Part shown: in pieces, positions 1-51,999 of the stretch
How positions within the stretch are numbered: position 1 is the stretch's first letter
Layout of the letters: each line of letters starts with the position of its first letter
Virus record (IMG/VR): IMGVR_UViG_3300045742_000120
Coordinates: 1 to 51,999 of that record
Direction: 5' to 3' (one strand)
From: a virus
DNA length: 51,999 nucleotides
Notes under the pieces: generated by a model
What the model saw: the letters and a program-made list of their open reading frames with translations, nothing else
Databases searched by the model: none
What the model was told of the DNA's origin: nothing
Translations under genes and position numbers: made by a program

Positions 1-549
1 CCCTTTTTCTTTTCCCGAAAATGGGCAGCAGTAAATTATAACCCCTCTAAGCTGGAAGCCAGCGGCCCAATGATGACAGCCTTTGAGGAGCCGGGGTTAT
101 TTGTTGACCCTTTTGATATTAACACTAAGGTGGTGTATAATATACAGCTTGCCTGGCTGGACAGCTTTGAACACCCTAAGACTGAGGATAAGCGGGCTTG
201 TGCAAAGCGCACACGTAATGAATTGTTTATACAGTCGGAAACCTTTGCCCGTAACTTTTTCAGCTACCTGGCAGGCGTTGCCTATTATGAAGGGGTAGGC
301 TTTAGGAATTCACAGGTGGCAGCAGCCATCAACCCCGGTGCAGTTGAGGTGACCACCATCACCCGCCAATTTGTAAAGATGATTAAAGAGGAAAACAAGC
401 AGGTGCAGCACGTAAGGTGGGAAGGTGGCATAAACAACTTGCACGGCACTTATACAACTATTAAACTTTGTGCCAACACTTGTGACAGCTTTATTTATGA
501 CCCTGCTACTGCTGAGTATAAGTTAGGCTTTGACCGTGGTTGCTGCTAA
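1..549 (+). CDS. Phage structural protein, 5' end cut by the window
   Basis: The reading frame is open from base 1, so the true start lies outside the window; the first ATG inside is at 70 and would give 159 residues. I do not recognise the family. The visible part has a central hydrophobic stretch (FFSYLAGVAYYEGVGF) and a Cys-rich end (C-x3-C ... GCC). It sits two genes before the tape measure, where head-tail connector, tail tube or tail assembly proteins usually lie, so a neck or tail role is inferred from position only. The next gene starts 11 bases after its stop if the ATG at 561 is used. Confidence 0.6.
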   Translation, partial: PFFFSRKWAAVNYNPSKLEASGPMMTAFEEPGLFVDPFDINTKVVYNIQLAWLDSFEHPKTEDKRACAKRTRNELFIQSETFARNFFSYLAGVAYYEGVGFRNSQVAAAINPGAVEVTTITRQFVKMIKEENKQVQHVRWEGGINNLHGTYTTIKLCANTCDSFIYDPATAEYKLGFDRGCC

Positions 550-560
550 ATGATAATGCT

Positions 561-1109
561 ATGGAATTGAACTTGGAACCTGTTGCTGCCTTAGCGATGT
601 CGCTATTAAAATTAGAGCTACAAAGTAAGCTCACAGCACAGGGCTATGGCACAGCACAAAGCAGCAATTTGATTAGGTCGATTGAGCCTGAGATTAAAAC
701 CGTCACCCGTGGGGTTATCGGGCTGATGTATATGAATGATTATTACCAGTTTGTTGAGGAGGGTGTTGCTGCTGCATCGGTACCATATACCCCCGGTGGC
801 AGGCGTGGGGGCACCTCTAAGTATATACAAGGGCTTATATCCTTTTTTATGCGAAAGGCCCGCCTCGGCTTTAAGGAAGCTAAAGGGGCGGCTTTTGCCA
901 CTGCTAACAAGCACAAAAAGGAGGGCATACCATTGCGGTCGTCTTTACGCTTTTCACGCGATGGCACCCGATTAGGCTTTATTTCCGACACGATAGATAA
1001 GAACCTGGCAGACCTTGAAAAGCTTGTGCAGCGGGAGGCAGGCAACGAAATAGAGGTGCAGTTCTCTGCATTGCTTAGGGAGTTGAGCACTAAAAATTTC
1101 GACACCTAA
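561..1109 (+). CDS. Putative neck / tail-completion protein (HK97 gp10-like)
   Basis: A 182-residue protein. The frame can be extended to a TTG at 540 that overlaps the upstream gene, but the ATG at 561 is the better start. Features that recall HK97-gp10-like tail completion proteins are MNDYYQFVEEGV, a glycine-rich loop (TPGGRRGG), a basic helical middle (FFMRKARLGFKEAKG) and KEGIPLRSSLRF. These proteins join the head-tail interface to the tail tube. Position directly before the tape measure supports this. The family call is by pattern, so moderate certainty. Confidence 0.5.
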   Translation: MELNLEPVAALAMSLLKLELQSKLTAQGYGTAQSSNLIRSIEPEIKTVTRGVIGLMYMNDYYQFVEEGVAAASVPYTPGGRRGGTSKYIQGLISFFMRKARLGFKEAKGAAFATANKHKKEGIPLRSSLRFSRDGTRLGFISDTIDKNLADLEKLVQREAGNEIEVQFSALLRELSTKNFDT

Positions 1110-1141
1110 TCATACTTTAGCAAATAACTAAAAGCAACACC

Positions 1142-4100
1142 GTGGCAGTACGTAAAATAGCATTCAGTTTAGAGTTTGAGGGCAGTGGCGTATTGACTAA
1201 GCAGCTTGCTCAGGTGGAGTTAGACCTGGGAGCTATTGGTAACCGGCTGCGCGATGTACGCAAGGATTTAAACACCTTCAACACAGGCACAGAGGAACAA
1301 CGAAAGGCCCTGCTCGACAGTGGTAAGTCGGTCCAATCCCTTACCAATGAATATGAAAAGCTAAGGAGCCAGCAGATAGCCTTGCAAGAAGACCGCAAAG
1401 GCGTTAACCGTGAAATTCGTGACCAGGCCAAAGCCTTTAATGAGCTGCAAAATGCTATCCCGGAAGATAGCCTTATTGGTTTACGCACACAATACAAGCA
1501 ACTAAGGAAGGAAATTGACCTGCTGGATGAGGCAGGCAGGCAGTCAGCCGAGGGCCTGGCTAAGATCACTAAGGCCAGCAATATAAAGCAGGAGATACTA
1601 GATATTGGCAAGTCGGTAAACGATGGCCGGGAGGGTGTTGGTTTATACACCAAAGCCCTACAGGACTTCTTTAAGCTTGGCGGTGCTAATGGTGGTGCCG
1701 GTGGTGCCCTTTCCGGGGTGCTTGGTGATATCATCGGTGGTGGTGGCCCCGGTGGTGGTGGTGGTGGTCTTGGCGGTGCCATTGGTAGCCTGACGACATC
1801 ATTAGGGCCTTATGCTGTTGCGATTGGTGCCGTTGGTGGTGCTGTGGTGCAGGTAGGCTCATATATCGTTGATGTAACTAAGCAGTTTGAGGAGCTTAAT
1901 AGCATAGTGGGTAATACCACCGGGTTAGTAGGCCAAGAGCTACAGGATGCCACGGTAGGCATAAAAACCTTAGCCGATGTATTTGATAAGGATTTTAAGG
2001 AGGTACTGCAGGCAGTAAATGTAGTCAGTAAGGAATTCGGTGAGGGGCTGCCTGCATCTTTAGAAGCCGTAAAAATTGGGCTGCAGGCCGGTGCTGATTT
2101 GCAGGGTAACTTTTTGGACAGCTTAAGGGAGTATAGCAGTGAAGCTGAGCGTGCTGGCCTATCTACCGATGGCTTTGTGGAAGCCCTTGTAAAGTTTGAG
2201 CGTGCTGGCATCTTTGGTGACCGTGGTGCTGATATTATCAATGAAACAGAAACAAGGATAACGGACTTCACCGATGCTACCAGAACGTCCTTAAATGATG
2301 CTTTTGGGGAGGAGTTTACCGTTACCTTATTTGACCAGATTAACGATGGTACTATTACTGCTTTTGAAGGTGTGCAGCGCGTTGCTAAAGGTATGCAGGA
2401 GGGGAACCTAACAGCGCAGCAATATGCAAGGGTGACGGCTGATTTATTTGGTGGTATTGGTGAGGATGCCAGCACAGCTATTGAGGTGATTGCCGACCTT
2501 ACTGGCAGCACTGACGGGCTTATCGATTCTACCGATGCCTATATACGTAGGCAGAATGCTGCCATCGATGCCACCTTTGAGCTTAACCAGGAGCAACAGC
2601 TTTTAGCTGCACAATTTGCGGGCACCACCTTTGACCTGGACACCCTTACCACTAAGACGAAAGCCTTTGGCACAAGCTTGCTGAATGACCTGCTTTTCAG
2701 CTTTAGGGCTGCCCGCAAAGAGATAAGTGAGGGCAATATTTTTCAAGCACTATTCCTTACCACCGATGAGGACACAATACAGGGGATAAAGGAGGAGGAT
2801 GCTATAGCCTTGCGTGAAATTAAAGAGGCCGAAAAAGAGATAGCCGACCAGCGCAGGGAAAGTGCCCTGGAAGGAACTTTGGGTATACAAGGGCTAAGGG
2901 CTGAGCAGGCACGGCTCAAACAGGAAATTGATGATGCCCGTGTGGCCGGTGAGGATTACAGTGGCCTGCAGCAGCAGCTTACAGCAGTAACGAATAATTT
3001 ATCTAAGGCCACCGGGGTGCTTAACACCAATATCCAGCGCACAAAGGCCGGTTATAAGGAATTAGCAGCCGAGGGCAGCATTGACCAGCTTAGTGACCGT
3101 GTGCGTGGCCTACAGCAGCAGATAAGCAAAGCCAGCCCCAACAGGGCACTGGAATTGATTGAGGAGCTTAACCGTGCCGAGTTAGACCTTAGCGCAGCTA
3201 AGAAGGAGTATGATGATTTTAAGGAATCGGTAAGGGAGGCAAATATTGAACTGCTGCCTATTGATGAGCAGGTGGCCATCATTGAAAAGCAGATAGCCTT
3301 AAGGCGTGAATTAGAACTGCAGGCAGCACAAGTAAGGGTATCTGATGAGGAGCAGCTACTTGCTGAGGTGGCACTTATTAACGCGAAATTCGACAAGGAA
3401 TCATCGGAAAACAGGGTACGGCAATATGAGGAGGAAACGGCTGACTATGTGAAGCTGACAGGTGAGATAAGTGAGGCTACCAGCAACATAAAAGACCTGG
3501 AAATTGATGTGGTAGTAAAGGGCAAAGAGGCTGCTTTGCGTGAAGCTGAACGGTTAACGGAGCAGGCGCTAAGAGCAGTCTTTACCAGTGAGGAGGAACT
3601 GCAGGAAAGGATTGAGCTGCTAAGGCTGCAAACAGATAGCAGCAGCATAAGCACCCGGCTGCAGCTAGAAAACCTAAGTGCCGATGAGCGTTTTAAATTG
3701 GAGGTTGACCTGGCAGAAAAAACCAAGCAGCTAAAAGAGGCGCAGGCAAAGGTTGATATTGACTTTGCTGCCCGGCTGGCTGAGATAGATGTTGCTGAGC
3801 GTGAAAACACCATTATTCCAGAATTCAACCCCGATGATATTGATGCCACCTTGGAAGCGATACGGGCCTTTGAGAACGAGCGCACAATTATTGAACAGGA
3901 GGCTAAGGTTGAAAGGCTAGAGCTTGAGCGCGAACTGCTGTTAAGGCAGGGTGAGGAAACGCTGGAAATTGAGCAGCAGATAGCTGAGGAAACCCTTAAG
4001 CTAGAACAGGAAAAGAATGCGGGGCTGATAGCTGAGGCTAACAAAAGAGCAGCAGCACAGGCAGAGTTCGCCAAAAAGGTGGCCGATGCCGAGGAAAAGG

Positions 4101-4909
4101 CTTTTCAGCAGATCGGTAAAAGCCTGGGTAATTTCCTTATCAACACTGCTGAGGATAGTGAGGCAGCCTTTAAACAGCTTGCCCAAGGCATTCTCGGCAC
4201 CGTCATTGACCTTATCGCACAGCAGGCCACCTTATTGGTCACACAAAGTTTTGCACAGCCTGACAGCGTTTTAAGTTTTGGTGCTACAGGGGCGACCCGT
4301 GTGGCACTGATCACCGGCCTTATACAAGGTGCTTCGTCGGCACTTAAAAATATCCTTACAGCAAACCTTAATGCTGAGGGCGGGGTGTTGCAAGGGGGTG
4401 GCTTTTTACGTGATGGAGGGGTGTTTGCAGGGCTTCCACACTCAGCCGGGGGTGTTAAGTTCCTGCTTAATACTGCATACGGGCCAAGCCTACAGGAAGC
4501 GGAGCTAAATGAGGCGATAATTTCAGCACCGGCAACAAATAAATGGAAAGGGCTTTTAAGTGCTATTAATTTTGATGGTGGGGCAAAGAGCTTTTCACCT
4601 GAAACGGGCAAGTACCTAAGCATCCTAAGAGGTATCAAGCCTACCAGGTATGCCACCGGGGGGCAGCTTGGCGGTGGTACCGGTAGCATCCCAATGTTAG
4701 TAGACCCGGCAACGGGGCGGCCAGGCGGTGCGGTGGCCACCATTCGCAGTGAGGATATGGAAAGCCTGGCTGTAATGGTAGCAGATCGTTTTAATGATGC
4801 TGGCAGCCAGTTTGCCGAAACGATAGTTGGGCGGGTGGTGGCTGGCCTTGATGAAAGCAACAGGTTAAAAGAACGGGAGGCATCGGCCTCAGCAAATGCA
4901 GAAATATAA
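1142..4909 (+). CDS. Tail tape measure protein
   Basis: At 1255 residues this is the longest protein in the window. The GTG start is the first plausible initiator. It has the tape-measure plan: an N-terminal coiled-coil part (residues 20-180), a very Gly-rich hydrophobic stretch (about 185-240, with runs of GGGG and a membrane-like segment), then long Glu/Lys/Gln-rich heptad coiled coil to about 1000, and a hydrophobic C-terminal patch (about 1010-1090). Such proteins set tail length and help DNA entry. At about 0.15 nm per residue it would suit a tail near 190 nm, so a siphovirus-like virion. Its stop overlaps the next ATG by one base (TAATG). Confidence 0.92.
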   Translation: MAVRKIAFSLEFEGSGVLTKQLAQVELDLGAIGNRLRDVRKDLNTFNTGTEEQRKALLDSGKSVQSLTNEYEKLRSQQIALQEDRKGVNREIRDQAKAFNELQNAIPEDSLIGLRTQYKQLRKEIDLLDEAGRQSAEGLAKITKASNIKQEILDIGKSVNDGREGVGLYTKALQDFFKLGGANGGAGGALSGVLGDIIGGGGPGGGGGGLGGAIGSLTTSLGPYAVAIGAVGGAVVQVGSYIVDVTKQFEELNSIVGNTTGLVGQELQDATVGIKTLADVFDKDFKEVLQAVNVVSKEFGEGLPASLEAVKIGLQAGADLQGNFLDSLREYSSEAERAGLSTDGFVEALVKFERAGIFGDRGADIINETETRITDFTDATRTSLNDAFGEEFTVTLFDQINDGTITAFEGVQRVAKGMQEGNLTAQQYARVTADLFGGIGEDASTAIEVIADLTGSTDGLIDSTDAYIRRQNAAIDATFELNQEQQLLAAQFAGTTFDLDTLTTKTKAFGTSLLNDLLFSFRAARKEISEGNIFQALFLTTDEDTIQGIKEEDAIALREIKEAEKEIADQRRESALEGTLGIQGLRAEQARLKQEIDDARVAGEDYSGLQQQLTAVTNNLSKATGVLNTNIQRTKAGYKELAAEGSIDQLSDRVRGLQQQISKASPNRALELIEELNRAELDLSAAKKEYDDFKESVREANIELLPIDEQVAIIEKQIALRRELELQAAQVRVSDEEQLLAEVALINAKFDKESSENRVRQYEEETADYVKLTGEISEATSNIKDLEIDVVVKGKEAALREAERLTEQALRAVFTSEEELQERIELLRLQTDSSSISTRLQLENLSADERFKLEVDLAEKTKQLKEAQAKVDIDFAARLAEIDVAERENTIIPEFNPDDIDATLEAIRAFENERTIIEQEAKVERLELERELLLRQGEETLEIEQQIAEETLKLEQEKNAGLIAEANKRAAAQAEFAKKVADAEEKAFQQIGKSLGNFLINTAEDSEAAFKQLAQGILGTVIDLIAQQATLLVTQSFAQPDSVLSFGATGATRVALITGLIQGASSALKNILTANLNAEGGVLQGGGFLRDGGVFAGLPHSAGGVKFLLNTAYGPSLQEAELNEAIISAPATNKWKGLLSAINFDGGAKSFSPETGKYLSILRGIKPTRYATGGQLGGGTGSIPMLVDPATGRPGGAVATIRSEDMESLAVMVADRFNDAGSQFAETIVGRVVAGLDESNRLKEREASASANAEI

Positions 4910-6105
4910 TGGCAATAACACAAATAAATTCCCCCTCAGTATTAAGCAATTTAGTTGCAAACCCCCTGCTATTTGAGTTCAGTATGTCGCCTGTGGAAAC
5001 GGCTACAGAATTCCGGAGGTTTGGCTACCAGCTATGTGATGATAATGATAAACCCATAACAGCGCAGGAGCTTATCACTGCTACCGATGGGGAGCCTTTT
5101 ACCATAGATTTCCAACAGGATGTTTGTGGTATTGTATACACCGATGTTCCAGATTGTAACAGCGCAATAAACAGCCAGCCGGAAATGGAAAAGGCTGTGC
5201 GGTTAAAAGTCTTTGAACACGTTTTTAATAAAGACACCTGCCAGATAACAATAGAAAACGAGGCTACCATTGGTGATTTTACGGTGCTTAATGCTGCGAA
5301 CCAATATTGGGGAAACCAGATTTTAGGGGCCGGTGGCTACCTGTGGCTGAACCCAATGCCTGCAGAAGTTGAACTGTGCCGGAGCCGGTGTCAATTGATT
5401 TACCTGTGGTCAACAGCCAACACCCCTATTGATATAACAGCCACCTCCTTTGCTGGTAATGACTATCAAATTAACCGGGCTAACGCCAGTGGGGTTAATG
5501 CCTTTTTGATAGACCCCGCTGAGCTTGCTGCCCTTATGAATGGCATCGAGGGGGCGACAACGGCTGAAAACTTAAAGCTGATAAATTATATTAGTGTGGT
5601 GGTTGATGGTATACTTTTCACCCGTTTTAAATTAGATACCTGCTGCTGCATTAACCGTATTGCCTGGCAGCATTCAGGCGGTGGGTATAGCTTTATGCAG
5701 TTTGACTGTGACCGGGAGCTTACAGTAGCCAGCAAGGGCAGTGAGGTTTACCGTTGGCAGGATAAGAACTTTGCTTATGAGCCATCGCTTAAGCGTACAA
5801 GGACAGAGGGGGGGCTAAGCATATCAGCACGAGAATCCTTTAAAAAGGTTAAGCTATCAAAAGTCATTGAAGCTGATAGTGACCGCGATTTACGCTATTG
5901 GGCTGACTTCCTAAGCAGTGGTTCTTATTATTTTGAATACCCCGTATTCCCTGGCAGCTATGCACCGGGGCCACCTAATTACCAGCTTATTAAGTTTATC
6001 CCGGATTATGGGAATATAAAATACCATGAGGAGGAAAAGTTTTTTACCCTCAACTTTTCCGGAAAGATAGCACAGCCACATCAAATGCCTAACTACGAAA
6101 TATGA
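4909..6105 (+). CDS. Putative distal tail protein
   Basis: A 398-residue protein between the tape measure and the large hub protein, the usual place of a distal tail (Dit-like) protein that joins tube and baseplate. It is beta-rich, with many Cys residues (for example LDTCCCINRIAW near residue 245) and no signal peptide or membrane segment. Its ATG overlaps the tape-measure stop by one base and its own stop overlaps the next start as ATGA, so the three are translationally coupled. The role comes from gene order; I see no diagnostic motif. Confidence 0.55.
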   Translation: MAITQINSPSVLSNLVANPLLFEFSMSPVETATEFRRFGYQLCDDNDKPITAQELITATDGEPFTIDFQQDVCGIVYTDVPDCNSAINSQPEMEKAVRLKVFEHVFNKDTCQITIENEATIGDFTVLNAANQYWGNQILGAGGYLWLNPMPAEVELCRSRCQLIYLWSTANTPIDITATSFAGNDYQINRANASGVNAFLIDPAELAALMNGIEGATTAENLKLINYISVVVDGILFTRFKLDTCCCINRIAWQHSGGGYSFMQFDCDRELTVASKGSEVYRWQDKNFAYEPSLKRTRTEGGLSISARESFKKVKLSKVIEADSDRDLRYWADFLSSGSYYFEYPVFPGSYAPGPPNYQLIKFIPDYGNIKYHEEEKFFTLNFSGKIAQPHQMPNYEI

Positions 6106-9100
6106 ACAGGTGTCTAAGCATAAGGCTAAAGAATAAACCGAGTTATGAATATTGCCAATCATACAGGGTAACGGCTAATGAGGACGGTACCGGTGCCGGT
6201 GTTATGACCCTGCTATGTGGTGGGGCTATTACGCAAAGCGTATGGATTCCAGCAGGCGAGGAAAGGGTTGTTTGTGCGGCCTTTGGTGAGGTACCTACAA
6301 AGACAAACGGCACCTCATCAATACAAGCTTTATTGATAGGGGTATGCACTGATGAGAATAGCGCAGCACAGGATGACCCTGTTTATTTTGACCTGCCTGT
6401 GGGCTTTTCGCTAAGGGAAACAAAAAGGCTGACGGAGCTTACTGAGGTGCAAACACTTAAGTTTACCTATAGCCTGGGCTTTGATATGCCGCCAACAAAA
6501 AAGAACCTTGACCTAATAAAGACCCAATTCAACCCCAATGTATTAGATAATAATTATGCTGAATTAGAGGTTGAAGTTACTGCTGGCAGCCATATTATCA
6601 GTGATGCACAGCTTTATGTAAGCAAATGCACGGAGGATAAGATTACTGCTGAGCTAAGGTTATCTGTGAACCATTGGGCACGGCTGGCAAAGAGCCTGCT
6701 TTTACGTGACCTGCCTTATGCTGAGGTTACTTATGGCTGTGCCCTTGTGACTGATGTTATTGTCAATCAATACCCTTACCAGCTATCCAGCAACTTTAAT
6801 GACCCGGCAAATTTGGGCATTTGGTTTCCTTATGTTGATTACAGTAGGATGGTAAGAGATACCACAACACCGGGCAGGAATAATGACTGGCTGCTGCCCG
6901 TTTGTTATGCCCGACCGTGGTACTATGTGACGGGGCTGCTGCAGCGTGGCTTTTGTGCTTTAGGTTGGGGCTTTACCTCCCCGCTGTTTGAGAGCGAAAT
7001 AGGGCGCAAGCTGATAACCTACATAATGGACAAAGGTTACGGGCTTAGCGGCCAGGTATATGAGCAGAGGCGTAACAATTTAAACACCAAAGCAAACACC
7101 GTTGGCGATGCTGTTATTACCCTGCAGTATGGTAATGTTATTGGTTCGATATGGTGGCCAAACATCACGGAGGATGCTGTTGGTAACCTTGACCCAAATA
7201 CCGGCTTTTATTCTGCCTGTGGGCAGGTTAATGTAAGGGGCAAGGTGACGATCGGTGGTGTCACAAATAGCAGCAGGGTGGAGCTACATATTGGCAGGCT
7301 AAGGCCACAGGCAGGGTTCGGGGCTGGCCAGGGTTCCTTCTCTTTTTCCCCTTTGCTTAGCCGGGAGTTTACCGACCCTAGCGATGATATCGAATGGGAG
7401 TTTGAGCTTGAAAATATTAGCATATCCAGTGAGGAGCAATTGGGGGTAATTGTGGAAAGGGCGGGCACGGGGCTGCTGCTGCTACGTGATGAATCTTATA
7501 TTGAGTTTGAAGGTGTTAGACCATATCCTAGCGAGGGTGATGCTGAAAGCCTGCAAAATATGATTGATGGGGATTACACCTTCCTGGACTTGCTGAAAGG
7601 CGTGGCACACCAATTCAACCTAAAAATTAAAACTGATTTTAGCAATCGGACGGTGGAGCTATACCAGCCATATCGGGCTGATATGTGGGGCGAAGATATT
7701 GAGGGCTACTATATTGAGGAAACCATTGAAAATATCGACGCAAAGCTTAACCCTAAGAGCAAAGAGGTAACACTACCCGATACCGAACAGCCCCGCTTTT
7801 TAACCCTTAAGTATGCTGATACTACAGATAAGGGTATTGATGAAATGGAGCTTAAAAATCCACTGTGGAGCCGGGTGGTGGACTTAGGGGAAAAGTTTAC
7901 AGTAAAGGAAAGCAAGGATATAGAAAACCCTTTCTTTGAGCCTACGCTAAACCGGAGCGCACGGTTTAGTAATTCCTTTGGCATACACATTCCCACCATT
8001 GCCGGTGAGGGTGAATATACATTTGATGTCGGGCCGAGGATAGCGATAGCCTTTGGCCATGTTATACAGGAGTTAGATAATGTTAATAACCCCCGGCTGA
8101 GGCTTTGCACTTTTGCTGCTGCTCAGAGCGAACTGATACCGACTGCCAGTATGTTTGCCCCTGTAAAGTTAGGGGTGACGCATAATGATGCTAATAGCGT
8201 TGCTGAATTCCCATTAGCTAATTTGGCCTATGGTATTAACAGTGAGGTAAGCACCATTGAGCCGGAGGCTACCCTTTATGACATTGTATACCGGAGGTGG
8301 TTATTAGAGCAGATTAATAACCTTAAAATCGAGTACCTGTTAGACATTAGCACGTATGATTATAGCAGGTTTGACTTCCGTGGTGTATATCGCTTTTCGC
8401 ACATGGGGAGGCCTATTGTTGCCCGTATGCAGGAAATTAAAGACTATAGATATTGCCAGAAGCTACAGACCCCTATTGTCTTTATTCCGGAAAGGCAATT
8501 GTCAGATGTTTGCCTGCTGCTGCCACCGGGCGGTGGTGGTGATGGTGATGGTGCTAACTGTGAAAATAACCCGGTTATAATAGTCAACCAAGTATCACAA
8601 AGCAATTACCTTTTTTTAATCGGGGGGCAAAATAATAGCCCCATTTCTAGTGCTGTTTTCGAGTACAGCACAGACGGGGGCACAGTATGGCAGTTGGTAC
8701 CACCGGTGACCCCGTTTACTGCACAACTAAGCCCAATTATTGTTGATTTTCTTGTACGAGCGACGGTGAATTATGCTGTTGTTCAGGGGGTAGCCTGTCC
8801 ATCTATATTACTTCCACCAAAGCCAGTCACCCCATGTCCTGTATTTAATTATGAACTGATATGTGAGAATGTGACAATATACGACCCCAATTCACCGAAT
8901 GAGGCTGTAGGGGCTGTAAGGGTAAGCACAGAGCTTCCACTTGGGCAGAATGTAATTGTTGTCAGCTCACAGTACAGAATCGGTGGCGGTCAGGTTCAAA
9001 ACTACCCTGTAAGTATAGTTAACAACTTACTTCAAGGGGTAAGTATAGCCGGTGGCCCAACAGTACAATTCCTAATCACCTTAAGGACACCACCGTGCCC

Positions 9101-9473
9101 CGCAATATCCCTCTCTATTACTTGCAATGTAATTGAGCCACCTACTCCGGCTATAGATTGCGACCAAATAAAAATGGATTTATTTTGTGTTGAGGACAGC
9201 CCCGGCTGTTGGGTTTTTAGCCGTTCCGGTTTGTTGTTTGGTGAAAATGATAATTATATAAAATACCAGTGCAGTGTTGACGGGGTTACATACGGGCCGT
9301 GGCTGCTGTGGGATGAGGTGACACCTATATGCTGTAATTATATTCGTGCCAGGTGGTGGGCTGTATTCTGTGACGACCAGTGCCCAACAAAATGCAGCCC
9401 TGTTATTTCATGTGAAACAAATTGCCAGCCCTTTGAGTATGGCACTATCGTTGACCCTGCACTTTGCAATTAA
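6102..9473 (+). CDS. Tail hub / baseplate protein with C-terminal Cys-rich domains
   Basis: An 1123-residue protein, third in the coupled tape measure-distal tail-hub series (ATGA overlap). The first 800 residues are a mixed globular region without Cys clusters, as expected for a tail-associated hub. After a Gly/Asp linker (PPGGGGDGDGAN, about residue 808) come at least three beta-sandwich-like segments with paired Cys, similar to those in the 10162 gene. This suggests a hub with receptor- or glycan-binding decorations. The hub call rests on order and size; the C-terminal domains look like Ig-like adhesive modules of Bacteroidota. Confidence 0.6.
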   Translation: MNRCLSIRLKNKPSYEYCQSYRVTANEDGTGAGVMTLLCGGAITQSVWIPAGEERVVCAAFGEVPTKTNGTSSIQALLIGVCTDENSAAQDDPVYFDLPVGFSLRETKRLTELTEVQTLKFTYSLGFDMPPTKKNLDLIKTQFNPNVLDNNYAELEVEVTAGSHIISDAQLYVSKCTEDKITAELRLSVNHWARLAKSLLLRDLPYAEVTYGCALVTDVIVNQYPYQLSSNFNDPANLGIWFPYVDYSRMVRDTTTPGRNNDWLLPVCYARPWYYVTGLLQRGFCALGWGFTSPLFESEIGRKLITYIMDKGYGLSGQVYEQRRNNLNTKANTVGDAVITLQYGNVIGSIWWPNITEDAVGNLDPNTGFYSACGQVNVRGKVTIGGVTNSSRVELHIGRLRPQAGFGAGQGSFSFSPLLSREFTDPSDDIEWEFELENISISSEEQLGVIVERAGTGLLLLRDESYIEFEGVRPYPSEGDAESLQNMIDGDYTFLDLLKGVAHQFNLKIKTDFSNRTVELYQPYRADMWGEDIEGYYIEETIENIDAKLNPKSKEVTLPDTEQPRFLTLKYADTTDKGIDEMELKNPLWSRVVDLGEKFTVKESKDIENPFFEPTLNRSARFSNSFGIHIPTIAGEGEYTFDVGPRIAIAFGHVIQELDNVNNPRLRLCTFAAAQSELIPTASMFAPVKLGVTHNDANSVAEFPLANLAYGINSEVSTIEPEATLYDIVYRRWLLEQINNLKIEYLLDISTYDYSRFDFRGVYRFSHMGRPIVARMQEIKDYRYCQKLQTPIVFIPERQLSDVCLLLPPGGGGDGDGANCENNPVIIVNQVSQSNYLFLIGGQNNSPISSAVFEYSTDGGTVWQLVPPVTPFTAQLSPIIVDFLVRATVNYAVVQGVACPSILLPPKPVTPCPVFNYELICENVTIYDPNSPNEAVGAVRVSTELPLGQNVIVVSSQYRIGGGQVQNYPVSIVNNLLQGVSIAGGPTVQFLITLRTPPCPAISLSITCNVIEPPTPAIDCDQIKMDLFCVEDSPGCWVFSRSGLLFGENDNYIKYQCSVDGVTYGPWLLWDEVTPICCNYIRARWWAVFCDDQCPTKCSPVISCETNCQPFEYGTIVDPALCN

Positions 9474-9484
9474 AAAAAGTAGAA

Positions 9485-10153
9485 ATGAGCTGTATAAAAA
9501 CCTTTGATGATAATGGCACTACCGGGCTTTTTAGTGGTGGCCCGTGGAGTAATAACGGGATTGTGGAATACGTTGGTTATTCCACCGTATCCACAGGCCC
9601 TTTCGGGGCAGGAGGGAATTGGCCGTGGGCGACTAATGTATGGGGGGCAAGTATAGACACAACGGGGATAAATGAAGGCTTTTACCAGTTAAAATATAAA
9701 AGCACACTTAGCCCCGGCGACCCTTGCTATGGTGAGGTGGTGTTTGTTATTGCTATTGCTCAGGGTACTGGTGCAGCACCGGCCACACCTGTTGAAATCA
9801 GTATGTGTTCAACTGATGTAATTAGAAACATATTCAATGACAGTGGCCTTTTTGCTGCTGCTGCTGTTAACCCCATCCTACAGTCTTTGTCCGGGGCAGG
9901 CATAAGCTCTCCGGGCTACAGTGCAGGCAATGCAGGTATAAACGATGATAGTTACGACCCTTCACAGGAGGTGAGCTATCCTGCTATAGTGCAGTTTGAT
10001 ATTACCTATACACCACAGCCACCCGCTGGCTTCACACTGGACGGGTGTACCAATTGTGACCCGGTGACAATATCTGTTATCTATACAGTTACGGAAAGTT
10101 TTGAGATTGGCACGGTGACACCTGTGGCAGTCTGTAATGATGGCGATATATAA
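9485..10153 (+). CDS. Short tail fibre / receptor-binding protein
   Basis: A 222-residue protein starting at ATG 9485; a TTG at 9464 in frame overlaps the upstream gene and is less likely. Its N-terminal part is homologous to that of the next gene: both carry the residues GPFGAGGNWPWATNV, encoded by a 46-base repeat with one mismatch. Downstream matches continue (GYSAGNAG versus GSYNAGNL; PPAGFTLDGCTNCD versus PPGYTLDGCDQCN). The shared block is probably a virion-attachment or beta-sandwich module. This gene stops where its paralogue continues for 800 more residues, so it may be a short fibre or a duplicate. Confidence 0.5.
   Translation: MSCIKTFDDNGTTGLFSGGPWSNNGIVEYVGYSTVSTGPFGAGGNWPWATNVWGASIDTTGINEGFYQLKYKSTLSPGDPCYGEVVFVIAIAQGTGAAPATPVEISMCSTDVIRNIFNDSGLFAAAAVNPILQSLSGAGISSPGYSAGNAGINDDSYDPSQEVSYPAIVQFDITYTPQPPAGFTLDGCTNCDPVTISVIYTVTESFEIGTVTPVAVCNDGDI
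9594..9639 (+). repeat. 46-bp direct repeat, copy 1
   Basis: Matches 10253-10298 at 45 of 46 bases; the single difference is G/A within GGAGGGAATT versus GGAGGAAATT. It encodes GPFGAGGNWPWATN in both fibre genes. Identity at the base level exceeds that of the flanking paralogous coding sequence, so the copies are recent or homogenised by recombination. Confidence 0.9.
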
Positions 10154-10161
10154 AACAAACT

Positions 10162-13100
10162 ATGAATTGCATACTTGATATATTCGATACCTTTTTAAGC
10201 GGCACTACAGAGGGCGGCGAGTGGGAAGTTGTTGGCTTTTCGCTTAACCCTGCAGGCCCTTTCGGGGCAGGAGGAAATTGGCCGTGGGCGACTAATGTGG
10301 TAGACCATGTTGCTGTAGATTTTACAAACATACAGCAGGGTTATTATCGCCTAAATTATTTTATGCCTGGCGATTGTGGTGGCCAGGTAGGTGTAACTAT
10401 TCCCGTGGTAGGCAGTGGTAATGCTGGTGCAAATTCAAGTATAGTAGTATGTTCAGATAGTGGGTTGGTGAACATTGCTGACGAGTTAGGGGCTATTTTT
10501 GATGCTGGCATTTTACAGGCTGGCTTTACAATTGCGGGCAGTGGCACAGCTTCCGGTTCCTATAATGCAGGCAATTTAAATACCCCATTGGATGATACTT
10601 TTGACCCTTCGACTGCTGCTGTTGGGTTTTATCAGTTCATTTTAACCATAACACCACAAACACCACCGGGCTATACACTGGATGGGTGTGACCAGTGTAA
10701 TGAAACAATAGCAACGTTAAACATAGAGGTGTCGGTTTCCTCTGTATCAATTGCACTGGCCGGCTGCTGGCTGTACCTAGACAGTCAGCAAGGCTGCTCA
10801 GGAAGCACAATACAAATTCAAAAAAGGCCCGCAGCAACTTGGATTAACGTAGCAGGCAGCTTGCCTTATCAAGTTGACGAGGATGCTGATTGGAGGATTA
10901 GAGCTATAGGTTGTGATTGTGCCGGGGCTATCGTTTCAAATATTGTAACATCTTCGGGGTGCTGCACAGATAGCCCTGATTTTGTTATTGAGCAGGGGGT
11001 AGGGTTACCCTGCTTTATACTTCGAACATCTGGAACACCTTGCGCCGGTGGTACTTACAGGTGGGAAAAAAGTTGTGATAATGGGCAGAGCTGGATTGCT
11101 GCCCCTTATGGTGATACCGATCAGATAAGCATTGGTGATAATTGTTGGTATCAACTTATAAGGGATTGTCCAAGTGGCTGTGAGCAGCGGTCTAATGTTT
11201 TACAAATTAATAATTGCTCAGGCAGTTGTAACGGGAGTCTGCAAGCTGTAGCAAACGGCTGTAATTTAGATGTAAATACGGGCGTTATCTGCTCAGGAAC
11301 GGGAACCTTTACGCTACAGCAGGATATTAATGGGACATATACAAATGTCAGTACCTTGCCTTATAGTGGCTACCCTGTAAGCTTTCCTATTTCACAAAAC
11401 GGCACCTATAGGGTGTCTTTAGATTGTGATGGTGATAACTGCTCTTTATTTTTTAGTGCAGGCGTTCTTTTTAGCAATTGCGGTGGTGCGCCGGTATGCA
11501 ACAGCACACTAAGCTTGACACTTAATGAGTGTACTATTACAGCTAATATTACTAATTGTCCTAACCCGTTTATTGTATTTAAAAGCCTTGGCAGTCAGGT
11601 TCAGTCAGGCTCAAACCCTGTTTATAATGCTTTAGTAAACGGGCTGCATACTGTTGAGGTTTACAACTGTCCAGACTGTGGTGTGTTAAACGATGGGGTG
11701 AACGTGTTTGCCTGTAATACAGGATGCTCATCTGGCTTAACTGCTACGGCTAACGGGTGTCTAGTCACTGCCAGTGCTACTAATTGTCCATCACCAACAT
11801 ACATCTTTAAGCAAGGTAATACAACACTGCAGTCGGGGCCGTCAAATACCTATTTACATCCCACTGAGCAGAGTGTTACAATAACAGTGCAGGTGATTGG
11901 CTGTCCTGGATGCAGCACTATTGAAACCTTTGTGCAGATAAATTGTGTTAATTGTAATTGCTCAACAGGCATAACAAATACCAATTGCGAACTTTTTGCT
12001 AATGATGTGGGGTGTAGCGGTTATGCTGCACAATGGAGGTATTTTAACACCAACACATCATCATGGGAGGTAAAGGGCACCGGGGCAAGCATCGTGCCCG
12101 ATGAGAATGGACTTTGGCAAAGGCGGCTAACAAAATCGGGCTGTGCGGATGTTACGGAGCAGATAAATGTTACTTGCCTGGCAACACCCTGCACACTTGT
12201 TTTCAATAGCGCTGAGGTTGATTCCGGTGATTGTAACCAGATAATATTCACCTACCAGGGTGCTATTGCTGATAATATTACACTGTTGCTTAATTATAAT
12301 TTAGCAGGCACTAGCTGTGGCACAGCAGGTGGGTGGGCAAGCTTTAGCCCTGCTGCTGGCAGTTCGTTTAATTACCTGCCCAATGGTACCGGCTCAGGTA
12401 CTATTGTTGTGCCCCCTTCATTGGTGGGCAAGTGTATAAGGCTAATATTGATTGATAATGATAACGGAGGCTGTGCGGCGATAGAGGAGCGCGTTTTCTT
12501 CCCTGCCTGCTGTGATGCTACACCGAGCATACAAGCTACCGGCTGTGCCCCTTATACGCTTTCGGTTATCAATGCACCAGGCGGCTCCACTTACATGTGG
12601 TCAACAGGCGGCACAGGCAGCAGCATTGAGGTTTATGATGGCACCTTTACTGTCGCTGTTATGGATGGTGATTGCGTCTATAATTTGGGTGTTTCTGTTA
12701 CCTGCTGTGCTGACCCCTGCCAGGTTAATTTCCAAAGGTGTGTTCATTATAACTGGCTTAATGCTTTAAGCCAGGGCACGACTATAAATTCATATATCAC
12801 AAAATTTGCAATAAACGGCTCAAACTTATACGGCACACCACAGGTGATGCAGTGGTGGCCGTCTGTATTTGTGCCCGGCTCTGGTAATACAGTAATAACC
12901 AATCCAAGCCTGGTCAACACACTGAATTTTTTGTCAAATAATTTAATGGCTTTTGAGCTTGCTACCTTTGCAGACTATGGCACTTGTTTTAATACCCCAC
13001 CAGTGGCCAGTGCTTTTCTCGGCCTGCTAAGAATATGGAGGAGCACTTGCGTCACCTCTTTTGAGATAGTAATAGCCTTAACACCTGGAAGCCCGGTGTT

Positions 13101-13245
13101 TGGTGCAGGCACATACAGGTACACACAAAACGGGCTCGAGGTGTTTTTAAATGGTATATGGTCGCCCGCTGATGCAGCTTATGGAACGACCTACATGATT
13201 GATAATGGGCCGTGTGGTTGCGGCTTAATAGATTTATGCGCATGA
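10162..13245 (+). CDS. Large Cys-rich adhesin-like tail fibre
   Basis: A 1027-residue protein. Residues 1-195 match the previous gene. The rest is a string of beta-rich, Cys-paired segments like those of Bacteroidota surface adhesins. Two neighbouring copies are clear: CNSTLSLTLNECTITANITN (from about residue 443) and CSSGLTATANGCLVTASATN (from about residue 522), each ending in a C-P-x-C motif. The protein lacks a signal peptide, which fits a virion part rather than a host-surface protein. It most likely binds the receptor. Its stop overlaps the start at 13242 (ATGA). Fibre function is inferred from position and architecture. Confidence 0.6.
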   Translation: MNCILDIFDTFLSGTTEGGEWEVVGFSLNPAGPFGAGGNWPWATNVVDHVAVDFTNIQQGYYRLNYFMPGDCGGQVGVTIPVVGSGNAGANSSIVVCSDSGLVNIADELGAIFDAGILQAGFTIAGSGTASGSYNAGNLNTPLDDTFDPSTAAVGFYQFILTITPQTPPGYTLDGCDQCNETIATLNIEVSVSSVSIALAGCWLYLDSQQGCSGSTIQIQKRPAATWINVAGSLPYQVDEDADWRIRAIGCDCAGAIVSNIVTSSGCCTDSPDFVIEQGVGLPCFILRTSGTPCAGGTYRWEKSCDNGQSWIAAPYGDTDQISIGDNCWYQLIRDCPSGCEQRSNVLQINNCSGSCNGSLQAVANGCNLDVNTGVICSGTGTFTLQQDINGTYTNVSTLPYSGYPVSFPISQNGTYRVSLDCDGDNCSLFFSAGVLFSNCGGAPVCNSTLSLTLNECTITANITNCPNPFIVFKSLGSQVQSGSNPVYNALVNGLHTVEVYNCPDCGVLNDGVNVFACNTGCSSGLTATANGCLVTASATNCPSPTYIFKQGNTTLQSGPSNTYLHPTEQSVTITVQVIGCPGCSTIETFVQINCVNCNCSTGITNTNCELFANDVGCSGYAAQWRYFNTNTSSWEVKGTGASIVPDENGLWQRRLTKSGCADVTEQINVTCLATPCTLVFNSAEVDSGDCNQIIFTYQGAIADNITLLLNYNLAGTSCGTAGGWASFSPAAGSSFNYLPNGTGSGTIVVPPSLVGKCIRLILIDNDNGGCAAIEERVFFPACCDATPSIQATGCAPYTLSVINAPGGSTYMWSTGGTGSSIEVYDGTFTVAVMDGDCVYNLGVSVTCCADPCQVNFQRCVHYNWLNALSQGTTINSYITKFAINGSNLYGTPQVMQWWPSVFVPGSGNTVITNPSLVNTLNFLSNNLMAFELATFADYGTCFNTPPVASAFLGLLRIWRSTCVTSFEIVIALTPGSPVFGAGTYRYTQNGLEVFLNGIWSPADAAYGTTYMIDNGPCGCGLIDLCA
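10253..10298 (+). repeat. 46-bp direct repeat, copy 2
   Basis: Second copy of the 9594-9639 repeat, inside the large fibre gene. The two copies lie 659 bases apart in the same frame. Recombination between them would fuse the start of the short fibre to the body of the long one. Confidence 0.9.
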
Positions 13246-13682
13246 GTAATTTTTTGAAAAACATAAAAAAGCTAACTGCTAGATATTGCATTGAAAACAG
13301 AGCAGTTTTACCAGTAAACAGGGATTTTATTGCAATGAAAAAAGACCTTGCAATAAAATCCTTTTACGGGCTACCAGCAGCTTACCAAAGGCAGGTAAAA
13401 GCTTTCCTTAAAGGCATAAAGGTTAAGCGTTTGTACCTTGTGGGCAGCTTAGCCAGTGGTGCAGGTATCATCCCCGGTGTTACCCCTGAAAAATTTATAC
13501 AGCTAAGGGAAAAGCATAGCCTAAAGGTCAGGAAGAAGAAAAGCGATATAGACCTTCATTTGATCGACACAGACGGCCAGGTGGTTTTAAAGAAAAAGAA
13601 ATCCAAAGTGGTTAATATTGAATCCCTGCCCCAAAGGTTTGAACCATCATTTTTAATTTACGAAAAAGGTAAGTTTATATGA
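13242..13682 (+). CDS. Nucleotidyltransferase-fold protein
   Basis: A 146-residue protein starting at ATG 13242 (ATGA overlap with the fibre gene). It shows the core of the polymerase-beta-like nucleotidyltransferases: LVGS (residues 67-69) ending the first strand, and SDIDLHL with Asp102 and Asp104 as likely metal ligands. The distance from Gly-Ser to the first Asp is about 33 residues, longer than in minimal MNT proteins, and is filled by a basic insert (residues 75-100). Substrate is unknown. The location between tail fibre and head genes is unusual for an enzyme. It could modify RNA, a protein or a small molecule, or be an antitoxin-like relict. Confidence 0.6.
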   Translation: MSNFLKNIKKLTARYCIENRAVLPVNRDFIAMKKDLAIKSFYGLPAAYQRQVKAFLKGIKVKRLYLVGSLASGAGIIPGVTPEKFIQLREKHSLKVRKKKSDIDLHLIDTDGQVVLKKKKSKVVNIESLPQRFEPSFLIYEKGKFI

Positions 13683-14101
13683 ATTTTATTTTGGTTAAAA
13701 TGAGTGCAACAGGCATAGAGATAGCCCAAAGGTTTGAAGGTGTGGATCCTGACTTTAAAAAGGGCAGGACGATAACGGCTGGGCACCAACTGTGGCAGGT
13801 AGATGACTTTATAGCAACAGAGGAAATGATAAAAAGCCACAATGCGATAATGCAAAGGGTGCAAAAAAAGCCCACAGCAGCGCAGCCGGGGCAGCTACAG
13901 CCAGAACAGCAATGGGATTGGGCTAAGGCTACCCATGACGATAAAAGTGAGTTTAAGCGCCTGTATGCCCTTAAGGATTATTCTGCCATAATGCTGCTGC
14001 ACAACAAACTAGAATTGACGGGTGAGGTTTACTGCTGCCCACGGTATAAAAGCCTTATAGACCTAAATATGGAAAAAGCATTAAACAATGGAACAATCTA
14101 A
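13679..14101 (+). CDS. Small phage protein, paralogue of the next gene
   Basis: A 140-residue protein, ATGA overlap at both ends. Residues 1-60 are a separate N-terminal part. After a Gln/Pro linker (about residues 61-80), the last 60 residues resemble the whole of the 14088 product: WDWAKATHDDKSEF versus WDFTKLPQNEQANV, LHNKLELTGEVYCCP versus LHERYQLSGNSYCCG. Cys-Cys near the end is conserved. I do not recognise a known family. Coupling to head genes suggests a virion assembly accessory. Confidence 0.55.
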   Translation: MNFILVKMSATGIEIAQRFEGVDPDFKKGRTITAGHQLWQVDDFIATEEMIKSHNAIMQRVQKKPTAAQPGQLQPEQQWDWAKATHDDKSEFKRLYALKDYSAIMLLHNKLELTGEVYCCPRYKSLIDLNMEKALNNGTI

Positions 14102-14300
14102 AGAGTGGGATTTTACTAAACTGCCACAAAATGAGCAGGCTAATGTTTTGGATGCTTATGAGCGCGTGGATATAAATACCTTAATTGCTTTGCATGAAAG
14201 GTACCAGCTTTCAGGGAATAGCTATTGCTGTGGCCCCGATGTTGGTGAGGCTGTTTACGCTTGGTTTGGTTATGCTATTGATAATAAACTTATAGGATGA
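14088..14300 (+). CDS. Small phage protein, YCC-motif paralogue
   Basis: A 70-residue protein that overlaps its upstream paralogue by 14 bases and the next gene by ATGA. It corresponds to the C-terminal half of the 13679 product, including the L-x-G-x-x-YCC motif. It looks like a tandem partial duplication. Function is unknown. Confidence 0.55.
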   Translation: MEQSKEWDFTKLPQNEQANVLDAYERVDINTLIALHERYQLSGNSYCCGPDVGEAVYAWFGYAIDNKLIG

Positions 14301-14572
14301 ACAGAAACGACGATATGTTTAGGCGTGAAATGGCTTTGCGGTTCCTCCAATATTGTGGCATGGAGGTGGAAGAACTGACCCCGGAGGCTTGGAATTGCTT
14401 TAAAACTATCGATGTTAAAATTTATACCATCCCCCTGCTAAAACGCGATTTTGCCAATGGCACCGAAATAGGTATGCTACAAAACAGGTACCGGATGAGC
14501 TATTACCAGGTAAGGCAAAGGTTGGCCACCGAGAAGTGGATAGGTGCCCGCAATGGGCAAAAGGAAAAATAA
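14297..14572 (+). CDS. Small protein with possible helix-turn-helix
   Basis: A 91-residue protein, ATGA-coupled to the upstream gene. Residues 55-85 (FANGTEIGMLQNRYRMSYYQ and following) look like a helix-turn-helix: an acidic-to-basic helix, a turn, then a basic recognition-like helix with a Lys/Arg-rich tail. It lies just before the probable head-module promoter. A DNA-binding or packaging accessory role is a guess from shape. Confidence 0.45.
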   Translation: MNRNDDMFRREMALRFLQYCGMEVEELTPEAWNCFKTIDVKIYTIPLLKRDFANGTEIGMLQNRYRMSYYQVRQRLATEKWIGARNGQKEK

Positions 14573-14633
14573 AGTATTCAAGTTCTCTAACACTGCACTA
14601 TTCATAAGCCTTTAATGGCTGCCCCGCAAAGCT

Positions 14634-14641
14634 TACATTTG
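14634..14641 (+). promoter_or_regulatory. Candidate -7 element (TACATTTG) before the head module
   Basis: TACATTTG fits the Bacteroidota -7 consensus TAnnTTTG. It ends four bases before the protease ATG, so a transcript from it would start at or near the start codon (leaderless or nearly so). No clear TTTG lies at the -33 position; only TTTA is present. The same element is found in the same position before 20507. Tentative. Confidence 0.3.
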
Positions 14642-14645
14642 AATT

Positions 14646-15506
14646 ATGAAAGAAAAGTTTTTGCGATACATAGCCGGGCAGCAGTTCTTAATTGAACCAT
14701 CGTGGGGCTACGAACAGCTCACTAAGGTCGATGCCCTTAGTGATATTGTGACTACTGATGCAGCATTTTTTGACCGCATGAAACAGGAATCGCAGGCGGT
14801 TGATTATTTCCAAAATGGTAATGTTTCTGCTGTATCTGATGAGGTAATGGAAAACTCTATTGCCCGAGTTAGCTTTTCAGGTGTAATGACTGTTGAGGAT
14901 GGCCTATGCCATTATGGTGTCAAAAGCTTTGACCGAACGATGCGTATGCTTTACGCTGATGATCGGGTTAATGCTATTGTTATAGATATGAACAGCGGGG
15001 GCGGCCAGGCTGCTGCAGGTAACCTGTATTATAACACCCTGCTTGATAAGAATAAGCCAGTTATTACCCACTACCACCTGATGGCCTCTGCTGCCCTTTT
15101 AGGTAGCCTAAAGAGTGATGAGATTATTGCTGCCAGCGATATGAGCCAGGCCGGTTCTATTGGCGTAATGATGAACATCCCTAAGTACCTGCTCAACGCT
15201 GAGGATGAGCGCAATGACACCCTGGAGCTTTATAGCAAAGACAGCCAAAGGAAGAATGAAATTTGGCGGGCACTAGAGCAAGGTAATACCGAGCTAATTG
15301 TTGACCTGCTCACTGAGCTTGATGGCCTTTTTATGGATAGGGTTAAGCAGGACAGGAGGCTTAAGGGCCGTGAATCTACCAGGGAGCAGACCCTTTCCGG
15401 TGCTATGTTTAGGGCTGCAGAAGCCAAGCGCAGGGGGCTGATCGACGGGGTAGGTTCTTTCAATTATGTACTACAGCGGGCTATTTCCGCGATGACTTAT
15501 AAATAA
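14646..15506 (+). CDS. Head maturation protease, S49 (SppA-like) family
   Basis: A 286-residue protein with the ClpP/SppA fold signatures: IVIDMNSGGG (residues 111-120) as the oxyanion-hole strand, HLMASAALLGS (144-154) with Ser148 as likely nucleophile, and AGSIGVMM (169-176). Phage S49 proteases cleave scaffold and capsid proteins during prohead maturation. It is followed by a scaffold-like gene and the major capsid gene, as expected. The catalytic Lys of S49 enzymes should be in the C-terminal half, where several Lys residues occur; I cannot choose one. Confidence 0.85.
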   Translation: MKEKFLRYIAGQQFLIEPSWGYEQLTKVDALSDIVTTDAAFFDRMKQESQAVDYFQNGNVSAVSDEVMENSIARVSFSGVMTVEDGLCHYGVKSFDRTMRMLYADDRVNAIVIDMNSGGGQAAAGNLYYNTLLDKNKPVITHYHLMASAALLGSLKSDEIIAASDMSQAGSIGVMMNIPKYLLNAEDERNDTLELYSKDSQRKNEIWRALEQGNTELIVDLLTELDGLFMDRVKQDRRLKGRESTREQTLSGAMFRAAEAKRRGLIDGVGSFNYVLQRAISAMTYK

Positions 15507-15527
15507 TTTTTCACAAACATTTTACCA

Positions 15528-16061
15528 ATGACCTGGATAGAGAAAATTGCTGCGCAAATTAAGCGTTTAGGGGGTGTTGAGGTTAGTGCCAGTTCCGACA
15601 CATCGGAGGCTGAGCTATTAAGCCAACTGGAAGCCCTGCCAGCGATGGCACAGGCCGTTGAGTCTTCCGATGCTTTTGTTCAGTTACAAGATAGGTTAAC
15701 TGCTTTAGAGGGATTAGTAAGTAATTTGCCATCGGCTGAGGCTGCTGGTAATGTTACTGCTGAGGACTTAGCGCAGGCTATCGAAGCGGCTGTAAGCCCG
15801 TTAAACGATCAACTGCTGGCAGCCAATACCACTATTGAAGCTTTGACGGCCACGGTGGCAACACAAAAGACGGAGCTTAGTAAATCGATCAATGCTGTAA
15901 AGCTTGCATCGGCTAAAGCCCAAACACACACACCTGACCCGGCACCCGGAGCAGGAAGCACGGACGATGACAATGACGATGATTCTATTACAATGGACAT
16001 GAGTAATTTTGTTACGAGTAGCAGCATTATTCCTGGCCTTAATTTCAAAACCCTTAAGTAA
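15528..16061 (+). CDS. Scaffold-like prohead protein
   Basis: A 177-residue protein between protease and capsid, as scaffolds usually are. It is helical and Ala/Glu/Gln-rich (residues 30-130, probable coiled coil), followed by a Pro/Asp-rich linker (DPAPGAGSTDDDNDDD) and a short hydrophobic C-terminus that could bind the capsid shell. Its stop overlaps the capsid ATG by one base (TAATG), which would keep the two in a fixed ratio. No enzyme motif is visible. Confidence 0.65.
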   Translation: MTWIEKIAAQIKRLGGVEVSASSDTSEAELLSQLEALPAMAQAVESSDAFVQLQDRLTALEGLVSNLPSAEAAGNVTAEDLAQAIEAAVSPLNDQLLAANTTIEALTATVATQKTELSKSINAVKLASAKAQTHTPDPAPGAGSTDDDNDDDSITMDMSNFVTSSSIIPGLNFKTLK

Positions 16062-17311
16062 TGGCTAGGACTATTAGTGGTGATTTTGGGCAGGCAACTT
16101 TTGCAACTGCTGCCACCGATGCCGGTGGTGTTACTGGACGTTATTTAACGTTAAACACTGAGGCGGCACTTAATTTTTTTCAGGGCATTTCGATTGTAAA
16201 GAGCAACATACTGCTCAACGAGATGGGCCTATTTACCTTCCAGCAAGCCGGTCGTGATGGTGAGGTGCGATTTGCTAACATAAGCACACCTAAGCACCTG
16301 CTGACTGCCCGGAAAAATGGGTGTACGTGGATTAGCAAAGGCAAAATCCAATTTTCTACCAAGTCGTTTGACTTGTGTGCTGTTGAGTACAATGGTGAGC
16401 AGTGCCCGGACACCTTATATGGAACCTGCTTAGAACGCATTTTAGGGCCTGGCAATGAAAAGCGCGACTTATTAAGCACCCCTGAGGGGCAGGCTTTGTT
16501 CGCTGAAATGGTTAACCGTATTTATGAAGGTTTGGGCAATAGCTTTTACGACCTTGCATTTTATGGCCAGCACCCGCTCATCGAGCAGGCTGATACTAAT
16601 GATTGGTATACTGTCGAAGATGAGGAGTGGGCTGACTATAAAGACCAGCAGGAGGCGTGCGGGGGTTTGATGACGCTGATCGATGAGTACAAAGCACAGG
16701 GGCACCCACAATATAATGTGGACATCTTTGATGCTGAGCTATCGGCTGACCGTTCACAATTTATTGGTACTGCTACCGATGTGTTCGACCGCGTTATAAA
16801 CGCACAGAATACAGCGATGAAGCTGCTCAGTAAGCGCAACAATGCGTCACAAAACGGACGAATGCAGCGTGCTGTTATCCTTTGTGATACCCGTATTTTT
16901 GCCAAGTACGAGCAGGAGCTTAGCATCCAGTGGAACCACATGGACGCGCAATTTCAGTATTACCTTAACGGTGAATACTGTGCAGCCGTTGGTTGTGACA
17001 GCACTGCACCGATGAGGGGTGTGCTGCGCTACAAAGGGCACATGATTGTCTGCATGGATGAGTGGCAGGAGTTTGATGAAATGCTGGGTATCAACACCTA
17101 CCGGGTGATGGCTGTCACCCCTGGTGTCTTTGCTATGGGTTATGATGTGCCGGGCCTTAGCCAGTTTGATGGCTTAGGGCTGCAAATTTTGCAACGGTTG
17201 GATGCACCATTTAAGGGGAAAGTCTACATGGACACCACCTTTAAGATGCGTCCGTCGATCATCAATGAGGATTATATCGTTAACGCAAGCCGTGTATTCA
17301 CCCCCGCATAA
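16061..17311 (+). CDS. Major capsid protein
   Basis: A 416-residue protein in the protease-scaffold-capsid order. Its size and mixed alpha/beta composition suit an HK97-fold capsid subunit. It has a long helical region (about 215-260) and a C-terminal part with conserved-looking VMAVTPGVFAMGYDVPG (about 345-361) and a hydrophobic end. There is no signal peptide or membrane segment. The family match to Bacteroidota phage capsid proteins is by context and general pattern rather than a diagnostic motif. The stop codon lies in the loop of a GC-rich hairpin. Confidence 0.8.
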   Translation: MARTISGDFGQATFATAATDAGGVTGRYLTLNTEAALNFFQGISIVKSNILLNEMGLFTFQQAGRDGEVRFANISTPKHLLTARKNGCTWISKGKIQFSTKSFDLCAVEYNGEQCPDTLYGTCLERILGPGNEKRDLLSTPEGQALFAEMVNRIYEGLGNSFYDLAFYGQHPLIEQADTNDWYTVEDEEWADYKDQQEACGGLMTLIDEYKAQGHPQYNVDIFDAELSADRSQFIGTATDVFDRVINAQNTAMKLLSKRNNASQNGRMQRAVILCDTRIFAKYEQELSIQWNHMDAQFQYYLNGEYCAAVGCDSTAPMRGVLRYKGHMIVCMDEWQEFDEMLGINTYRVMAVTPGVFAMGYDVPGLSQFDGLGLQILQRLDAPFKGKVYMDTTFKMRPSIINEDYIVNASRVFTPA

Positions 17312-17318
17312 GGGGGTG
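17299..17318 (+). terminator. GC-rich hairpin around the capsid stop codon
   Basis: CACCCCC (17299-17305) pairs perfectly with GGGGGTG (17312-17318); the loop holds the TAA stop of the capsid gene. Only TTT follows, so it is a weak terminator at best. It may act as an attenuator that lowers expression of downstream genes, or protect the capsid mRNA 3' end. Ribosomes at the stop would melt it. Confidence 0.45.
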
Positions 17319-17344
17319 TTTACACCTTAAAAAAATAGAAACTT

Positions 17345-17884
17345 ATGTGTACTTTAATTAGCTTAAGTTCTGCTCAGACTTGCGTAGCTGCAGACGGTGG
17401 TATTTATGAAAGTTTTATTGTGGATTGCGATGAAATTACGGATGTTGTTTTCGATGGCGATGACATCATAACTAACTTTGTAATGGCAAATATCGGGGCA
17501 TGGGTACGGTATATCTATGACGATGATGACAGTGCTTTTTATAACCAAAGCTCGGCCAGGACGAACCGGAAGGTGACCATCACCGGGCAGGCATCGTTCA
17601 AATATTCAGGCATCAGCAATGATATCGTAAAGTTCAGCAACAGCGTGAAAGATTGCTGTTGTGTTGTGGCTGTCCACTTTTTAAATTCTGGTGCAGCACT
17701 TGTGCAGGGTATTGAGAAAACGGCCACCGGTTTTAAATTCCCCAAAACTAAGCCAAAAATCACCCCAAGCATACAGACCAACACCGGGGCAGATGAGGAT
17801 AATGCTATTATCTTGATTGACCATGTGGGTTCTTCTTTTAGCCACACAACTGATTTAACTGCAGTTGATATACTTGCGCTGTAA
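17345..17884 (+). CDS. Virion protein, possible tail tube or decoration protein
   Basis: A 179-residue beta-rich protein right after the capsid gene. It has an Asp-rich segment (YIYDDDDSAFY, about residues 56-66) and a CCC cluster near 103. Size and location would suit a tail tube, head decoration or head-closure protein, but no motif separates these. Its stop overlaps the next start (TAATG). Confidence 0.45.
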   Translation: MCTLISLSSAQTCVAADGGIYESFIVDCDEITDVVFDGDDIITNFVMANIGAWVRYIYDDDDSAFYNQSSARTNRKVTITGQASFKYSGISNDIVKFSNSVKDCCCVVAVHFLNSGAALVQGIEKTATGFKFPKTKPKITPSIQTNTGADEDNAIILIDHVGSSFSHTTDLTAVDILAL

Positions 17885-18186
17885 TGGGCAGTAAAACGGA
17901 GTATGCACTAGCACAGCATTTAGCCAGAAAACCAAAACTCATCACCCGTATTAACAGGGAGCCGGGGAAGCCTGCTGAGTTGATTAACCTGGCTGGCAAA
18001 AAGGTCACTGAAAAAGTAACACCACTTAAGGGCGGGCCACCTATGGAGGTGTCTGTCCGTGGTGCTACCCAAAGTGATTTGAAATACTTGTATGAGGAAG
18101 CACCTGGCGATTGGAGCAACATCATCGTAAAGGTTACCGTAAAGGTTACCAGCAAGGGCGATGAAAGTAGTGAAGGGTTACCCTAA
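17884..18186 (+). CDS. Small basic head-module protein
   Basis: A 100-residue Lys-rich protein, one-base overlap with the upstream gene. It has a C-terminal K-V-T-V-K-V-T run encoded by a perfect 12-base tandem repeat (18127-18150, GTAAAGGTTACC twice). It lies just before the portal gene. No family recognised. Confidence 0.5.
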   Translation: MGSKTEYALAQHLARKPKLITRINREPGKPAELINLAGKKVTEKVTPLKGGPPMEVSVRGATQSDLKYLYEEAPGDWSNIIVKVTVKVTSKGDESSEGLP

Positions 18187-18214
18187 TGAACAGTAATAAA
18201 AAACTGCCTTATTT

Positions 18215-19753
18215 ATGTCCGATGAGCTTAATGATTATAACCCAAAATTAGACCGTTTGCGCAGGCCGGGGCGTAAGTCACTGGCCTTTAAGATGGCAGA
18301 TATAGATAATTTTTTTGGGCTTGAAATCAAAGACCCGGAAAAGGTCAGGCGTTTATACAGCAGGTGGCCGTTAATACCGTATGCAGGAACGCATGAGGTG
18401 AGTAACGACGGCCTGCTGTTGTTTTTTGATGCTGCCAAGTTTATAAGCCCAACGCAAGGGGCCTGCCATAACGCTATAAAGTTTTTCCTATTTGGTGAGA
18501 AGCTTGAAATTGTAAAAGCTAAAGACCCGGACTTTCGTATTGATGAAGATGATGAGCCGGTGGAGCCACAGCTTAAAAAGGATTATGCAGCATTTATAAA
18601 AAGTATCAAGCACGAAAGCGGCACCATAACAAAAGCAGCCTGTGATTTTTACGAGGAACTGGCCAGCAATGGAAACATCTTTGTCGAGCTTGTGCATACT
18701 GTTACTGCAGGGGTAAAAAGCTCAGCCTTTTACCACCACCCGACACAGCATTGTAAATATTGGGCTACCCTTAAAGGTGAGCCAATGATGGTGCTTATAT
18801 CGGAGCTTTTTACCGATGATTATTTCCGTAGGCATAAACCAAAGGTGCTGCCATTATACCCCAATTATGCGCAGGAGGATGATGGTACCATGCGCACCAT
18901 TATTCATATCAAAAATGGTAAGTTTAAGTATTACGGGCGACCACTGTGGGCCGGTGCTTATATTGATATTTATAGCGAGGCTAAGGAGCGTGAATATCTT
19001 ACCAAGATAGCAGCAGCAAACTTTACCGGCCAGGGGGTTATGGAGGTGGAGGATGATGATATTGAAACCGATGGCTTTACCCGCGATAATGAGGATGCTA
19101 TTGATGAGGGCTACGGGGGTGTAGCTGATCGTTTTGACCGTAACTTTACGGCTGAATCCGATGACCCGCAAACATTCCTATTTATGACCCGGCCACATGG
19201 GGCAAAGCCGGTGTTTATCTATGAGTTTAAGCTTAACACAAACGAAAACTTTTATAAGACGGTAGGGGGCATACACCGTAATGCTATCATCGAGAATAAT
19301 AGTTGGTCAGAAAGGCTGCTTGGTAATGCAGTGGCCGAGGGCTTTAGTAAGGATAATTATATAGCTGAGGCCAGGGTTAAGGGTGTTTCAGTCTTAAGCT
19401 TTTATAGCGGTTATGTACGTGATGCCATGGACTTGATATTTACGGAATGCGCTAAGTGGCAGGAGCGAGAAGATTTTGCCGGTTTGGGTGTTGAGGTACC
19501 GAGCGCGATAGATGAGCTGCTGGCCTTAAAAGAAGGCGAGTTTAAAGACCTACTAACTGCTTATGGTACTGCTGTAAGGGCCGGTGCAATAACTTCGACC
19601 GAAGAAGATGAAGCCTTCTTCCGTCAGCGTTTGGGCATATCGCCAATCAATGAACACGTATTGGAAGCTTGGCAGGAGGATGGCGGCTACCGTCGCCCGA
19701 TAACCTTGAAAACTTCCGAAGATTCCGAAGCACAGCAAAGCTTAGAACAATAA
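18215..19753 (+). CDS. Portal protein
   Basis: A 512-residue protein with portal-type features: FISPTQGACHNAIKFFLFG (residues 69-87) in the clip/stem-like N-terminal part, an Asp/Glu-rich middle, IHRNAIIENNSWSERLLG (about 350-367), and a helical region before a flexible acidic end. Portals form the dodecameric DNA-entry ring and bind the terminase. The gene comes after the capsid gene here, not before it. Its stop overlaps the next start by one base. Confidence 0.75.
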   Translation: MSDELNDYNPKLDRLRRPGRKSLAFKMADIDNFFGLEIKDPEKVRRLYSRWPLIPYAGTHEVSNDGLLLFFDAAKFISPTQGACHNAIKFFLFGEKLEIVKAKDPDFRIDEDDEPVEPQLKKDYAAFIKSIKHESGTITKAACDFYEELASNGNIFVELVHTVTAGVKSSAFYHHPTQHCKYWATLKGEPMMVLISELFTDDYFRRHKPKVLPLYPNYAQEDDGTMRTIIHIKNGKFKYYGRPLWAGAYIDIYSEAKEREYLTKIAAANFTGQGVMEVEDDDIETDGFTRDNEDAIDEGYGGVADRFDRNFTAESDDPQTFLFMTRPHGAKPVFIYEFKLNTNENFYKTVGGIHRNAIIENNSWSERLLGNAVAEGFSKDNYIAEARVKGVSVLSFYSGYVRDAMDLIFTECAKWQEREDFAGLGVEVPSAIDELLALKEGEFKDLLTAYGTAVRAGAITSTEEDEAFFRQRLGISPINEHVLEAWQEDGGYRRPITLKTSEDSEAQQSLEQ

Positions 19754-20442
19754 TGGCTACAATAATAACAGCAGCAGAAGTAGTGAAATATGGTTTCGTC
19801 CACCCGGATTACCCTGTGGCCTACGTTTGCGACCACATACAGCGCAAGGAGCAGGCACTTTTCCGAAAGTGCTATTTGGGTACAAGTTTTTACGGCTTAT
19901 TATTAGCCGATTTAAGCGATTATTCTGAAACCCCCTTATATAGTGCAGAGGCCACCTACCAAATAGACGACAGCGTGTGCTATGATGGCAATGTGTTTAT
20001 TTCTACCTGTGCTGACAACCAGGTTAACCCCGGTGATGACCCCGGTGGCTGCTGGGTGGTGGCTCCAAAGTTTGAAAGCCAGTGTTATCAAAACCTATGG
20101 GAAACGAATTTACGGTACTGGCTGGCCTATGAAATTTGCTTAACGAGCCTTGATTATAGCACCTATGCCATCGGTGGTGAGGGTGCCACAAAACAGGTAA
20201 GCGATAGCACTGGCAGGGTGACAGTAAATGAGGGGGAGTTTAAGCAGGTTAAGCGCAAGGCCAGGACGGATGCCGATGAACACCTGGAAAATATGCTGGC
20301 ATGGATGGTGGAGCAAACCAATAGCGGGGAGGATGGTGGCTGCGATTTTACGGTGGTGCCGGAGGTGAACAAAAGCTGTAGCACGATTGATTGTATACCT
20401 TTTGCAAAACGCAAAAGGCGTAGGTTGTATTTTAAAGAATAA
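19753..20442 (+). CDS. Putative head-tail connector / adaptor protein
   Basis: A 229-residue protein. The start at ATG 19753 overlaps the portal stop (TAATG); the frame extends upstream inside the portal gene, but that is not a credible start. It has an aromatic-rich N-terminal half (WETNLRYWLAYEICLTSLDY near 120) and a basic C-terminus (KRKRRRLYFKE). The place immediately after the portal is typical of adaptor proteins that extend the portal ring. Assignment is by context. Confidence 0.5.
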   Translation: MATIITAAEVVKYGFVHPDYPVAYVCDHIQRKEQALFRKCYLGTSFYGLLLADLSDYSETPLYSAEATYQIDDSVCYDGNVFISTCADNQVNPGDDPGGCWVVAPKFESQCYQNLWETNLRYWLAYEICLTSLDYSTYAIGGEGATKQVSDSTGRVTVNEGEFKQVKRKARTDADEHLENMLAWMVEQTNSGEDGGCDFTVVPEVNKSCSTIDCIPFAKRKRRRLYFKE

Positions 20443-20498
20443 TAAAGAGTTCTTTAATGGGTTTGCTGTAGCCACTGGTTTTGCAGGCTGTTGTTAAG

Positions 20499-20506
20499 TA
20501 CATTTG
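20499..20506 (+). promoter_or_regulatory. Candidate -7 element (TACATTTG) before the 20507 gene
   Basis: Same octamer as at 14634. It touches the ATG at 20507 and ends six bases before the ATG at 20513, so a transcript would be leaderless and use the second ATG. No good -33 element is seen. Both sites also have AGTTCTyTAA about 50 bases upstream. Tentative. Confidence 0.25.
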
Positions 20507-20851
20507 ATGTATATGAAAAAAGCCATTGAACTATTCCAGAAGATTGCTGAGGGTGGTGCTAATATGTTCCTCCTAGTTGAAAAGCTTAATGATGATGCTG
20601 AGCAGGCCAGGCGGTTAAGCATTTGCGAAGCCAATGCAGGGGGCTGCTATAAGGAGGAGACAGACCAGTGCAGTGAATGCCTGTGCTTTATGAAAGTTAA
20701 AACAGGGATGCTTAAGCACCGCAATGTAAAAGCACAGCTAAGGGTTGAGGTCACTCACTGCCCTTTAGCAAAATGGGGAGGGGTTGATGAGCTTGAAATT
20801 GTAAACCATTATCGTCGTATCGACGGTAAGGAAATTCTAACCTTAAATTAA
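20507..20851 (+). CDS. Small Cys-rich protein, probable zinc binder
   Basis: About 114 residues (112 if the ATG at 20513 is used). Eight Cys are grouped in the middle: C-x7-C, then C-x2-C-x-C, then a late C (CEANAGGCYKEETDQC, SECLCF). This looks like a small zinc- or metal-binding fold. It lies at the end of the head module. I recognise no named family. Confidence 0.5.
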   Translation: MYMKKAIELFQKIAEGGANMFLLVEKLNDDAEQARRLSICEANAGGCYKEETDQCSECLCFMKVKTGMLKHRNVKAQLRVEVTHCPLAKWGGVDELEIVNHYRRIDGKEILTLN

Positions 20852-20856
20852 GTAAG

Positions 20857-21549
20857 ATGTCAGTAAAGAAACTTGCCGTACCAGATGCGTCAGAAGGTAA
20901 CACTTTAGTAACCCACACCTCCGAAATGGGGTGCTGTGGTGGTGATTTAAACACCTGCAAATACGTGGCACTGCCTACCAGCGGCACAGCAGTAACAAAC
21001 GTCACCTCAGTAACCATTGAGGTGAATGGTGTCGATACGGCTTTTGCCTTTGCAGCAGCCAACACACCAAAGGAAATACGGATGGCGATAGCCGGGGCAC
21101 TGCGCTCAGCAGGCTATGACCCGTATTATGAAGATAATTACAAGGGTGTGCAGGTGGTGGCCAATGAAATCCACGTTATCGGCCAAGCACCACTAAAGTC
21201 CGTTATCATTAACGGTGGCTCGAAAACCTTCACCGAGAAATGCACGATGGCCGGTGCCTGCAGTTATTCGTTTAACATACCGCTGGATACCGATGCAGGC
21301 GATTTGACGATTAATGGTATTGCTGGAACTGCAGTTGGAACCGGTGCTGGTTTTGCTACCGGTGAAGCACTGGACTTTAAAGCTGCTATCATCGTTGCCC
21401 TGGCTGCTGATGGTGTGGCTTACAATTTGGTAAACGTCACCGAGGGTGATGATTTTACAGTAACGATTGATTTGATCGGTAAAGCAGAAATCAGCCTCGG
21501 TATCTACGATGGAACCCTTACAGGCTGTTACCCGGATTTTATCGTTTAA
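20857..21549 (+). CDS. Beta-rich virion protein
   Basis: A 230-residue protein with alternating beta strands, Gly/Ala/Thr-rich, and a GCCGG motif near residue 26. Its two halves look alike in plan (TSVTIEVNGVDTAFAF versus AGDLTINGIAGTAVG; each followed by a helix with KEIRMAIAGAL or KAAIIVALAAD), suggesting two copies of one domain. It could be a head decoration or fibre protein. It closes the head operon and is followed by a strong terminator. Confidence 0.5.
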   Translation: MSVKKLAVPDASEGNTLVTHTSEMGCCGGDLNTCKYVALPTSGTAVTNVTSVTIEVNGVDTAFAFAAANTPKEIRMAIAGALRSAGYDPYYEDNYKGVQVVANEIHVIGQAPLKSVIINGGSKTFTEKCTMAGACSYSFNIPLDTDAGDLTINGIAGTAVGTGAGFATGEALDFKAAIIVALAADGVAYNLVNVTEGDDFTVTIDLIGKAEISLGIYDGTLTGCYPDFIV

Positions 21550-21583
21550 ATTTTCAATAAAGGTGGTTATTTAAATCATAAAG

Positions 21584-21618
21584 AGGCCTTCCTTGACTTG
21601 CTTTAGGGGAGGCCTTTT
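21584..21618 (+). terminator. Rho-independent terminator after the head module
   Basis: AGGCCTTCC (21584-21592) pairs with GGGAGGCCT (21607-21615) with one G-U pair; a 14-base loop and a run of T follow. It separates head genes from the exported-protein module. The next start codon is 22 bases downstream. Confidence 0.8.
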
Positions 21619-21639
21619 ATGTTAAATTTTAATTTGATT

Positions 21640-24090
21640 ATGAAAAGGTTTCTATTGCTTATTTGTAGCGTTTTCCTTTTGGGGTTTAATGCTTTTAGCC
21701 AACAGGTAAACCATACTATATCACCAATTTCTATCGATTGTGTGGTAGCGCAGGATTTAAGGTATAATGCCGGGGGAATATTAATTGATGAATCCTTTAC
21801 CGGTGTTTATGTTCGTTCACGTTCAAAGCCTGAAAGCAAGCTCTATGCACCGATAAAGATGCAGGCCAATGGCACAACGGTTATGCTTACGGGGGCACGT
21901 GGTAGCTCTGCTGTCTTTAGCATTGGCAAGGTGCCACAGTTTGCTGACGTTGACGCTTTGTTTGCTTACCTTAATGGGTGCCTCAATAGCGGTGGGGGTA
22001 GTGGTGCTGCAGTTGATGTGACCGTGGACGCAATACCAAACCTACCAGCCACCACCAATGCACAAAACGGCTTTGAGGAGGTGGCTGCTAACATTACGGC
22101 ACTGGACTTAATACAGGCATCTTTAATTAACCTTTCAGGTATGCCTGTATTATCTGATAACCTGGGGAGCTTTACCGGTAATATTATCCCAAACAATGTC
22201 GACAATCGACAGGCTTTTCAAGCCATCGAGACGGCTGTTGAGGCTATTGCAGGGGGGGCTTCTGATGGTGTTGCCACCGGTGCAGTATATGACCCGGGCA
22301 CCAAGACGTTGACGACTAGCGTAGCAGCGCCGGGTACTAATTACGCAACAGACCTTTCCTCTGTTGCTAACGTTAGCGAGTTAGGGCAGTACAATGATTT
22401 TATTATGACCGGGCAAAGTCGGGCAGTTGTCGCAAACCCCGAAGGGCCTTATGAAATAAAATACCAGGGTGACAGGGTAAAGGTGTGGCAAAACTTGACT
22501 GATGAGTTTGAAACGGCTACACCATTAAACAACGCTTTCCCGAACGGGGGTGGTAACTCAGCGCAGTGGGTTATCGCACAGCAGTGGGCTATAGATGAAC
22601 CTATGGACACCATTAGATATATGTGGTCTGCGACGGGCACAAGGGGAGTCGGATGCTGGACGGTGGAGCCTGGAGACCAAGGGCCATCCGGTACTGATAA
22701 CGAATGTTTGATAAACCTATTGGCTGAGCTTGATGCTATGCCAGCAGATTTTTCAGCCAAAGTTATTTTCGTACAACAGGGTGAGTATGATAATAATACC
22801 GATAACGAATGGCTGCAGAAGTGGGCAGGTGTTTTGGAAAACTTGCGCACACACGCTCGGATTGACGATAATGCAAGTATGGTATTTTCACCGTTCATTG
22901 AAACGATGACAGATACCCCTTGGAAGCAGATTGACAGCCTTTTAAATGGTACTGCAAACATCGGTGTATTGCCTATTTTCGCAAGTGATGAAAGGTTATA
23001 CGACAATGACTTAGGTATTACGAATCACCCTAACAATTACGCCTACACCCTAACAGGGCAGGCAATGTATAGAACCTACAAAGACCAGACTTACCACCGA
23101 CCAAGCAGGCTCGAAGACCTTTTCGAGGGCTTCCCTAGAAGGGGGCTGATTAACCCGGCTTTTAACGGCTTTGTGCCAACATACAATTCGACATCCGGTG
23201 TCATGGAGTTACTTGCACCTGCTGGTGATATGTTACTTGCTAGTGGGCAAACTATCACAGGTACAAAGACATTTGGAACGGCTGGTAATGTTGGTAAGCT
23301 AAGGATAGCAGGGTTAACCAGTGGGGCACTTACATTAGATGCACCAGCAGTGGCAGGAACGGGCACGGTCACACTGCCATTAAGTGGGGCACTTGCATCG
23401 CTCAATCTACAGCAAATATTCACGGCCAGACAGACGTTTGGTGCCTCTGGAACCACAGCAGGTATAAGGCTTTCGGGTGTATCTTCCCACCCTTCATCAC
23501 CAGCGGCGGGAGGCATTTGGTACCGGACGGACTTGCAGCAGCTTTTTTATCGTGGCGTATCGACAAACTTCGGTATCGCAAGGACAACAGATTTACCCAC
23601 ATTGACATCGCAACTAACAAACGACAGCAATTTCCTAACAAGTGAAACAGATGCCAGCGTAACAAACGAAGGCAGCTTAACAGTCGGGGCAGGTGGTGGT
23701 AACTCAGCAACGATAGTAAGTAATACCAGCGGCTCCACACCCGTGACAATTGTAGGCGGGGCAGGTACTACTGTCACTGAAAATGTGGGCACCAATGAAA
23801 TAACTATTGCTGTATCGGGTGGTGGCGGTGGAGGCGTGCTATATGCTGCAAATGGTACTATCACGGGGGGTGTTGGTGACAGCCAGACGGTAGTTTTTAC
23901 ACCTGGATTTGATTTGGATGGCACAGAAGTGGTGACAGTCAGTGTTGCTGAAATTGTTTCCGGCTCGATAGACAACGCAGAAAAACTATTTACAATGAGT
24001 GTTGATACAATTGGCGACACTGTTACTGTTTCTGCAGGTGCTACATTAGAAAGTGGTGATGTGCTTAAGGCGCATATAACTATACATTAA
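21640..24090 (+). CDS. Exported fibre-like protein with SGNH-esterase-like domain
   Basis: An 816-residue protein. I choose ATG 21640 because a canonical signal peptide follows (MKRFLLLICSVFLLGFNAFS, cut before QQ); the earlier in-frame ATG at 21619 overlaps the terminator. Residues about 250-475 resemble SGNH/sialate O-acetylesterases: MTGQS (Ser260 likely nucleophile), FVQQGE (377-382) and TNHP (His463). The usual Asp three residues before this His is absent; Asp457 may replace it. The rest is tail-fibre-like: Gly/Thr/Ser-rich repeats and a GGGGGG linker near 730. It may deacetylate surface glycans. A signal peptide on a fibre is odd. Confidence 0.65.
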   Translation: MKRFLLLICSVFLLGFNAFSQQVNHTISPISIDCVVAQDLRYNAGGILIDESFTGVYVRSRSKPESKLYAPIKMQANGTTVMLTGARGSSAVFSIGKVPQFADVDALFAYLNGCLNSGGGSGAAVDVTVDAIPNLPATTNAQNGFEEVAANITALDLIQASLINLSGMPVLSDNLGSFTGNIIPNNVDNRQAFQAIETAVEAIAGGASDGVATGAVYDPGTKTLTTSVAAPGTNYATDLSSVANVSELGQYNDFIMTGQSRAVVANPEGPYEIKYQGDRVKVWQNLTDEFETATPLNNAFPNGGGNSAQWVIAQQWAIDEPMDTIRYMWSATGTRGVGCWTVEPGDQGPSGTDNECLINLLAELDAMPADFSAKVIFVQQGEYDNNTDNEWLQKWAGVLENLRTHARIDDNASMVFSPFIETMTDTPWKQIDSLLNGTANIGVLPIFASDERLYDNDLGITNHPNNYAYTLTGQAMYRTYKDQTYHRPSRLEDLFEGFPRRGLINPAFNGFVPTYNSTSGVMELLAPAGDMLLASGQTITGTKTFGTAGNVGKLRIAGLTSGALTLDAPAVAGTGTVTLPLSGALASLNLQQIFTARQTFGASGTTAGIRLSGVSSHPSSPAAGGIWYRTDLQQLFYRGVSTNFGIARTTDLPTLTSQLTNDSNFLTSETDASVTNEGSLTVGAGGGNSATIVSNTSGSTPVTIVGGAGTTVTENVGTNEITIAVSGGGGGGVLYAANGTITGGVGDSQTVVFTPGFDLDGTEVVTVSVAEIVSGSIDNAEKLFTMSVDTIGDTVTVSAGATLESGDVLKAHITIH

Positions 24091-24103
24091 AAACAAAAAA
24101 ACG

Positions 24104-25093
24104 ATGAGCTTTTTAAGGAGTATTTTATTATGCCTGTTAGCTGTGCTATTATATAGCTGCACTAATGAGGTAAATAGTAATGAATTGCCTGTGCTTTCAG
24201 GGCTTAACGCTAAAATTGAGCTGTGCAGTAAAGATAAAGGCTGTGGAGCTATTATACTGCCAGATGGAAGATATGTGGTTAAGGAAAACTTAGTAATACC
24301 AGGCAATATAAAGTTTAAAAGTGATGGTTTTACCGAGTTGATGTTATACCCAAATAACGCCGATACGGCGGCCATTATATTGGTCGCCGGAAGGGATGCC
24401 TATGCAGAACACATAAGGATTGAAGGCATTACATTTAGTTTGCAAAGCAAAGCAAAGGCTATTTTGCAAACAAATAGAAGCACATGGACATGGATAGAGG
24501 ACTGCACCTTTGCTGCTAATAATTTCTCAGATTTTGGCATTATAATTGGGAATGAGAGCAGCAAAGGTGCAATACACTCGACAATCGTAAACTGCAGTAT
24601 TTTACGGTGTACTGAGGCGGGAATAAAGTATGTTAATACGGGTAACAACCACCACATTCAAAGCTGCTCAATCCGGGGCAATAAAATAGGCATACAAGGA
24701 AGCCCAAAAAAGATTGATATAAGTAATACCCAAATTGAAGGCAATGAGCTTTTAAACATAGAGCTTACCAGCGCAAGGTCAGTAAGCCTAACAGACAACT
24801 ATTTTGAAAACGGGGGCATGGTTTTAGAGGTGGAGGATTACATAATTTTCAGGAATAATCGTACTTCCGATGGTAAGATTGATGTAAGGCACACACCCTA
24901 TATTGACTTTGTGTGTAACACCTTAAGCGGAGGCTCATTGCCGATAAATGCAATGGCGATAACCTTTACAGGTAATAGCCTTGCGAATAGCAGGGCGTAT
25001 GACTTTATATTAGATAACTATTGCGGAAAAGAAAACGCTGTTATTTACGGGAATTATGCCAATGGGCAGATATTCGAAAAATGCTTAAAATAA
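24104..25093 (+). CDS. Lipoprotein with right-handed beta-helix
   Basis: A 329-residue protein. The N-terminus is a lipoprotein signal with lipobox LYSC, Cys19 being the lipidated residue, followed by TNE. Residues 60-310 show repeated short strands with Asn and Cys ladders (IRIEGITF, WIEDCTF, STIVNCSIL, IQSCSIRG, ISNTQIEG, FRNNRTS), typical of a pectate-lyase-like parallel beta-helix. Such folds bind or cleave polysaccharides. It would be anchored in the host envelope and may change the cell surface, for example in superinfection exclusion. No catalytic residues can be assigned. Confidence 0.65.
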   Translation: MSFLRSILLCLLAVLLYSCTNEVNSNELPVLSGLNAKIELCSKDKGCGAIILPDGRYVVKENLVIPGNIKFKSDGFTELMLYPNNADTAAIILVAGRDAYAEHIRIEGITFSLQSKAKAILQTNRSTWTWIEDCTFAANNFSDFGIIIGNESSKGAIHSTIVNCSILRCTEAGIKYVNTGNNHHIQSCSIRGNKIGIQGSPKKIDISNTQIEGNELLNIELTSARSVSLTDNYFENGGMVLEVEDYIIFRNNRTSDGKIDVRHTPYIDFVCNTLSGGSLPINAMAITFTGNSLANSRAYDFILDNYCGKENAVIYGNYANGQIFEKCLK

Positions 25094-25100
25094 AATTCTT

Positions 25101-25535
25101 ATGACGAAAATTATTATCTGGGTTTTAACATTTGCTGTTTTTTTTGTTGGTGGTTACCTGGCATATAAAACGGTTAAAAATGAGCCACTACCGGAGTCTT
25201 TTGCCTTTGCCGACCTTAACACTTTTAATGAAAATAAAGTCTTTGTCTGCCCGGTAACGTTTACCACCTTTGAGGTTATTGCTGATACTGTGGTTACGGA
25301 AACACCTATTGGCAATTTCCCCCCGTTGATCGATGTCGATTCCCGGTTTACCGCATACACAAACCCACTGCAGCACCGGGTTGATTGGCCTGGCAAAAAG
25401 GTACCAACACCGGCACAGCTTGCCGGGCAGGTGAACCCCTACCTTTTAGGTGCTAAGGTTTTTAAGGTTGAAAACATTGTGCAGCTTAAAAAAGAATGCT
25501 ATTATAAATTTTATCCTGCTGAAAAGCAGGATTAA
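25101..25535 (+). CDS. Membrane-anchored protein of the export module
   Basis: A 144-residue protein with one N-terminal membrane segment (residues 4-22), then a soluble domain predicted to face the periplasm. It lies seven bases after the beta-helix lipoprotein and 16 bases before the subtilase. No family recognised. A spanin-like or chaperone role is possible but not supported by a motif. Confidence 0.5.
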   Translation: MTKIIIWVLTFAVFFVGGYLAYKTVKNEPLPESFAFADLNTFNENKVFVCPVTFTTFEVIADTVVTETPIGNFPPLIDVDSRFTAYTNPLQHRVDWPGKKVPTPAQLAGQVNPYLLGAKVFKVENIVQLKKECYYKFYPAEKQD

Positions 25536-25551
25536 TAAAACCACTTGAAGG

Positions 25552-27198
25552 ATGTTACGAAAAACTAATTTATTGTTATCACTCATGTTTATGTGGGTGG
25601 TTTCTTTTGCGCAGTATTACACCATTGGGGTTGATGCACGGAGCTATGGTGATGCTGTAAGCCAGGCTGAGGAGTTTGCTGCCAGTGAGCTAGAAAAAGG
25701 CTATGATTTTACCTTTGGTGCTACCGAAAGGATAATGGAGGTGCCTACCTTTGATCAGCTTGCTAATGGTAATTGGGGTTTCCAGTTGCATGGCATCGAT
25801 GAGGCTTTCAGCTACATTGAGCAAAAGCAAAAAACAAAGGTTGCAATTTTCATTGTCGATGATTGTGGTGGTTATACCCACGATGATATTAACTGGCTGC
25901 CACAGTTTGCCAAAACCTTCACCGGTGAAACAGTGGTTAACCAGGGTAAACACTCTCACCATGTTGCGGGCATCGCTGCAGGTTATAAGCAGGGATTGAA
26001 TTTAGGCACCGGTTCACCACTTGCAAAAGGTAAAAAACTGGCAGCCATCCCTCTTAAAGCGTTAACCGATGCAGGGAGTGGTCAATACACATGGGTAGCC
26101 AGTGCCCTGTTTTATGCCAAGCAAATAATACCACAACTGCGACAGCTTGGATATACGAAATTCGCTGTTAACCTAAGCTTAGGCGGTTCGTCCGATAGTG
26201 ATATAGTTGATAGCGCCCTGAGTCAGCTAGAGGCCGAGGGGGTTATCGTTTATGCTGCTGCAGGCAATACAGGTGGCAGCCCGGTGCAATATCCTGGCAG
26301 GAGCATTTATACACAAGGGGTAGGAGCTTTGACGGAGCAGGGGGCGACGGTGGTGCCTGCCACCTATACATCAAAAGGGCCGGAGGTGGTTATCAGTGGT
26401 GCAGGTACTTCCGTCTATAGCTGTCAGCCCAATAATAGCTATACAGTATTTTCAGGAACCTCTATGGCTACACCACAGGTGGCAGGGGTAGCCTGTGACC
26501 TTATGGCTGTGGAGCCTGAGTTAACACTTGCACAGGTTAAACAAAGGATGACAGATGGTGCTGTTGATGTGCCACCAATTGGAAAAGATATAGCCACCGG
26601 CTACGGCTACCCTGTTGCAAAATATGTGCTTAATATAGAGGAGAACCCCGATGAGCCAGATGATGAACCGGAGCCACCGGCACCCCCTACCTTTACCAGC
26701 ACCCTAACTTATAATATGGATGGGGCAAAAATGAAATACAAGAATACGGTAGCCACTAGTTTTTCGGAAATAAAGCTCGACCAGGTACATATCACCGTCA
26801 CTGGCTTAGGCAACACCAATGCAGTGTATGATAATAACAGCGAATGGAGTGACACCTACTTTAGCAGGACTTATATGGTTGTGCCTGCTGACCCACAGTG
26901 GGGGCACTGTCTTACAGCTTATTGGGCTGGACAGTTTTATGAATACGCTTCCAAGAGCGCAGGCATAGGGGCGCAAATTACCTGGCTATTAGGTACCGAC
27001 ACCGGTGGGCAGAACTGCTACCAATCAGAATTCAACCGGGCATCGGCCTCCATTACCAGCTTTACCAATAGTGAGGGGGTGGTGGTAATGAATGCCGATA
27101 CCGGTTATGGTACTGTGACAGCCTATTATACAGCTAAAGCGAAGGAAAAGAAAAAGCGGTGTAATATTTTTAAGCGCATCCTTAAAGGGTGCAAATAA
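25552..27198 (+). CDS. Secreted subtilisin-like serine protease (S8)
   Basis: A 548-residue protein with signal peptide (residues 1-20, ending SFAQ). The S8 triad is visible: Asp103/104 in IFIVDDCGG, His134 in HSHHVAG (usual HGTHVAG), oxyanion Asn239 in AAAGNTGG, and Ser304 in FSGTSMATPQVAG. The catalytic domain ends near 365 at a Pro/Glu linker (EENPDEPDDEPEPPAPP). A beta-rich C-terminal domain (about 380-530) and a basic tail (KEKKKRCNIFKRILKG) follow. It lies before two holin-like genes where an endolysin is expected, so it may help break the envelope, process virion proteins or act on host surface proteins. Confidence 0.85.
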   Translation: MLRKTNLLLSLMFMWVVSFAQYYTIGVDARSYGDAVSQAEEFAASELEKGYDFTFGATERIMEVPTFDQLANGNWGFQLHGIDEAFSYIEQKQKTKVAIFIVDDCGGYTHDDINWLPQFAKTFTGETVVNQGKHSHHVAGIAAGYKQGLNLGTGSPLAKGKKLAAIPLKALTDAGSGQYTWVASALFYAKQIIPQLRQLGYTKFAVNLSLGGSSDSDIVDSALSQLEAEGVIVYAAAGNTGGSPVQYPGRSIYTQGVGALTEQGATVVPATYTSKGPEVVISGAGTSVYSCQPNNSYTVFSGTSMATPQVAGVACDLMAVEPELTLAQVKQRMTDGAVDVPPIGKDIATGYGYPVAKYVLNIEENPDEPDDEPEPPAPPTFTSTLTYNMDGAKMKYKNTVATSFSEIKLDQVHITVTGLGNTNAVYDNNSEWSDTYFSRTYMVVPADPQWGHCLTAYWAGQFYEYASKSAGIGAQITWLLGTDTGGQNCYQSEFNRASASITSFTNSEGVVVMNADTGYGTVTAYYTAKAKEKKKRCNIFKRILKGCK

Positions 27199-27251
27199 TT
27201 GTCAATCCAGCCAGCAAACAAAAGCTTTGAGAGGTTAAAAACATTACCATC

Positions 27252-27695
27252 ATGGACAGCACGTACAAGAATTCATCATATCTAAAAAATTTTTCCATGA
27301 ACAAGTTGTTGACCTCGGAGTGGGTACTTGGTTACCTCTCCGCGATGGCTGGCTGGCTGATGGCTTTTATTATCCCTATTTCTGCTTTTCTTTTGTTTAC
27401 CGTTTTCCTCGTTGTTTGTGACTTGTTTACCGGCACAATGGCTGCCAGGCACAGGGAAGAAACGATAAGCTCAAAAGGGCTGCGCAGGACGGTCGAAAAG
27501 ATAGTATTATATTTTATTGCAATCCTAGCAAGTGAAGGGATGAGCATTGTCTTTATGCCTAAAATACCGATAAGTTATGTCACTGCCTTTGCTATAGGTA
27601 TAACTGAGTTTAGGTCAAACATCGAAAATATTGAAGCCGTCACAGGCGTCAATATTTGGAAGTTTATCAAAGACCGACTTAACCCAAACAAATAA
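27252..27695 (+). CDS. Phage holin
   Basis: A 147-residue membrane protein. It has three hydrophobic stretches (about 30-60, 80-100, 105-120) and the pattern of the Phage_holin_4 family: VVCDLFTGTMAA, a basic loop (RHREETISSKGLRRTVEK), and a conserved end (ITEFRSNIENIEAVTGVN). Holins form the lesions that time lysis. A second ATG at 27297 (MNKLLTS) could give a shorter form; dual-start holin and antiholin are known, so both may be used. Confidence 0.8.
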   Translation: MDSTYKNSSYLKNFSMNKLLTSEWVLGYLSAMAGWLMAFIIPISAFLLFTVFLVVCDLFTGTMAARHREETISSKGLRRTVEKIVLYFIAILASEGMSIVFMPKIPISYVTAFAIGITEFRSNIENIEAVTGVNIWKFIKDRLNPNK

Positions 27696-27720
27696 ATTTT
27701 CCATTTAAAAAGCTTTTACG

Positions 27721-28134
27721 ATGATTAACAAAATTTTCGAATTTAAAAAGCGTGCAGCACTAATGATGCTGCTATTGCTTGTCGCATTGACGCTGCCACT
27801 ATTTGGGCAGGTGCCTATTGATACCACAGGGGTAGCCGATGGGCCGTTTCCGGACGGTGTTACATTACCGGGGATGCTTAACCTGCACCAAGTTATTTTC
27901 GGTGCCCTGACTATCCTGTGGGGTTTTGTAGCGAAACCTTTGGGGCTTAAGGGCGACAAAGTGCCCTTTATTTTTGTCGTCTTGGCCGGTGCTGCTGTCC
28001 TGGCTATTGTCGCTGTCAGTTTTGGCTTCGGCAGCCTGTGGCAATATATTTTTCCTTTCCTTTCTGCCATTGGCATCTATGACCTCCTTTTCAAAGGAGG
28101 TAAAAAGCTAATCGAAGCCACGCCAAAAGAGTAA
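27721..28134 (+). CDS. Second holin-like membrane protein
   Basis: A 137-residue protein with an N-terminal signal or membrane segment (residues 12-30), two more hydrophobic stretches (55-70 and 80-115) and a charged tail (KGGKKLIEATPKE). Size and place after the holin suggest an antiholin or second holin. It ends the operon; two hairpins follow. Confidence 0.55.
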   Translation: MINKIFEFKKRAALMMLLLLVALTLPLFGQVPIDTTGVADGPFPDGVTLPGMLNLHQVIFGALTILWGFVAKPLGLKGDKVPFIFVVLAGAAVLAIVAVSFGFGSLWQYIFPFLSAIGIYDLLFKGGKKLIEATPKE

Positions 28135-28156
28135 GTTTGTTGGATGGGATTGGCAT

Positions 28157-28188
28157 GGCGACAAAGCCAAAAAAGGTGCTTTGTCGCC
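28157..28188 (+). terminator. Perfect 11-bp hairpin after the lysis operon
   Basis: GGCGACAAAGC (28157-28167) pairs perfectly with GCTTTGTCGCC (28178-28188), loop of ten bases with an A-run. No T-run follows on the plus strand. It may act with the next hairpin, or protect the mRNA 3' end. Confidence 0.5.
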
Positions 28189-28218
28189 AACTTTAAACAA
28201 GCTAGAACATAAAAAAAT

Positions 28219-28246
28219 GGGCTGCTCACTTAACCGTGGGCAGCCC
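28219..28246 (+). terminator. Rho-independent terminator, possibly two-way
   Basis: GGGCTGCTCAC (28219-28229) pairs with GTGGGCAGCCC (28236-28246), one wobble pair, six-base loop. Seven A precede it and TTAATAATT follows, so it could stop transcription from either side. Confidence 0.65.
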
Positions 28247-28332
28247 TTAATAATTAATGATAACAGCCCCAAAAGGAAGGGGTGTGAGTACCACCAATTT
28301 AGCAGGGGCAAAATACTTTTTATATCGCACAC

Positions 28333-28363
28333 TTGCAATTATCATCGCCTTGTCGTACTATTG
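28333..28363 (+). promoter_or_regulatory. Candidate promoter for the membrane-protein operon
   Basis: TTG (28333-28335), 20 bases, then TACTATTG (28356-28363), seven of eight bases of TAnnTTTG. It lies 30 bases before the start at 28394 and after two hairpins, where a new transcript is expected. The 28135-28393 gap holds nothing else but the repeated 12-mer ACCAATTTAGCA at 28293 and 28379. Confidence 0.35.
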
Positions 28364-28393
28364 CATTAACGTTATTACACCAATTTAGCAAAA

Positions 28394-29083
28394 ATGATAA
28401 CAGAAATGACAATAGCAACAGCCTTTGAGTTGTATGGTTTACCTAGCTGGAATGCACTTTCTAAGAAGGTGAAATACGCTAAGACCACCGGAAAGCTTGA
28501 CCAAAGCGTACCACACTATAAGGATAGCCCATTTACGGAAGCTACTGCTGAGGCACTAGGTTTGTCGCTTGTCGTTGGCAATACGCCAAAGCCAGAAATG
28601 GAGCCAAAGCCATCACCGGAGCCAAAGCCAAGGCCAGTGCCAAAGCCAAAGCCAGTGCCAAAGCCAAAGCCAAATTCGCACCGGTGGCCAGTGCCAAAGC
28701 CAAAGCCAGTGCCAGCGCCGCCGACTGACCTGCAGGTTAAGTTGAGTGCGAACTGGCTTGTCGTTTGGGTTGTCTTTAGCCTTATCGTTTTGGATGGTGT
28801 TGCATTTGCTGTGATCGCCGACCGTTCACTTGCCGACGAGTTTGCCGCTGCACAGATTACCTTCTTTTACTTAGGTATCATGTCCGGTGTCGGAGCTGTG
28901 GTAATGTACTGCAGGATTGACCGGTTTGATACTGCTGAGGTGGCTAAATACATCTATGGAGCTTTGCAGTTTATCGTTTTCGAGGCTGCACTAGGTTTAG
29001 ATTTATTTGTTTGGGAAACCTGTATGACCTTTATGATTGTGGCTGTTGAAATGGGTGTGATGAGGTCAATACGTAAACCTTGA
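28394..29083 (+). CDS. Pro/Lys-repeat membrane protein
   Basis: A 229-residue protein with three parts: a small N-terminal domain (1-62), a PKPKPV-type repeat linker (about 65-115), and three hydrophobic segments (about 120-142, 152-172, 185-222). The linker resembles the rigid spacer of TonB-like or envelope-spanning proteins. The first domain would be on one side of the membrane and could reach across the periplasm. No family recognised; an envelope-spanning role is inference. Confidence 0.5.
28585..28715 (+). repeat. Short coding repeats (CCAAAGCCAAAGCCAGTG type)
   Basis: Repeats of GCCAAAG / GCCAGTG units encoding Pro-Lys-Pro. The longest repeated unit, CCAGTGCCAAAGCCAAAG, recurs exactly twice within 70 bases. 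Such arrays change length readily by slippage, so linker length may vary between relatives. Confidence 0.75.
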
Positions 29084-29086
29084 CCG

Positions 29087-29662
29087 ATGGTTAGATTTAT
29101 ATTAGGCTTACTTTCTTTTGTTGTTATTGGGGTGCTGTGGCTGCTTAGGCTCATCCATGTGGCACGGTGGGATAATACTCCCTCACCTTACATGCAGCAA
29201 GAAGCAGAACCTAAGCCAGCACCCACAAAGCAGCAGGCAGCAGCACAGGATAATGTCAAGACCCTGCAGGTCGGTGAGGCTAAAATTAACAAGGCTGCTG
29301 AGTATGCCAGTTATATCGAGGAGGAGCTTAATGATGAGCAGGCTGATGGTGCTTGGGGCTTTACCAGGTATGATGGCCAGCATAAGACACCAAACCTTAC
29401 AGCGTGGAGCGATGCTGATGAGTATGTTATCAAACTGAAAGGCTTTACCACTGAGCGCACCCGGCAAAACTATATTGACGTTCGCCCGATGGTATTGCTA
29501 AAGGCTACGAACGTAAAAATCGCTGAGGCTTTTGGTAAGAAGATAAGTTGGGCTGAAACCTATGGTGGTGCCTGCAGGCTGATGGTTCGCATACGTTTGA
29601 AGGAATTGAATATTGACGAAAACAGCCACTCCCCCACCGAGGAAGAGGCTTTTGAATGCTAG
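29087..29662 (+). CDS. Membrane-anchored protein, unknown
   Basis: A 191-residue protein starting three bases after the upstream stop. One N-terminal membrane segment (residues 3-20), a Pro/Gln-rich linker (35-55), then a soluble domain with a beta-rich core (EYVIKLKGFTTERTRQNYID). The C-terminus is acidic. Not recognised. Confidence 0.5.
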   Translation: MVRFILGLLSFVVIGVLWLLRLIHVARWDNTPSPYMQQEAEPKPAPTKQQAAAQDNVKTLQVGEAKINKAAEYASYIEEELNDEQADGAWGFTRYDGQHKTPNLTAWSDADEYVIKLKGFTTERTRQNYIDVRPMVLLKATNVKIAEAFGKKISWAETYGGACRLMVRIRLKELNIDENSHSPTEEEAFEC

Positions 29663-29715
29663 TTAACCCTTATTTTACCCTGTATTCTTTTCATTTTGTT
29701 GTAAATCAATAAGTT

Positions 29716-30108
29716 ATGAAAGGGTACAAACCTCTTTTTACACCCCAAATGCACCCCAAAACACCCCAAAAAGAATGCGGGGGAGGGGCTTGTAATGCCT
29801 GCAGGGGCCACCGGAGCGTATTTATGACTGACCCTGAGGGGAAGGTGGTAATAGTTGTGGAGGCTACGCTTATCGGGGCCGTGGTGGCTGCAATGGCTGT
29901 GGTGGCTACAATGGGTTTTACCTGTTACTTAACTATACTGCAGTTAGACAAGGCTATTACATTTGCCAGGCACAGGCAGGATGCTGTAATATTGCTTAGT
30001 GTGCTGCTGGCTGTTGTGGTTGGCACGACTGCACTGCTATACTTTTTATTTAACGCTGGAAAAAATATTGAAGAAGATGGAAAACACAAATCCGAAGACC
30101 TGGTATAA
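29716..30108 (+). CDS. Two-span membrane protein with N-terminal Cys motif
   Basis: A 130-residue protein. Cys21, Cys26 and Cys29 (CGGGACNAC) lie in a cytosolic-looking N-terminus and could bind metal. Two membrane segments follow (about 44-70 and 90-113). The end overlaps the next gene by 32 bases. Not recognised. Confidence 0.5.
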   Translation: MKGYKPLFTPQMHPKTPQKECGGGACNACRGHRSVFMTDPEGKVVIVVEATLIGAVVAAMAVVATMGFTCYLTILQLDKAITFARHRQDAVILLSVLLAVVVGTTALLYFLFNAGKNIEEDGKHKSEDLV

Positions 30109-30694
30109 CCTGGCTATATTTTATGCCCTTATTAGCTTAGTTTTGGTAGCCCTGCCACACGATATGAAGTTTAATAGCATGAAGTTTACGGCAAAGGAAA
30201 AGGATGCCTTTGCTATCCTTGTGCCCATGGCTGTATTTATTGTCCATGCCTGGCTGCTGTATGGCCGCAAAACCCTGCTGCCTTATGGTAAGGCTTTTAT
30301 GAATATTGTGGTTATCGATTGGGGGCCGTTCGGTTCAAAGGGCTTTGAGCTGCCTGAACACCTTTGTACCCCTTTCCCCCATTGGGTAGCCTGTGGGCCG
30401 GACATGGTAAGCCAGACGGCACTCTATGTGGAACAGGGGCTTAAGTTGGCTAAAAACGAAAGGTATTTAGACCCGCCAATAGAATCACTGCGCATTGTGG
30501 TGAAAAAGGTTTATTTTCGCACAGGTGAAAGGTGTAACGAAAGCCCGGAGGAGTACATTAAATTTGTTACTGAAATGCTAGAGGCTGAGCGTTTGGCCTT
30601 TTTTAAGGTAATAGATGAGGGTAAGGACATTGACCCGGAGTGGCTGGAAAAGAACTACCTGCAGCCCGGCTATAATGGTTCACGGCTTTCATAA
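30077..30694 (+). CDS. Membrane protein with soluble C-terminal domain
   Basis: A 205-residue protein. ATG 30077 is the best start; the frame is open upstream inside the previous gene. Two membrane segments (about 10-27 and 45-65) precede a 140-residue soluble domain (from WGPFGSKGFELPEH) with no known motif. It is the last gene before a strong terminator. Confidence 0.5.
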   Translation: MENTNPKTWYNLAIFYALISLVLVALPHDMKFNSMKFTAKEKDAFAILVPMAVFIVHAWLLYGRKTLLPYGKAFMNIVVIDWGPFGSKGFELPEHLCTPFPHWVACGPDMVSQTALYVEQGLKLAKNERYLDPPIESLRIVVKKVYFRTGERCNESPEEYIKFVTEMLEAERLAFFKVIDEGKDIDPEWLEKNYLQPGYNGSRLS

Positions 30695-30736
30695 GAAGGT
30701 AGAAGTAAGTTTTTTCATTTTGTTTTGTTTGTTTTG

Positions 30737-30764
30737 CCCGGTGTTAATAGCACCGGGTTTTTTT
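30737..30764 (+). terminator. Strong Rho-independent terminator
   Basis: CCCGGTG (30737-30743) pairs perfectly with CACCGGG (30751-30757), followed by seven T. It separates late from early regions. Confidence 0.9.
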
Positions 30765-30777
30765 ATGCCAAAAAAAA

Positions 30778-30800
30778 AGCTGCACCGGGGGGATGCAGCT
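30778..30800 (-). terminator. Minus-strand terminator
   Basis: AGCTGCA (30778-30784) pairs with TGCAGCT (30794-30800), and a run of A directly before it becomes a T-run on the minus strand. No minus-strand gene is seen nearby, so it may stop antisense transcripts or be one half of a two-way barrier. Confidence 0.55.
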
Positions 30801-30875
30801 TGTTAACTATTAAGAGATACAAACAATAACAGGTCAAAAATATAAATAATAATCGAGCTACCGAAATAAAAATAA

Positions 30876-30924
30876 AGTTTTATTATAAAAGGTTTGGAAG
30901 TTTTATAATAAAACTATATATTTG
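30876..30924 (+). promoter_or_regulatory. Early promoter with double operator, copy 1
   Basis: A perfect 15-bp inverted repeat: AGTTTTATTATAAAA (30876-30890) and its complement at 30901-30915. TTTG (30893-30896), 20 bases, and TATATTTG (30917-30924) form an ideal Bacteroidota promoter. The -33 box lies between the two arms and the spacer holds the second arm. Each arm is itself nearly palindromic (TTTTATwATAAAA), so two repressor dimers could bind and block the promoter. The 42 bases at 30873-30914 recur exactly at 32903-32944. Confidence 0.8.
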
Positions 30925-30975
30925 TGGGGTACTTAGCAAGTAGGTGCAAATTGATACAAACAAAACCACAGCAAA

Positions 30976-31365
30976 ATGACAGCTTTTAACCACAACTTAA
31001 TATTTAAAGGTGCTACACCGGTAAAACTTAACCGGATTGATATTATGCGCAAGGTGGCAGTATTTGCCCGCCAAATATTACGCCACAACCAAGACCTGAC
31101 ACTTTCCGAGGCGATGTATTACGCTTGGGATGAAATGAAAAAATTTGGTAGCGAGTACCGGCTTATTAAGTTTACTAAGACGAACGGGGAAATAGTAAGC
31201 CGTATTGTAACAGCAGCCCCGGCACATACAATAATAAAAGTAAAAGGCACAGGCAGGCCACTAAAGCCCGGCCAGGTGTGGTTCTGTGATGTGGCCAGGC
31301 TGCAAAGTGGCAAGCGTGGTGCAGCGATCTCAACTTATACTAACAATATTATCGAACAATTTTAA
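30976..31365 (+). CDS. Small early protein, possible SH3-like / DUF2693-like
   Basis: A 129-residue protein, first gene after the early promoter, with an A-rich leader. The N-terminal helix region (RKVAVFARQILRHNQDLTLS) and the later beta part (LIKFTKTNGEIVSRIVTA ... VWFCDV) recall small SH3-barrel proteins frequent in Bacteroidota phages. Function is unknown; family placement is tentative. Confidence 0.5.
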   Translation: MTAFNHNLIFKGATPVKLNRIDIMRKVAVFARQILRHNQDLTLSEAMYYAWDEMKKFGSEYRLIKFTKTNGEIVSRIVTAAPAHTIIKVKGTGRPLKPGQVWFCDVARLQSGKRGAAISTYTNNIIEQF

Positions 31366-31377
31366 ACAGCAATAACA

Positions 31378-31596
31378 ATGGAAAATAACAAGATTGAACA
31401 ACTGCAAGAACTATTCCCTGACTGGAAAATAACCCCGGCCAATGGCCACCGGACACACGTTGCAAGGATTGACCATAAGTCATACAAGGCATGGATTAAT
31501 ATTTACCAAGAGGCCTTCTATGTTAATGGCAGCGATAGCAATATGGTACCGATTAACGCTAAGCTGCTGGAAATGATTGATGCCATTAGGGGGTAA
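31378..31596 (+). CDS. Small early protein, unknown
   Basis: A 72-residue protein preceded by an A-rich leader (CAATAACAATG). Compact alpha/beta composition with no motif I know. Member of the early operon from the 30876 promoter. Confidence 0.5.
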   Translation: MENNKIEQLQELFPDWKITPANGHRTHVARIDHKSYKAWINIYQEAFYVNGSDSNMVPINAKLLEMIDAIRG

Positions 31597-31612
31597 AATA
31601 AATAATAAACCC

Positions 31613-31638
31613 GGTGGTGCCTGCGCTATGGCACCACC
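31613..31638 (+). promoter_or_regulatory. Intergenic hairpin, GGTGCC family
   Basis: GGTGGTGCC (31613-31621) pairs perfectly with GGCACCACC (31630-31638), eight-base loop, no T-run. It lies between a stop codon and an A-rich leader. Four other hairpins with the same GGTGCC/GGCACC core occur in comparable places. Confidence 0.55.
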
Positions 31639-31654
31639 ACCAAATAACAGCAAA

Positions 31655-31906
31655 ATGAAAATGCCAGATTATACAAGCAATGCAGCAGCATTTATAAAAT
31701 TCCACGGGATTACAGACATGGCCGAAATTACCGGTGTTGTACTGTATTACTCCCTGCTGGAATGGGGCCAAACGATGCACCAGTACCACGATGAGGCTAA
31801 GCGTTACTGCTACCAGCTAACAGATGGAACAATAGGCACAAGGCCGAAATGCACCACTGACAGGATAGTGGAGCAGGTGCTTAATATTAACAAGCAAAAC
31901 AAATAG
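31655..31906 (+). CDS. Small early protein, unknown
   Basis: An 83-residue protein. The start at ATG 31655 follows an A-rich leader (AACAGCAAAATG) and the hairpin; the upstream extension overlaps the previous gene and is unlikely. Contains MAEITGVVLYYSLLEWGQTM, probably a helix. No family recognised. Confidence 0.5.
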   Translation: MKMPDYTSNAAAFIKFHGITDMAEITGVVLYYSLLEWGQTMHQYHDEAKRYCYQLTDGTIGTRPKCTTDRIVEQVLNINKQNK

Positions 31907-31909
31907 ACC

Positions 31910-32137
31910 ATGCCTTTAAAATTTGAAGACCAGCCACAGGATGTGCAGCAGCACTATAAAGATACTGCACAGGGGTTTATTGATAATGACCTGTATTTCT
32001 GTACTCGACTTTGGGATGCCTGGCTATACGGTACCATGAGTGAAGATGATTTTGTGCAGGCTAAACACGATGAGGACTTTATTAATGACCTGGCTGAGCT
32101 ATTATTTACCACAGCAAACAACCAACAAAATGGCTAA
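31910..32137 (+). CDS. Small acidic early protein
   Basis: A 75-residue acidic, helical protein (many Asp and Glu) three bases after the previous gene. It overlaps the next gene by eight bases. Acidic small early proteins are sometimes DNA mimics or host-enzyme inhibitors, but nothing here proves that. Confidence 0.5.
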   Translation: MPLKFEDQPQDVQQHYKDTAQGFIDNDLYFCTRLWDAWLYGTMSEDDFVQAKHDEDFINDLAELLFTTANNQQNG

Positions 32138-32426
32138 CAAGAAAAATGACTGCTATACGTGCAGACACCGGCAAACAATACCGGGTTCGGCTCACAGTGC
32201 TTGCGGGCACCCAATGTTTGACACCTTTGAACAGAAAATGTCTTTTGCCATGCTGGCAGCCACCGGCAAAATAACAGGCATAACAGCCACCAATAAAGCA
32301 GATGGACACACCTGGGATATGATCACTTTTAACCCCATTGGTGTGCGTGGGGGTTGGTGCAGCTACCCCGTAAACTTTGACCCGGTTTGGGTGGAGTGCC
32401 GGTTACCACTAAAGGAAGAAGAATAA
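32130..32426 (+). CDS. Small Cys-rich protein, probable zinc binder
   Basis: A 98-residue protein; start ATG 32130 follows an A-rich leader (ACCAACAAAATG). CYTC near residue 8 and CGHP near residue 25 form a likely zinc-knuckle pair, with a later single Cys. Function unknown. Confidence 0.5.
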   Translation: MANKKNDCYTCRHRQTIPGSAHSACGHPMFDTFEQKMSFAMLAATGKITGITATNKADGHTWDMITFNPIGVRGGWCSYPVNFDPVWVECRLPLKEEE

Positions 32427-32454
32427 TTTTTAACCATTATAACAAACAATAACA

Positions 32455-32835
32455 ATGAAATATTTGAGCGATTACATGAGCGACAAGCAGACAGCTTTAT
32501 TTAAAAAGACCGGATCCTTTTTTGCCTTTGGGCGAAAGCAGTTTGAGGAAAAAAGGGTAGAGGGTGTAAAATATTATAACATGGGTGCCGGTTTACTGTG
32601 CCCTAAAGAAACGGCAAAGGAGCTGTCTGATGGCCTTGATAAGATATACGTTGAGGCTATTGCACAGGATATGGAAGAAAATGGCAAAAAGGCCATCATC
32701 CTGCGGGAGCTTGGAAATCACGAATGCTGGTATACGGGCGACCCTGAGCCATGTGTTGATAAGCTTAAGGATTACCCCATTACAAAGGAAGAAGTGTGGA
32801 AGGTTTTTAAAAATAAAAAGGCTGTGCTAGAGTAA
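32455..32835 (+). CDS. Conserved-looking small early protein
   Basis: A 126-residue protein with a classic leader (AACAAACAATAACAATG). FFAFGRKQFEEKR and MGAGLLCPKETAKEL look like conserved motifs seen in small proteins of Bacteroidota phages, whose role is unknown. It ends the first early operon. Confidence 0.5.
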   Translation: MKYLSDYMSDKQTALFKKTGSFFAFGRKQFEEKRVEGVKYYNMGAGLLCPKETAKELSDGLDKIYVEAIAQDMEENGKKAIILRELGNHECWYTGDPEPCVDKLKDYPITKEEVWKVFKNKKAVLE

Positions 32836-32858
32836 GCACACCAGCACAAGCAAAGTAC

Positions 32859-32893
32859 AAAGGCTGCGCCATTAAACCGGTGCAGCCTTTTTT
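32859..32893 (+). terminator. Rho-independent terminator
   Basis: AAAGGCTGCGCC (32859-32870) pairs with GGTGCAGCCTTT (32879-32890), one wobble pair, eight-base loop, ending in six T. It closes the first early operon just before the second operator-promoter. Confidence 0.85.
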
Positions 32894-32906
32894 AATTTAT
32901 TTTAAA

Positions 32907-32954
32907 GTTTTATTATAAAAGGTTTGGAAGTTTTATAATAAAACATTACCTTTA
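32907..32954 (+). promoter_or_regulatory. Early promoter with double operator, copy 2
   Basis: A perfect 14-bp inverted repeat: 32907-32920 and 32931-32944. TTTG (32923-32926), 20 bases, TACCTTTA (32947-32954, seven of eight bases of TAnnTTTG). The upstream 42 bases equal copy 1; only the -7 box differs, which would make this promoter weaker. Confidence 0.75.
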
Positions 32955-32998
32955 CGTTATACTTAACAACAAAGCCGAAAGGCATAAAACCTAAAAAG

Positions 32999-33205
32999 AT
33001 GCAAGACCAAACTGTAGCAATTCACGAAAGCAAAAACAGCGAAAAGGTTGTTCGTTTTGAAAACCTTTCAAACTTTAAAAAGCCATTCCGCAAAGCTTAC
33101 GATAATGGGTGCATACACGGTGTGTATGAAAATAAAGCGGGTAACGTTGTGGCTGTTGATATATGGGGTGGAAAGATTAAGAAAGTTATTAAAGGGCAAC
33201 GGTAA
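32999..33205 (+). CDS. Small early protein, unknown
   Basis: A 68-residue basic protein, first gene of the second early unit. The C-terminal half is beta-rich (GCIHGVYENKAGNVVAVDIW). No family recognised. Confidence 0.5.
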   Translation: MQDQTVAIHESKNSEKVVRFENLSNFKKPFRKAYDNGCIHGVYENKAGNVVAVDIWGGKIKKVIKGQR

Positions 33206-33211
33206 ACAACA

Positions 33212-33261
33212 GGTGCCCCGCCAATAGGAACCCGACCAGTGGTAGCCGACAACGGGGCACC
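33212..33261 (+). promoter_or_regulatory. Intergenic hairpin, GGTGCC family
   Basis: GGTGCCCCG (33212-33220) pairs perfectly with CGGGGCACC (33253-33261) around a 32-base loop, followed by ATTTTAAC. It begins TAAACAACAGGTGCC at the stop codon, the same 15 bases that open the hairpin at 36881. Weak terminator or RNA-processing element. Confidence 0.5.
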
Positions 33262-33291
33262 ATTTTAACAATTAAGCATAACAAACAAGCG

Positions 33292-33717
33292 ATGAAAAAT
33301 TTACTAAAAGCATTGAAACTTAACAGCCAATTAATAGAGGCTATTGAAAACATGAACACTTGTTTAAATGACCCAATGAACGGCTGCCCTGGCGACTTTG
33401 TTGATGACTTTATGCCAGGTATCGCAAAGCTAGAACTAGAGGCCAACGATGCCCTGCACCTTCTTGGTGAACCTGGCAAAAAAATAGTAGAGCTGCAGGG
33501 GTACATTTTACAGGGTGCTGTCCAGTACCGGGAAACCTATATGGATAACCTTTATTTTGGCAGTGATAATGACCCAATTATTAATGCGATGGAAAAGTAT
33601 TATAACTGGCTTTTCTTTTTACCGGGTACACTGAGGCAGGCTGCTGCTTTTTATATTGTTATTAAGCAGGTCGCCGATGCCTATGGTGATGACGAAACCC
33701 GTGGCTTACCATTTTAA
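33292..33717 (+). CDS. Helical early protein, unknown
   Basis: A 141-residue, mostly helical, acidic protein with an A-rich leader. It contains YYNWLFFLPGTLRQAAAFYI (about residues 104-123), a hydrophobic helix that may be buried rather than membrane-spanning. Not recognised. Confidence 0.5.
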   Translation: MKNLLKALKLNSQLIEAIENMNTCLNDPMNGCPGDFVDDFMPGIAKLELEANDALHLLGEPGKKIVELQGYILQGAVQYRETYMDNLYFGSDNDPIINAMEKYYNWLFFLPGTLRQAAAFYIVIKQVADAYGDDETRGLPF

Positions 33718-33744
33718 ACAATACCATACAAACCTAAAGCGATA

Positions 33745-34050
33745 ATGAAAAGGTATATGACAACCCCCTGCAGTAATTGCCCGATGCGAAAGGACTGCTT
33801 ACCTGGCTGGCTTGGTGGGGAGCGTATGGCTGAGATACTGGAAAGCGAAAGCTTTGTTTGCCATAAGACCATAGGGGGCGACGAGGGCGACCTTAAGCAG
33901 TGTGCCGGGTATATGCACTTAGCAGGTGATAGAAGCTTGTTTGTGCGCATTACAAAGGCTACAGGCTATAAATTAAACTTAGTTAACCGGGGCTTAATTT
34001 TTGACAATCCAGAGGACTGTATTAAGCACCACAAAAGAGATAACGAATGA
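33745..34050 (+). CDS. Small Cys-rich protein, DUF6283-like
   Basis: A 101-residue protein. PCSNCPMRKDCLPGW (from residue 8), then SFVCHK (about 37) and QCAGYMHL (about 52) give a C-x2-C ... C-H ... C pattern, resembling small proteins grouped as DUF6283 that probably bind a metal or Fe-S centre. Role in phages unknown. Overlaps the next gene by ATGA. Confidence 0.5.
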   Translation: MKRYMTTPCSNCPMRKDCLPGWLGGERMAEILESESFVCHKTIGGDEGDLKQCAGYMHLAGDRSLFVRITKATGYKLNLVNRGLIFDNPEDCIKHHKRDNE

Positions 34051-34319
34051 TACTGATTAACCGTGAAACCTTATATGCTGCTGTGGCAGCTTACAACACC
34101 AAAAGCATACAATCGGACGATGACCTGCTTAGGTTTGCACTGCGCAAAGACCTGATATCGATACCGGCAAAGGTGTTGAAAAAAGAGGTTAACACTTTAG
34201 TAGAAAACAGTGAGCTAACAATTGAGCAGCATGAAACGCTGATGGCCTGCATCAACTGTGGCGACCTTAGCAGGGTGATGAATAATAAAAAGCTTAAGAA
34301 CCTTATAAAAGTAAAGTGA
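34047..34319 (+). CDS. Small helical protein, unknown
   Basis: A 90-residue protein coupled by ATGA to the upstream gene. Helical, with a Lys-rich end. No motif recognised. Confidence 0.45.
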   Translation: MILINRETLYAAVAAYNTKSIQSDDDLLRFALRKDLISIPAKVLKKEVNTLVENSELTIEQHETLMACINCGDLSRVMNNKKLKNLIKVK

Positions 34320-34320
34320 T

Positions 34321-34551
34321 ATGAACCCGACCAACGTTAGCCAGGAACTACTCTTTGCAGGCTACACCCTTGCCTATAGTGATAATGAGTTAAGGGCAGC
34401 CAAAGATAATGCAGTGTATACTATTAAAACACTAGACGGGGTGCTGATGGTTTACAGCCGGTACCATGAGCCAATGGGTTATGAAAATTGGTGCTTTATT
34501 AACCGGGTGCAAAACCTGCTGTCACCTGCCAGTTATAAGCCAGGGAAATAA
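34321..34551 (+). CDS. Small early protein, unknown
   Basis: A 76-residue protein starting one base after the previous stop. Beta-rich in the middle (NAVYTIKTLDGVLMVYSRY). Not recognised. Last gene before the third operator-promoter. Confidence 0.45.
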   Translation: MNPTNVSQELLFAGYTLAYSDNELRAAKDNAVYTIKTLDGVLMVYSRYHEPMGYENWCFINRVQNLLSPASYKPGK

Positions 34552-34560
34552 ACCTACAAA

Positions 34561-34608
34561 GTTTTATAACAAAATACTTGTTTTGTTTTATTATAAAACG
34601 TACCTTTA
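34561..34608 (+). promoter_or_regulatory. Early promoter with double operator, copy 3 (diverged)
   Basis: GTTTTATAACAAAA (34561-34574) and TTTTATTATAAAAC (34586-34599) form a 13-of-14 inverted repeat. TTG (34578-34580), 20 bases, and TACCTTTA (34601-34608) give the promoter. Layout equals copies 1 and 2: one arm upstream of the -33 box, one in the spacer. Confidence 0.7.
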
Positions 34609-34662
34609 TCAGAACTTTTAGGTCGTCATTTTTTCATTTGGAGATTATGATTTGTTATTGGA

Positions 34663-34686
34663 GGCACCATTTGCGGTGCCTCTTTT
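34663..34686 (+). promoter_or_regulatory. Leader hairpin with T-run, GGTGCC family
   Basis: GAGGCACC (34663-34670) pairs with GGTGCCTC (34677-34684), six-base loop, followed by TTTT. It lies in the leader between the third early promoter and the start at 34712, so it may be an attenuator rather than an operon end. Confidence 0.55.
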
Positions 34687-34711
34687 AAGCCTAAAAAAAA
34701 CCATTATTACC

Positions 34712-34987
34712 ATGCCAAAGACAACGAATGAGATCACAGCCGAGCAGGCTAAAATTGATTCCAACTTAACACTGGATGAGCTATTTGTGAAAACAAAAGG
34801 CTACCCCCTTAAAATGCCTTTAGTGCTTATTGACCATCTTACCAATTACCAAAAAGCTTACCATGCCCATGAGGGCACACGTATAAACCGTGACAAGCTG
34901 CTGGCAATAGTGGTGCAGCGCAGTTTACAATATTTGGAACGGGAAGCCACTAAGATGGAAAAGGCTGTTGCTGAGCGCAGCAATTAA
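34712..34987 (+). CDS. Small helical protein before the nuclease
   Basis: A 91-residue protein; start ATG 34712 chosen over an upstream extension that runs through the leader hairpin. Helical, with LKMPLVLIDHLTNYQKAYHA and a basic stretch (RINRDKLL) that could be a ribbon-helix-helix or wHTH. First gene of the recombination operon, so a regulator is possible. Not recognised. Confidence 0.45.
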   Translation: MPKTTNEITAEQAKIDSNLTLDELFVKTKGYPLKMPLVLIDHLTNYQKAYHAHEGTRINRDKLLAIVVQRSLQYLEREATKMEKAVAERSN

Positions 34988-35028
34988 GCCCGGTTAACTA
35001 TTTTGATCATTCAACAAACAATAACAAA

Positions 35029-36087
35029 ATGCAAACAGAAAACAACAGTGCCGAGCCTATTGCTTTAAGCATAGAGCAGGCGATGGCCTTATATTTTGAT
35101 GAGGACGCTTTAAGGCTGCCAAGCGTGCAGATGTACCGGGTGGATATTGGTGGTAACAGGTGTTATTATACCGTTACATATACGGAAGATGGTGAGCCTG
35201 TTATTGACTTTTATGCCGGGGTTACTACCTTAATCCAAGCAACAACGCCAACGGGCATAGGGCTTATAAAATACTTCATGCAAAAGGGTGAGGACGCTGA
35301 TGAATACAAAGAAGAACGGGCGACATACGGCACGATAATGCACATAATTTTTGAAAAGATTATGAAGCAATACCTGCAAAAGTCAACGTTTGATTTTGAC
35401 AGCATCCCGGAAATAACCGTTGCTTACTTTGATGAAAAAGAAAAGGAATTAACTACCAGCATTTTTAATGAGTTTACCCGTGATTTAAAGCAGGATGCTG
35501 TTGGCTTTGTGCAGTTCCTTATTGACACCAATTTTAAGCCTATAGCTATTGAAATGCCATTAGCCTGCAAAAGGCTAAAAACAGCGGGCACGATGGATTT
35601 ATTTGGCACTATTGAGGTTGATGAATATGGTGACTTTGGTGAAGTGTATAAGACGACAAGGGCTGGACACTACAAAAAGGGCGATGTAAAATTGACGAAG
35701 GGGAAAGTTGAGTACCATGCAATAGTGGATTTTAAGTCGGGCAGGAAAGGTACCTATACTGCGCATGAAATACAGCTTAGCTTTTATGAGGCTGCCTTTA
35801 AAGAAAACTTCCCTGAGTTTGCTGATACCCCGGTTAAGCTTTATAATTTAAGACCTAAAGATTGGCGTTCAAGCCCCGGTTATATTTTGACTGACCAGAC
35901 AGGTAAGCAGTCACAAAGGAAGTTAGAACTACTTAGTGAGCTGTATTATATTGACAACCAAATTGGGACGTCTAAAAAAACCGTCGTTAGTGGGGTAATA
36001 GATTTTTCTGCACCGGATTTGCAGGGCAATTACCAGACCGTAACGATGGAGGAAATTATTACTAACAGGCATACAAATACCCAATAA
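35029..36087 (+). CDS. PD-(D/E)XK exonuclease, RecB/Cas4-like
   Basis: A 352-residue protein with the nuclease core in order: YGTIMHIIFE (residues 100-109, His105 and Glu109), IEMPLACKRLKTAGTMD (174-190, Asp190), IVDFKSGR (232-239, Asp234 and Lys236), and HEIQLSFYE (246-254, the QxxxY motif). Such phage enzymes trim double-stranded DNA ends to make 3' tails for annealing, or process replication intermediates. The leader is AACAAACAATAACAAAATG. It is followed by the gp3-like gene, like exonuclease-annealing protein pairs. Confidence 0.8.
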   Translation: MQTENNSAEPIALSIEQAMALYFDEDALRLPSVQMYRVDIGGNRCYYTVTYTEDGEPVIDFYAGVTTLIQATTPTGIGLIKYFMQKGEDADEYKEERATYGTIMHIIFEKIMKQYLQKSTFDFDSIPEITVAYFDEKEKELTTSIFNEFTRDLKQDAVGFVQFLIDTNFKPIAIEMPLACKRLKTAGTMDLFGTIEVDEYGDFGEVYKTTRAGHYKKGDVKLTKGKVEYHAIVDFKSGRKGTYTAHEIQLSFYEAAFKENFPEFADTPVKLYNLRPKDWRSSPGYILTDQTGKQSQRKLELLSELYYIDNQIGTSKKTVVSGVIDFSAPDLQGNYQTVTMEEIITNRHTNTQ

Positions 36088-36088
36088 T

Positions 36089-36871
36089 ATGGAACCCGAA
36101 AAGATTGGTAGAATAAAAAGGAATGCACCTACAGCATCACTACCCCTGCCCTTAATTGGGAAGATTAAAATAGGTGAAAAAAAAGAGGGTAAAGGTGGCC
36201 GTGAATACCCTGTTAGTTTGGATTATTTTAAGGCTACCGGTGACTATGCGCAGATGTTTTTCAACGAATTTGGTGATAAGCCAAACAGGATTCAAATAAT
36301 ATTTGCCACCGACGACAATAGGCATAGCTGCTTAGAGGAGTATGATGCCCGTGACCCGGAAGGCCGGAGGGCTGGCTATGGGAATGGTGTTGATATTTAC
36401 CTGTTTGAAGCCAATGAGCAGCACCCTGAAAAGGGGGAGTATAAAAAATATAATGCTGATAATGATAAGGCTTATATTAAAAATTATACTGCTGAGCATA
36501 AATTAAAATGGTCTGTGGTGTTGACGCTGCACTTTATCATCCCTGCCATACGTGGTGTCTTTGGCCTGTGGCGTTTCCAGACCAGGGGCAGTAAAAGCAG
36601 CATCGGGCAAATAGTGCAGGCTTTTGATAATGTCAAAGAAGCAGCCGGTACAATTATTAACATCCCTTTTGACATATCTGTGGCTAAGGTTAAAAGCCAA
36701 AAGCCAGGCAGCAAAAGTGTCTTTCCCGTGGTGTCTTTGATACCTAATATTGGAACAGATAATTTGGAGTTAGTCCACAATTACCTAAAGCAAGGTGGTG
36801 ACATACGAAAAGCAGGTATGCTTTCGGGTGAAAAGATAGAACTATTGGAAGCCCCAAAGAAGGAAGAATAA
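36089..36871 (+). CDS. gp3/RDF-like DNA recombination protein
   Basis: A 260-residue protein. The plan matches the Gp3-like (recombination directionality factor-like) family: GKIKIGEKKEGKGGREYPVS at the start, LDYFKATG, IQIIFATDD, and LTLHFIIPAIRGVFGLWRFQ with TRGSKSSIGQI (about 150-180) then IINIPFDISVAKVK. In phages with serine integrases, Gp3 reverses integration; elsewhere relatives sit beside exonucleases, and a DNA-binding or annealing role is likely. No integrase is in this window, so I favour the second reading. Start is two bases after the nuclease stop. Confidence 0.6.
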   Translation: MEPEKIGRIKRNAPTASLPLPLIGKIKIGEKKEGKGGREYPVSLDYFKATGDYAQMFFNEFGDKPNRIQIIFATDDNRHSCLEEYDARDPEGRRAGYGNGVDIYLFEANEQHPEKGEYKKYNADNDKAYIKNYTAEHKLKWSVVLTLHFIIPAIRGVFGLWRFQTRGSKSSIGQIVQAFDNVKEAAGTIINIPFDISVAKVKSQKPGSKSVFPVVSLIPNIGTDNLELVHNYLKQGGDIRKAGMLSGEKIELLEAPKKEE

Positions 36872-36880
36872 ACAACAGGT

Positions 36881-36909
36881 GCCTGCCTGGCTACCGGGCA
36901 GGCACCACC
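36881..36909 (+). promoter_or_regulatory. Strong intergenic hairpin, GGTGCC family
   Basis: GGTGCCTGCCTGG pairs with CCGGGCAGGCACC (13 pairs, one G-U) around a three-base loop, right after the stop of the gp3-like gene (TAAACAACAGGTGCC). No T-run follows; the next gene has an A-rich leader. Likely an mRNA processing or stability element. Confidence 0.6.
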
Positions 36910-36923
36910 AAAACAAACAAACG

Positions 36924-38072
36924 ATGAAAGAAGCATTTGAAGCGCGAAAGCTAGACGGTGAAATAAACATAAAGCTAAGCGCAGGCAGGCGATGGTCTGC
37001 TGATAAAGCAACAGTCTGCAGCCAGATTATTACAATTGTTGAAAGATATGCTGCATTGGGTTACCGGCTTACTTTGAGGCAGCTTTATTATCAATTGGTA
37101 GCTGCTGACTATATACCGAACCATGATAAAGTATACAGCAAGCTAAGCAGCATTTTAGACGACCTCCGGTATTCCGGGAAAGTAGATTGGGCAGCAATTG
37201 AAGACCGTGGCCGGGTACCTTATTTGCCTTATTGGGTACATAGTATTAAAGATGCGCTCGATGATACTGCCAGCCATTACCGGCTCAACAGGCAGCAGGG
37301 GCAGGACACTGTTATTGAGGTGTGGACTGAGAAGGATGCTATAAGTGGCATTTTAAAGCGCATTACCACCAAGTTTCATGTTAATTTGGTTGTGAACAAA
37401 GGCTACTCTAGTTCCAGTGCTATGCACAAGGCTTACCAGCGTTTTGCAGGCTACATAAATGAAGGTAAAAAAGTTATTGTTTTATACTTTGGTGACCATG
37501 ACCCTTCTGGCCTGGATATGGTGCGGGATATTTACAGCAGGATTATGTTTTTCTTAGCAGCCGGTGACCTTTTAGATACTGATGACGGAACCTTAATTGG
37601 GGGTAAGATTATTGAGTGGTGGCTAGATAATGACTTGCAAGCTATGCCCGATGAGTGGCTGGCTGCTGCTGAGTATGTTATTGCATATAACAACGGTGAA
37701 AAATCTTCCTACACTAAGTTTGCTAAGTGTATGCTAGAATATAACAGGCTAAAAAACCAGCAGTTTATAATAGAAAATAACCTTTTTGTGGTGCAGCCTA
37801 TTGGCTTGACTATGGAGCAGATAGAGGATTTTAACCCACCACCAAACCCGGCAAAGCTTACTGACCCCCGTGCTAAATGGTATGTTGAACAATTTGGTGA
37901 TATATCCTGGGAGGTTGATGCTATTGAACCCACAGCGATGGAAAAGATTGTGGAGGATGCTATATTGGAAATAATAGACGAACAGCAGTACCAGGGTGTT
38001 TTAAGCAGGGAAAAGAGGGAGCGTAATTTCATCCTTAATGTTGCCAAAAAATATGATAATGAGGAGGAGTAA
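36924..38072 (+). CDS. TOPRIM protein related to Spo11/TopoVI-A
   Basis: A 382-residue protein; start ATG 36924 follows the hairpin and an A-rich leader. N-terminal wHTH-like part with LTLRQLYYQLVAADYI (49-64) and KLSSILDDLRYSGKVDWAAI (73-92); then the TOPRIM core: VIEVWTEKDA (130-139) with Glu132 or Glu136, and VLYFGDHDPSGLDM (186-199) with Asp191 and Asp193. In TopoVI-A and Spo11 such residues bind metal for strand cleavage by a Tyr in the wHTH (Tyr55 or Tyr56 are candidates). It may nick DNA for replication or recombination. No TopoVI-B partner is seen. Confidence 0.7.
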   Translation: MKEAFEARKLDGEINIKLSAGRRWSADKATVCSQIITIVERYAALGYRLTLRQLYYQLVAADYIPNHDKVYSKLSSILDDLRYSGKVDWAAIEDRGRVPYLPYWVHSIKDALDDTASHYRLNRQQGQDTVIEVWTEKDAISGILKRITTKFHVNLVVNKGYSSSSAMHKAYQRFAGYINEGKKVIVLYFGDHDPSGLDMVRDIYSRIMFFLAAGDLLDTDDGTLIGGKIIEWWLDNDLQAMPDEWLAAAEYVIAYNNGEKSSYTKFAKCMLEYNRLKNQQFIIENNLFVVQPIGLTMEQIEDFNPPPNPAKLTDPRAKWYVEQFGDISWEVDAIEPTAMEKIVEDAILEIIDEQQYQGVLSREKRERNFILNVAKKYDNEEE

Positions 38073-38073
38073 C

Positions 38074-38304
38074 ATGACCACCGACGAGCAAAGGATTTAC
38101 AGCATTATGGTAAAGCAGGGCAACACCTTAGATGCAAAGCTTTATAAACTTACCTGTGGGTTTACGCTGGCTGATTGGAAGGCTATGCGAACCCCGGCTT
38201 ACTGGAAGGGCTTGGATGCTATACCAGTGAAAGAAACGGTTAAGCGGCTGCAGTACCAGCTCAGCAGCGTTTTAAATTACACCCACCAAACAGCAGAACA
38301 ATGA
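38074..38304 (+). CDS. Small basic protein, unknown
   Basis: A 76-residue protein; start ATG 38074 gives MTTDEQRIYS. Helical and basic, probably two or three helices. It directly follows the TOPRIM gene and may be its accessory. Not recognised. Confidence 0.45.
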   Translation: MTTDEQRIYSIMVKQGNTLDAKLYKLTCGFTLADWKAMRTPAYWKGLDAIPVKETVKRLQYQLSSVLNYTHQTAEQ

Positions 38305-38366
38305 TGTGTTTTACGGTTTTACTTTTACTACTACTTATTTTTAACTGGAAAGATCAAAATAACTAA
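38304..38366 (+). CDS. 20-residue hydrophobic micro-ORF
   Basis: ATG 38304 overlaps the stop of the previous gene (ATGATG / TGA) and encodes MCFTVLLLLLLIFNWKDQNN, a single membrane-like helix with a polar tail, ending just before the DUF5131 gene. It fills most of the gap between two genes and is translationally coupled. A real small membrane peptide is possible; a chance ORF cannot be ruled out. Confidence 0.35.
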   Translation: MCFTVLLLLLLIFNWKDQNN

Positions 38367-38369
38367 ACG

Positions 38370-39200
38370 ATGGCAGAGAATACGAAAATAGAATGGACAG
38401 ATCATACGGTGAACTTGTGGTGGGGCTGCACTAAGGTAAATGCAGGTTGTGATAACTGTTATGCTGAACACTTAAGTGACACCCGGTATAAAAATGACCT
38501 GTGGGGCGAAGGGGTGCCCCGTAAAGCGATTAAAAGCGCACTGCCTACCCTTAGTAAGCTGCAAGCTAAAGCAGCGGACAGGGGTGTGGTAGAAACGGTT
38601 TTTATGAGTTCCATGTGTGATATCTTTGAAAAGTCAAAGCCACTGATAGACCATAAAGGGGTGAAGCTTGGTTTAACCACCGGCGACCTGAGGAACGAAT
38701 TGTTTTTTAACATTGGTGAAGGCTGCTACCCTAATTTAATATTCTTATTCCTTACCAAAAGGCCGAGCAATATTAATAAGATGGTTCCTGCAGTATGGTT
38801 ATTTAACCCCCCGGACAATGTGGTATTTGGTGCCTCAGTAGCAAACCAGCAGGCTGCAAATGATGTAGCCCGGCACTTTAAAGGGGTTACCGGTAAAAAG
38901 TTTTTAAGCGTGGAGCCGATGCTTGGAAAAATAGGCTTAAGCCCTTTTGTTGATGTGGCAATGGATTACAATAAAGCAATTACTAAAATGCTGGTCGATT
39001 GGGTTATTGTTGGCGGTGAAAGTGGCGACAACAAAAGGCCGTTCGACCCTAATTGGGCACGGATTATAAAAGGCTTTTGCAGTGTTACAAAGACCCCGTT
39101 TTTTATGAAGCAGTGGGATAAGGTGCAGCCAATACCTGATGATTTAATGATAAGGGAGTTTCCGGAATACCTTATTGATGCAAAGCCACCAAGTTTATGA
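38370..39200 (+). CDS. DUF5131 (phage Gp37/Gp68) family protein
   Basis: A 276-residue protein with the family's N-terminal signature: WTDHTVNLWWGCTKVNAGCD followed by NCYAE, giving Cys20, Cys27 and Cys30 (C-x6-C-x2-C), likely an Fe-S or radical-SAM-like site. Later parts fit too: LFLTKRPSNI (about 125), GASVANQ (about 150), SVEPMLG (about 176) and VIVGGESG (about 211). Widespread in phages; the reaction is not established. Confidence 0.85.
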   Translation: MAENTKIEWTDHTVNLWWGCTKVNAGCDNCYAEHLSDTRYKNDLWGEGVPRKAIKSALPTLSKLQAKAADRGVVETVFMSSMCDIFEKSKPLIDHKGVKLGLTTGDLRNELFFNIGEGCYPNLIFLFLTKRPSNINKMVPAVWLFNPPDNVVFGASVANQQAANDVARHFKGVTGKKFLSVEPMLGKIGLSPFVDVAMDYNKAITKMLVDWVIVGGESGDNKRPFDPNWARIIKGFCSVTKTPFFMKQWDKVQPIPDDLMIREFPEYLIDAKPPSL

Positions 39201-39418
39201 AACCAATAAAGGGCAGAATACAGCAGCTAAGGGAGGATGAGCCGGAGCTATTTAATAAGCTTGCCAGGCTGCACCCTTTGTACCTGCAGCGGCCACCAAA
39301 CAAGCCACAGGAGGAACCTGTTGGTGGGTGGCTTTATGAAGCTTTAAACAGCTATGTGGAAAGCGGTGATAGTTTAACGGCTGAGGAGGTTTTAGCTAAG
39401 CTTAAAGAAAATTATTAA
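39197..39418 (+). CDS. Small protein coupled to DUF5131 gene
   Basis: A 73-residue protein with ATGA overlap. Helix-Pro-rich-helix layout (ELFNKLARLHPLYLQRPPNK). No known family. Ends the recombination operon. Confidence 0.45.
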   Translation: MKPIKGRIQQLREDEPELFNKLARLHPLYLQRPPNKPQEEPVGGWLYEALNSYVESGDSLTAEEVLAKLKENY

Positions 39419-39439
39419 TCACTAATGTTTAATAATATT

Positions 39440-39469
39440 TTTTATTACAAAACCTTTTACGCATATTTG
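39440..39469 (+). promoter_or_regulatory. Early promoter with single operator, copy 4
   Basis: TTTTATTACAAAAC (39440-39453) matches 14 of 15 positions of the half-operator at 50923. CATATTTG (39462-39469) would be the -7 element. No TTTG at -33. The transcript would start near 39475, right before the structured leader. Confidence 0.5.
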
Positions 39470-39485
39470 TTGACAAGAAACATAG

Positions 39486-39575
39486 CTAGTTTTTAAAAGA
39501 GGTAGAGGGCTTTTAAAAACTAGGAGGTCTCCCGACCACTTTATAGCCCCGTTGCACCTCTACTGCTTCGGGGCT
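39486..39575 (+). ncRNA. Structured leader RNA with possible kissing loops
   Basis: Hairpin 1: CTAGTTTTTAAAAG (39486-39499) pairs perfectly with 39510-39523 over 14 bp; its ten-base loop contains GTAGAGG (39502-39508). Hairpin 2: AGCCCCG (39545-39551) pairs with CGGGGCT (39569-39575); its 17-base loop contains CCTCTAC (39557-39563), the exact complement of GTAGAGG. A small stem GGTC/GACC (39526-39537) lies between. It sits in the leader of the 39603 gene, just after a promoter. It could be a cis-regulator or a phage small RNA. Hairpin 2 is followed by TAAATTTTT, so it might end transcription. Confidence 0.55.
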
Positions 39576-39602
39576 TAAATTTTTAAACAAACTAACAAAG
39601 CA

Positions 39603-40403
39603 ATGGAAAACATCAAGTACACAACAGACGGAAAAAAGGTGGCCATCGTTGGCAAGCTCAACAACACCGAAACCATCGTGCAGGAAATTTATGTGAGTGA
39701 TGGTAATGAGATACCAGCCGGGGAAAACTTTATTGTTAAGACCCTGCTGGATAAGCCTGCAGTATCTTGGAAGGAAAAGAACCTGGCGGACCTAGAGGCT
39801 AGGTACCAAAGTGAAAAGGCTGATATTGAGCGCAGAACTAAAGGGCTAAAAGAAGCACTGAGGGCGCAAATACCTATCCTCCGGGGGAAGATAAAAAACC
39901 TGCAGGGCTTTTGCAGTAGTGCCACAGCTAAGGAATTAGAACGGCTGGAAAGCTTTTTAGCAGGGGAATATAAGTACATGGTTAAGCTGTGCTACCATTC
40001 CCAAATATTGGCTTTTGATGATAGTGTGGCTGCTGTTGAGCGATACGAAAGCGATACAGGCATAAAGCTGCTGAGCCTGTTTGGTAAAAGTGATGGGAGC
40101 CTAAGCTGGCGACTTAGCCAATACCGTGACGGTAGTGGCAGCAGTTCAGAATTCCACCCGGCTAAAACATTGGAGGAGGCTAAGGAATTGCTTAATAATT
40201 ACATCGATGCTAAAGAGTCTTATAATAGCTACGATGTGGCAGAAATTAGAAAGCACAATTTGTTTTTTGACTTTAATAAACTGGATGCTTTCCGTATTAA
40301 AAGTGAGGAGGGGATGCTAAAAAATATAGCCGACACTGAGGCAAAGCTGGCAAAGCAAAAGGCTGAGTTTATTGAGTTACAAAAAAAATACCCACAGTTA
40401 TGA
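39603..40403 (+). CDS. Coiled-coil protein behind the structured leader
   Basis: A 266-residue protein with a beta-rich N-terminus (1-45), a long coiled coil (about 55-115), a middle globular part with SWRLSQYRDGSGSSSEFHPA, and a second coiled coil at the end (235-266). No enzyme motif. Coupled to YopX by ATGA. Confidence 0.5.
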   Translation: MENIKYTTDGKKVAIVGKLNNTETIVQEIYVSDGNEIPAGENFIVKTLLDKPAVSWKEKNLADLEARYQSEKADIERRTKGLKEALRAQIPILRGKIKNLQGFCSSATAKELERLESFLAGEYKYMVKLCYHSQILAFDDSVAAVERYESDTGIKLLSLFGKSDGSLSWRLSQYRDGSGSSSEFHPAKTLEEAKELLNNYIDAKESYNSYDVAEIRKHNLFFDFNKLDAFRIKSEEGMLKNIADTEAKLAKQKAEFIELQKKYPQL

Positions 40404-40768
40404 AAAACAGGATAGTGCGCTTTAGGTGCTGGGATATGAAGACAAAGCAGTGGAAGCAGCCTGCCAGGAATATTTATTTTGGCTTTGAAGTTGATGAGCC
40501 GGGCAGCCGGTGGGTGTTTACTGAGTTTAGTAATTATAAAACCCCTGCAGGTACCGACATTTTTGAGGGTGACCTTGTTGAATATTATAGCACAGGGTAT
40601 CAAAGGCTTTTAACAGGGGTTTGTTTTAAGAAAGAGGATGGTGGCTTTGCGGTAAAATTTTATTTAAACCAGGTTACCAATTGGATTACCACGGTAGACA
40701 AAGTATCTAAAGACTGCCAGGTGATAGGTAACATCTTCACAGGCCCACAGATCAAAGGGCTAACGTAA
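40400..40768 (+). CDS. YopX-family protein
   Basis: A 122-residue protein with YopX marks: RFRCWD near the start (7-12), GTDIFEGDLVEYY (51-63) and CQVIGNIFTGP (106-116). These proteins are common in phages of Bacillota and Bacteroidota and have a DNA/RNA-binding-like fold of unknown role. The central LMQYTGL-type motif is diverged here (FSNYKTPAG). Confidence 0.75.
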   Translation: MKNRIVRFRCWDMKTKQWKQPARNIYFGFEVDEPGSRWVFTEFSNYKTPAGTDIFEGDLVEYYSTGYQRLLTGVCFKKEDGGFAVKFYLNQVTNWITTVDKVSKDCQVIGNIFTGPQIKGLT

Positions 40769-40797
40769 TTTTTTAATGAGATACAAACAAACAAACA

Positions 40798-41733
40798 ATG
40801 AGTAAGAAGCAGAACACGATTATTAAAGTAGCCAGGAAGCAAAAGGATTATTCTATACAGGATAACCACGTTTTCCGGAACACCGGCTTAAGCTGGAAGG
40901 CCAAAGGGCTGCAGGGCTACGCTATGCAGCTCCCTGAGGATTGGGAGCTTAACCTGGCAGACCTGGAAAACAGGGCTACCGATGGCCGTGACAGTGTGAG
41001 CAGTGGCGTGGGGGAGCTTGTTAGGGCTGGCTACTGGTATAAGGAGCAGCTAAGGGAGCAGGGCAAGATGGCCGGGGTGAGGTATTGGGTATTTGAGCGA
41101 CCAGAATACAACACCTTTTTAATAGAGGCCACCACACCAAAAGCAGAAGAAGAACCGGCACCCACCGTAAACGGGTTTTCCGTAAACGGTAAAACCGTAA
41201 ACGGAGAAACCGTAAACGGGAAACCCGTAACTACTAAAGTATTAACTCCTACTAATACATTAAAGGGTAGTAATAATTTAGCTGCTGTTAAAATTGAACC
41301 ACAAATTGACATACCTGCGGACGTTGATTTTTTAGACCACGGGCGCAAGTATTTGAAAAATAAGCTAGGTGATAAATACGGTAACCTTAAAGGGCCAGAA
41401 TATTGGCTTAAGTGGGAGCTTAGTGAATTTCACAGCTATTGGGAGGACTTTGGTTATAAGCACCCCAAAGGCAAAAAGAAAGGGGAGGTAATATCCTTTA
41501 TGCGTTCATTCTCCACCTGGCTGAGCAATTGGGTGACCAGCAACAAAGTGAGGCAGTTCTGCCCCACCGACCCAAAGCACCCCAATAATGACCCACACGC
41601 GCAGCAGTACGGTGTCACCCCCGGTGGTAATGATGCTAGAGGGCAGGTGTATGACAGGCCGGTAAACAAGGCACTGACAAAGCCAGCCAGCGCACAGGGC
41701 AATAATTTAGCTGACAAGTTTAAAGCCCACTAA
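40798..41733 (+). CDS. Replication initiator protein with internal origin
   Basis: A 311-residue protein with a winged-helix-like N-terminus: HVFRNTGLSWKAKGLQGYAM (24-43) and LNLADLENRATDGRDSVSSG (51-70). Then a five-residue repeat (TVNG[K/E] type, about 122-144) that is encoded by DNA iterons, a spacer, and a C-terminal domain (about 175-250, DHGRKYLKNKLGDKYGNLKG ...) likely to contact the helicase. It lies just before dnaB, like lambda O before P and other phage initiators. Leader: AAACAAACAAACAATG. Confidence 0.7.
   Translation: MSKKQNTIIKVARKQKDYSIQDNHVFRNTGLSWKAKGLQGYAMQLPEDWELNLADLENRATDGRDSVSSGVGELVRAGYWYKEQLREQGKMAGVRYWVFERPEYNTFLIEATTPKAEEEPAPTVNGFSVNGKTVNGETVNGKPVTTKVLTPTNTLKGSNNLAAVKIEPQIDIPADVDFLDHGRKYLKNKLGDKYGNLKGPEYWLKWELSEFHSYWEDFGYKHPKGKKKGEVISFMRSFSTWLSNWVTSNKVRQFCPTDPKHPNNDPHAQQYGVTPGGNDARGQVYDRPVNKALTKPASAQGNNLADKFKAH
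41165..41290 (+). other. Putative replication origin: 15-bp iterons and AT-rich flank
   Basis: CCGTAAACGG occurs at 41165, 41180, 41195 and 41210, and as CCGTAA at 41225: exactly 15 bases apart. Each core has inverted ends (CCGT..ACGG). An AT-rich stretch follows (41231-41290, with TACTAAAGTATTAA and TAGTAATAATTTA). Iterons plus AT-rich DNA within the initiator gene is the layout of lambda-type origins. Confidence 0.7.
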
Positions 41734-41736
41734 GCG

Positions 41737-43209
41737 ATGAGTAAAATTAAAGAAAGCAAACAGCGGGTGCGCGAAGCTTGGCAGCAGGTTAATGCTGAGC
41801 GTGAAGCTGCTGAAATAATTACATACGGCAAAGTCCAACCCCATGTTATACCTTTTGAGGAGGCTGTGCTTGGTGCCTGTTTACTGGAAAAAGATGCTGT
41901 GCAAAAGGTGTCCACCATCTTAAAGGAGGGGGATTTTTATAAGCAGGCTAATAACCTTATTTATAGGGCAATGATTGACCTTTACGAAAGGCGACAGCCT
42001 GTTGACCTGCTGACTGTGATGGCAGAGCTAAAAGGAACCGGGGAGCTTGATAACGTTGGTGGGGCTGTTTACCTGGCTGAGCTTAGCAACAAAGTGGCCA
42101 GTGCAGCAAATATAGAATACCATGCTGTAGTGCTACAGCAAAAGTCTTACCTCCGGCACGTCATTTCTAGCTGCACCAAGATGATGGCAATGGGTTATGA
42201 TGAAACCGTGGATATCAATGACCTTTCGGAATTTGTGGAGGGTAAGCTTTTTGAGTTAACGCAAAAGGTGACACCGGGGGTAATACAGCCCTTTAAAAAG
42301 CACCTTAGTAACAGGATGGATGAGCATATTGCTAACAGCAAACTAGATAGCTCGGCTGTGCTTGGTGTGCCTACTGACTTTGCTGACCTTGATGCTATTA
42401 CCGGGGGGCTGCAAAAAGGCGACCTTATCTGTATTGCTGCCAGGCCATCAATGGGGAAGACTGCTTTTGTTAAAAGCTTAATTTATAAGCAGGCCGTAAA
42501 GCTTAATAAAAGCGTAGCAGTTTTTTCGATGGAGGAAACGGCTGGGATGTTCTGTGATGGCCTTATTGCAATCGATGCCTGCCTTAATGGTAGGACGGTC
42601 AAGCAGGCTAACAAATGGACGGACAACAGCCAGCAAAGAATATTTGACACTGTTGACCGGATTGGTAGTGCTAAGATATTTTTAGATGATACTAATAACA
42701 TATCAATTAGCTACCTGGCCAGCAAGCTGAGGGAGCTTAAGGCCAAATATGATATTGATATTGCTTATATTGACTACCTGCAAATAATGGATATCGGTGA
42801 GGGTTTTAACCGGGATGTGGAAATAGGTAAGGTGACTAAGCGGCTGAAAGGGCTGGCTAAAGAATTGGACATACCTATTGTGTTCCTAAGCCAGCTAAGC
42901 CGGGCAGTGCTAAAGACAGCCGATAAGCGACCAGACCTTAGCCACCTGCGAGAATCCGGTAACATAGAGCAGGACTGTGACTTTATCATGTTCCTGCACA
43001 GGCCGTGGTATTATGGCATGAAAGAAAATGCAGACGGCGACAGCACTGAAAAGCTCGGTGAGGGAATAATTGCTAAGCACCGACATGGGGAGTTAGCCAC
43101 AGTAGATTTTAAGTTTATCAACTGGATGCCTGCCTATTATGATGTCGATGAGGAGATTTGTGACCAGCCACCGGTACAAGGTGCAGACGGGGAAGATTTA
43201 CCATTTTAA
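41737..43209 (+). CDS. dnaB: Replicative DNA helicase, DnaB family
   Basis: A 490-residue protein with an N-terminal DnaB domain (about 35-140, EEAVLGACLLEKDAVQKV), a linker, and the RecA-like core: Walker A ARPSMGKT (235-242, Lys241), motif FSMEET (263-268), Walker B DIAYIDYLQI (341-350, Asp346), and SQLSR (385-389). It unwinds DNA at the fork as a hexamer. Length is usual for the family. Located three bases after the initiator, which probably loads it at the iterons. Confidence 0.95.
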   Translation: MSKIKESKQRVREAWQQVNAEREAAEIITYGKVQPHVIPFEEAVLGACLLEKDAVQKVSTILKEGDFYKQANNLIYRAMIDLYERRQPVDLLTVMAELKGTGELDNVGGAVYLAELSNKVASAANIEYHAVVLQQKSYLRHVISSCTKMMAMGYDETVDINDLSEFVEGKLFELTQKVTPGVIQPFKKHLSNRMDEHIANSKLDSSAVLGVPTDFADLDAITGGLQKGDLICIAARPSMGKTAFVKSLIYKQAVKLNKSVAVFSMEETAGMFCDGLIAIDACLNGRTVKQANKWTDNSQQRIFDTVDRIGSAKIFLDDTNNISISYLASKLRELKAKYDIDIAYIDYLQIMDIGEGFNRDVEIGKVTKRLKGLAKELDIPIVFLSQLSRAVLKTADKRPDLSHLRESGNIEQDCDFIMFLHRPWYYGMKENADGDSTEKLGEGIIAKHRHGELATVDFKFINWMPAYYDVDEEICDQPPVQGADGEDLPF

Positions 43210-43247
43210 CAATAAATTATTTTTAACTAATTTTTAATTCTAAAACT

Positions 43248-43469
43248 ATGTCTTTAAAAACAAAAACAAAAGCAAATTCTAAGGAATTATTTGCCCATGC
43301 CTTTAATATGATGAAAATGTTAAACGCAAATGCAATAACAATTGAAGAGGCTAAGGAGCAGGCTAATTTAGTTAAACAATGTAATAATATACTTCGATAC
43401 GAGTTAGACCGTGCCGTTGCCGAACAAAAGTTTGAGGGCATGGTTATCCGTGAAATAGAAGATAAATAA
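43248..43469 (+). CDS. Small helical protein in an AT-rich island
   Basis: A 73-residue helical, Lys/Glu-rich protein. The leader and gene are visibly A+T-richer than neighbours, with many AAA, ATA and TTA codons. No known family. Confidence 0.5.
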   Translation: MSLKTKTKANSKELFAHAFNMMKMLNANAITIEEAKEQANLVKQCNNILRYELDRAVAEQKFEGMVIREIEDK

Positions 43470-43476
43470 TACAGCA

Positions 43477-44016
43477 ATGCACTTAATAACAACGCTTTGT
43501 AAAATCAAAGCTCAATTAAAATCAAAAAGCCATAAGAGGTCTATTTCTAGGATTATAAACTCTTTAGTCAAAGATGAGTGTATAGAGTTTAAATTTGATG
43601 AAAAAAAGCTTTTAAAGATTGGGAAAAAAGGAACAAGAGGAAACAGCGGTATGATTAACAAAGCACAAAAAGCTGCTTTTGATTTAATTAAAGTTAATAC
43701 CGGTGTAGACTTAGATGACTACATAGACCTTTTGGATTCAAAAGGTTCTTCTGTTATGGGTGCTTTTGGTGAAAGCTATGATGAGGCTACAGATTTATTT
43801 TATACCCTATGTGCAAAGAGGTCTTTAATACTAAGTGTTAAAAACGAATTAACGGCATCGACAATTGAGTCTTTTGACCTTTATGCTGCACAAGAATATT
43901 ATAAACTTTATTGGCGGTACATGGAAAAATATGATATTAAAAAATCAGTTCCTTACCAAGAGTGGCCAATTTTAAAACGCGATAAAATACAATTAAATGA
44001 AGCGCACGGAAATTGA
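43477..44016 (+). CDS. AT-rich insert gene, unknown
   Basis: A 179-residue protein with a basic N-terminus (ITTLCKIKAQLKSKSHKRSI) and an acidic C-terminal half. Base composition is clearly more A+T-rich than dnaB before it and the gene after it. With the previous small gene it forms an island that looks acquired separately. It overlaps the next gene by 20 bases. Not recognised. Confidence 0.5.
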   Translation: MHLITTLCKIKAQLKSKSHKRSISRIINSLVKDECIEFKFDEKKLLKIGKKGTRGNSGMINKAQKAAFDLIKVNTGVDLDDYIDLLDSKGSSVMGAFGESYDEATDLFYTLCAKRSLILSVKNELTASTIESFDLYAAQEYYKLYWRYMEKYDIKKSVPYQEWPILKRDKIQLNEAHGN

Positions 44017-44698
44017 TTTGACAAAGCTTGTGAACCCTTATATTGACCTTAAGGATTATGCTGATAAGGTGGAGCTAAAAGGGGCTTATATTGGCCCTGC
44101 TGTAGTCTTTAAAAACAGCGTACAAAAGCAGCAGCTTATCTGTGATGAGGCTGCCATCATAAGCACTGAAGGTTTTGCTATTAAAACGCTCAACTGCTTT
44201 GAGTTTAACCTTACAGCAGGTAAGCTGCAGTTAACCGGTGGGGTGCAAATTATTGGTGACCTGCCCTTCCTGCTGCTTGATGGTGTCCATGTACGCAAGG
44301 GCGATGTCGGGCTGCACATGACACAGCATAACGGAACCGAAAAATATGGCACCATCATTATAAAAAATAGCAGCTTTTGTGACTGTGATAATGAGGGTGG
44401 GTATATTGGCAAGTATGCCAAAGACGAACCGGAGAAGGGTATAATCTACCCTAAGTCTAATTTTATCTATATTGAAAACTGTGACTTCCTGCGCAATGGC
44501 TATGACGGTTTCCAGCCTGCGCACACCAAGCAGCTAAAGGCTACCAATTGTGTGTTCGCTAAGAATGGCACCCGTGGCGTGGAATGGCATGGTAAGACCT
44601 TAATCTTAAACCCTGGCATCGAGCGTGCTGACATCGTTAATTGTGTGATTGACGGTAAGCAGCAGTTCTATGGTGTTGAAAAACTTTTTATATCGTGA
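43997..44698 (+). CDS. Cytosolic beta-helix protein
   Basis: A 233-residue protein with short strand repeats typical of a right-handed beta-helix: IIIKNSSFCDCDN (about 116), FIYIENCDFLRNGYDGF (about 155), LKATNCVFAKNGTRG (about 178), ADIVNCVIDG (about 212). No signal peptide, unlike the lipoprotein beta-helix at 24104. Beta-helix proteins are rare in replication regions; it may be a misplaced virion part or a carbohydrate- or DNA-binding protein. Confidence 0.55.
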   Translation: MKRTEIDLTKLVNPYIDLKDYADKVELKGAYIGPAVVFKNSVQKQQLICDEAAIISTEGFAIKTLNCFEFNLTAGKLQLTGGVQIIGDLPFLLLDGVHVRKGDVGLHMTQHNGTEKYGTIIIKNSSFCDCDNEGGYIGKYAKDEPEKGIIYPKSNFIYIENCDFLRNGYDGFQPAHTKQLKATNCVFAKNGTRGVEWHGKTLILNPGIERADIVNCVIDGKQQFYGVEKLFIS

Positions 44699-45177
44699 AC
44701 TGCTTAACTGATTTACCTGTACGATTAAAACAAACGGGCGATTGTTACGTGCCCTTTTTTAAAGGTTGTCACCTGCTGCAGCTTGATGAGCTACAGGTTG
44801 AGCTTCATGCCTGGATTGATTGGGCTTTCAGTGGCCACCGGGGCATAAGCCACAGCGATTATATGCGGAAAAGGGAAATGCTTGACCATTACAATTTCCA
44901 CAAAACAGGCTTACCACCGGTCGTCGTTGATGATTTATATAATGCGATAATATACTTTCCTGAATATGTTGAAATGGAGGTGGTGGTTGATAGGTCACTG
45001 CACTACCCCCAGCAGATTTATTATTGGGGCTTTTGCCCACCATCGGACAAATTTGTGAATGCCTTTACAGTAAAGCATTATGTCAACCACTTTGATGATA
45101 AAACAGGTGAGTTGAACTATTTAACCACGGAACAATTTAAAGGGCTTAATTATGAAAACCAACAAACAAAAATGTGA
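44695..45177 (+). CDS. Early-region protein, GTG start
   Basis: A 160-residue protein. The GTG start overlaps the previous stop as GTGA, the best start available. Aromatic- and His-rich (HAWIDWAFSGHRGISHSDYM). It overlaps the next gene by 26 bases. Not recognised. Confidence 0.5.
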   Translation: MNCLTDLPVRLKQTGDCYVPFFKGCHLLQLDELQVELHAWIDWAFSGHRGISHSDYMRKREMLDHYNFHKTGLPPVVVDDLYNAIIYFPEYVEMEVVVDRSLHYPQQIYYWGFCPPSDKFVNAFTVKHYVNHFDDKTGELNYLTTEQFKGLNYENQQTKM

Positions 45178-45514
45178 GGCAGCAATAGCAGACCGGGGCT
45201 TTGTCTGTGCCTGCTGTGGTGGCACCCTGGCTGCTGAGAAGGTGGTAAAGGAAAGGAACAGCGACTTTGCAATATATATAGCCACCTGCACCCAATGTGG
45301 GGCACAGGGGGCAGGGTGTGCCCCTGAGGTGTACCACCTGGCCCGCTATGCTGTGGAAAATGGCAGGCTGCCCGGTGGTATGCTAGATAAAAAACATCCT
45401 GACTATGAGCAGTGGGTGCAGGTGCAGGCAAAAAGGCTGCACCCTATTGTTTCGTGTGTGCTACACCAATCGGTTAAGCGGGGGTATATGACATTTAAAA
45501 TACCCTTAGATTAA
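45152..45514 (+). CDS. Small zinc-ribbon-like protein
   Basis: A 120-residue protein with CACCGG (about 19-24) and CTQCGAQGAGC (about 46-56): two Cys pairs that would form a zinc ribbon, then a helical part. Its start is inside the end of the previous gene. Function unknown. Confidence 0.55.
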   Translation: MKTNKQKCEAAIADRGFVCACCGGTLAAEKVVKERNSDFAIYIATCTQCGAQGAGCAPEVYHLARYAVENGRLPGGMLDKKHPDYEQWVQVQAKRLHPIVSCVLHQSVKRGYMTFKIPLD

Positions 45515-45548
45515 GGGTTTTCAATAACGTTTTTTAAAGACTAAAATA

Positions 45549-45998
45549 ATGGCTAAAGCAAAAGCAAACAAAGGTCAATTGCAGTTAATGACCATTCCAG
45601 ACCTTAAAAAAGATGCCTATACGGTGCAGACGGGCACGGTACCTAAAGAGTTTACCAGGCCCGTAAAAGTAAACGACTTTACCACCAACATCAAAGCGGT
45701 GCTAAAGCTTAACCATAAGAAAAATTCTTATGAGGTAAACAGCCGCATACTGTGGAGCCAGGTGAGCGAAAACAGGGATGTGATGGTAGCTGTTTTTCAA
45801 GCAAAATTTGCCATCGAAATGATTGCAATTGAGGCCGGGGAAAAGTGGCGCAAAGAGCGCATAGAAGCGGAGGAGGATAGCGACGAAAACCAGACGAAGA
45901 TTGAAGAGGCTTTAGCTGCTACCGGTGGCGAGCTTGGGATGGGGTTTGGTGATGGTGATGAGGAACATGGTGTGCCTATTGCCAACGGTAACGACTAA
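45549..45998 (+). CDS. Small protein with acidic tail
   Basis: A 149-residue protein. N-terminal part is beta/alpha and basic (residues 1-70); helix KFAIEMIAIEAGEKWRKERI (about 86-105); then a very acidic region and a Gly/Asp-rich tail. An acidic tail is found in ssDNA-binding proteins, but no OB-fold pattern is clear. Not recognised. Confidence 0.45.
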   Translation: MAKAKANKGQLQLMTIPDLKKDAYTVQTGTVPKEFTRPVKVNDFTTNIKAVLKLNHKKNSYEVNSRILWSQVSENRDVMVAVFQAKFAIEMIAIEAGEKWRKERIEAEEDSDENQTKIEEALAATGGELGMGFGDGDEEHGVPIANGND

Positions 45999-46009
45999 CA
46001 AAAAAAAGG

Positions 46010-46034
46010 GTGCCCGGCACTGCTGCTGGGTGCC
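46010..46034 (+). promoter_or_regulatory. Intergenic hairpin, GGTGCC family
   Basis: GGTGCCCGGCA and TGCTGGGTGCC pair over 11 positions with three wobble pairs, short loop. It follows a run of A after the 45549 gene and precedes the repeated 12-mer ACCAATTTAGCA (46041-46052). Confidence 0.45.
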
Positions 46035-46065
46035 TTATTAACCAATTTAGCAAAATACAAAACAG

Positions 46066-46650
46066 ATGATTTTATCATTTTCTTCTAAGTGGCCAGGTGG
46101 CCATCCTACTAACTTTTTCAAGATGATACGGGCAGGGCAAAAGCCCCAAACCATACGCAAGGGTGAACGGTTTAAAGCCGGGGATAAGGTGCATCACTGG
46201 ATGGGCAGCCCACGGCAAAAGGGCAGGGGTTCTTATGCTTTCAGTTTACCATTTATAAAAGCTGACTTTTGGTATTGTGACCACGATACGATAGCGGAAG
46301 GGGTTTACAGCCCCGATGAAATGAATGCCCTTTTCCCTGAGTGTGATACGGTGCCACATTTTGTAGCTGTGCCACTGGTTTATGCTGTTGAGCATATTAG
46401 TATTTACCACCCACGGACAGGCGATAAGCACGTTAAGATAGGCAGCCAGGAGTTAGATGAAAAGGAGCTTAAAAGGCTCATTGTCACCGATGGCTTTGCC
46501 TGGGGTGAAGCTTTTACGGGTGTTAATGCTGTTGATTTGTTTTGGTCGTATTTTACCCCTGAAAGGGCATCATATTTCAAAGGGCAGATAATACACTGGC
46601 AGGAGGGTAACCTATATAATGCGGACGAGGCTGATATCATTGACCTATGA
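46066..46650 (+). CDS. ASCH-domain protein
   Basis: A 194-residue protein. IRAGQKPQTIRKGERFKAGD with KVHHWMG (21-47) is the ASCH signature (I-x2-G-x-K-x2-T-I-R ... G-D), and DGFAWGEAF ... DLFWSYF ... IIHW near the end matches phage ASCH proteins. The PUA-like fold binds RNA or modified nucleobases, which fits a phage that may carry modified DNA. Coupled to the next gene by ATGA. Confidence 0.7.
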   Translation: MILSFSSKWPGGHPTNFFKMIRAGQKPQTIRKGERFKAGDKVHHWMGSPRQKGRGSYAFSLPFIKADFWYCDHDTIAEGVYSPDEMNALFPECDTVPHFVAVPLVYAVEHISIYHPRTGDKHVKIGSQELDEKELKRLIVTDGFAWGEAFTGVNAVDLFWSYFTPERASYFKGQIIHWQEGNLYNADEADIIDL

Positions 46651-47054
46651 AAAAGAAGCGCACAGGCAATGGTACCATCAACAGCCAAAACCTATACACG
46701 ATGATGAACTTCCCGTGGGTATGGAATTGGAAGTTTGGCATAACAGGGAAAAGGGTAGGCCAGCGGGCCAAAGAAATAAACAGCGAAATGCCGTGGTATT
46801 GCGGTTGGTTCCTTCCTATGTCATGGGTTAAGGTGACTTTTGCTTATAATATTGAGCAGGGCTTCTTAGACCTTACATGGTGGGCACAGTGTACCGTATG
46901 GGGCCACGGGGGCACTGAGGTGAGGTTTATCTTCCCTTCGGTTATCGTATGGGCCATTGTCTTAGCTGCTGCTATTGTACGCAATTACGGGGCTTTTCTG
47001 CTTAGGTGGGTATTACCACCGGCTGCCCTGCTTTACTTACTTGAAAACTTTTAA
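46647..47054 (+). CDS. Trp-rich membrane protein
   Basis: A 135-residue protein with many Trp residues (for example FPWVWNWKFG, WYCGWFLPMSW) and membrane segments near 92-112 and 115-132. ATGA overlap with the ASCH gene. Not recognised. Confidence 0.5.
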   Translation: MKKKRTGNGTINSQNLYTMMNFPWVWNWKFGITGKRVGQRAKEINSEMPWYCGWFLPMSWVKVTFAYNIEQGFLDLTWWAQCTVWGHGGTEVRFIFPSVIVWAIVLAAAIVRNYGAFLLRWVLPPAALLYLLENF

Positions 47055-47059
47055 ACAAA

Positions 47060-47833
47060 ATGGAAAAACGTAGACCGACAGTATTAATTGGCATCGACCC
47101 GAGCTTTGTAAACTTTGGGGTTTGCTTATACTGGCCAGAGAAAAAAAAGATGCTGCTACACATGGCAGAAATGATGCACGCTGTAAGGTGGATAAGCACC
47201 ACCTTAAAGGCTGAGGGCTTGACCATACGTGATACCCTGGCCTTTGTAGAAGACCCAAACCTGAACAATGCAGTATTTGGGATGTGGGCAATGGTGGAGC
47301 GTGAAATGGTTGCATACGTTATCTACGAAAAATGGATAGCCCGTGGCCGCAATGGTAAGCCACCCCGAAGGGTAGTTAAGGCCGATGTCGAAAGTGTATT
47401 CCGGAGGGCAATGAAACGGGCACAGGACTTAGGTAAGAACAAAGAAAGTGCTACCCAAATAATGAAAATGCTCCATGAGCAGGGTGTCCATTATATACAG
47501 GTGGCACCGAGCGAAAGGGATAAAGCCTACCGGGAGGAATTTATAAAGGGCGATGATGGCAAGAAGAAAAAAACCATAGTAAGGCAGCAGGCCAAAGCAC
47601 TAAGATTTCCCACCAAAACCACACAAGCACAATTTACAGAGCTTACAGGGCACAAGGGCAGCACCTCAGAACACGCAAGGGATGCCGCCACCCTTGTGTA
47701 TGGCAGGACGATAACAAATGCCATATACCTGGCCACAGTGGATGCAGCAAAACGGGGCAGGCGGCCACCATCCTACCCGGCACCACACAATAGCAATGAA
47801 TATCTTTTTTCACGCAATAAGGAAGCAGAATAA
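47060..47833 (+). CDS. RuvC-like Holliday junction resolvase
   Basis: A 257-residue protein with the RNase-H-fold acidic residues: Asp13 in LIGIDPSFVNFGVCL, Glu64 in AFVEDPN, and His205/Asp208 in SEHARDAATLVYG. Basic linkers surround them (PPRRVVKADVESVFRRAMKR). Phage RuvC-like enzymes resolve branched DNA before packaging. Bacterial RuvC is about 170 residues, so this one has an insert (about 90-190). Its stop overlaps the next start (TAATG). Confidence 0.8.
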   Translation: MEKRRPTVLIGIDPSFVNFGVCLYWPEKKKMLLHMAEMMHAVRWISTTLKAEGLTIRDTLAFVEDPNLNNAVFGMWAMVEREMVAYVIYEKWIARGRNGKPPRRVVKADVESVFRRAMKRAQDLGKNKESATQIMKMLHEQGVHYIQVAPSERDKAYREEFIKGDDGKKKKTIVRQQAKALRFPTKTTQAQFTELTGHKGSTSEHARDAATLVYGRTITNAIYLATVDAAKRGRRPPSYPAPHNSNEYLFSRNKEAE

Positions 47834-48222
47834 TGGAGCCAATAATTATATCAACAATAGCAATAGCAGCCTTTGCCCTAACTGATGGCATGAGTGATGC
47901 CTGGCTGTTTAGGGATTTTGCTACCAGGCAAGTAACAGCGAACACCAAATGGCACCGGTGGCAGGCAGCCCGTCAAGGCTTGTTTATCACCTTTTGTGCT
48001 TGGTACTGTGGGCAGTGGGCTTTCCTGCTGCTAGGTGCTGCAGCCTTTTGGTTGGTACATGACGGGGTGGTTAATTTGGTAGGGCTGCAGCGGCCTTTCT
48101 TTTACGTGGGCACCACGGCTGCCATTGATCGATTCTTTCAAAGCCTGCCCTTTCCTGAGCTTGCGATGGCTGCTGCTAAGGTGGTAGCCCTGGCAGCCGG
48201 TTTATACTTAACCTTTCAATAA
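47833..48222 (+). CDS. Multi-span membrane protein
   Basis: A 129-residue protein with three or four hydrophobic segments (about 4-20, 48-80, 108-127). The last one (ALAAGLYLTF) is repeated in the next micro-ORF. Not recognised; a superinfection or membrane-modifying role is possible. Confidence 0.5.
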   Translation: MEPIIISTIAIAAFALTDGMSDAWLFRDFATRQVTANTKWHRWQAARQGLFITFCAWYCGQWAFLLLGAAAFWLVHDGVVNLVGLQRPFFYVGTTAAIDRFFQSLPFPELAMAAAKVVALAAGLYLTFQ

Positions 48223-48290
48223 AATTATTATGGAGCTATTGATTACTCTGGCAAAGGTTTTACTACTGGCAGCCGGTTTATACTTAACCT
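48190..48290 (+). repeat. 25-bp direct repeat pair
   Basis: CTGGCAGCCGGTTTATACTTAACCT is found at 48190-48214 and again, identical, at 48266-48290. It encodes LAAGLYLT at the end of the 47833 gene and again in the following small ORF: a tandem duplication of one membrane helix. Confidence 0.85.
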
Positions 48291-48322
48291 ATAAAACAAC
48301 TGAAAGATATGAACAAGATTGA
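48230..48322 (+). CDS. 30-residue membrane micro-ORF
   Basis: ATG 48230 to TGA 48320 encodes MELLITLAKVLLLAAGLYLT plus a polar tail (YKTTERYEQD). It fills the gap between two accepted genes, overlaps the next start by 14 bases, and copies the last helix of the previous protein. A coupled single-span peptide is likely. Confidence 0.45.
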   Translation: MELLITLAKVLLLAAGLYLTYKTTERYEQD

Positions 48323-48626
48323 AAATTTTACAGTCGCAGCAGTAGCGGGTTTTATGACTGGCCTGGCTGCTTTTACAATTGGCATTTTTATTTCCTTTGC
48401 CTTTAAGCCAGAAAGGCCACAGCCACCACCACAGCAGGTGCAGGCAGCAACAGGGGAATATAAAAAGGGTGTTGTCGATGCCCTGCTTTGCACAGGTGGG
48501 GGTAATGGGGAAGCGTTATTTAATAACCAATGTTATAACGCTCTACTAAACGATGGAAGTGTAAACACTACCGGGGAAAATTCCCCTGCTATTAAAAGCA
48601 CCGGTGATGTTTCTATAAGCTATTAA
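48309..48626 (+). CDS. Single-span membrane protein
   Basis: A 105-residue protein with one membrane segment (about 8-32), a Pro/Gln linker (RPQPPPQQVQ), and a small soluble end with two Cys that may pair (LLCTGG, NNQCYN). Layout recalls spanins and other envelope subunits, but it is far from the lysis genes. Not recognised. Confidence 0.5.
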   Translation: MNKIENFTVAAVAGFMTGLAAFTIGIFISFAFKPERPQPPPQQVQAATGEYKKGVVDALLCTGGGNGEALFNNQCYNALLNDGSVNTTGENSPAIKSTGDVSISY

Positions 48627-48689
48627 TTGTGCTACCTTAGCAGTAGAATATTGTTTGTTTATTTTGATTTTTTCCTGCTGTTTAAATGT

Positions 48690-48722
48690 GGGGCTACTTG
48701 TCAAAAGGTAGCCCCCGTTTTT
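48690..48722 (+). terminator. Rho-independent terminator
   Basis: GGGGCTACTT (48690-48699) pairs with AGGTAGCCCC (48706-48715), one wobble pair, six-base loop, then CGTTTTT. It ends the replication operon before the ParB-dioxygenase-terminase cassette. Confidence 0.85.
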
Positions 48723-48739
48723 ATGATATGATAATTGAT

Positions 48740-48747
48740 TATATTTA
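48740..48747 (+). promoter_or_regulatory. Candidate -7 element for the ParB-dioxygenase cassette
   Basis: TATATTTA matches seven of eight bases of TAnnTTTG and lies 22 bases before the ParB-like start, right after a terminator where a promoter is needed. The -33 box is poor. No copy of the AT-rich operator is present here, so this cassette may be controlled differently. Confidence 0.3.
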
Positions 48748-48769
48748 TGCCAATAAAAAAGCCTAAAAG

Positions 48770-49399
48770 ATGGTAAAAGATAGGATTTTAAAGCTTGAAA
48801 AAATAGACTGGAACAAGCTGCATTCCCTGCAGCCGGATAATATAAAATCTAGCTTTTACCGGGAGCGGCTAAGGCATTCGATTAATAAATATGGTATTGC
48901 CCGGCCTTTTGCAGTATGGGAAAGCGAGGGGGTAATTTATTCCATAGATGGGCACCAACGCAAAGATGAGCTTAACAAAATGATCGCTTCCGGGGTTAAG
49001 ATACCTAAAAAGCTATCGGCCTATTTTATAGATGCAAAGGATAAGGAGGAAGCCATTAAAATCCTGCTAGAAGTATTTAACCAGGAAACATCCCAAATGG
49101 ATGAAGCGGTGCTAAACGAATGGCTGCAGCAGGTAGAAGATTTTGACACCACTGACATAGACTTTGATGTTTTAGACGTGAAAGTGGATTACGCTTTTAA
49201 GGGTAAAAATTATGATGGCCTTGACCAGCTTTCAAAGCTTGACAAGTTTATGGGGGCAGAATTAAAAAGGCTATTCCTAGTGTTCAGTTCAGGGGAATTT
49301 AACAATGTCGTCGAGTGGTTCAAAATGCTTAGGGAAAAGCATTCAGTCGATGATAATTCAAGCGTCATATTAAAACTAATGGAAAATGAAAACCTTTAA
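48770..49399 (+). CDS. ParB-N-domain protein
   Basis: A 209-residue protein with the ParB N-terminal fold: RLRHSINKYGIARPFAVWES (33-52) and YSIDGHQRKDELN (57-69), where DGHQR replaces the usual G-x-R-R box. This fold binds nucleotides and is found in nucleases, sulfiredoxin-like enzymes and phage modification systems. The C-terminal half (about 130-209) lacks the ParB helix-turn-helix, so plasmid-type partition is unlikely. Next to the dioxygenase and terminase genes, it may act on modified or unmodified DNA. Confidence 0.7.
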   Translation: MVKDRILKLEKIDWNKLHSLQPDNIKSSFYRERLRHSINKYGIARPFAVWESEGVIYSIDGHQRKDELNKMIASGVKIPKKLSAYFIDAKDKEEAIKILLEVFNQETSQMDEAVLNEWLQQVEDFDTTDIDFDVLDVKVDYAFKGKNYDGLDQLSKLDKFMGAELKRLFLVFSSGEFNNVVEWFKMLREKHSVDDNSSVILKLMENENL

Positions 49400-49541
49400 T
49401 TTAATTAAAACTAAAGACTGCAGCAGCCTGCTAAAAGAAACCCCCGTGGCGGGTGATTATAGTGTACTTATAAATGAGGACACCCTATTTATAAAAGGCG
49501 GTGACTGTTGGCCTTTACATAAATATATCAAAGCTTTTTAA
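49386..49541 (+). CDS. 51-residue protein between ParB-like and dioxygenase genes
   Basis: ATG 49386 overlaps the previous gene by 14 bases; the ORF ends at TAA 49541, seven bases before the dioxygenase ATG. The product starts MKTFNLIKTKDCSSLL and ends KGGDCWPLHKYIKAF; two Cys. Perfect fit into the gap and coding-like composition support it. Function unknown, possibly a partner of the dioxygenase. Confidence 0.6.
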   Translation: MKTFNLIKTKDCSSLLKETPVAGDYSVLINEDTLFIKGGDCWPLHKYIKAF

Positions 49542-49548
49542 CCCGGAA

Positions 49549-50229
49549 ATGCTTAGGGGGGTTGTACGTACTACAAAGACAGTGAAAACCTACAGGACAA
49601 ACGCTTTACCAACAGAATCAAGTGTTTTCGGGGCACTGCCCCGGAACGCAATACGGAATGATTACTGCAGGTTTGCTGCACAGACGCAAACGGAAAAACA
49701 GAATGCAAGGATATTATTTTCCTTCCTGGATGTGCTAAATGGTATTTATGAAAAGCACCTGCCAGGCCATTACAAAAGGGATAAAGACCTTGTCGCTGAG
49801 CAGGTGATTGGTGATTTTATGCTAAAAGAAAGGCAGCCTTATTCTACTGTAAATGTAAATGTAAACCATGCAATAAAATACCACCGGGATAGCGGAAACT
49901 TTAAAGGGAATATGAGCAATGTCTTGGTCCTTAAAGAAGGGTTAAAAGGTGGTGAGCTAGTGTTCCCGGAATATGGCTTTGCACTATCTCAAAACGATTG
50001 CTGGCTTTCCATATTTGACGGGCAGGGGGAAATACATGGTGTGATGCCAATATTTGACAACGGCACGCGCAGAAAGCCATACCGGGCCAGCATCGTTTAC
50101 TATACACTCGAACAGTTAAAACACTGTTACCCTTATAAGCAGGAAATCGAAAGGCTCAAAGTTGTTTCAACAGAAAGGGCAGAAAAAAGGGCTGCAGGTA
50201 TTAACCCGTCACAACAGCTTAAAAAATAA
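49549..50229 (+). CDS. Fe(II)/2-oxoglutarate dioxygenase, TET/JBP-like
   Basis: A 226-residue protein. I choose ATG 49549 over GTG 49501, which lies inside the 51-residue gene. The double-stranded beta-helix ligands are visible: KYHRDSGN (His112, Asp114), GGELVFPEYGFAL (about 140-152), EIHGVMP (His163), and RASIVYY with Arg179 to bind 2-oxoglutarate. The short H-x-D-x-G-N and the FPEYG motif point to TET/JBP, which hydroxylate the methyl of thymine or 5-methylcytosine in DNA. Phage members start DNA hypermodification. A prolyl-hydroxylase-type enzyme is the main alternative. Confidence 0.75.
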   Translation: MLRGVVRTTKTVKTYRTNALPTESSVFGALPRNAIRNDYCRFAAQTQTEKQNARILFSFLDVLNGIYEKHLPGHYKRDKDLVAEQVIGDFMLKERQPYSTVNVNVNHAIKYHRDSGNFKGNMSNVLVLKEGLKGGELVFPEYGFALSQNDCWLSIFDGQGEIHGVMPIFDNGTRRKPYRASIVYYTLEQLKHCYPYKQEIERLKVVSTERAEKRAAGINPSQQLKK

Positions 50230-50916
50230 GTGCCAAAAAAGAAAACAGACATACAGGCTAAAGTACCTACACAAGCTATCGAGTATGATGGCCAGCTATA
50301 CGAATTGCCTATTGTATCAACTGGCATGGAATTAACAGATGAGCAGAAAGCACCTATTATGGAGCTTATCTGTAAGATGTATGCCACCGGCCAGCATTCG
50401 GTAAAAAATTGCTGTGACGCAGTAGGTATATCAACATCATCGTTTTACTATTGGCGTAAAAATAACGGAGAGTTCGGACAGCTATTTGTAAAAGCAGCAG
50501 AGGCAGGGAAAGCAGGGTTTAAGGAATTGCTCCATGAGGCCACCAAGCGCACAGCCTTAAAGGTTATGAATGGCGAGTTTGTAAGGGAGCTAAAGCGTAC
50601 CGAAAAGATATACCAGCAAGGGGCAGACGGGAAGCCTATACTGGCAGCAATGAAAACGGTATCGCAAGAACAGTGGCTCAGGCCATCTGCTGCCTTTATA
50701 AGTTCAATGCTTGGTTTAGCTGAGCCGGAAAGCTACAGCCGGGAGCTAATGCTGGAAGAACGGTTAAACGGTGCTACCAGCAGTGATATGAAAGCAATAA
50801 TAGAAGGGCTTACCATTTATGATGAGCCGGACGATAACGCCACAGTAAAGCCACCACTAACAAGTGAACAGGATGCCAGGGAGTACGGGCTGAGGCTTAA
50901 GCCACCCAAAAAATAA
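50230..50916 (+). CDS. Putative terminase small subunit
   Basis: A 228-residue protein with GTG start directly after the dioxygenase stop (TAAGTG). A helix-turn-helix (HSVKNCCDAVGISTSSFYYW, residues 55-74) is followed by a helical part (FVKAAEAGKAGFKELLHEA), as in small terminases that recognise the packaging site. The large subunit is not in the window. An alternative is another phage HTH regulator. Confidence 0.6.
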   Translation: MPKKKTDIQAKVPTQAIEYDGQLYELPIVSTGMELTDEQKAPIMELICKMYATGQHSVKNCCDAVGISTSSFYYWRKNNGEFGQLFVKAAEAGKAGFKELLHEATKRTALKVMNGEFVRELKRTEKIYQQGADGKPILAAMKTVSQEQWLRPSAAFISSMLGLAEPESYSRELMLEERLNGATSSDMKAIIEGLTIYDEPDDNATVKPPLTSEQDAREYGLRLKPPKK

Positions 50917-50922
50917 ATTAAA

Positions 50923-50970
50923 GTTTTATTACAAAACATTAGGAACCCTAAACTAAAGTGTTTATATTTG
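50923..50970 (+). promoter_or_regulatory. Early promoter with single operator, copy 5
   Basis: GTTTTATTACAAAAC (50923-50937) is one half-operator. TATATTTG (50963-50970) is a perfect -7 element; TTAG (50939-50942) sits 20 bases upstream in place of TTTG. A small inverted repeat TTAGG/CCTAA (50939-50951) lies between. Leader: ACAAACAATAACAAAAC before the start at 51007. Confidence 0.6.
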
Positions 50971-51006
50971 TGGTATACTTACAAACAATAACAAAACAAC
51001 AACAAA

Positions 51007-51216
51007 ATGTATAGTTTAACCTTTACCCCTCGCAGCGTTTATGATGCCACCCTGTTTCGGGAAATTATAGCAAGCAGCGAATTTCATGCCACCTGGGATG
51101 CCCGTGACGGGTGCTTTTGGTTTGAAGAAAAAGAGGACACCATTGATGAGCTAGAGGCAGCCCTGCAGGAGCTTATTGACCAGAAAAATATTAACGGCTA
51201 CTTTGAAGCCGAGTAA
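51007..51216 (+). CDS. Small acidic early protein
   Basis: A 69-residue acidic protein behind an early-type promoter and a double A-rich leader. C-terminal helix is rich in Glu and Asp (KEDTIDELEAALQELIDQ). Not recognised. Confidence 0.5.
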   Translation: MYSLTFTPRSVYDATLFREIIASSEFHATWDARDGCFWFEEKEDTIDELEAALQELIDQKNINGYFEAE

Positions 51217-51258
51217 TTACACAGCATTTTTAACAAACAATAACAAAACTTTTACGAG

Positions 51259-51999
51259 ATGCAAGCGACAGCAATTAAAACTAAAAATGAGCGGGTATTT
51301 GACCTGCTATGTGATGGGAACCTAAACTGGCAGGTAGATAAAATACAGCTGCCTGCACCACAGGTAGACTTTTATGACCATACCGGTGAGGTGTACGAAC
51401 GGCCAAAGGCCCACGGGATTTATGTAGGGAAGCAATACCTGGCCACCGTTGGTGATGGCTATACGGTAGCACAGAACAGCGAACTGGCAGAGATATTTAT
51501 TACTGCCCTGGATAACGTAGGTTTAGAGTGTGAAACAAGGGCGGGCCACCTATGTGGTAAAAGAAAAATTTATATGCAGGCTGCCTTACCTGACCGCATT
51601 GTAGGCCCTGACAAGCTTAACAGGTACCTTTCAGTATTAAACAGCCACGACGGGAGCAGTGCTGCAGCATTTGGCAGCAGCAGCACCGTGGTAATGTGTC
51701 AAAATACTTTTTACAAAGCTTTTGCCGGTATGCCAAAAGTAAACCACACCAAAAGCGTACTGGATAACATACGCAAAACGGCTGAGGGCATAAATAAGGC
51801 GATGGCTGCAGAGCTTGGTTTAATGCGCAGCTTTGATATAATGGCACAGGAAATGCTCACCAAGCAGACGGTAGGTGGCTTAATTGACGAACTGTTTGGT
51901 GTTGGCATAGACGATGATATGACTGAGCTTAGCACCCGCAAGCAAAACCAGATCAAAGCCTTTGCCAAAGCTGTAAAGCAGGAAACGTCACAGGACAGG
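51259..51999 (+). CDS. DUF932-like protein, 3' end cut by the window
   Basis: ATG 51259 follows AACAAACAATAACAAAAC plus a short spacer; the frame is open to the last base (247 codons). Residues fit the DUF932 phage/plasmid-like family: YVGKQYLATVGDGYTVAQNS (about 55-74), then LSVLNSHDGSSAAAFGSSST (about 122-141) and VVMCQNTF (142-149). Found in many phages and plasmids, often near replication genes; biochemical role unknown. Full length in the family is near 350-400 residues. Confidence 0.75.
   Translation, partial: MQATAIKTKNERVFDLLCDGNLNWQVDKIQLPAPQVDFYDHTGEVYERPKAHGIYVGKQYLATVGDGYTVAQNSELAEIFITALDNVGLECETRAGHLCGKRKIYMQAALPDRIVGPDKLNRYLSVLNSHDGSSAAAFGSSSTVVMCQNTFYKAFAGMPKVNHTKSVLDNIRKTAEGINKAMAAELGLMRSFDIMAQEMLTKQTVGGLIDELFGVGIDDDMTELSTRKQNQIKAFAKAVKQETSQDR

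Follow-up and report, generated by a model that had tools for sequence, protein, structure and literature searches.

A phage leader with two kissing hairpins, possibly an attenuator RNA of a new sort, ahead of a Bacteroidota phage replication operon

Introduction

Loop-loop complementarity of about 7 nt controls replication in the plasmid rep attenuators (pT181, pIP501) and in the ColE1-type kissing RNAs, and kissing between two leader hairpins is found in the purine and lysine riboswitches. Among phages, the c4 RNA of P1/P7 is grouped with leader attenuation of the P4 type. Very few structured regulatory RNAs have, to our knowledge, been described from phages that infect Bacteroidota. In P4, transcription of the replication genes is terminated when the CI RNA base-pairs with two sites in its own leader, seqA and seqC (PMC4825925). 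The put RNAs of HK022, which are about 70 nt long and comprise two stem-loops, act independently of any protein (PMC9378689).

Here we describe a leader in a stretch of viral DNA (hereafter the window: the entire IMG/VR record IMGVR_UViG_3300045742_000120, 51,999 bases) that resembles each of these systems in part. As in P4, RNA-RNA pairing in a phage leader before replication genes governs premature termination, putatively so in the present case. In P4, however, a processed antisense RNA pairs with two separate leader sites, whereas here the partners are the loops of neighboring hairpins, one of which is terminator-like; no sequence relation was found between the P4 CI RNA and the leaders reported here. 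Like the put RNAs, these leaders have two hairpins just 3' of a phage early promoter and can occur twice per genome. By its description, put is set apart as an antiterminator that binds RNA polymerase, whereas here the loops drift, pair with each other, and are accompanied by a T-run. The attenuators of pT181 and pIP501 likewise lie before rep and use loop complementarity of about 7 nt, but they and the ColE1-type systems need a separate countertranscript; here, the pairing is inside one RNA. The purine and lysine riboswitches share the kissing within a leader, but the present leaders have no conserved ligand core, no closed multi-way junction, and no Rfam match.

Results

Wherever a phage matching the window's Gp3-like/recombination-directionality gene had a named host, that host belonged to Bacteroidota. 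The window also has Bacteroidota-type promoters, with TTTG/TAnnTTTG boxes (e.g., TTTG-N20-TATATTTG at 30893). Judged by its sequence, the virus is a Bacteroidota phage. The element under study, which like its promoter and the operon genes with coordinates is on the plus strand, heads a replication operon. The first gene of this operon (39603..40403), whose start codon is 18 nt past the leader's T-run, encodes a 266-aa protein of PHROG 16901; its function is not known, and it has relatives in phi80, phiPSA1 and PdC23. The operon also encodes a YopX-like protein, a replication initiation protein of the phrog_4707 type (40798..41733), and a DnaB-like replicative helicase (41737..43209). Elsewhere in the window, the gene at 49501-50229 carries a Tet/JBP-type 2-oxoglutarate oxygenase domain (PF12851) and may encode a DNA base modification enzyme; a DUF5131 (Gp37/Gp68-like) protein, which widely differing phages share, those of mycobacteria and cyanobacteria among them, is encoded at 38370-39200.

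The preliminary description of this DNA had reported two neighboring hairpins with complementary loops and a small stem between them, and direct reading of the sequence confirms each of these parts. The first hairpin, H1 (39486..39523), consists of 14 bp, formed by perfect pairing of CTAGTTTTTAAAAG (39486-39499) with CTTTTAAAAACTAG (39510-39523), and a 10-nt loop, AGGTAGAGGG, that contains the first kissing strand, GTAGAGG (39502..39508). The linker harbors a mini-hairpin, GGTC-TCCC-GACC (39526..39537; GGTC at 39526-39529, GACC at 39534-39537). The second hairpin, H2 (39540..39579), has a terminator-like stem (TTTA.AGCCCCG / CGGGGCTTAAA) and a 17-nt loop, TTGCACCTCTACTGCTT, in which the second kissing strand, CCTCTAC, is located (39557..39563). 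The GC-rich, 7-bp stem that had been noted earlier (AGCCCCG, 39545-39551; CGGGGCT, 39569-39575) is lengthened by TTTA (39540-39543) and TAAA (39576-39579), and a T-run, TTTTT (39580..39584), follows directly 3' of it. The window thus holds a hairpin, a linker, a second hairpin with a loop complementary to the first over at least 7 nt, and a T-run, with Rep and DnaB encoded downstream.

GTAGAGG and CCTCTAC lie in a complementarity of eight pairs, including one G-U, and the computed energy of the duplex in isolation is -12.5 kcal/mol. The local fold has a z of -3.3 (1/200 shuffles was equally good), and no other adjacent hairpin pair of the window comes near H1/H2 in the strength of its loop match. 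One loop is purine-rich and the other pyrimidine-rich; shuffling both gave a match of at least 7 in 1.3% of trials (2519/200000), and the window's loop match taken alone is therefore only suggestive. GTAGAGG occurs three times in all in this phage, which equals the chance expectation for a loop target elsewhere, and no copies of the CTAGTTTTTAAAAG arm as a repeated operator were present beyond chance.

The leader's probable promoter is a Bacteroidota-type TTTT-N20-CATATTTG (39438..39469; -33/-7), whose spacer includes an operator-like TTTTATTACAAAAC (39440-39453). Its box CATATTTG (39462) is one mismatch from TAnnTTTG; the prediction is based on the 20-nt spacing and on palindromes like those at the phage's other promoters. 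A rival box, TTTG-N17-TAGTTTTT (39466/39487), matches the consensus at 9/10 positions. A transcript from the 39438 box would hold all of H1, whereas one from the rival would start within it. In related leaders, the TAnnTTTG box is located about 10-15 nt 5' of H1, which would favor the 39438 box. The early (sigma-70) promoter proposed previously was not borne out: the TTGACA at 39470 is without a good -10 and is absent from the output of a sigma-70 scan. Tandem palindromic operator-like GTTTTATNATAAAAC sites, probably the operators of the phage's repressor, were observed around Bacteroidota-type promoters at 30873-30925, 32903-32950, 34557-34610, and 50920-50970.

Searches for direct relatives of the window RNA were negative. 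Exact DNA patterns of the loops had only chance matches in IMG/VR, within coding regions; a covariance model built from this RNA alone recovered no relative; and neither a DnaB query nor a single-sequence Gp3-like query found anything. The preliminary description had placed the RNA before the 266-aa gene, but a link between the two is not supported: this gene occurs widely without the RNA, and none of the leaders of its relatives contained it. At the gathering threshold, none of 4227 Rfam families matched the window, in keeping with the earlier view that the layout belongs to no named class, and eight kin loci matched only tRNAs; a permissive threshold gave only chance-level matches, such as a weak one to PyrG-leader. 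Searches of an open-access library turned up no description of such an RNA, although absence there is weak evidence.

The anatomy of the window's leader was nevertheless encountered in about 33 further leaders from other phages, mostly of Bacteroidota. These share a promoter box, a hairpin, a linker, a terminator-like hairpin with a loop complementary to that of the first hairpin, a T-run, and a start codon that heads an operon, often a replication operon. The T-run follows H2 in all of them, cultured phages included. The carriers in culture are the Parabacteroides phages PD482P1, PD691P3, PD691P4, and PD691P6, together with Croceibacter phage P2559S, which has the type A form described below (AGTA/GAA) with a 6-nt match. 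Replication-gene leaders follow the same plan with different words: L202 (GTGGAAG/CTTCCAC), L215 (GAGGGAA/TTCCCTC), L185 (GTAGAAGC/GCTTCTAC), L193, L164, and L201. Judged from translated starts, the genes 3' of the RNA vary (PAPS-reductase-like, HNH nuclease, replication initiators, methyltransferase); the RNA therefore marks operon heads and not one gene. Four genomes (L129, L130, L134, L215) have two copies each, the words of which are mutually non-complementary (no more than 4 nt). The sigma-70 promoter of L202, together with its Shine-Dalgarno-like site, suggests that leaders on this plan exist outside of Bacteroidota too.

Some further features of individual leaders were noted in passing. 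In L164:12430-12630 (and L162), from a phage that is not obviously of Bacteroidota, a strong sigma-70-like promoter is accompanied by several hairpins and a terminator, with a loop/bulge complementarity directly 5' of the Shine-Dalgarno site of a small gene and a rep-like gene. The replication leader L226:3560-3740 has a 6-nt loop match and a separate 8-nt complementarity, GAAGAAAC/GTTTCTTC, between linker and terminator hairpin.

The loop matches exceed expectation in several comparisons. Among replication leaders with a terminator, an H1 that kisses over at least 7 nt was present in 7/22, compared to 0.5 expected when terminators and hairpins were mixed between leaders; five of the seven, including the window, were left after removal of AT-rich cases. 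Chance probably accounts for the AT-rich kissing matches of L183, L194, and L246. There were eight matches of at least 7 among 1571 terminator-like hairpins (some of them one place counted on both strands) vs. 1.6 expected, with a maximum of six in 40 re-deals. Scanning 5.5 Mb (strand-bases) for a promoter box, H1, a kissing hairpin, and a T-run yielded about 25 cases, of which almost all head operons in phages of Bacteroidota. For distinct loop pairs, 28/32 own pairs matched over at least 7 nt, as opposed to 8/992 cross pairs; because many relatives had been selected by complementarity, own-pair counts of this kind are biased upwards, and the clean tests are those based on position and on models.

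Two homologous subtypes, A and B, lie directly 3' of the Gp3-like gene in many Bacteroidota phages and also occur at other operon heads. Type A is characterized by a conserved terminator stem, GAAATTTAATGCCCTGTAAAGTA ... GAAATACGGGGCG, with an AGUA/GAA internal loop and the kissing hairpin as its cap. This internal loop, which is conserved in L128, L129, L134, L137, L140, L143, L149, L158, L122, L119, and L100, resembles a sarcin-ricin/bulged-G module. Type B comprises H1, usually a mini-hairpin, and then the kissing terminator, the same order as in the window; the window's mini-hairpin is the counterpart of the small middle hairpin found in L215 and in most type-B leaders. In the type B alignment, the kissing helix is 100% paired, and 4/7 of its pairs have changed on both sides: column 13/76, for example, is occupied by C-G, U-A, and G-C. 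Representative words are CCACTAC/GTAGTGG (L130), CCACGAC/GTCGTGG (L131), and CCACCAC/GTGGTGG (L201). Covariation was also present in H1 and in the terminator stem of the homologous leaders.

For the position-based test, leaders were chosen by a promoter box that immediately follows the stop codon of the Gp3-like gene, with complementarity not required. Ten of the 13 distinct H1 loops matched their own H2 over at least 6 nt, compared to 4/156 cross pairs. As for the remaining three, the script parsed L126 wrongly, a 7-nt match being present on reading, and L153 and L154 are without such an RNA. At six more position-selected loci, no H1 was found at the script's thresholds; on reading, two to three of them (L100, L142, L144) show type A with a shorter H1. 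In the model-based test, the type A model (R2) contained no kissing information, and the type B model (R3) had two columns in the H2 loop region paired, the two loops not being paired together. All four matches that had not been used in building these models displayed kissing: L134:13342 (7), L119:5081 (6), L129:4570 (7), and the weak L159:11666 (E 0.0016; 7 with one G-U).

The window itself was matched by neither R2 nor R3, and the AGUA ... GAA internal loop is absent at 39540-39579; the window is therefore likened to these leaders and not assigned to type A or B. Its H1 (14 bp) is longer and its H2 loop (17 nt) larger than in both types. Given that a direct homologue was also lacking, what the window has in common with the subtypes is an architecture without proven common descent. 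The covariation for which the preliminary description proposed a search was found in one respect, as compensatory loop changes in the homologous subtypes of other phages, but a direct homologue of the window RNA was not.

Discussion

We propose that the replication operon of this phage has the window element as its 5' leader and that the element is a conditional terminator (attenuator) working in cis, a reading that we give an even chance. The sequence, its structure potential, the recurrence at the same place in many phages, and the covariation of the loops in relatives are direct observations. We infer that the leader is transcribed, that it is terminated, and that kissing controls this termination. 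Transcription would start about 10-20 nt 5' of H1, which would fold and be followed by the linker with its mini-hairpin; H2, resembling an intrinsic terminator, would then pair by its loop with that of H1. This kissing helix would set whether H2 forms a terminator, or how rapidly it does so relative to the polymerase. Most early transcripts would end near 39584 as an RNA of about 110 nt, which may be a small RNA as well, and read-through would yield the operon mRNA. A hairpin with a T-run in the leader, immediately 5' of the first start codon, would allow many transcripts to stop at this point, and the conservation of the loop-loop helix argues that the folding of H1 with the terminator matters. 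Attenuation in cis would be the simplest mechanism. Because the T-run of five follows the A-U base of the stem, termination may be weak, and because kissing is compatible with the terminator stem, the switching step stays a proposal.

A different role for the same transcript is possible, if on the unlikely side: the terminated leader of about 110 nt could accumulate, in a prophage or early in infection, as a trans-acting immunity or self-regulatory small RNA like the P4 CI RNA. Its loops would base-pair with a leader still being transcribed from another copy and force termination before the replication genes, and the loop words would be specificities of immunity or incompatibility. The location before a replication operon, the discrete terminated RNA that is predicted, the divergence of words among phages, and their non-complementarity between the two copies of a genome would suit such a role, for which P4 provides a precedent in the termination of replication genes (PMC4825925). 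However, the two partners share one RNA, and kissing within the molecule should therefore prevail; the diversity of words is explained equally well by neutral compensatory drift. We are similarly tentative, and inclined to doubt, about a combined reading in which the words are a self-recognition code: the leader in cis and the released small RNA in trans would together decide termination of their own operon, and each operon and each phage would have a specificity of its own that drifts freely (immunity based on RNA, or sensing of copy number).

Three further accounts appear less probable. It is doubtful that RNA polymerase, bound by the folded leader, becomes resistant to downstream terminators, as with put. 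The elements do lie just past promoters at operon heads, with at most two copies per genome, like putL and putR of HK022, and the put RNAs also have two stem-loops in about 70 nt; but here a T-run follows the second hairpin, the loop sequences are not conserved, and kissing goes unmentioned in the put paper (PMC9378689). Slightly more doubtful is the idea that H1 is a DNA operator over the rival box at 39466/39487, with the RNA starting inside H1 and the loops matching by chance. The good fit of that box to the consensus and the frequency of palindromic operators in this phage speak for it; against it, CTAGTTTTTAAAAG has no extra copies beyond chance, and the loop match, mini-hairpin, and terminator recur elsewhere as RNA features. 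That H2 is a plain intrinsic terminator beside an unrelated hairpin, with kissing of no function, is very improbable: the window match alone, at about 1% by chance, would leave room for it, but the enrichment and covariation in other phages oppose it.

The interpretation given in the preliminary description is thus partly supported. Its kissing hairpins, which may form an attenuation switch or a small RNA, gain from the recurrent architecture and the compensatory loop changes in other phages. The architecture is apparently a plan for phage leader RNAs that has so far not been described, and it possibly represents a new class, a leader or attenuator RNA of a new sort. On sequence evidence, loops that match and yet vary across phages point to an RNA switch or small RNA of phages that has not been described before. 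Drifting yet nearly always complementary, and carried by Parabacteroides and Croceibacter phages in culture, such loops would constitute a compact RNA switch that controls replication; if the words act in trans, they would constitute an RNA-coded immunity system.

Follow-up and report, generated by a model that had tools for sequence, protein, structure and literature searches.

The 51,999-bp window (the whole stretch of DNA analysed in the current study) carries an iteron array that most probably (roughly 0.87) represents a phage theta replication origin, which lies within the linker-coding part of the phage's initiator gene and is bound by the N-terminal domain of the encoded protein. The relevant features, all on the + strand, are as follows.

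40798..41733 (+): replication initiator gene, 311 aa, which holds the putative origin (ORF; PHROG 4707, phrog_428; tblastn)
40819..41112 (+): N-terminal winged-helix domain (HTH_36-like), proposed to bind the iterons (alignment A1; AF2; VIA-align)
41165..41174 (+): iteron 1, exact copy of CCGTAAACGG
41180..41189 (+): iteron 2, exact copy of CCGTAAACGG
41195..41204 (+): iteron 3, exact copy of CCGTAAACGG
41210..41219 (+): iteron 4, exact copy of CCGTAAACGG
41225..41229 (+): CCGTA, a terminal half-site that keeps the 15-bp register and abuts ACTACTAA (consensus CCGACACTACTAA in relatives)
41230..41237 (+): ACTACTAA, a DnaA-trio-like element 20 bp from the start of iteron 4 (same distance in relatives)
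41238..41290 (+): probable unwinding region, an AT-rich stretch that includes TACTAATA, TAGTAATAAT and sequences like them (sequence; A+T in relatives)
41325..41730 (+): C-terminal part of the initiator, candidate helicase-contact domain (without Pfam/NCBIfam family)
41737..43209 (+): dnaB replicative helicase (Pfam DnaB_C, E 8e-76; DnaB, E 1e-31)

The 10-mer CCGTAAACGG is a dyad, CCGT-NN-ACGG, and occurs as four exact + strand copies in 15-bp steps (starts 41165, 41180, 41195 and 41210), with no further exact copy anywhere in the 51,999-bp window. Allowing one mismatch or fewer, the window holds 8 matches, compared with 2.0 +/- 1.35 in shuffled sequences, none of which reaches 8. With the peptide held fixed and local codon usage taken into account, the probability of four identical 10-mers is about 2e-5. 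All four copies and the half copy fall within the 311-aa ORF at 40798–41733, which precedes dnaB, and the array lies about 370 bp into this gene. The initial annotation had described four exact copies spaced at 15 bp, and a half copy, in the gene before dnaB, and all of this was confirmed. It had also described AT-rich DNA after the array; this is true but the enrichment is modest (A+T of 70% at 41226–41285, against a window mean of 55%; 4.6% of 60-bp windows equal that value). GC skew, which had been suggested as a check, is flat in the window and never changes sign, so it is uninformative on origin position and points neither to nor away from the array.

The initiator protein matches PHROG 4707 ('replication initiation protein') at E 8e-18 and phrog_428 at E 2e-10, and tblastn retrieves phage replication initiators. 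The HMM of alignment A1, of which the window sequence is itself a part, matches at 40822–41112. In the AF2 model, which is dependable for the N-terminal domain only, residues 21–100 form a winged helix predicted with high confidence (pLDDT ~90), the recognition helix of which opens with G-R-D (Arg64 codon, 40987–40989). The top rows of the VIA-align comparison include replication proteins, namely the Geobacillus DnaB N-terminal domain (Z 8.4) and RctB domain 1 (Z 8.1), while the RepA/Rep N-terminal domains 4pql, 4pt7 and 5kbj align over about 83 residues at 3.7–3.8 A (Z 7.3, 6.9 and 6.2, respectively). All of these Z scores are middling, and Foldseek E-values for this domain are weak. Of the 30 sequences in A1, 29 are matched by Pfam HTH_36 at E<=1; the window protein scores 13 bits, under the cut-off of 25, and a Pfam scan of the window initiator returned zero families at E<=0.1. 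The linker bearing the repeats has very low prediction confidence, as a disordered linker would give. Beyond it, the C-terminal part is without a family match in Pfam or NCBIfam, helicase-loading families included, and has predicted helices at residues 178–252 (low confidence). The dnaB gene starts at 41737, 3 bp past the end of the initiator ORF. Just upstream of the replication genes are a DUF5131 protein (38370–39200) and a protein whose PHROG match bears the name DNA topoisomerase (36879–38072). Elsewhere in the window (28585–28719) there is a long imperfect GCCAAA/GCCAGT tandem repeat with periods of 6, 18 and 24 bp.

Searches of IMG/VR with the whole window initiator, and with the window DnaB, recovered no close relatives. 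The 30-sequence alignment A1 was too diverse for a pattern search, so two tighter alignments were used. To obtain a sample blind to the motif, genes were fetched by similarity in the N-terminal domain alone, and four annotated phage loci were added, giving 146 genes with less than 85% similarity to one another there. A row was scored when at least 11 of the 12 CC..GG anchor letters were present over three copies. By this measure a CC-N6-GG row at period 15 is found in 83 of the 146 genes; periods of 11–14 and 17–24 gave none, period 16 gave five and period 25 a single case. At a looser threshold (10 of 12 letters) arrays occur in frames 0, 1 and 2 in 76, 18 and 3 cases, respectively. Roughly one in three of the relatives sampled is without such a row. 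Since the genes share ancestry, these array counts do not represent independent events.

The cores of the sites vary (CCGTnnACGG, CCACnnGTGG, CCATCGATGG, CCAACGTTGG and others). Dyad positions 3/8 are complementary in 67% (42% expected) and positions 4/7 in 47% (29% expected), and the dyad symmetry is retained through the core changes. Where the recognition helix opens with Arg, the sites tend to be CCG..CGG, with G at base 3; other residues go with CCA..TGG sites, which have A there. The link between this Arg and base 3 is strong in raw counts (49/59 vs 3/11), but most of its support is lost on control for ancestry (Wilcoxon p of 0.04–0.06), and it is treated as a lead only.

The row is widely distributed, with hundreds of viral and plasmid relatives retaining the evenly spaced sites. 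It is present in genome contigs titled Bacteroidales, Bacillus, Paenibacillus, Lysinibacillus and Clostridia, and also in those titled Propionibacterium, Deltaproteobacteria, Thiotrichaceae and Synechococcales. It is carried by plasmids of Brevibacillus, Exiguobacterium and Staphylococcus nepalensis and, in weaker form, by a Fluoribacter plasmid; sites and ACTACTAA also occur in a Caldicellulosiruptor plasmid, though under the three-copy threshold. The C-terminal domains attached to the shared N-terminal domain differ: TP901-1 and a Parageobacillus phage have DnaD, phi13 has TIGR02220, and in the window no family is matched. Downstream genes also differ. Among 190 loci with at least 1 kb of downstream sequence, 47 show a DnaC-like loader, 25 DnaB, 3 both and 115 neither as scored by this test. 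Many Leptospira plasmids (hits such as H58 and H66) encode a relative of the N-terminal domain; the single one examined (L311) is without a 15-bp row in the gene. One database entry, OP712464.1 (H19; 1,988 bp), is named Pseudomonas phage PSV3 but matches the window protein over the same range and at the same identity as many Staphylococcus phage rep genes, and is possibly misnamed or contaminated.

A second element, ACTACTAA, accompanies the array. It is found in the linker of 69 of the 146 genes, against 1.6 in shuffles, and in two frames. Its distance from the array was counted with the pattern A[CT]TA[CG]TAA in 61 relatives, and in 47 of these the spacing from the start of the final full site to that of the element is exactly 20 bp, in both frames (12/12 frame-1 genes and 35/47 frame-0 genes). 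Six more frame-0 genes have it at 35 bp, one period further, and in the two frame-2 genes with the element the distance is 37 bp. In the window, ACTACTAA at 41230 is likewise 20 bp past the start of iteron 4. The consensus in relatives can be written as (CC-N6-GG-AAAAT)n CCGACACTACTAA, followed by AT-rich repeats; the half-site is fused to ACTACTAA in this consensus, and thus the half copy of the initial annotation is the first part of the second element. Over the first 30 bp past the array, A+T among the relatives averages 78%, compared with about 60% in the flanks.

Within this element, CTACTA (41231–41236) places a tandem 5'-CTA-3' directly beside the initiator sites. The DnaA-trio is 3'-GAT-5', with complement 5'-CTA-3', and adjoins a DnaA box (PMC8235120), while the DnaD recognition element consists of TnnT pairs on the opposite strand (PMC10201434). 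In an Anoxybacillus oriC (L397), located between dnaA and dnaN, a DnaA box is shortly followed by CCCTACTACTATTACTATTA. Among the Bacillota genome hits for a DnaA box and then CTACTA, the dnaA–dnaN position was confirmed for this one only; the hit in L395 falls within an ORF and was regarded as fortuitous. With the same place and the same CTACTA start, ACTACTAA resembles the CTACTA strand of the DnaA-trios in chromosomal oriC, and by analogy it may act like a DnaA-trio. Alternatively, the origin may be a true one in which ACTACTAA is only the start of the AT-rich unwinding region, the likeness to a DnaA-trio being fortuitous. This has not far short of an even chance of being correct, as the frame classes differ past CTACTA (CTAAATA vs CTAATAAT) and strict triplet spacing is not kept; yet the excess of ACTACTAA over shuffled sequences, its fixed 20-bp offset, the Anoxybacillus oriC and the published complement of the trio (PMC8235120) all argue against it. 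It touches one part of the best explanation only.

Under the preferred explanation, the N-terminal winged helix would bind a row of 10-bp CC-N6-GG dyads 15 bp apart, the row closing with the half-site, which runs directly into ACTACTAA and then the AT-rich stretch. The assembled initiators would then melt the adjoining ACTACTAA/AT-rich DNA, and the C-terminal part would recruit the DnaB helicase encoded directly downstream. The site itself, its dyad symmetry, the 15-bp period, the 20-bp distance and the frame-independent conservation can be read directly from the sequences of many phages and plasmids. Homology and the literature support both the binding of the sites by the N-terminal domain and their role as an origin. 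For the window protein in particular, binding, melting and helicase loading are inferred, as is the origin activity of the array.

A different role for the same protein–DNA interaction is that of an operator, by which the initiator would repress or stall transcription running across its own gene and dnaB, or by which arrays would pair to limit copy number, with the origin located elsewhere. Repressors also work by a winged helix on dyad sites, and the location within the operon fits. In iteron plasmids, the iterons of the initiator often double as operator and origin sites. The sites of the window, however, are about 370 bp inside the gene and not at a promoter, the fixed-distance ACTACTAA and AT-rich stretch are needed by an origin but not by an operator, and the corresponding repeats of homologues have been reported to be the origin. 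An operator with the origin elsewhere is therefore considered improbable.

The relationship between the DNA repeat and the five-residue repeat that it encodes can be resolved by comparing reading frames. A motif-first scan of IMG/VR for three CCGTnnACGG sites at 15-bp spacing recovered 65 contigs. In 61 of these the array is in the same ORF, directly after the same winged-helix domain; of the other four, three begin so near the array that the domain cannot be read, and one (L057) has a diverged domain. Among the motif-scan loci, including the window, 38 read the array as P-x-T-x-x and 28 as x-V-x-G-x, giving peptides such as PSTEN or TVNGK, depending on the frame. Both peptide frames occur at one place in one protein, and therefore the same DNA encodes different peptides. 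Codon choice points the same way, synonymous positions being fixed in each frame as expected from the dyad. When repeats are picked by their peptide alone, P is encoded by CCG in 81% of cases, compared with 35% elsewhere in the same genes (P 2e-15), and T is ACG in 85%, compared with 19% (P 3e-32). In the x-V-x-G-x frame the third base is C in 96% vs 27% (P 2e-12).

Frame changes are even found inside single arrays (8 of 202 loci with strict dyads in more than one frame). Examples are the Brevibacillus laterosporus plasmid L310 (NZ_CP136164.1, 1825–1950), where CCGGATACGG is read in two frames, and Paenibacillus loci in which CCGATGACGG and CCGTCGACGG are each read in two frames; besides L310, a change of frame in mid-array was noted in L156, L160, L161, L089 and L183. 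Variants with a 16-bp spacing also occur (L122, L126, L133 and L151), with ACTACTAA or ACTAGTAA still present after the array. Because of this spacing, successive sites (e.g. in L122 and L151) fall in successive reading frames.

The initial annotation had suggested that the peptide repeat is a by-product of the DNA repeat, and this is borne out: the dyad is conserved across two frames while the peptide changes, even within one array, and the peptide repeat is therefore a by-product. The main refuting condition of the initial annotation, a peptide kept while the DNA site is lost through synonymous changes, was put to the test in relatives; instead they keep the DNA dyad and change the peptide. 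On comparative sequence grounds the repeat is a feature of the DNA rather than of the peptide, the five-residue repeat representing translated iterons in a flexible linker. That selection acts on the peptide (as a flexible or protein-binding linker), the DNA repeat being a relic of recent tandem duplication, is extremely unlikely: although the repeat is in frame and in a region of very low prediction confidence, two frames give different peptides from the same DNA, sometimes in one gene, synonymous positions are fixed, dyad symmetry survives core changes, and the 20-bp distance to ACTACTAA is indifferent to frame. The peptide repeat as a functional unit was accordingly rejected, by the two-frame reading, the codon test and the mid-array frame changes.

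Given the precedents of TP901-1, 80alpha and pPR9 (see below), this kind of origin is already known. For the frame-independent rule and the fixed-distance CTACTAA, no description was found in the open literature; closed journals were outside the search, and a prior description is possible. The observations provide a sequence rule by which the origin and its iteron specificity can be read in many phage and plasmid genomes, namely an HTH_36-like domain, then CC-N6-GG sites at 15-bp intervals, and ACTACTAA 20 bp past the last site. Five-residue repeats in such initiators are explained as a by-product of DNA sites, and DNA function overrides coding, since identical sites are translated in more than one frame, in some cases inside a single gene. 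Through the trio-like element it becomes possible to test whether the single-strand unwinding code of chromosomes is shared by phage origins.

Among well-studied systems, lambda O/ori-lambda and SPP1 G38P/oriL have an initiator that binds repeats within its own gene beside an AT-rich region, and the window shares this arrangement of in-gene repeats and adjoining AT-rich DNA. The lambda-O-type plan proposed in the initial annotation holds in so far as an initiator with in-gene iterons is concerned, as in TP901-1 ORF13 and 80alpha ORF20. It does not extend to the protein family, as the window protein has no match to the lambda-type O family (Pfam, E<=0.1), its PHROG matches being to other replication-initiation families, nor to the neighbouring gene, which is a P-type helicase loader in lambda but the DnaB helicase in the window. 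The proposed origin of the window would work like that of lambda O, but its initiator, with an HTH_36-like N-terminal domain, is not a member of the lambda-O family.

A closer counterpart is Lactococcus phage TP901-1, the rep protein of which (ORF13) matches the A1 profile at E 7e-30 although TP901-1 is absent from that profile. A later paper reports in summary that ORF13 binds direct repeats in its own gene, and that these repeats are the origin (PMC8965321). The ORF13 gene carries 15-bp CCAGATGTGG repeats and then CTACTAAATACTAAT. As in the window, a homologous N-terminal winged helix is followed at the same gene position by CC-N6-GG repeats at 15 bp; the site core differs (CCAGATGTGG vs CCGTAAACGG), and the C-terminal part of ORF13 is a DnaD domain, whereas that of the window protein is without a family match. 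With its winged helix, 15-bp dyad repeats and fixed-distance ACTACTAA, the window protein would thus be an HTH_36-type initiator of the same kind as TP901-1 ORF13. The rep protein of Staphylococcus aureus phi13 is similar, with the same N-terminal domain, CCGTTAACGG/CCAACGTTGG sites at 15 bp and ACTACTAATAAT, in the same frame as the window, but its C-terminal domain is TIGR02220, and its neighbour is a DnaC-like helicase loader where the window has DnaB. For ORF20 of the S. aureus phage 80alpha the likeness is through a published inference and not by sequence: ORF20 did not complement in trans, from which the authors infer an origin embedded in the gene (PMC5499656).

The lactococcal phages r1t (L306, 4210–4300) and Tuc2009 (L307, 4488–4545) have 15-bp A+T-/TAG-rich linker repeats (AGATAAGAATAGATT and AGGATAGGATAGGTA, respectively). 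Neither r1t ORF11 nor the Tuc2009 Rep matches the N-terminal profile, so they are not counted as members, and their repeats are perhaps a parallel solution.

RepA_N plasmids (pSK41 and pTZ2162), together with the hybrid pPR9, have an origin in the middle of rep, as proposed for the window, bound by an N-terminal winged helix of possibly similar fold (middling Z of 6.2–7.3). RepA_N (PF06970) has no match in the window protein at E<=0.1 and is absent among the 25 families listed for A1. Plasmid pPR9 combines an HTH_36 N-terminal domain with a pSK41 C-terminal domain, and replicates (PMC5703833).

Finally, the basal unwinding module of oriC (DnaA box, DnaA-trios and DnaD recognition element) has the same order as the window, double-strand sites and then CTACTA, but where oriC has DnaA boxes the window phage has iterons. 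A tentative view, which falls well short of even odds, is that the origin is a portable, rigid cassette of N 15-bp dyad iterons, a half-site and a DnaA-trio-like CTACTAA at exactly 20 bp, translated in any open frame. Cassette and DNA-binding domain would travel together and become joined to various C-terminal (helicase-contact) domains, in phages as well as plasmids and across several phyla; the DnaA boxes would have been replaced by the phages' own iterons, and an oriC-like single-strand unwinding element would have been kept.

Follow-up and report, generated by a model that had tools for sequence, protein, structure and literature searches.

The usual interpretation of phage TET/JBP units is that they start the synthesis of bulky DNA bases that resist restriction. 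A clade of such units that appears, from profile searches, to have no recognised decorating gene nearby raises the question of whether 5-hydroxymethyluracil (5hmU) made in DNA is itself an end product and, given the weak protection it affords, for what. We analysed one member of this clade in the 51,999-base virus record IMGVR_UViG_3300045742_000120; this whole stretch is referred to as the window. The features relevant to the question are as follows.

48770..49399, + strand: ParB-N-domain protein, 209 aa (PHROG ParB-like; HMM of relatives; family profile; model)
49386..49500, + strand: N-terminal part of the TET/JBP gene (collinear with one-ORF relatives; ParB overlap; predicted fold)
49490..49510, + strand: apparent frameshift, one extra base or two missing (DNA alignment with relatives L002–L004)
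49501..50229, + strand: catalytic part, TET/JBP Fe(II)/2-oxoglutarate dioxygenase (PF12851, PDB profile, structure matches)
50230..50916, + strand: small terminase subunit (TerS) candidate (phrog_4044/1482/4102, weak; TerS position in relatives)
51007..51216, + strand: 69-aa ORF between the TerS candidate and DUF932 (open reading frame)
51259..51999, + strand: DUF932 protein, cut by the contig end (PF06067, 76 bits)

The TET/JBP gene and its neighbours

The product of 49501–50229 matched PF12851 (Tet_JBP) at 62.2 bits, against a gathering cut-off of 34.9, and this was the only Pfam family matched. When a profile of 51 homologues was compared with the PDB, TET2 ranked first (1.5e-5) and CMD1, NgTet1, and CcTet were also matched. 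Structure matches of the model (Foldseek/VIA) were headed by TET2 (Z 19.5), NgTet1 (18.8), CMD1 (17.7), and CcTet (16.8), the first non-TET folds being ALKBH3 and FTO at Z about 14–14.6. The HxD...H ligands of Fe(II) and the Arg for 2-oxoglutarate are present, as is the GGELVFPEYG motif pointed out in the original prediction; H112, D114, H163, and R179 of that prediction correspond to H166, D168, H217, and R233 of the full-length reading described below, which show no variation in any group, across about 245 phage homologues. The match to PF12851 above the cut-off and the first place of TET2 by profile and structure bear out the TET/JBP-flavoured Fe(II)/2-oxoglutarate dioxygenase originally proposed. 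Prolyl-4-hydroxylase, whose appearance as best match had been named as evidence against this proposal, was absent among the listed profile and structure matches (by structure, TET2 at Z 19.5 versus 14.6 for the first non-TET fold), and a distant kinship could still exist. It is very improbable that the protein is a 2-oxoglutarate oxygenase of another branch, such as a prolyl-4-hydroxylase or an AlkB/FTO-like repair enzyme: the double-stranded beta-helix fold is common to all of these and ALKBH3 and FTO do show up at Z about 14, but the four TET-type proteins come first with a clear margin in both rankings, and Pfam offers nothing besides PF12851. Judged by its family, modelled fold, and ligand residues, the 49386–50229 product is a TET/JBP dioxygenase. 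JBP1/JBP2, TET1–3, NgTet1, CMD1, and CcTet share the fold and the Fe/2OG ligands (tested against TET2, NgTet1, CMD1, and CcTet) but, unlike the window's enzyme, are eukaryotic and have extra domains attached.

The full TET gene extends over 49386–50229 and is frameshifted in this contig. The ‘51-residue protein’ (49386–49541), previously taken for a separate gene, is not a gene of its own: the frameshift has severed it from the TET enzyme, whose N-terminus it forms. L002–L004 contain a single 276-aa ORF with a closely similar start (MKTFELNKIRNCENLIKQTPSKNDYTTLINEDTLF...) that runs on into the catalytic domain, most of L016–L058 have an unbroken ORF from MKTFEL... through the catalytic domain, and a single ORF of ~275 aa is found in nearly all of 80 viral relatives. 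Around 49504, the window is two bases shorter than the DNA of L002–L004, which has the effect of a one-base shift, and a single shift near 49497 restores a protein of 280 aa. The predicted structure of this full-length reading has a mean pLDDT of 90.9; its first 40 or so residues (pLDDT about 96) supply strands of the predicted fold. The start of TET overlaps ParB by 14 nt in the window, and the same overlap was seen in 32 of 36 scorable relatives.

A programmed frameshift was rejected; it is needed by no relative, and inspection by eye revealed no slippery motif. The break would fit a true mutation as well as an assembly error. As assembled, the window's TET gene is broken, which counts against the explanation preferred below. 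It is nevertheless rather unlikely that this copy is dead or decaying, i.e. that the break is a true mutation and no enzyme is produced. The reading frame breaks at about 49490–49510, and the lost N-terminus would, in the model, belong to the fold; however, nothing else in the protein, including the catalytic set, is damaged, the ParB overlap is preserved, the relatives have unbroken TET genes, an assembly error of one base would look identical, and the TET gene of L021 is likewise split, but elsewhere in the gene.

The upstream product (48770–49399) matched the HMM of its relatives (E 2.7e-29). In Pfam, PF02195 (ParB_N) was matched by 37 of 38 aligned relatives, the window's protein alone giving no match, and a tblastn search of the phage collection with this protein also gave none. 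The profile of the ParB-partner family matched solved ParB/Noc proteins (ParB, 1.8e-13), and the N-domain of the model, which is only moderate (pLDDT 71.6), matched ParB/Noc/sulfiredoxin in Foldseek, with ParB/Noc first. The C-terminal segment (about residues 150–209) is conserved and common to the ParB partners of other phage TETs. Through the relatives' HMM, the fold, and the 14-nt overlap, the protein was confirmed as the ParB-N member of one unit with TET, as the original prediction held. ParB-N proteins have DNA-binding and nucleotide-binding folds, and the overlapping start suggests that ParB and TET are co-translated and act together.

The small terminase expected after TET is represented by the 228-aa product of 50230–50916, which is small-terminase-like, but its PHROG match to terminase small subunits is weak (E 8.7e-6). 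The notion that the 46066 protein is an ASCH reader found no support: the product of 46066–46650 matched nothing in Pfam at E<=5 and, among PHROGs, only phrog_8581 (unknown), and the 26 other TET-bearing records that were searched contain no relative. Elsewhere in the contig, 38370–39200 and 36879–38072 contain a DUF5131 protein and a topoisomerase-like protein (phrog_6247).

No terminal repeats were found in the 51,999-base record, and an HMM built from the relatives found no large terminase (TerL) anywhere in it. Because the contig end falls inside the DUF932 gene (51259–51999) and TerL is missing, the contig is a fragment, and a decorating gene could therefore sit out of view. The scan with the whole Pfam library covered the contig except five large tail/structural ORFs (1142–13245), which received targeted whole-record searches. 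Bacterial genomes scanned with the clade alignment yielded zero relatives and hence no host evidence; the major capsid candidate of the window had no match among phages, and its DnaB occurs too widely to point to a host.

Relatives and decorating genes

Scans of viral contigs with single proteins gave 3 and 1 loci, and scans with alignments gave 80 each. The set of close relatives comprises 51 loci, whose TET proteins are 41–66% identical to that of the window. ParB lies directly upstream of TET in 46 of these, and TerS and TerL are present within the contigs of 49 and 48, respectively; the median gaps are −14 nt between ParB and TET and 5 nt between TET and TerS. A sigma-like HTH protein and a protein of 120–140 aa recur near ParB in 18 close relatives (e.g. 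L051:8283–8816 and L050:1540–1926). Upstream of ParB, L002, L004, and L041 contain glycosyltransferase-like and methyltransferase genes, including GT-like, GT2-like, Methyltransf_24, and HNH genes at L002:48–2879 and L041:1767–3807, and L002 also has an ATP-pyrophosphatase-like gene in this region. This upstream set of a few close relatives may serve DNA decoration or act at the cell surface.

Decorating enzymes were profiled over all loci, namely the 5hmU kinase (PF18751), ADDT (PF18724), the TET-associated glycosyltransferase (TAGT, PF20691), and a deacetylase. None of the four was found in the window or in any of the 51 close relatives (many of which are short contigs, and the profiles see recognised families only), whereas decorators occur in 22 of 29 sister loci, 64 of 80 actinophage-type loci (16/80 are without one), and 76 of 80 Nonlabens-type loci. 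When only loci with a 1.5-kb flank on both sides and matches inside this flank were counted, the numbers were 0/26 for the close relatives versus 18/21, 37/56, and 50/57 for the three other groups. A tree of 136 representatives places the window inside a clade of 32 with a support of 99 (SH-aLRT, a quick method); decorated representatives number 0 of 32 in the clade versus 89 of 104 outside it. As the lack of decorators concerns one clade, it counts as a single evolutionary event only.

The kind of unit is known, because annotated phages share the same gene frame: arrangement and chemistry are of the type of the ParB-TET-[transferase]-kinase-terminase units of actinophages, which are regarded as candidates for thymine hypermodification. 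In Rhodococcus phage Tonitrus, the order is ParB, TET, ADDT (PF18724), P-loop kinase (PF18751), and terminase, and Mycobacterium phage Prince, Gordonia phage LittleMunchkin, and phage Ottawa are similar. The units of Tonitrus, Gordonia phage CaiB, LittleMunchkin, and Prince resemble the window in the upstream ParB-N gene, the pocket signature, and the downstream terminase (in the window, the weakly matching TerS candidate), but differ from it and its clade in having the PF18751 kinase and the PF18724 ADDT, and their TET proteins are only about 25–30% identical. The CaiB and Tonitrus units have been described as likely to serve base modification or thymine hypermodification (PMC9302106, PMC11955845). 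Many mycobacteriophage TET/JBP genes (gene 2; L007:785–1759) are named ‘queuine tRNA-ribosyltransferase’ in RefSeq, as is PHROG 6059, which looks like a mislabel.

Units with TAGT (PF20691), e.g. that of Arthrobacter phage Lilmac1015 and those of the sister clade L064–L092, also carry ParB and TET together. The sister clade has ParB, TET, TerS, and TerL in order, with TET 28–35% identical to the window's, but in many units of both kinds a glycosyltransferase, be it TAGT or another, separates ParB from TET or adjoins TET; the window has none. The unit of Microbacterium phage Matzah (ParB-TET-small protein-terminase) is as short as that of the window, with no kinase or transferase between TET and terminase; its TET, however, is an actinophage enzyme of a different TET clade. 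What is new is a clade of 32 that keeps the hydroxylase unit, none of its members having a recognised decorator nearby.

5hmU could still be an intermediate only, the decorator lying in the unsequenced part, belonging to an unrecognised family, or being supplied by the host. We regard this as a possibility of some weight, though not as the expected case. Outside the clade decorators are the rule, the contig is a fragment without TerL, and GT-like genes lie upstream in three relatives. On the other hand, no known decorator lies between or beside ParB and TerS, the usual place elsewhere, in any of the 26 full-flank relatives, and whole-record searches of the longer clade records found no TAGT or GT2 over the cut-off, no PF18751, and no ADDT. 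The same holds for the 52-kb contig, incomplete as it is, in which searches gave no PF18751 5hmU DNA kinase, no ADDT/aGPT-Pplase transferase (PF18724), no PF20691 TAGT, and no PF00535 glycosyltransferase.

Substrate and product

The original prediction had seen neither a glycosyltransferase nor a cytosine C5-methyltransferase in the window, and neither was found in the contig. Its suggestion that thymine may be the substrate, or a simple hydroxymethyl base the product, fits the lack of C5-methyltransferase and decorators. The C5-methyltransferase search (PF00145) of the 52-kb contig, which is incomplete, gave no match, and such a gene was present in only 3 of 50 records; on these grounds a 5-methylcytosine (5mC) substrate is disfavoured. 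A thymidylate-synthase-like gene, which a nucleotide-level route would use, was found neither in record G000 nor in 26 others. The window's enzyme shares the pocket signature Y165/N171/S177/L241 with the actinophage enzymes encoded beside PF18751 kinases and ADDT transferases, whereas the Nonlabens-type pocket differs from that of the window (D171, R241). In the latter group (L009:8698–9561, L173–L252), TAGT is present in 61 of 80 loci, and its substrate may differ. After the stacking aromatic residue, TET2 and NgTet1 have a His, taken to contact the base, where the window's family has Leu. N171 aligns with an Asn of TET2, a 5mC enzyme, so base contacts cannot be read from the sequence and the argument built on them carries little weight. 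Taken together, the lack of a C5-methyltransferase and of a thymidylate synthase, the pocket, and the Leu would favour thymine.

That the enzyme instead acts on 5mC made by a host or phage methyltransferase, yielding 5hmC, is unlikely. Phage TETs accompanied by a C5-methyltransferase and glycosyltransferases have been reported (Burke et al. 2021, as cited in a passage of PMC12730594), N171 is shared with TET2, and the records of L047, L052, and L053 include a C5-methyltransferase, within 1 kb in L047. Nevertheless, the gene is missing from the window's contig and rare among the relatives (3/51 loci), and Leu replaces the His mentioned above. Two cytosine-C5-methyltransferase matches also occur in the L024 record (52 kb; G008:40896–44023), >30 kb from TET.

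The proposed product is the base that stands in for T in Bacillus phages SP8 and SPO1. In these two phages, 5hmU is supplied by the nucleotide pool and replaces T throughout (PMC6449724). The window's clade would instead form it within the DNA; the search for a thymidylate-synthase-like gene gave no match. SP8 DNA, which is fully 5hmU-substituted, resists only about 8% of the Type II enzymes tested (PMC7653180), and bare 5hmU would accordingly be a weak protection.

A proposed role for the unit

The explanation we favour, with some reserve, is that a tailed phage here carries a DNA-modification unit of two genes, in which the TET/JBP enzyme oxidises thymine to 5hmU, possibly the end product, with the help of ParB. 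With Fe(II) and 2-oxoglutarate bound, the enzyme would oxidise a pyrimidine of the phage DNA at its C5-methyl group; most likely this pyrimidine is thymine and the product 5-hydroxymethyluracil. Hydroxylation would follow replication of the phage DNA and precede its packaging. ParB-N, whose gene overlaps that of TET, is probably translated together with it and would help bring the enzyme to DNA, perhaps loading TET. Since no recognised enzyme that could build on the hydroxyl is encoded nearby, 5hmU itself may be the final base. Its purpose could be the evasion of restriction or the marking of DNA for packaging or transcription. The activity, thymine substrate, ParB role, end product, and purpose are what we infer from these comparisons.

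Given the weak protection expected of bare 5hmU, either the protection in nature is directed at other enzymes, or a decoration has escaped notice, or the mark has a different purpose. As one form of the last, bare 5hmU might be a mark, with ParB directing site-specific oxidation and the adjacently encoded terminase or the transcription machinery reading it; we consider this distinctly improbable. A precedent is phage P1, in which pac cleavage is controlled by adenine methylation (cited in a passage of PMC6449724), and a packaging role for a 5hmU mark is offered by analogy, as a hypothesis only.

Under the two-gene explanation, the about 50 related compact enzymes, possibly active on unmethylated DNA, may be tools for making 5hmU.
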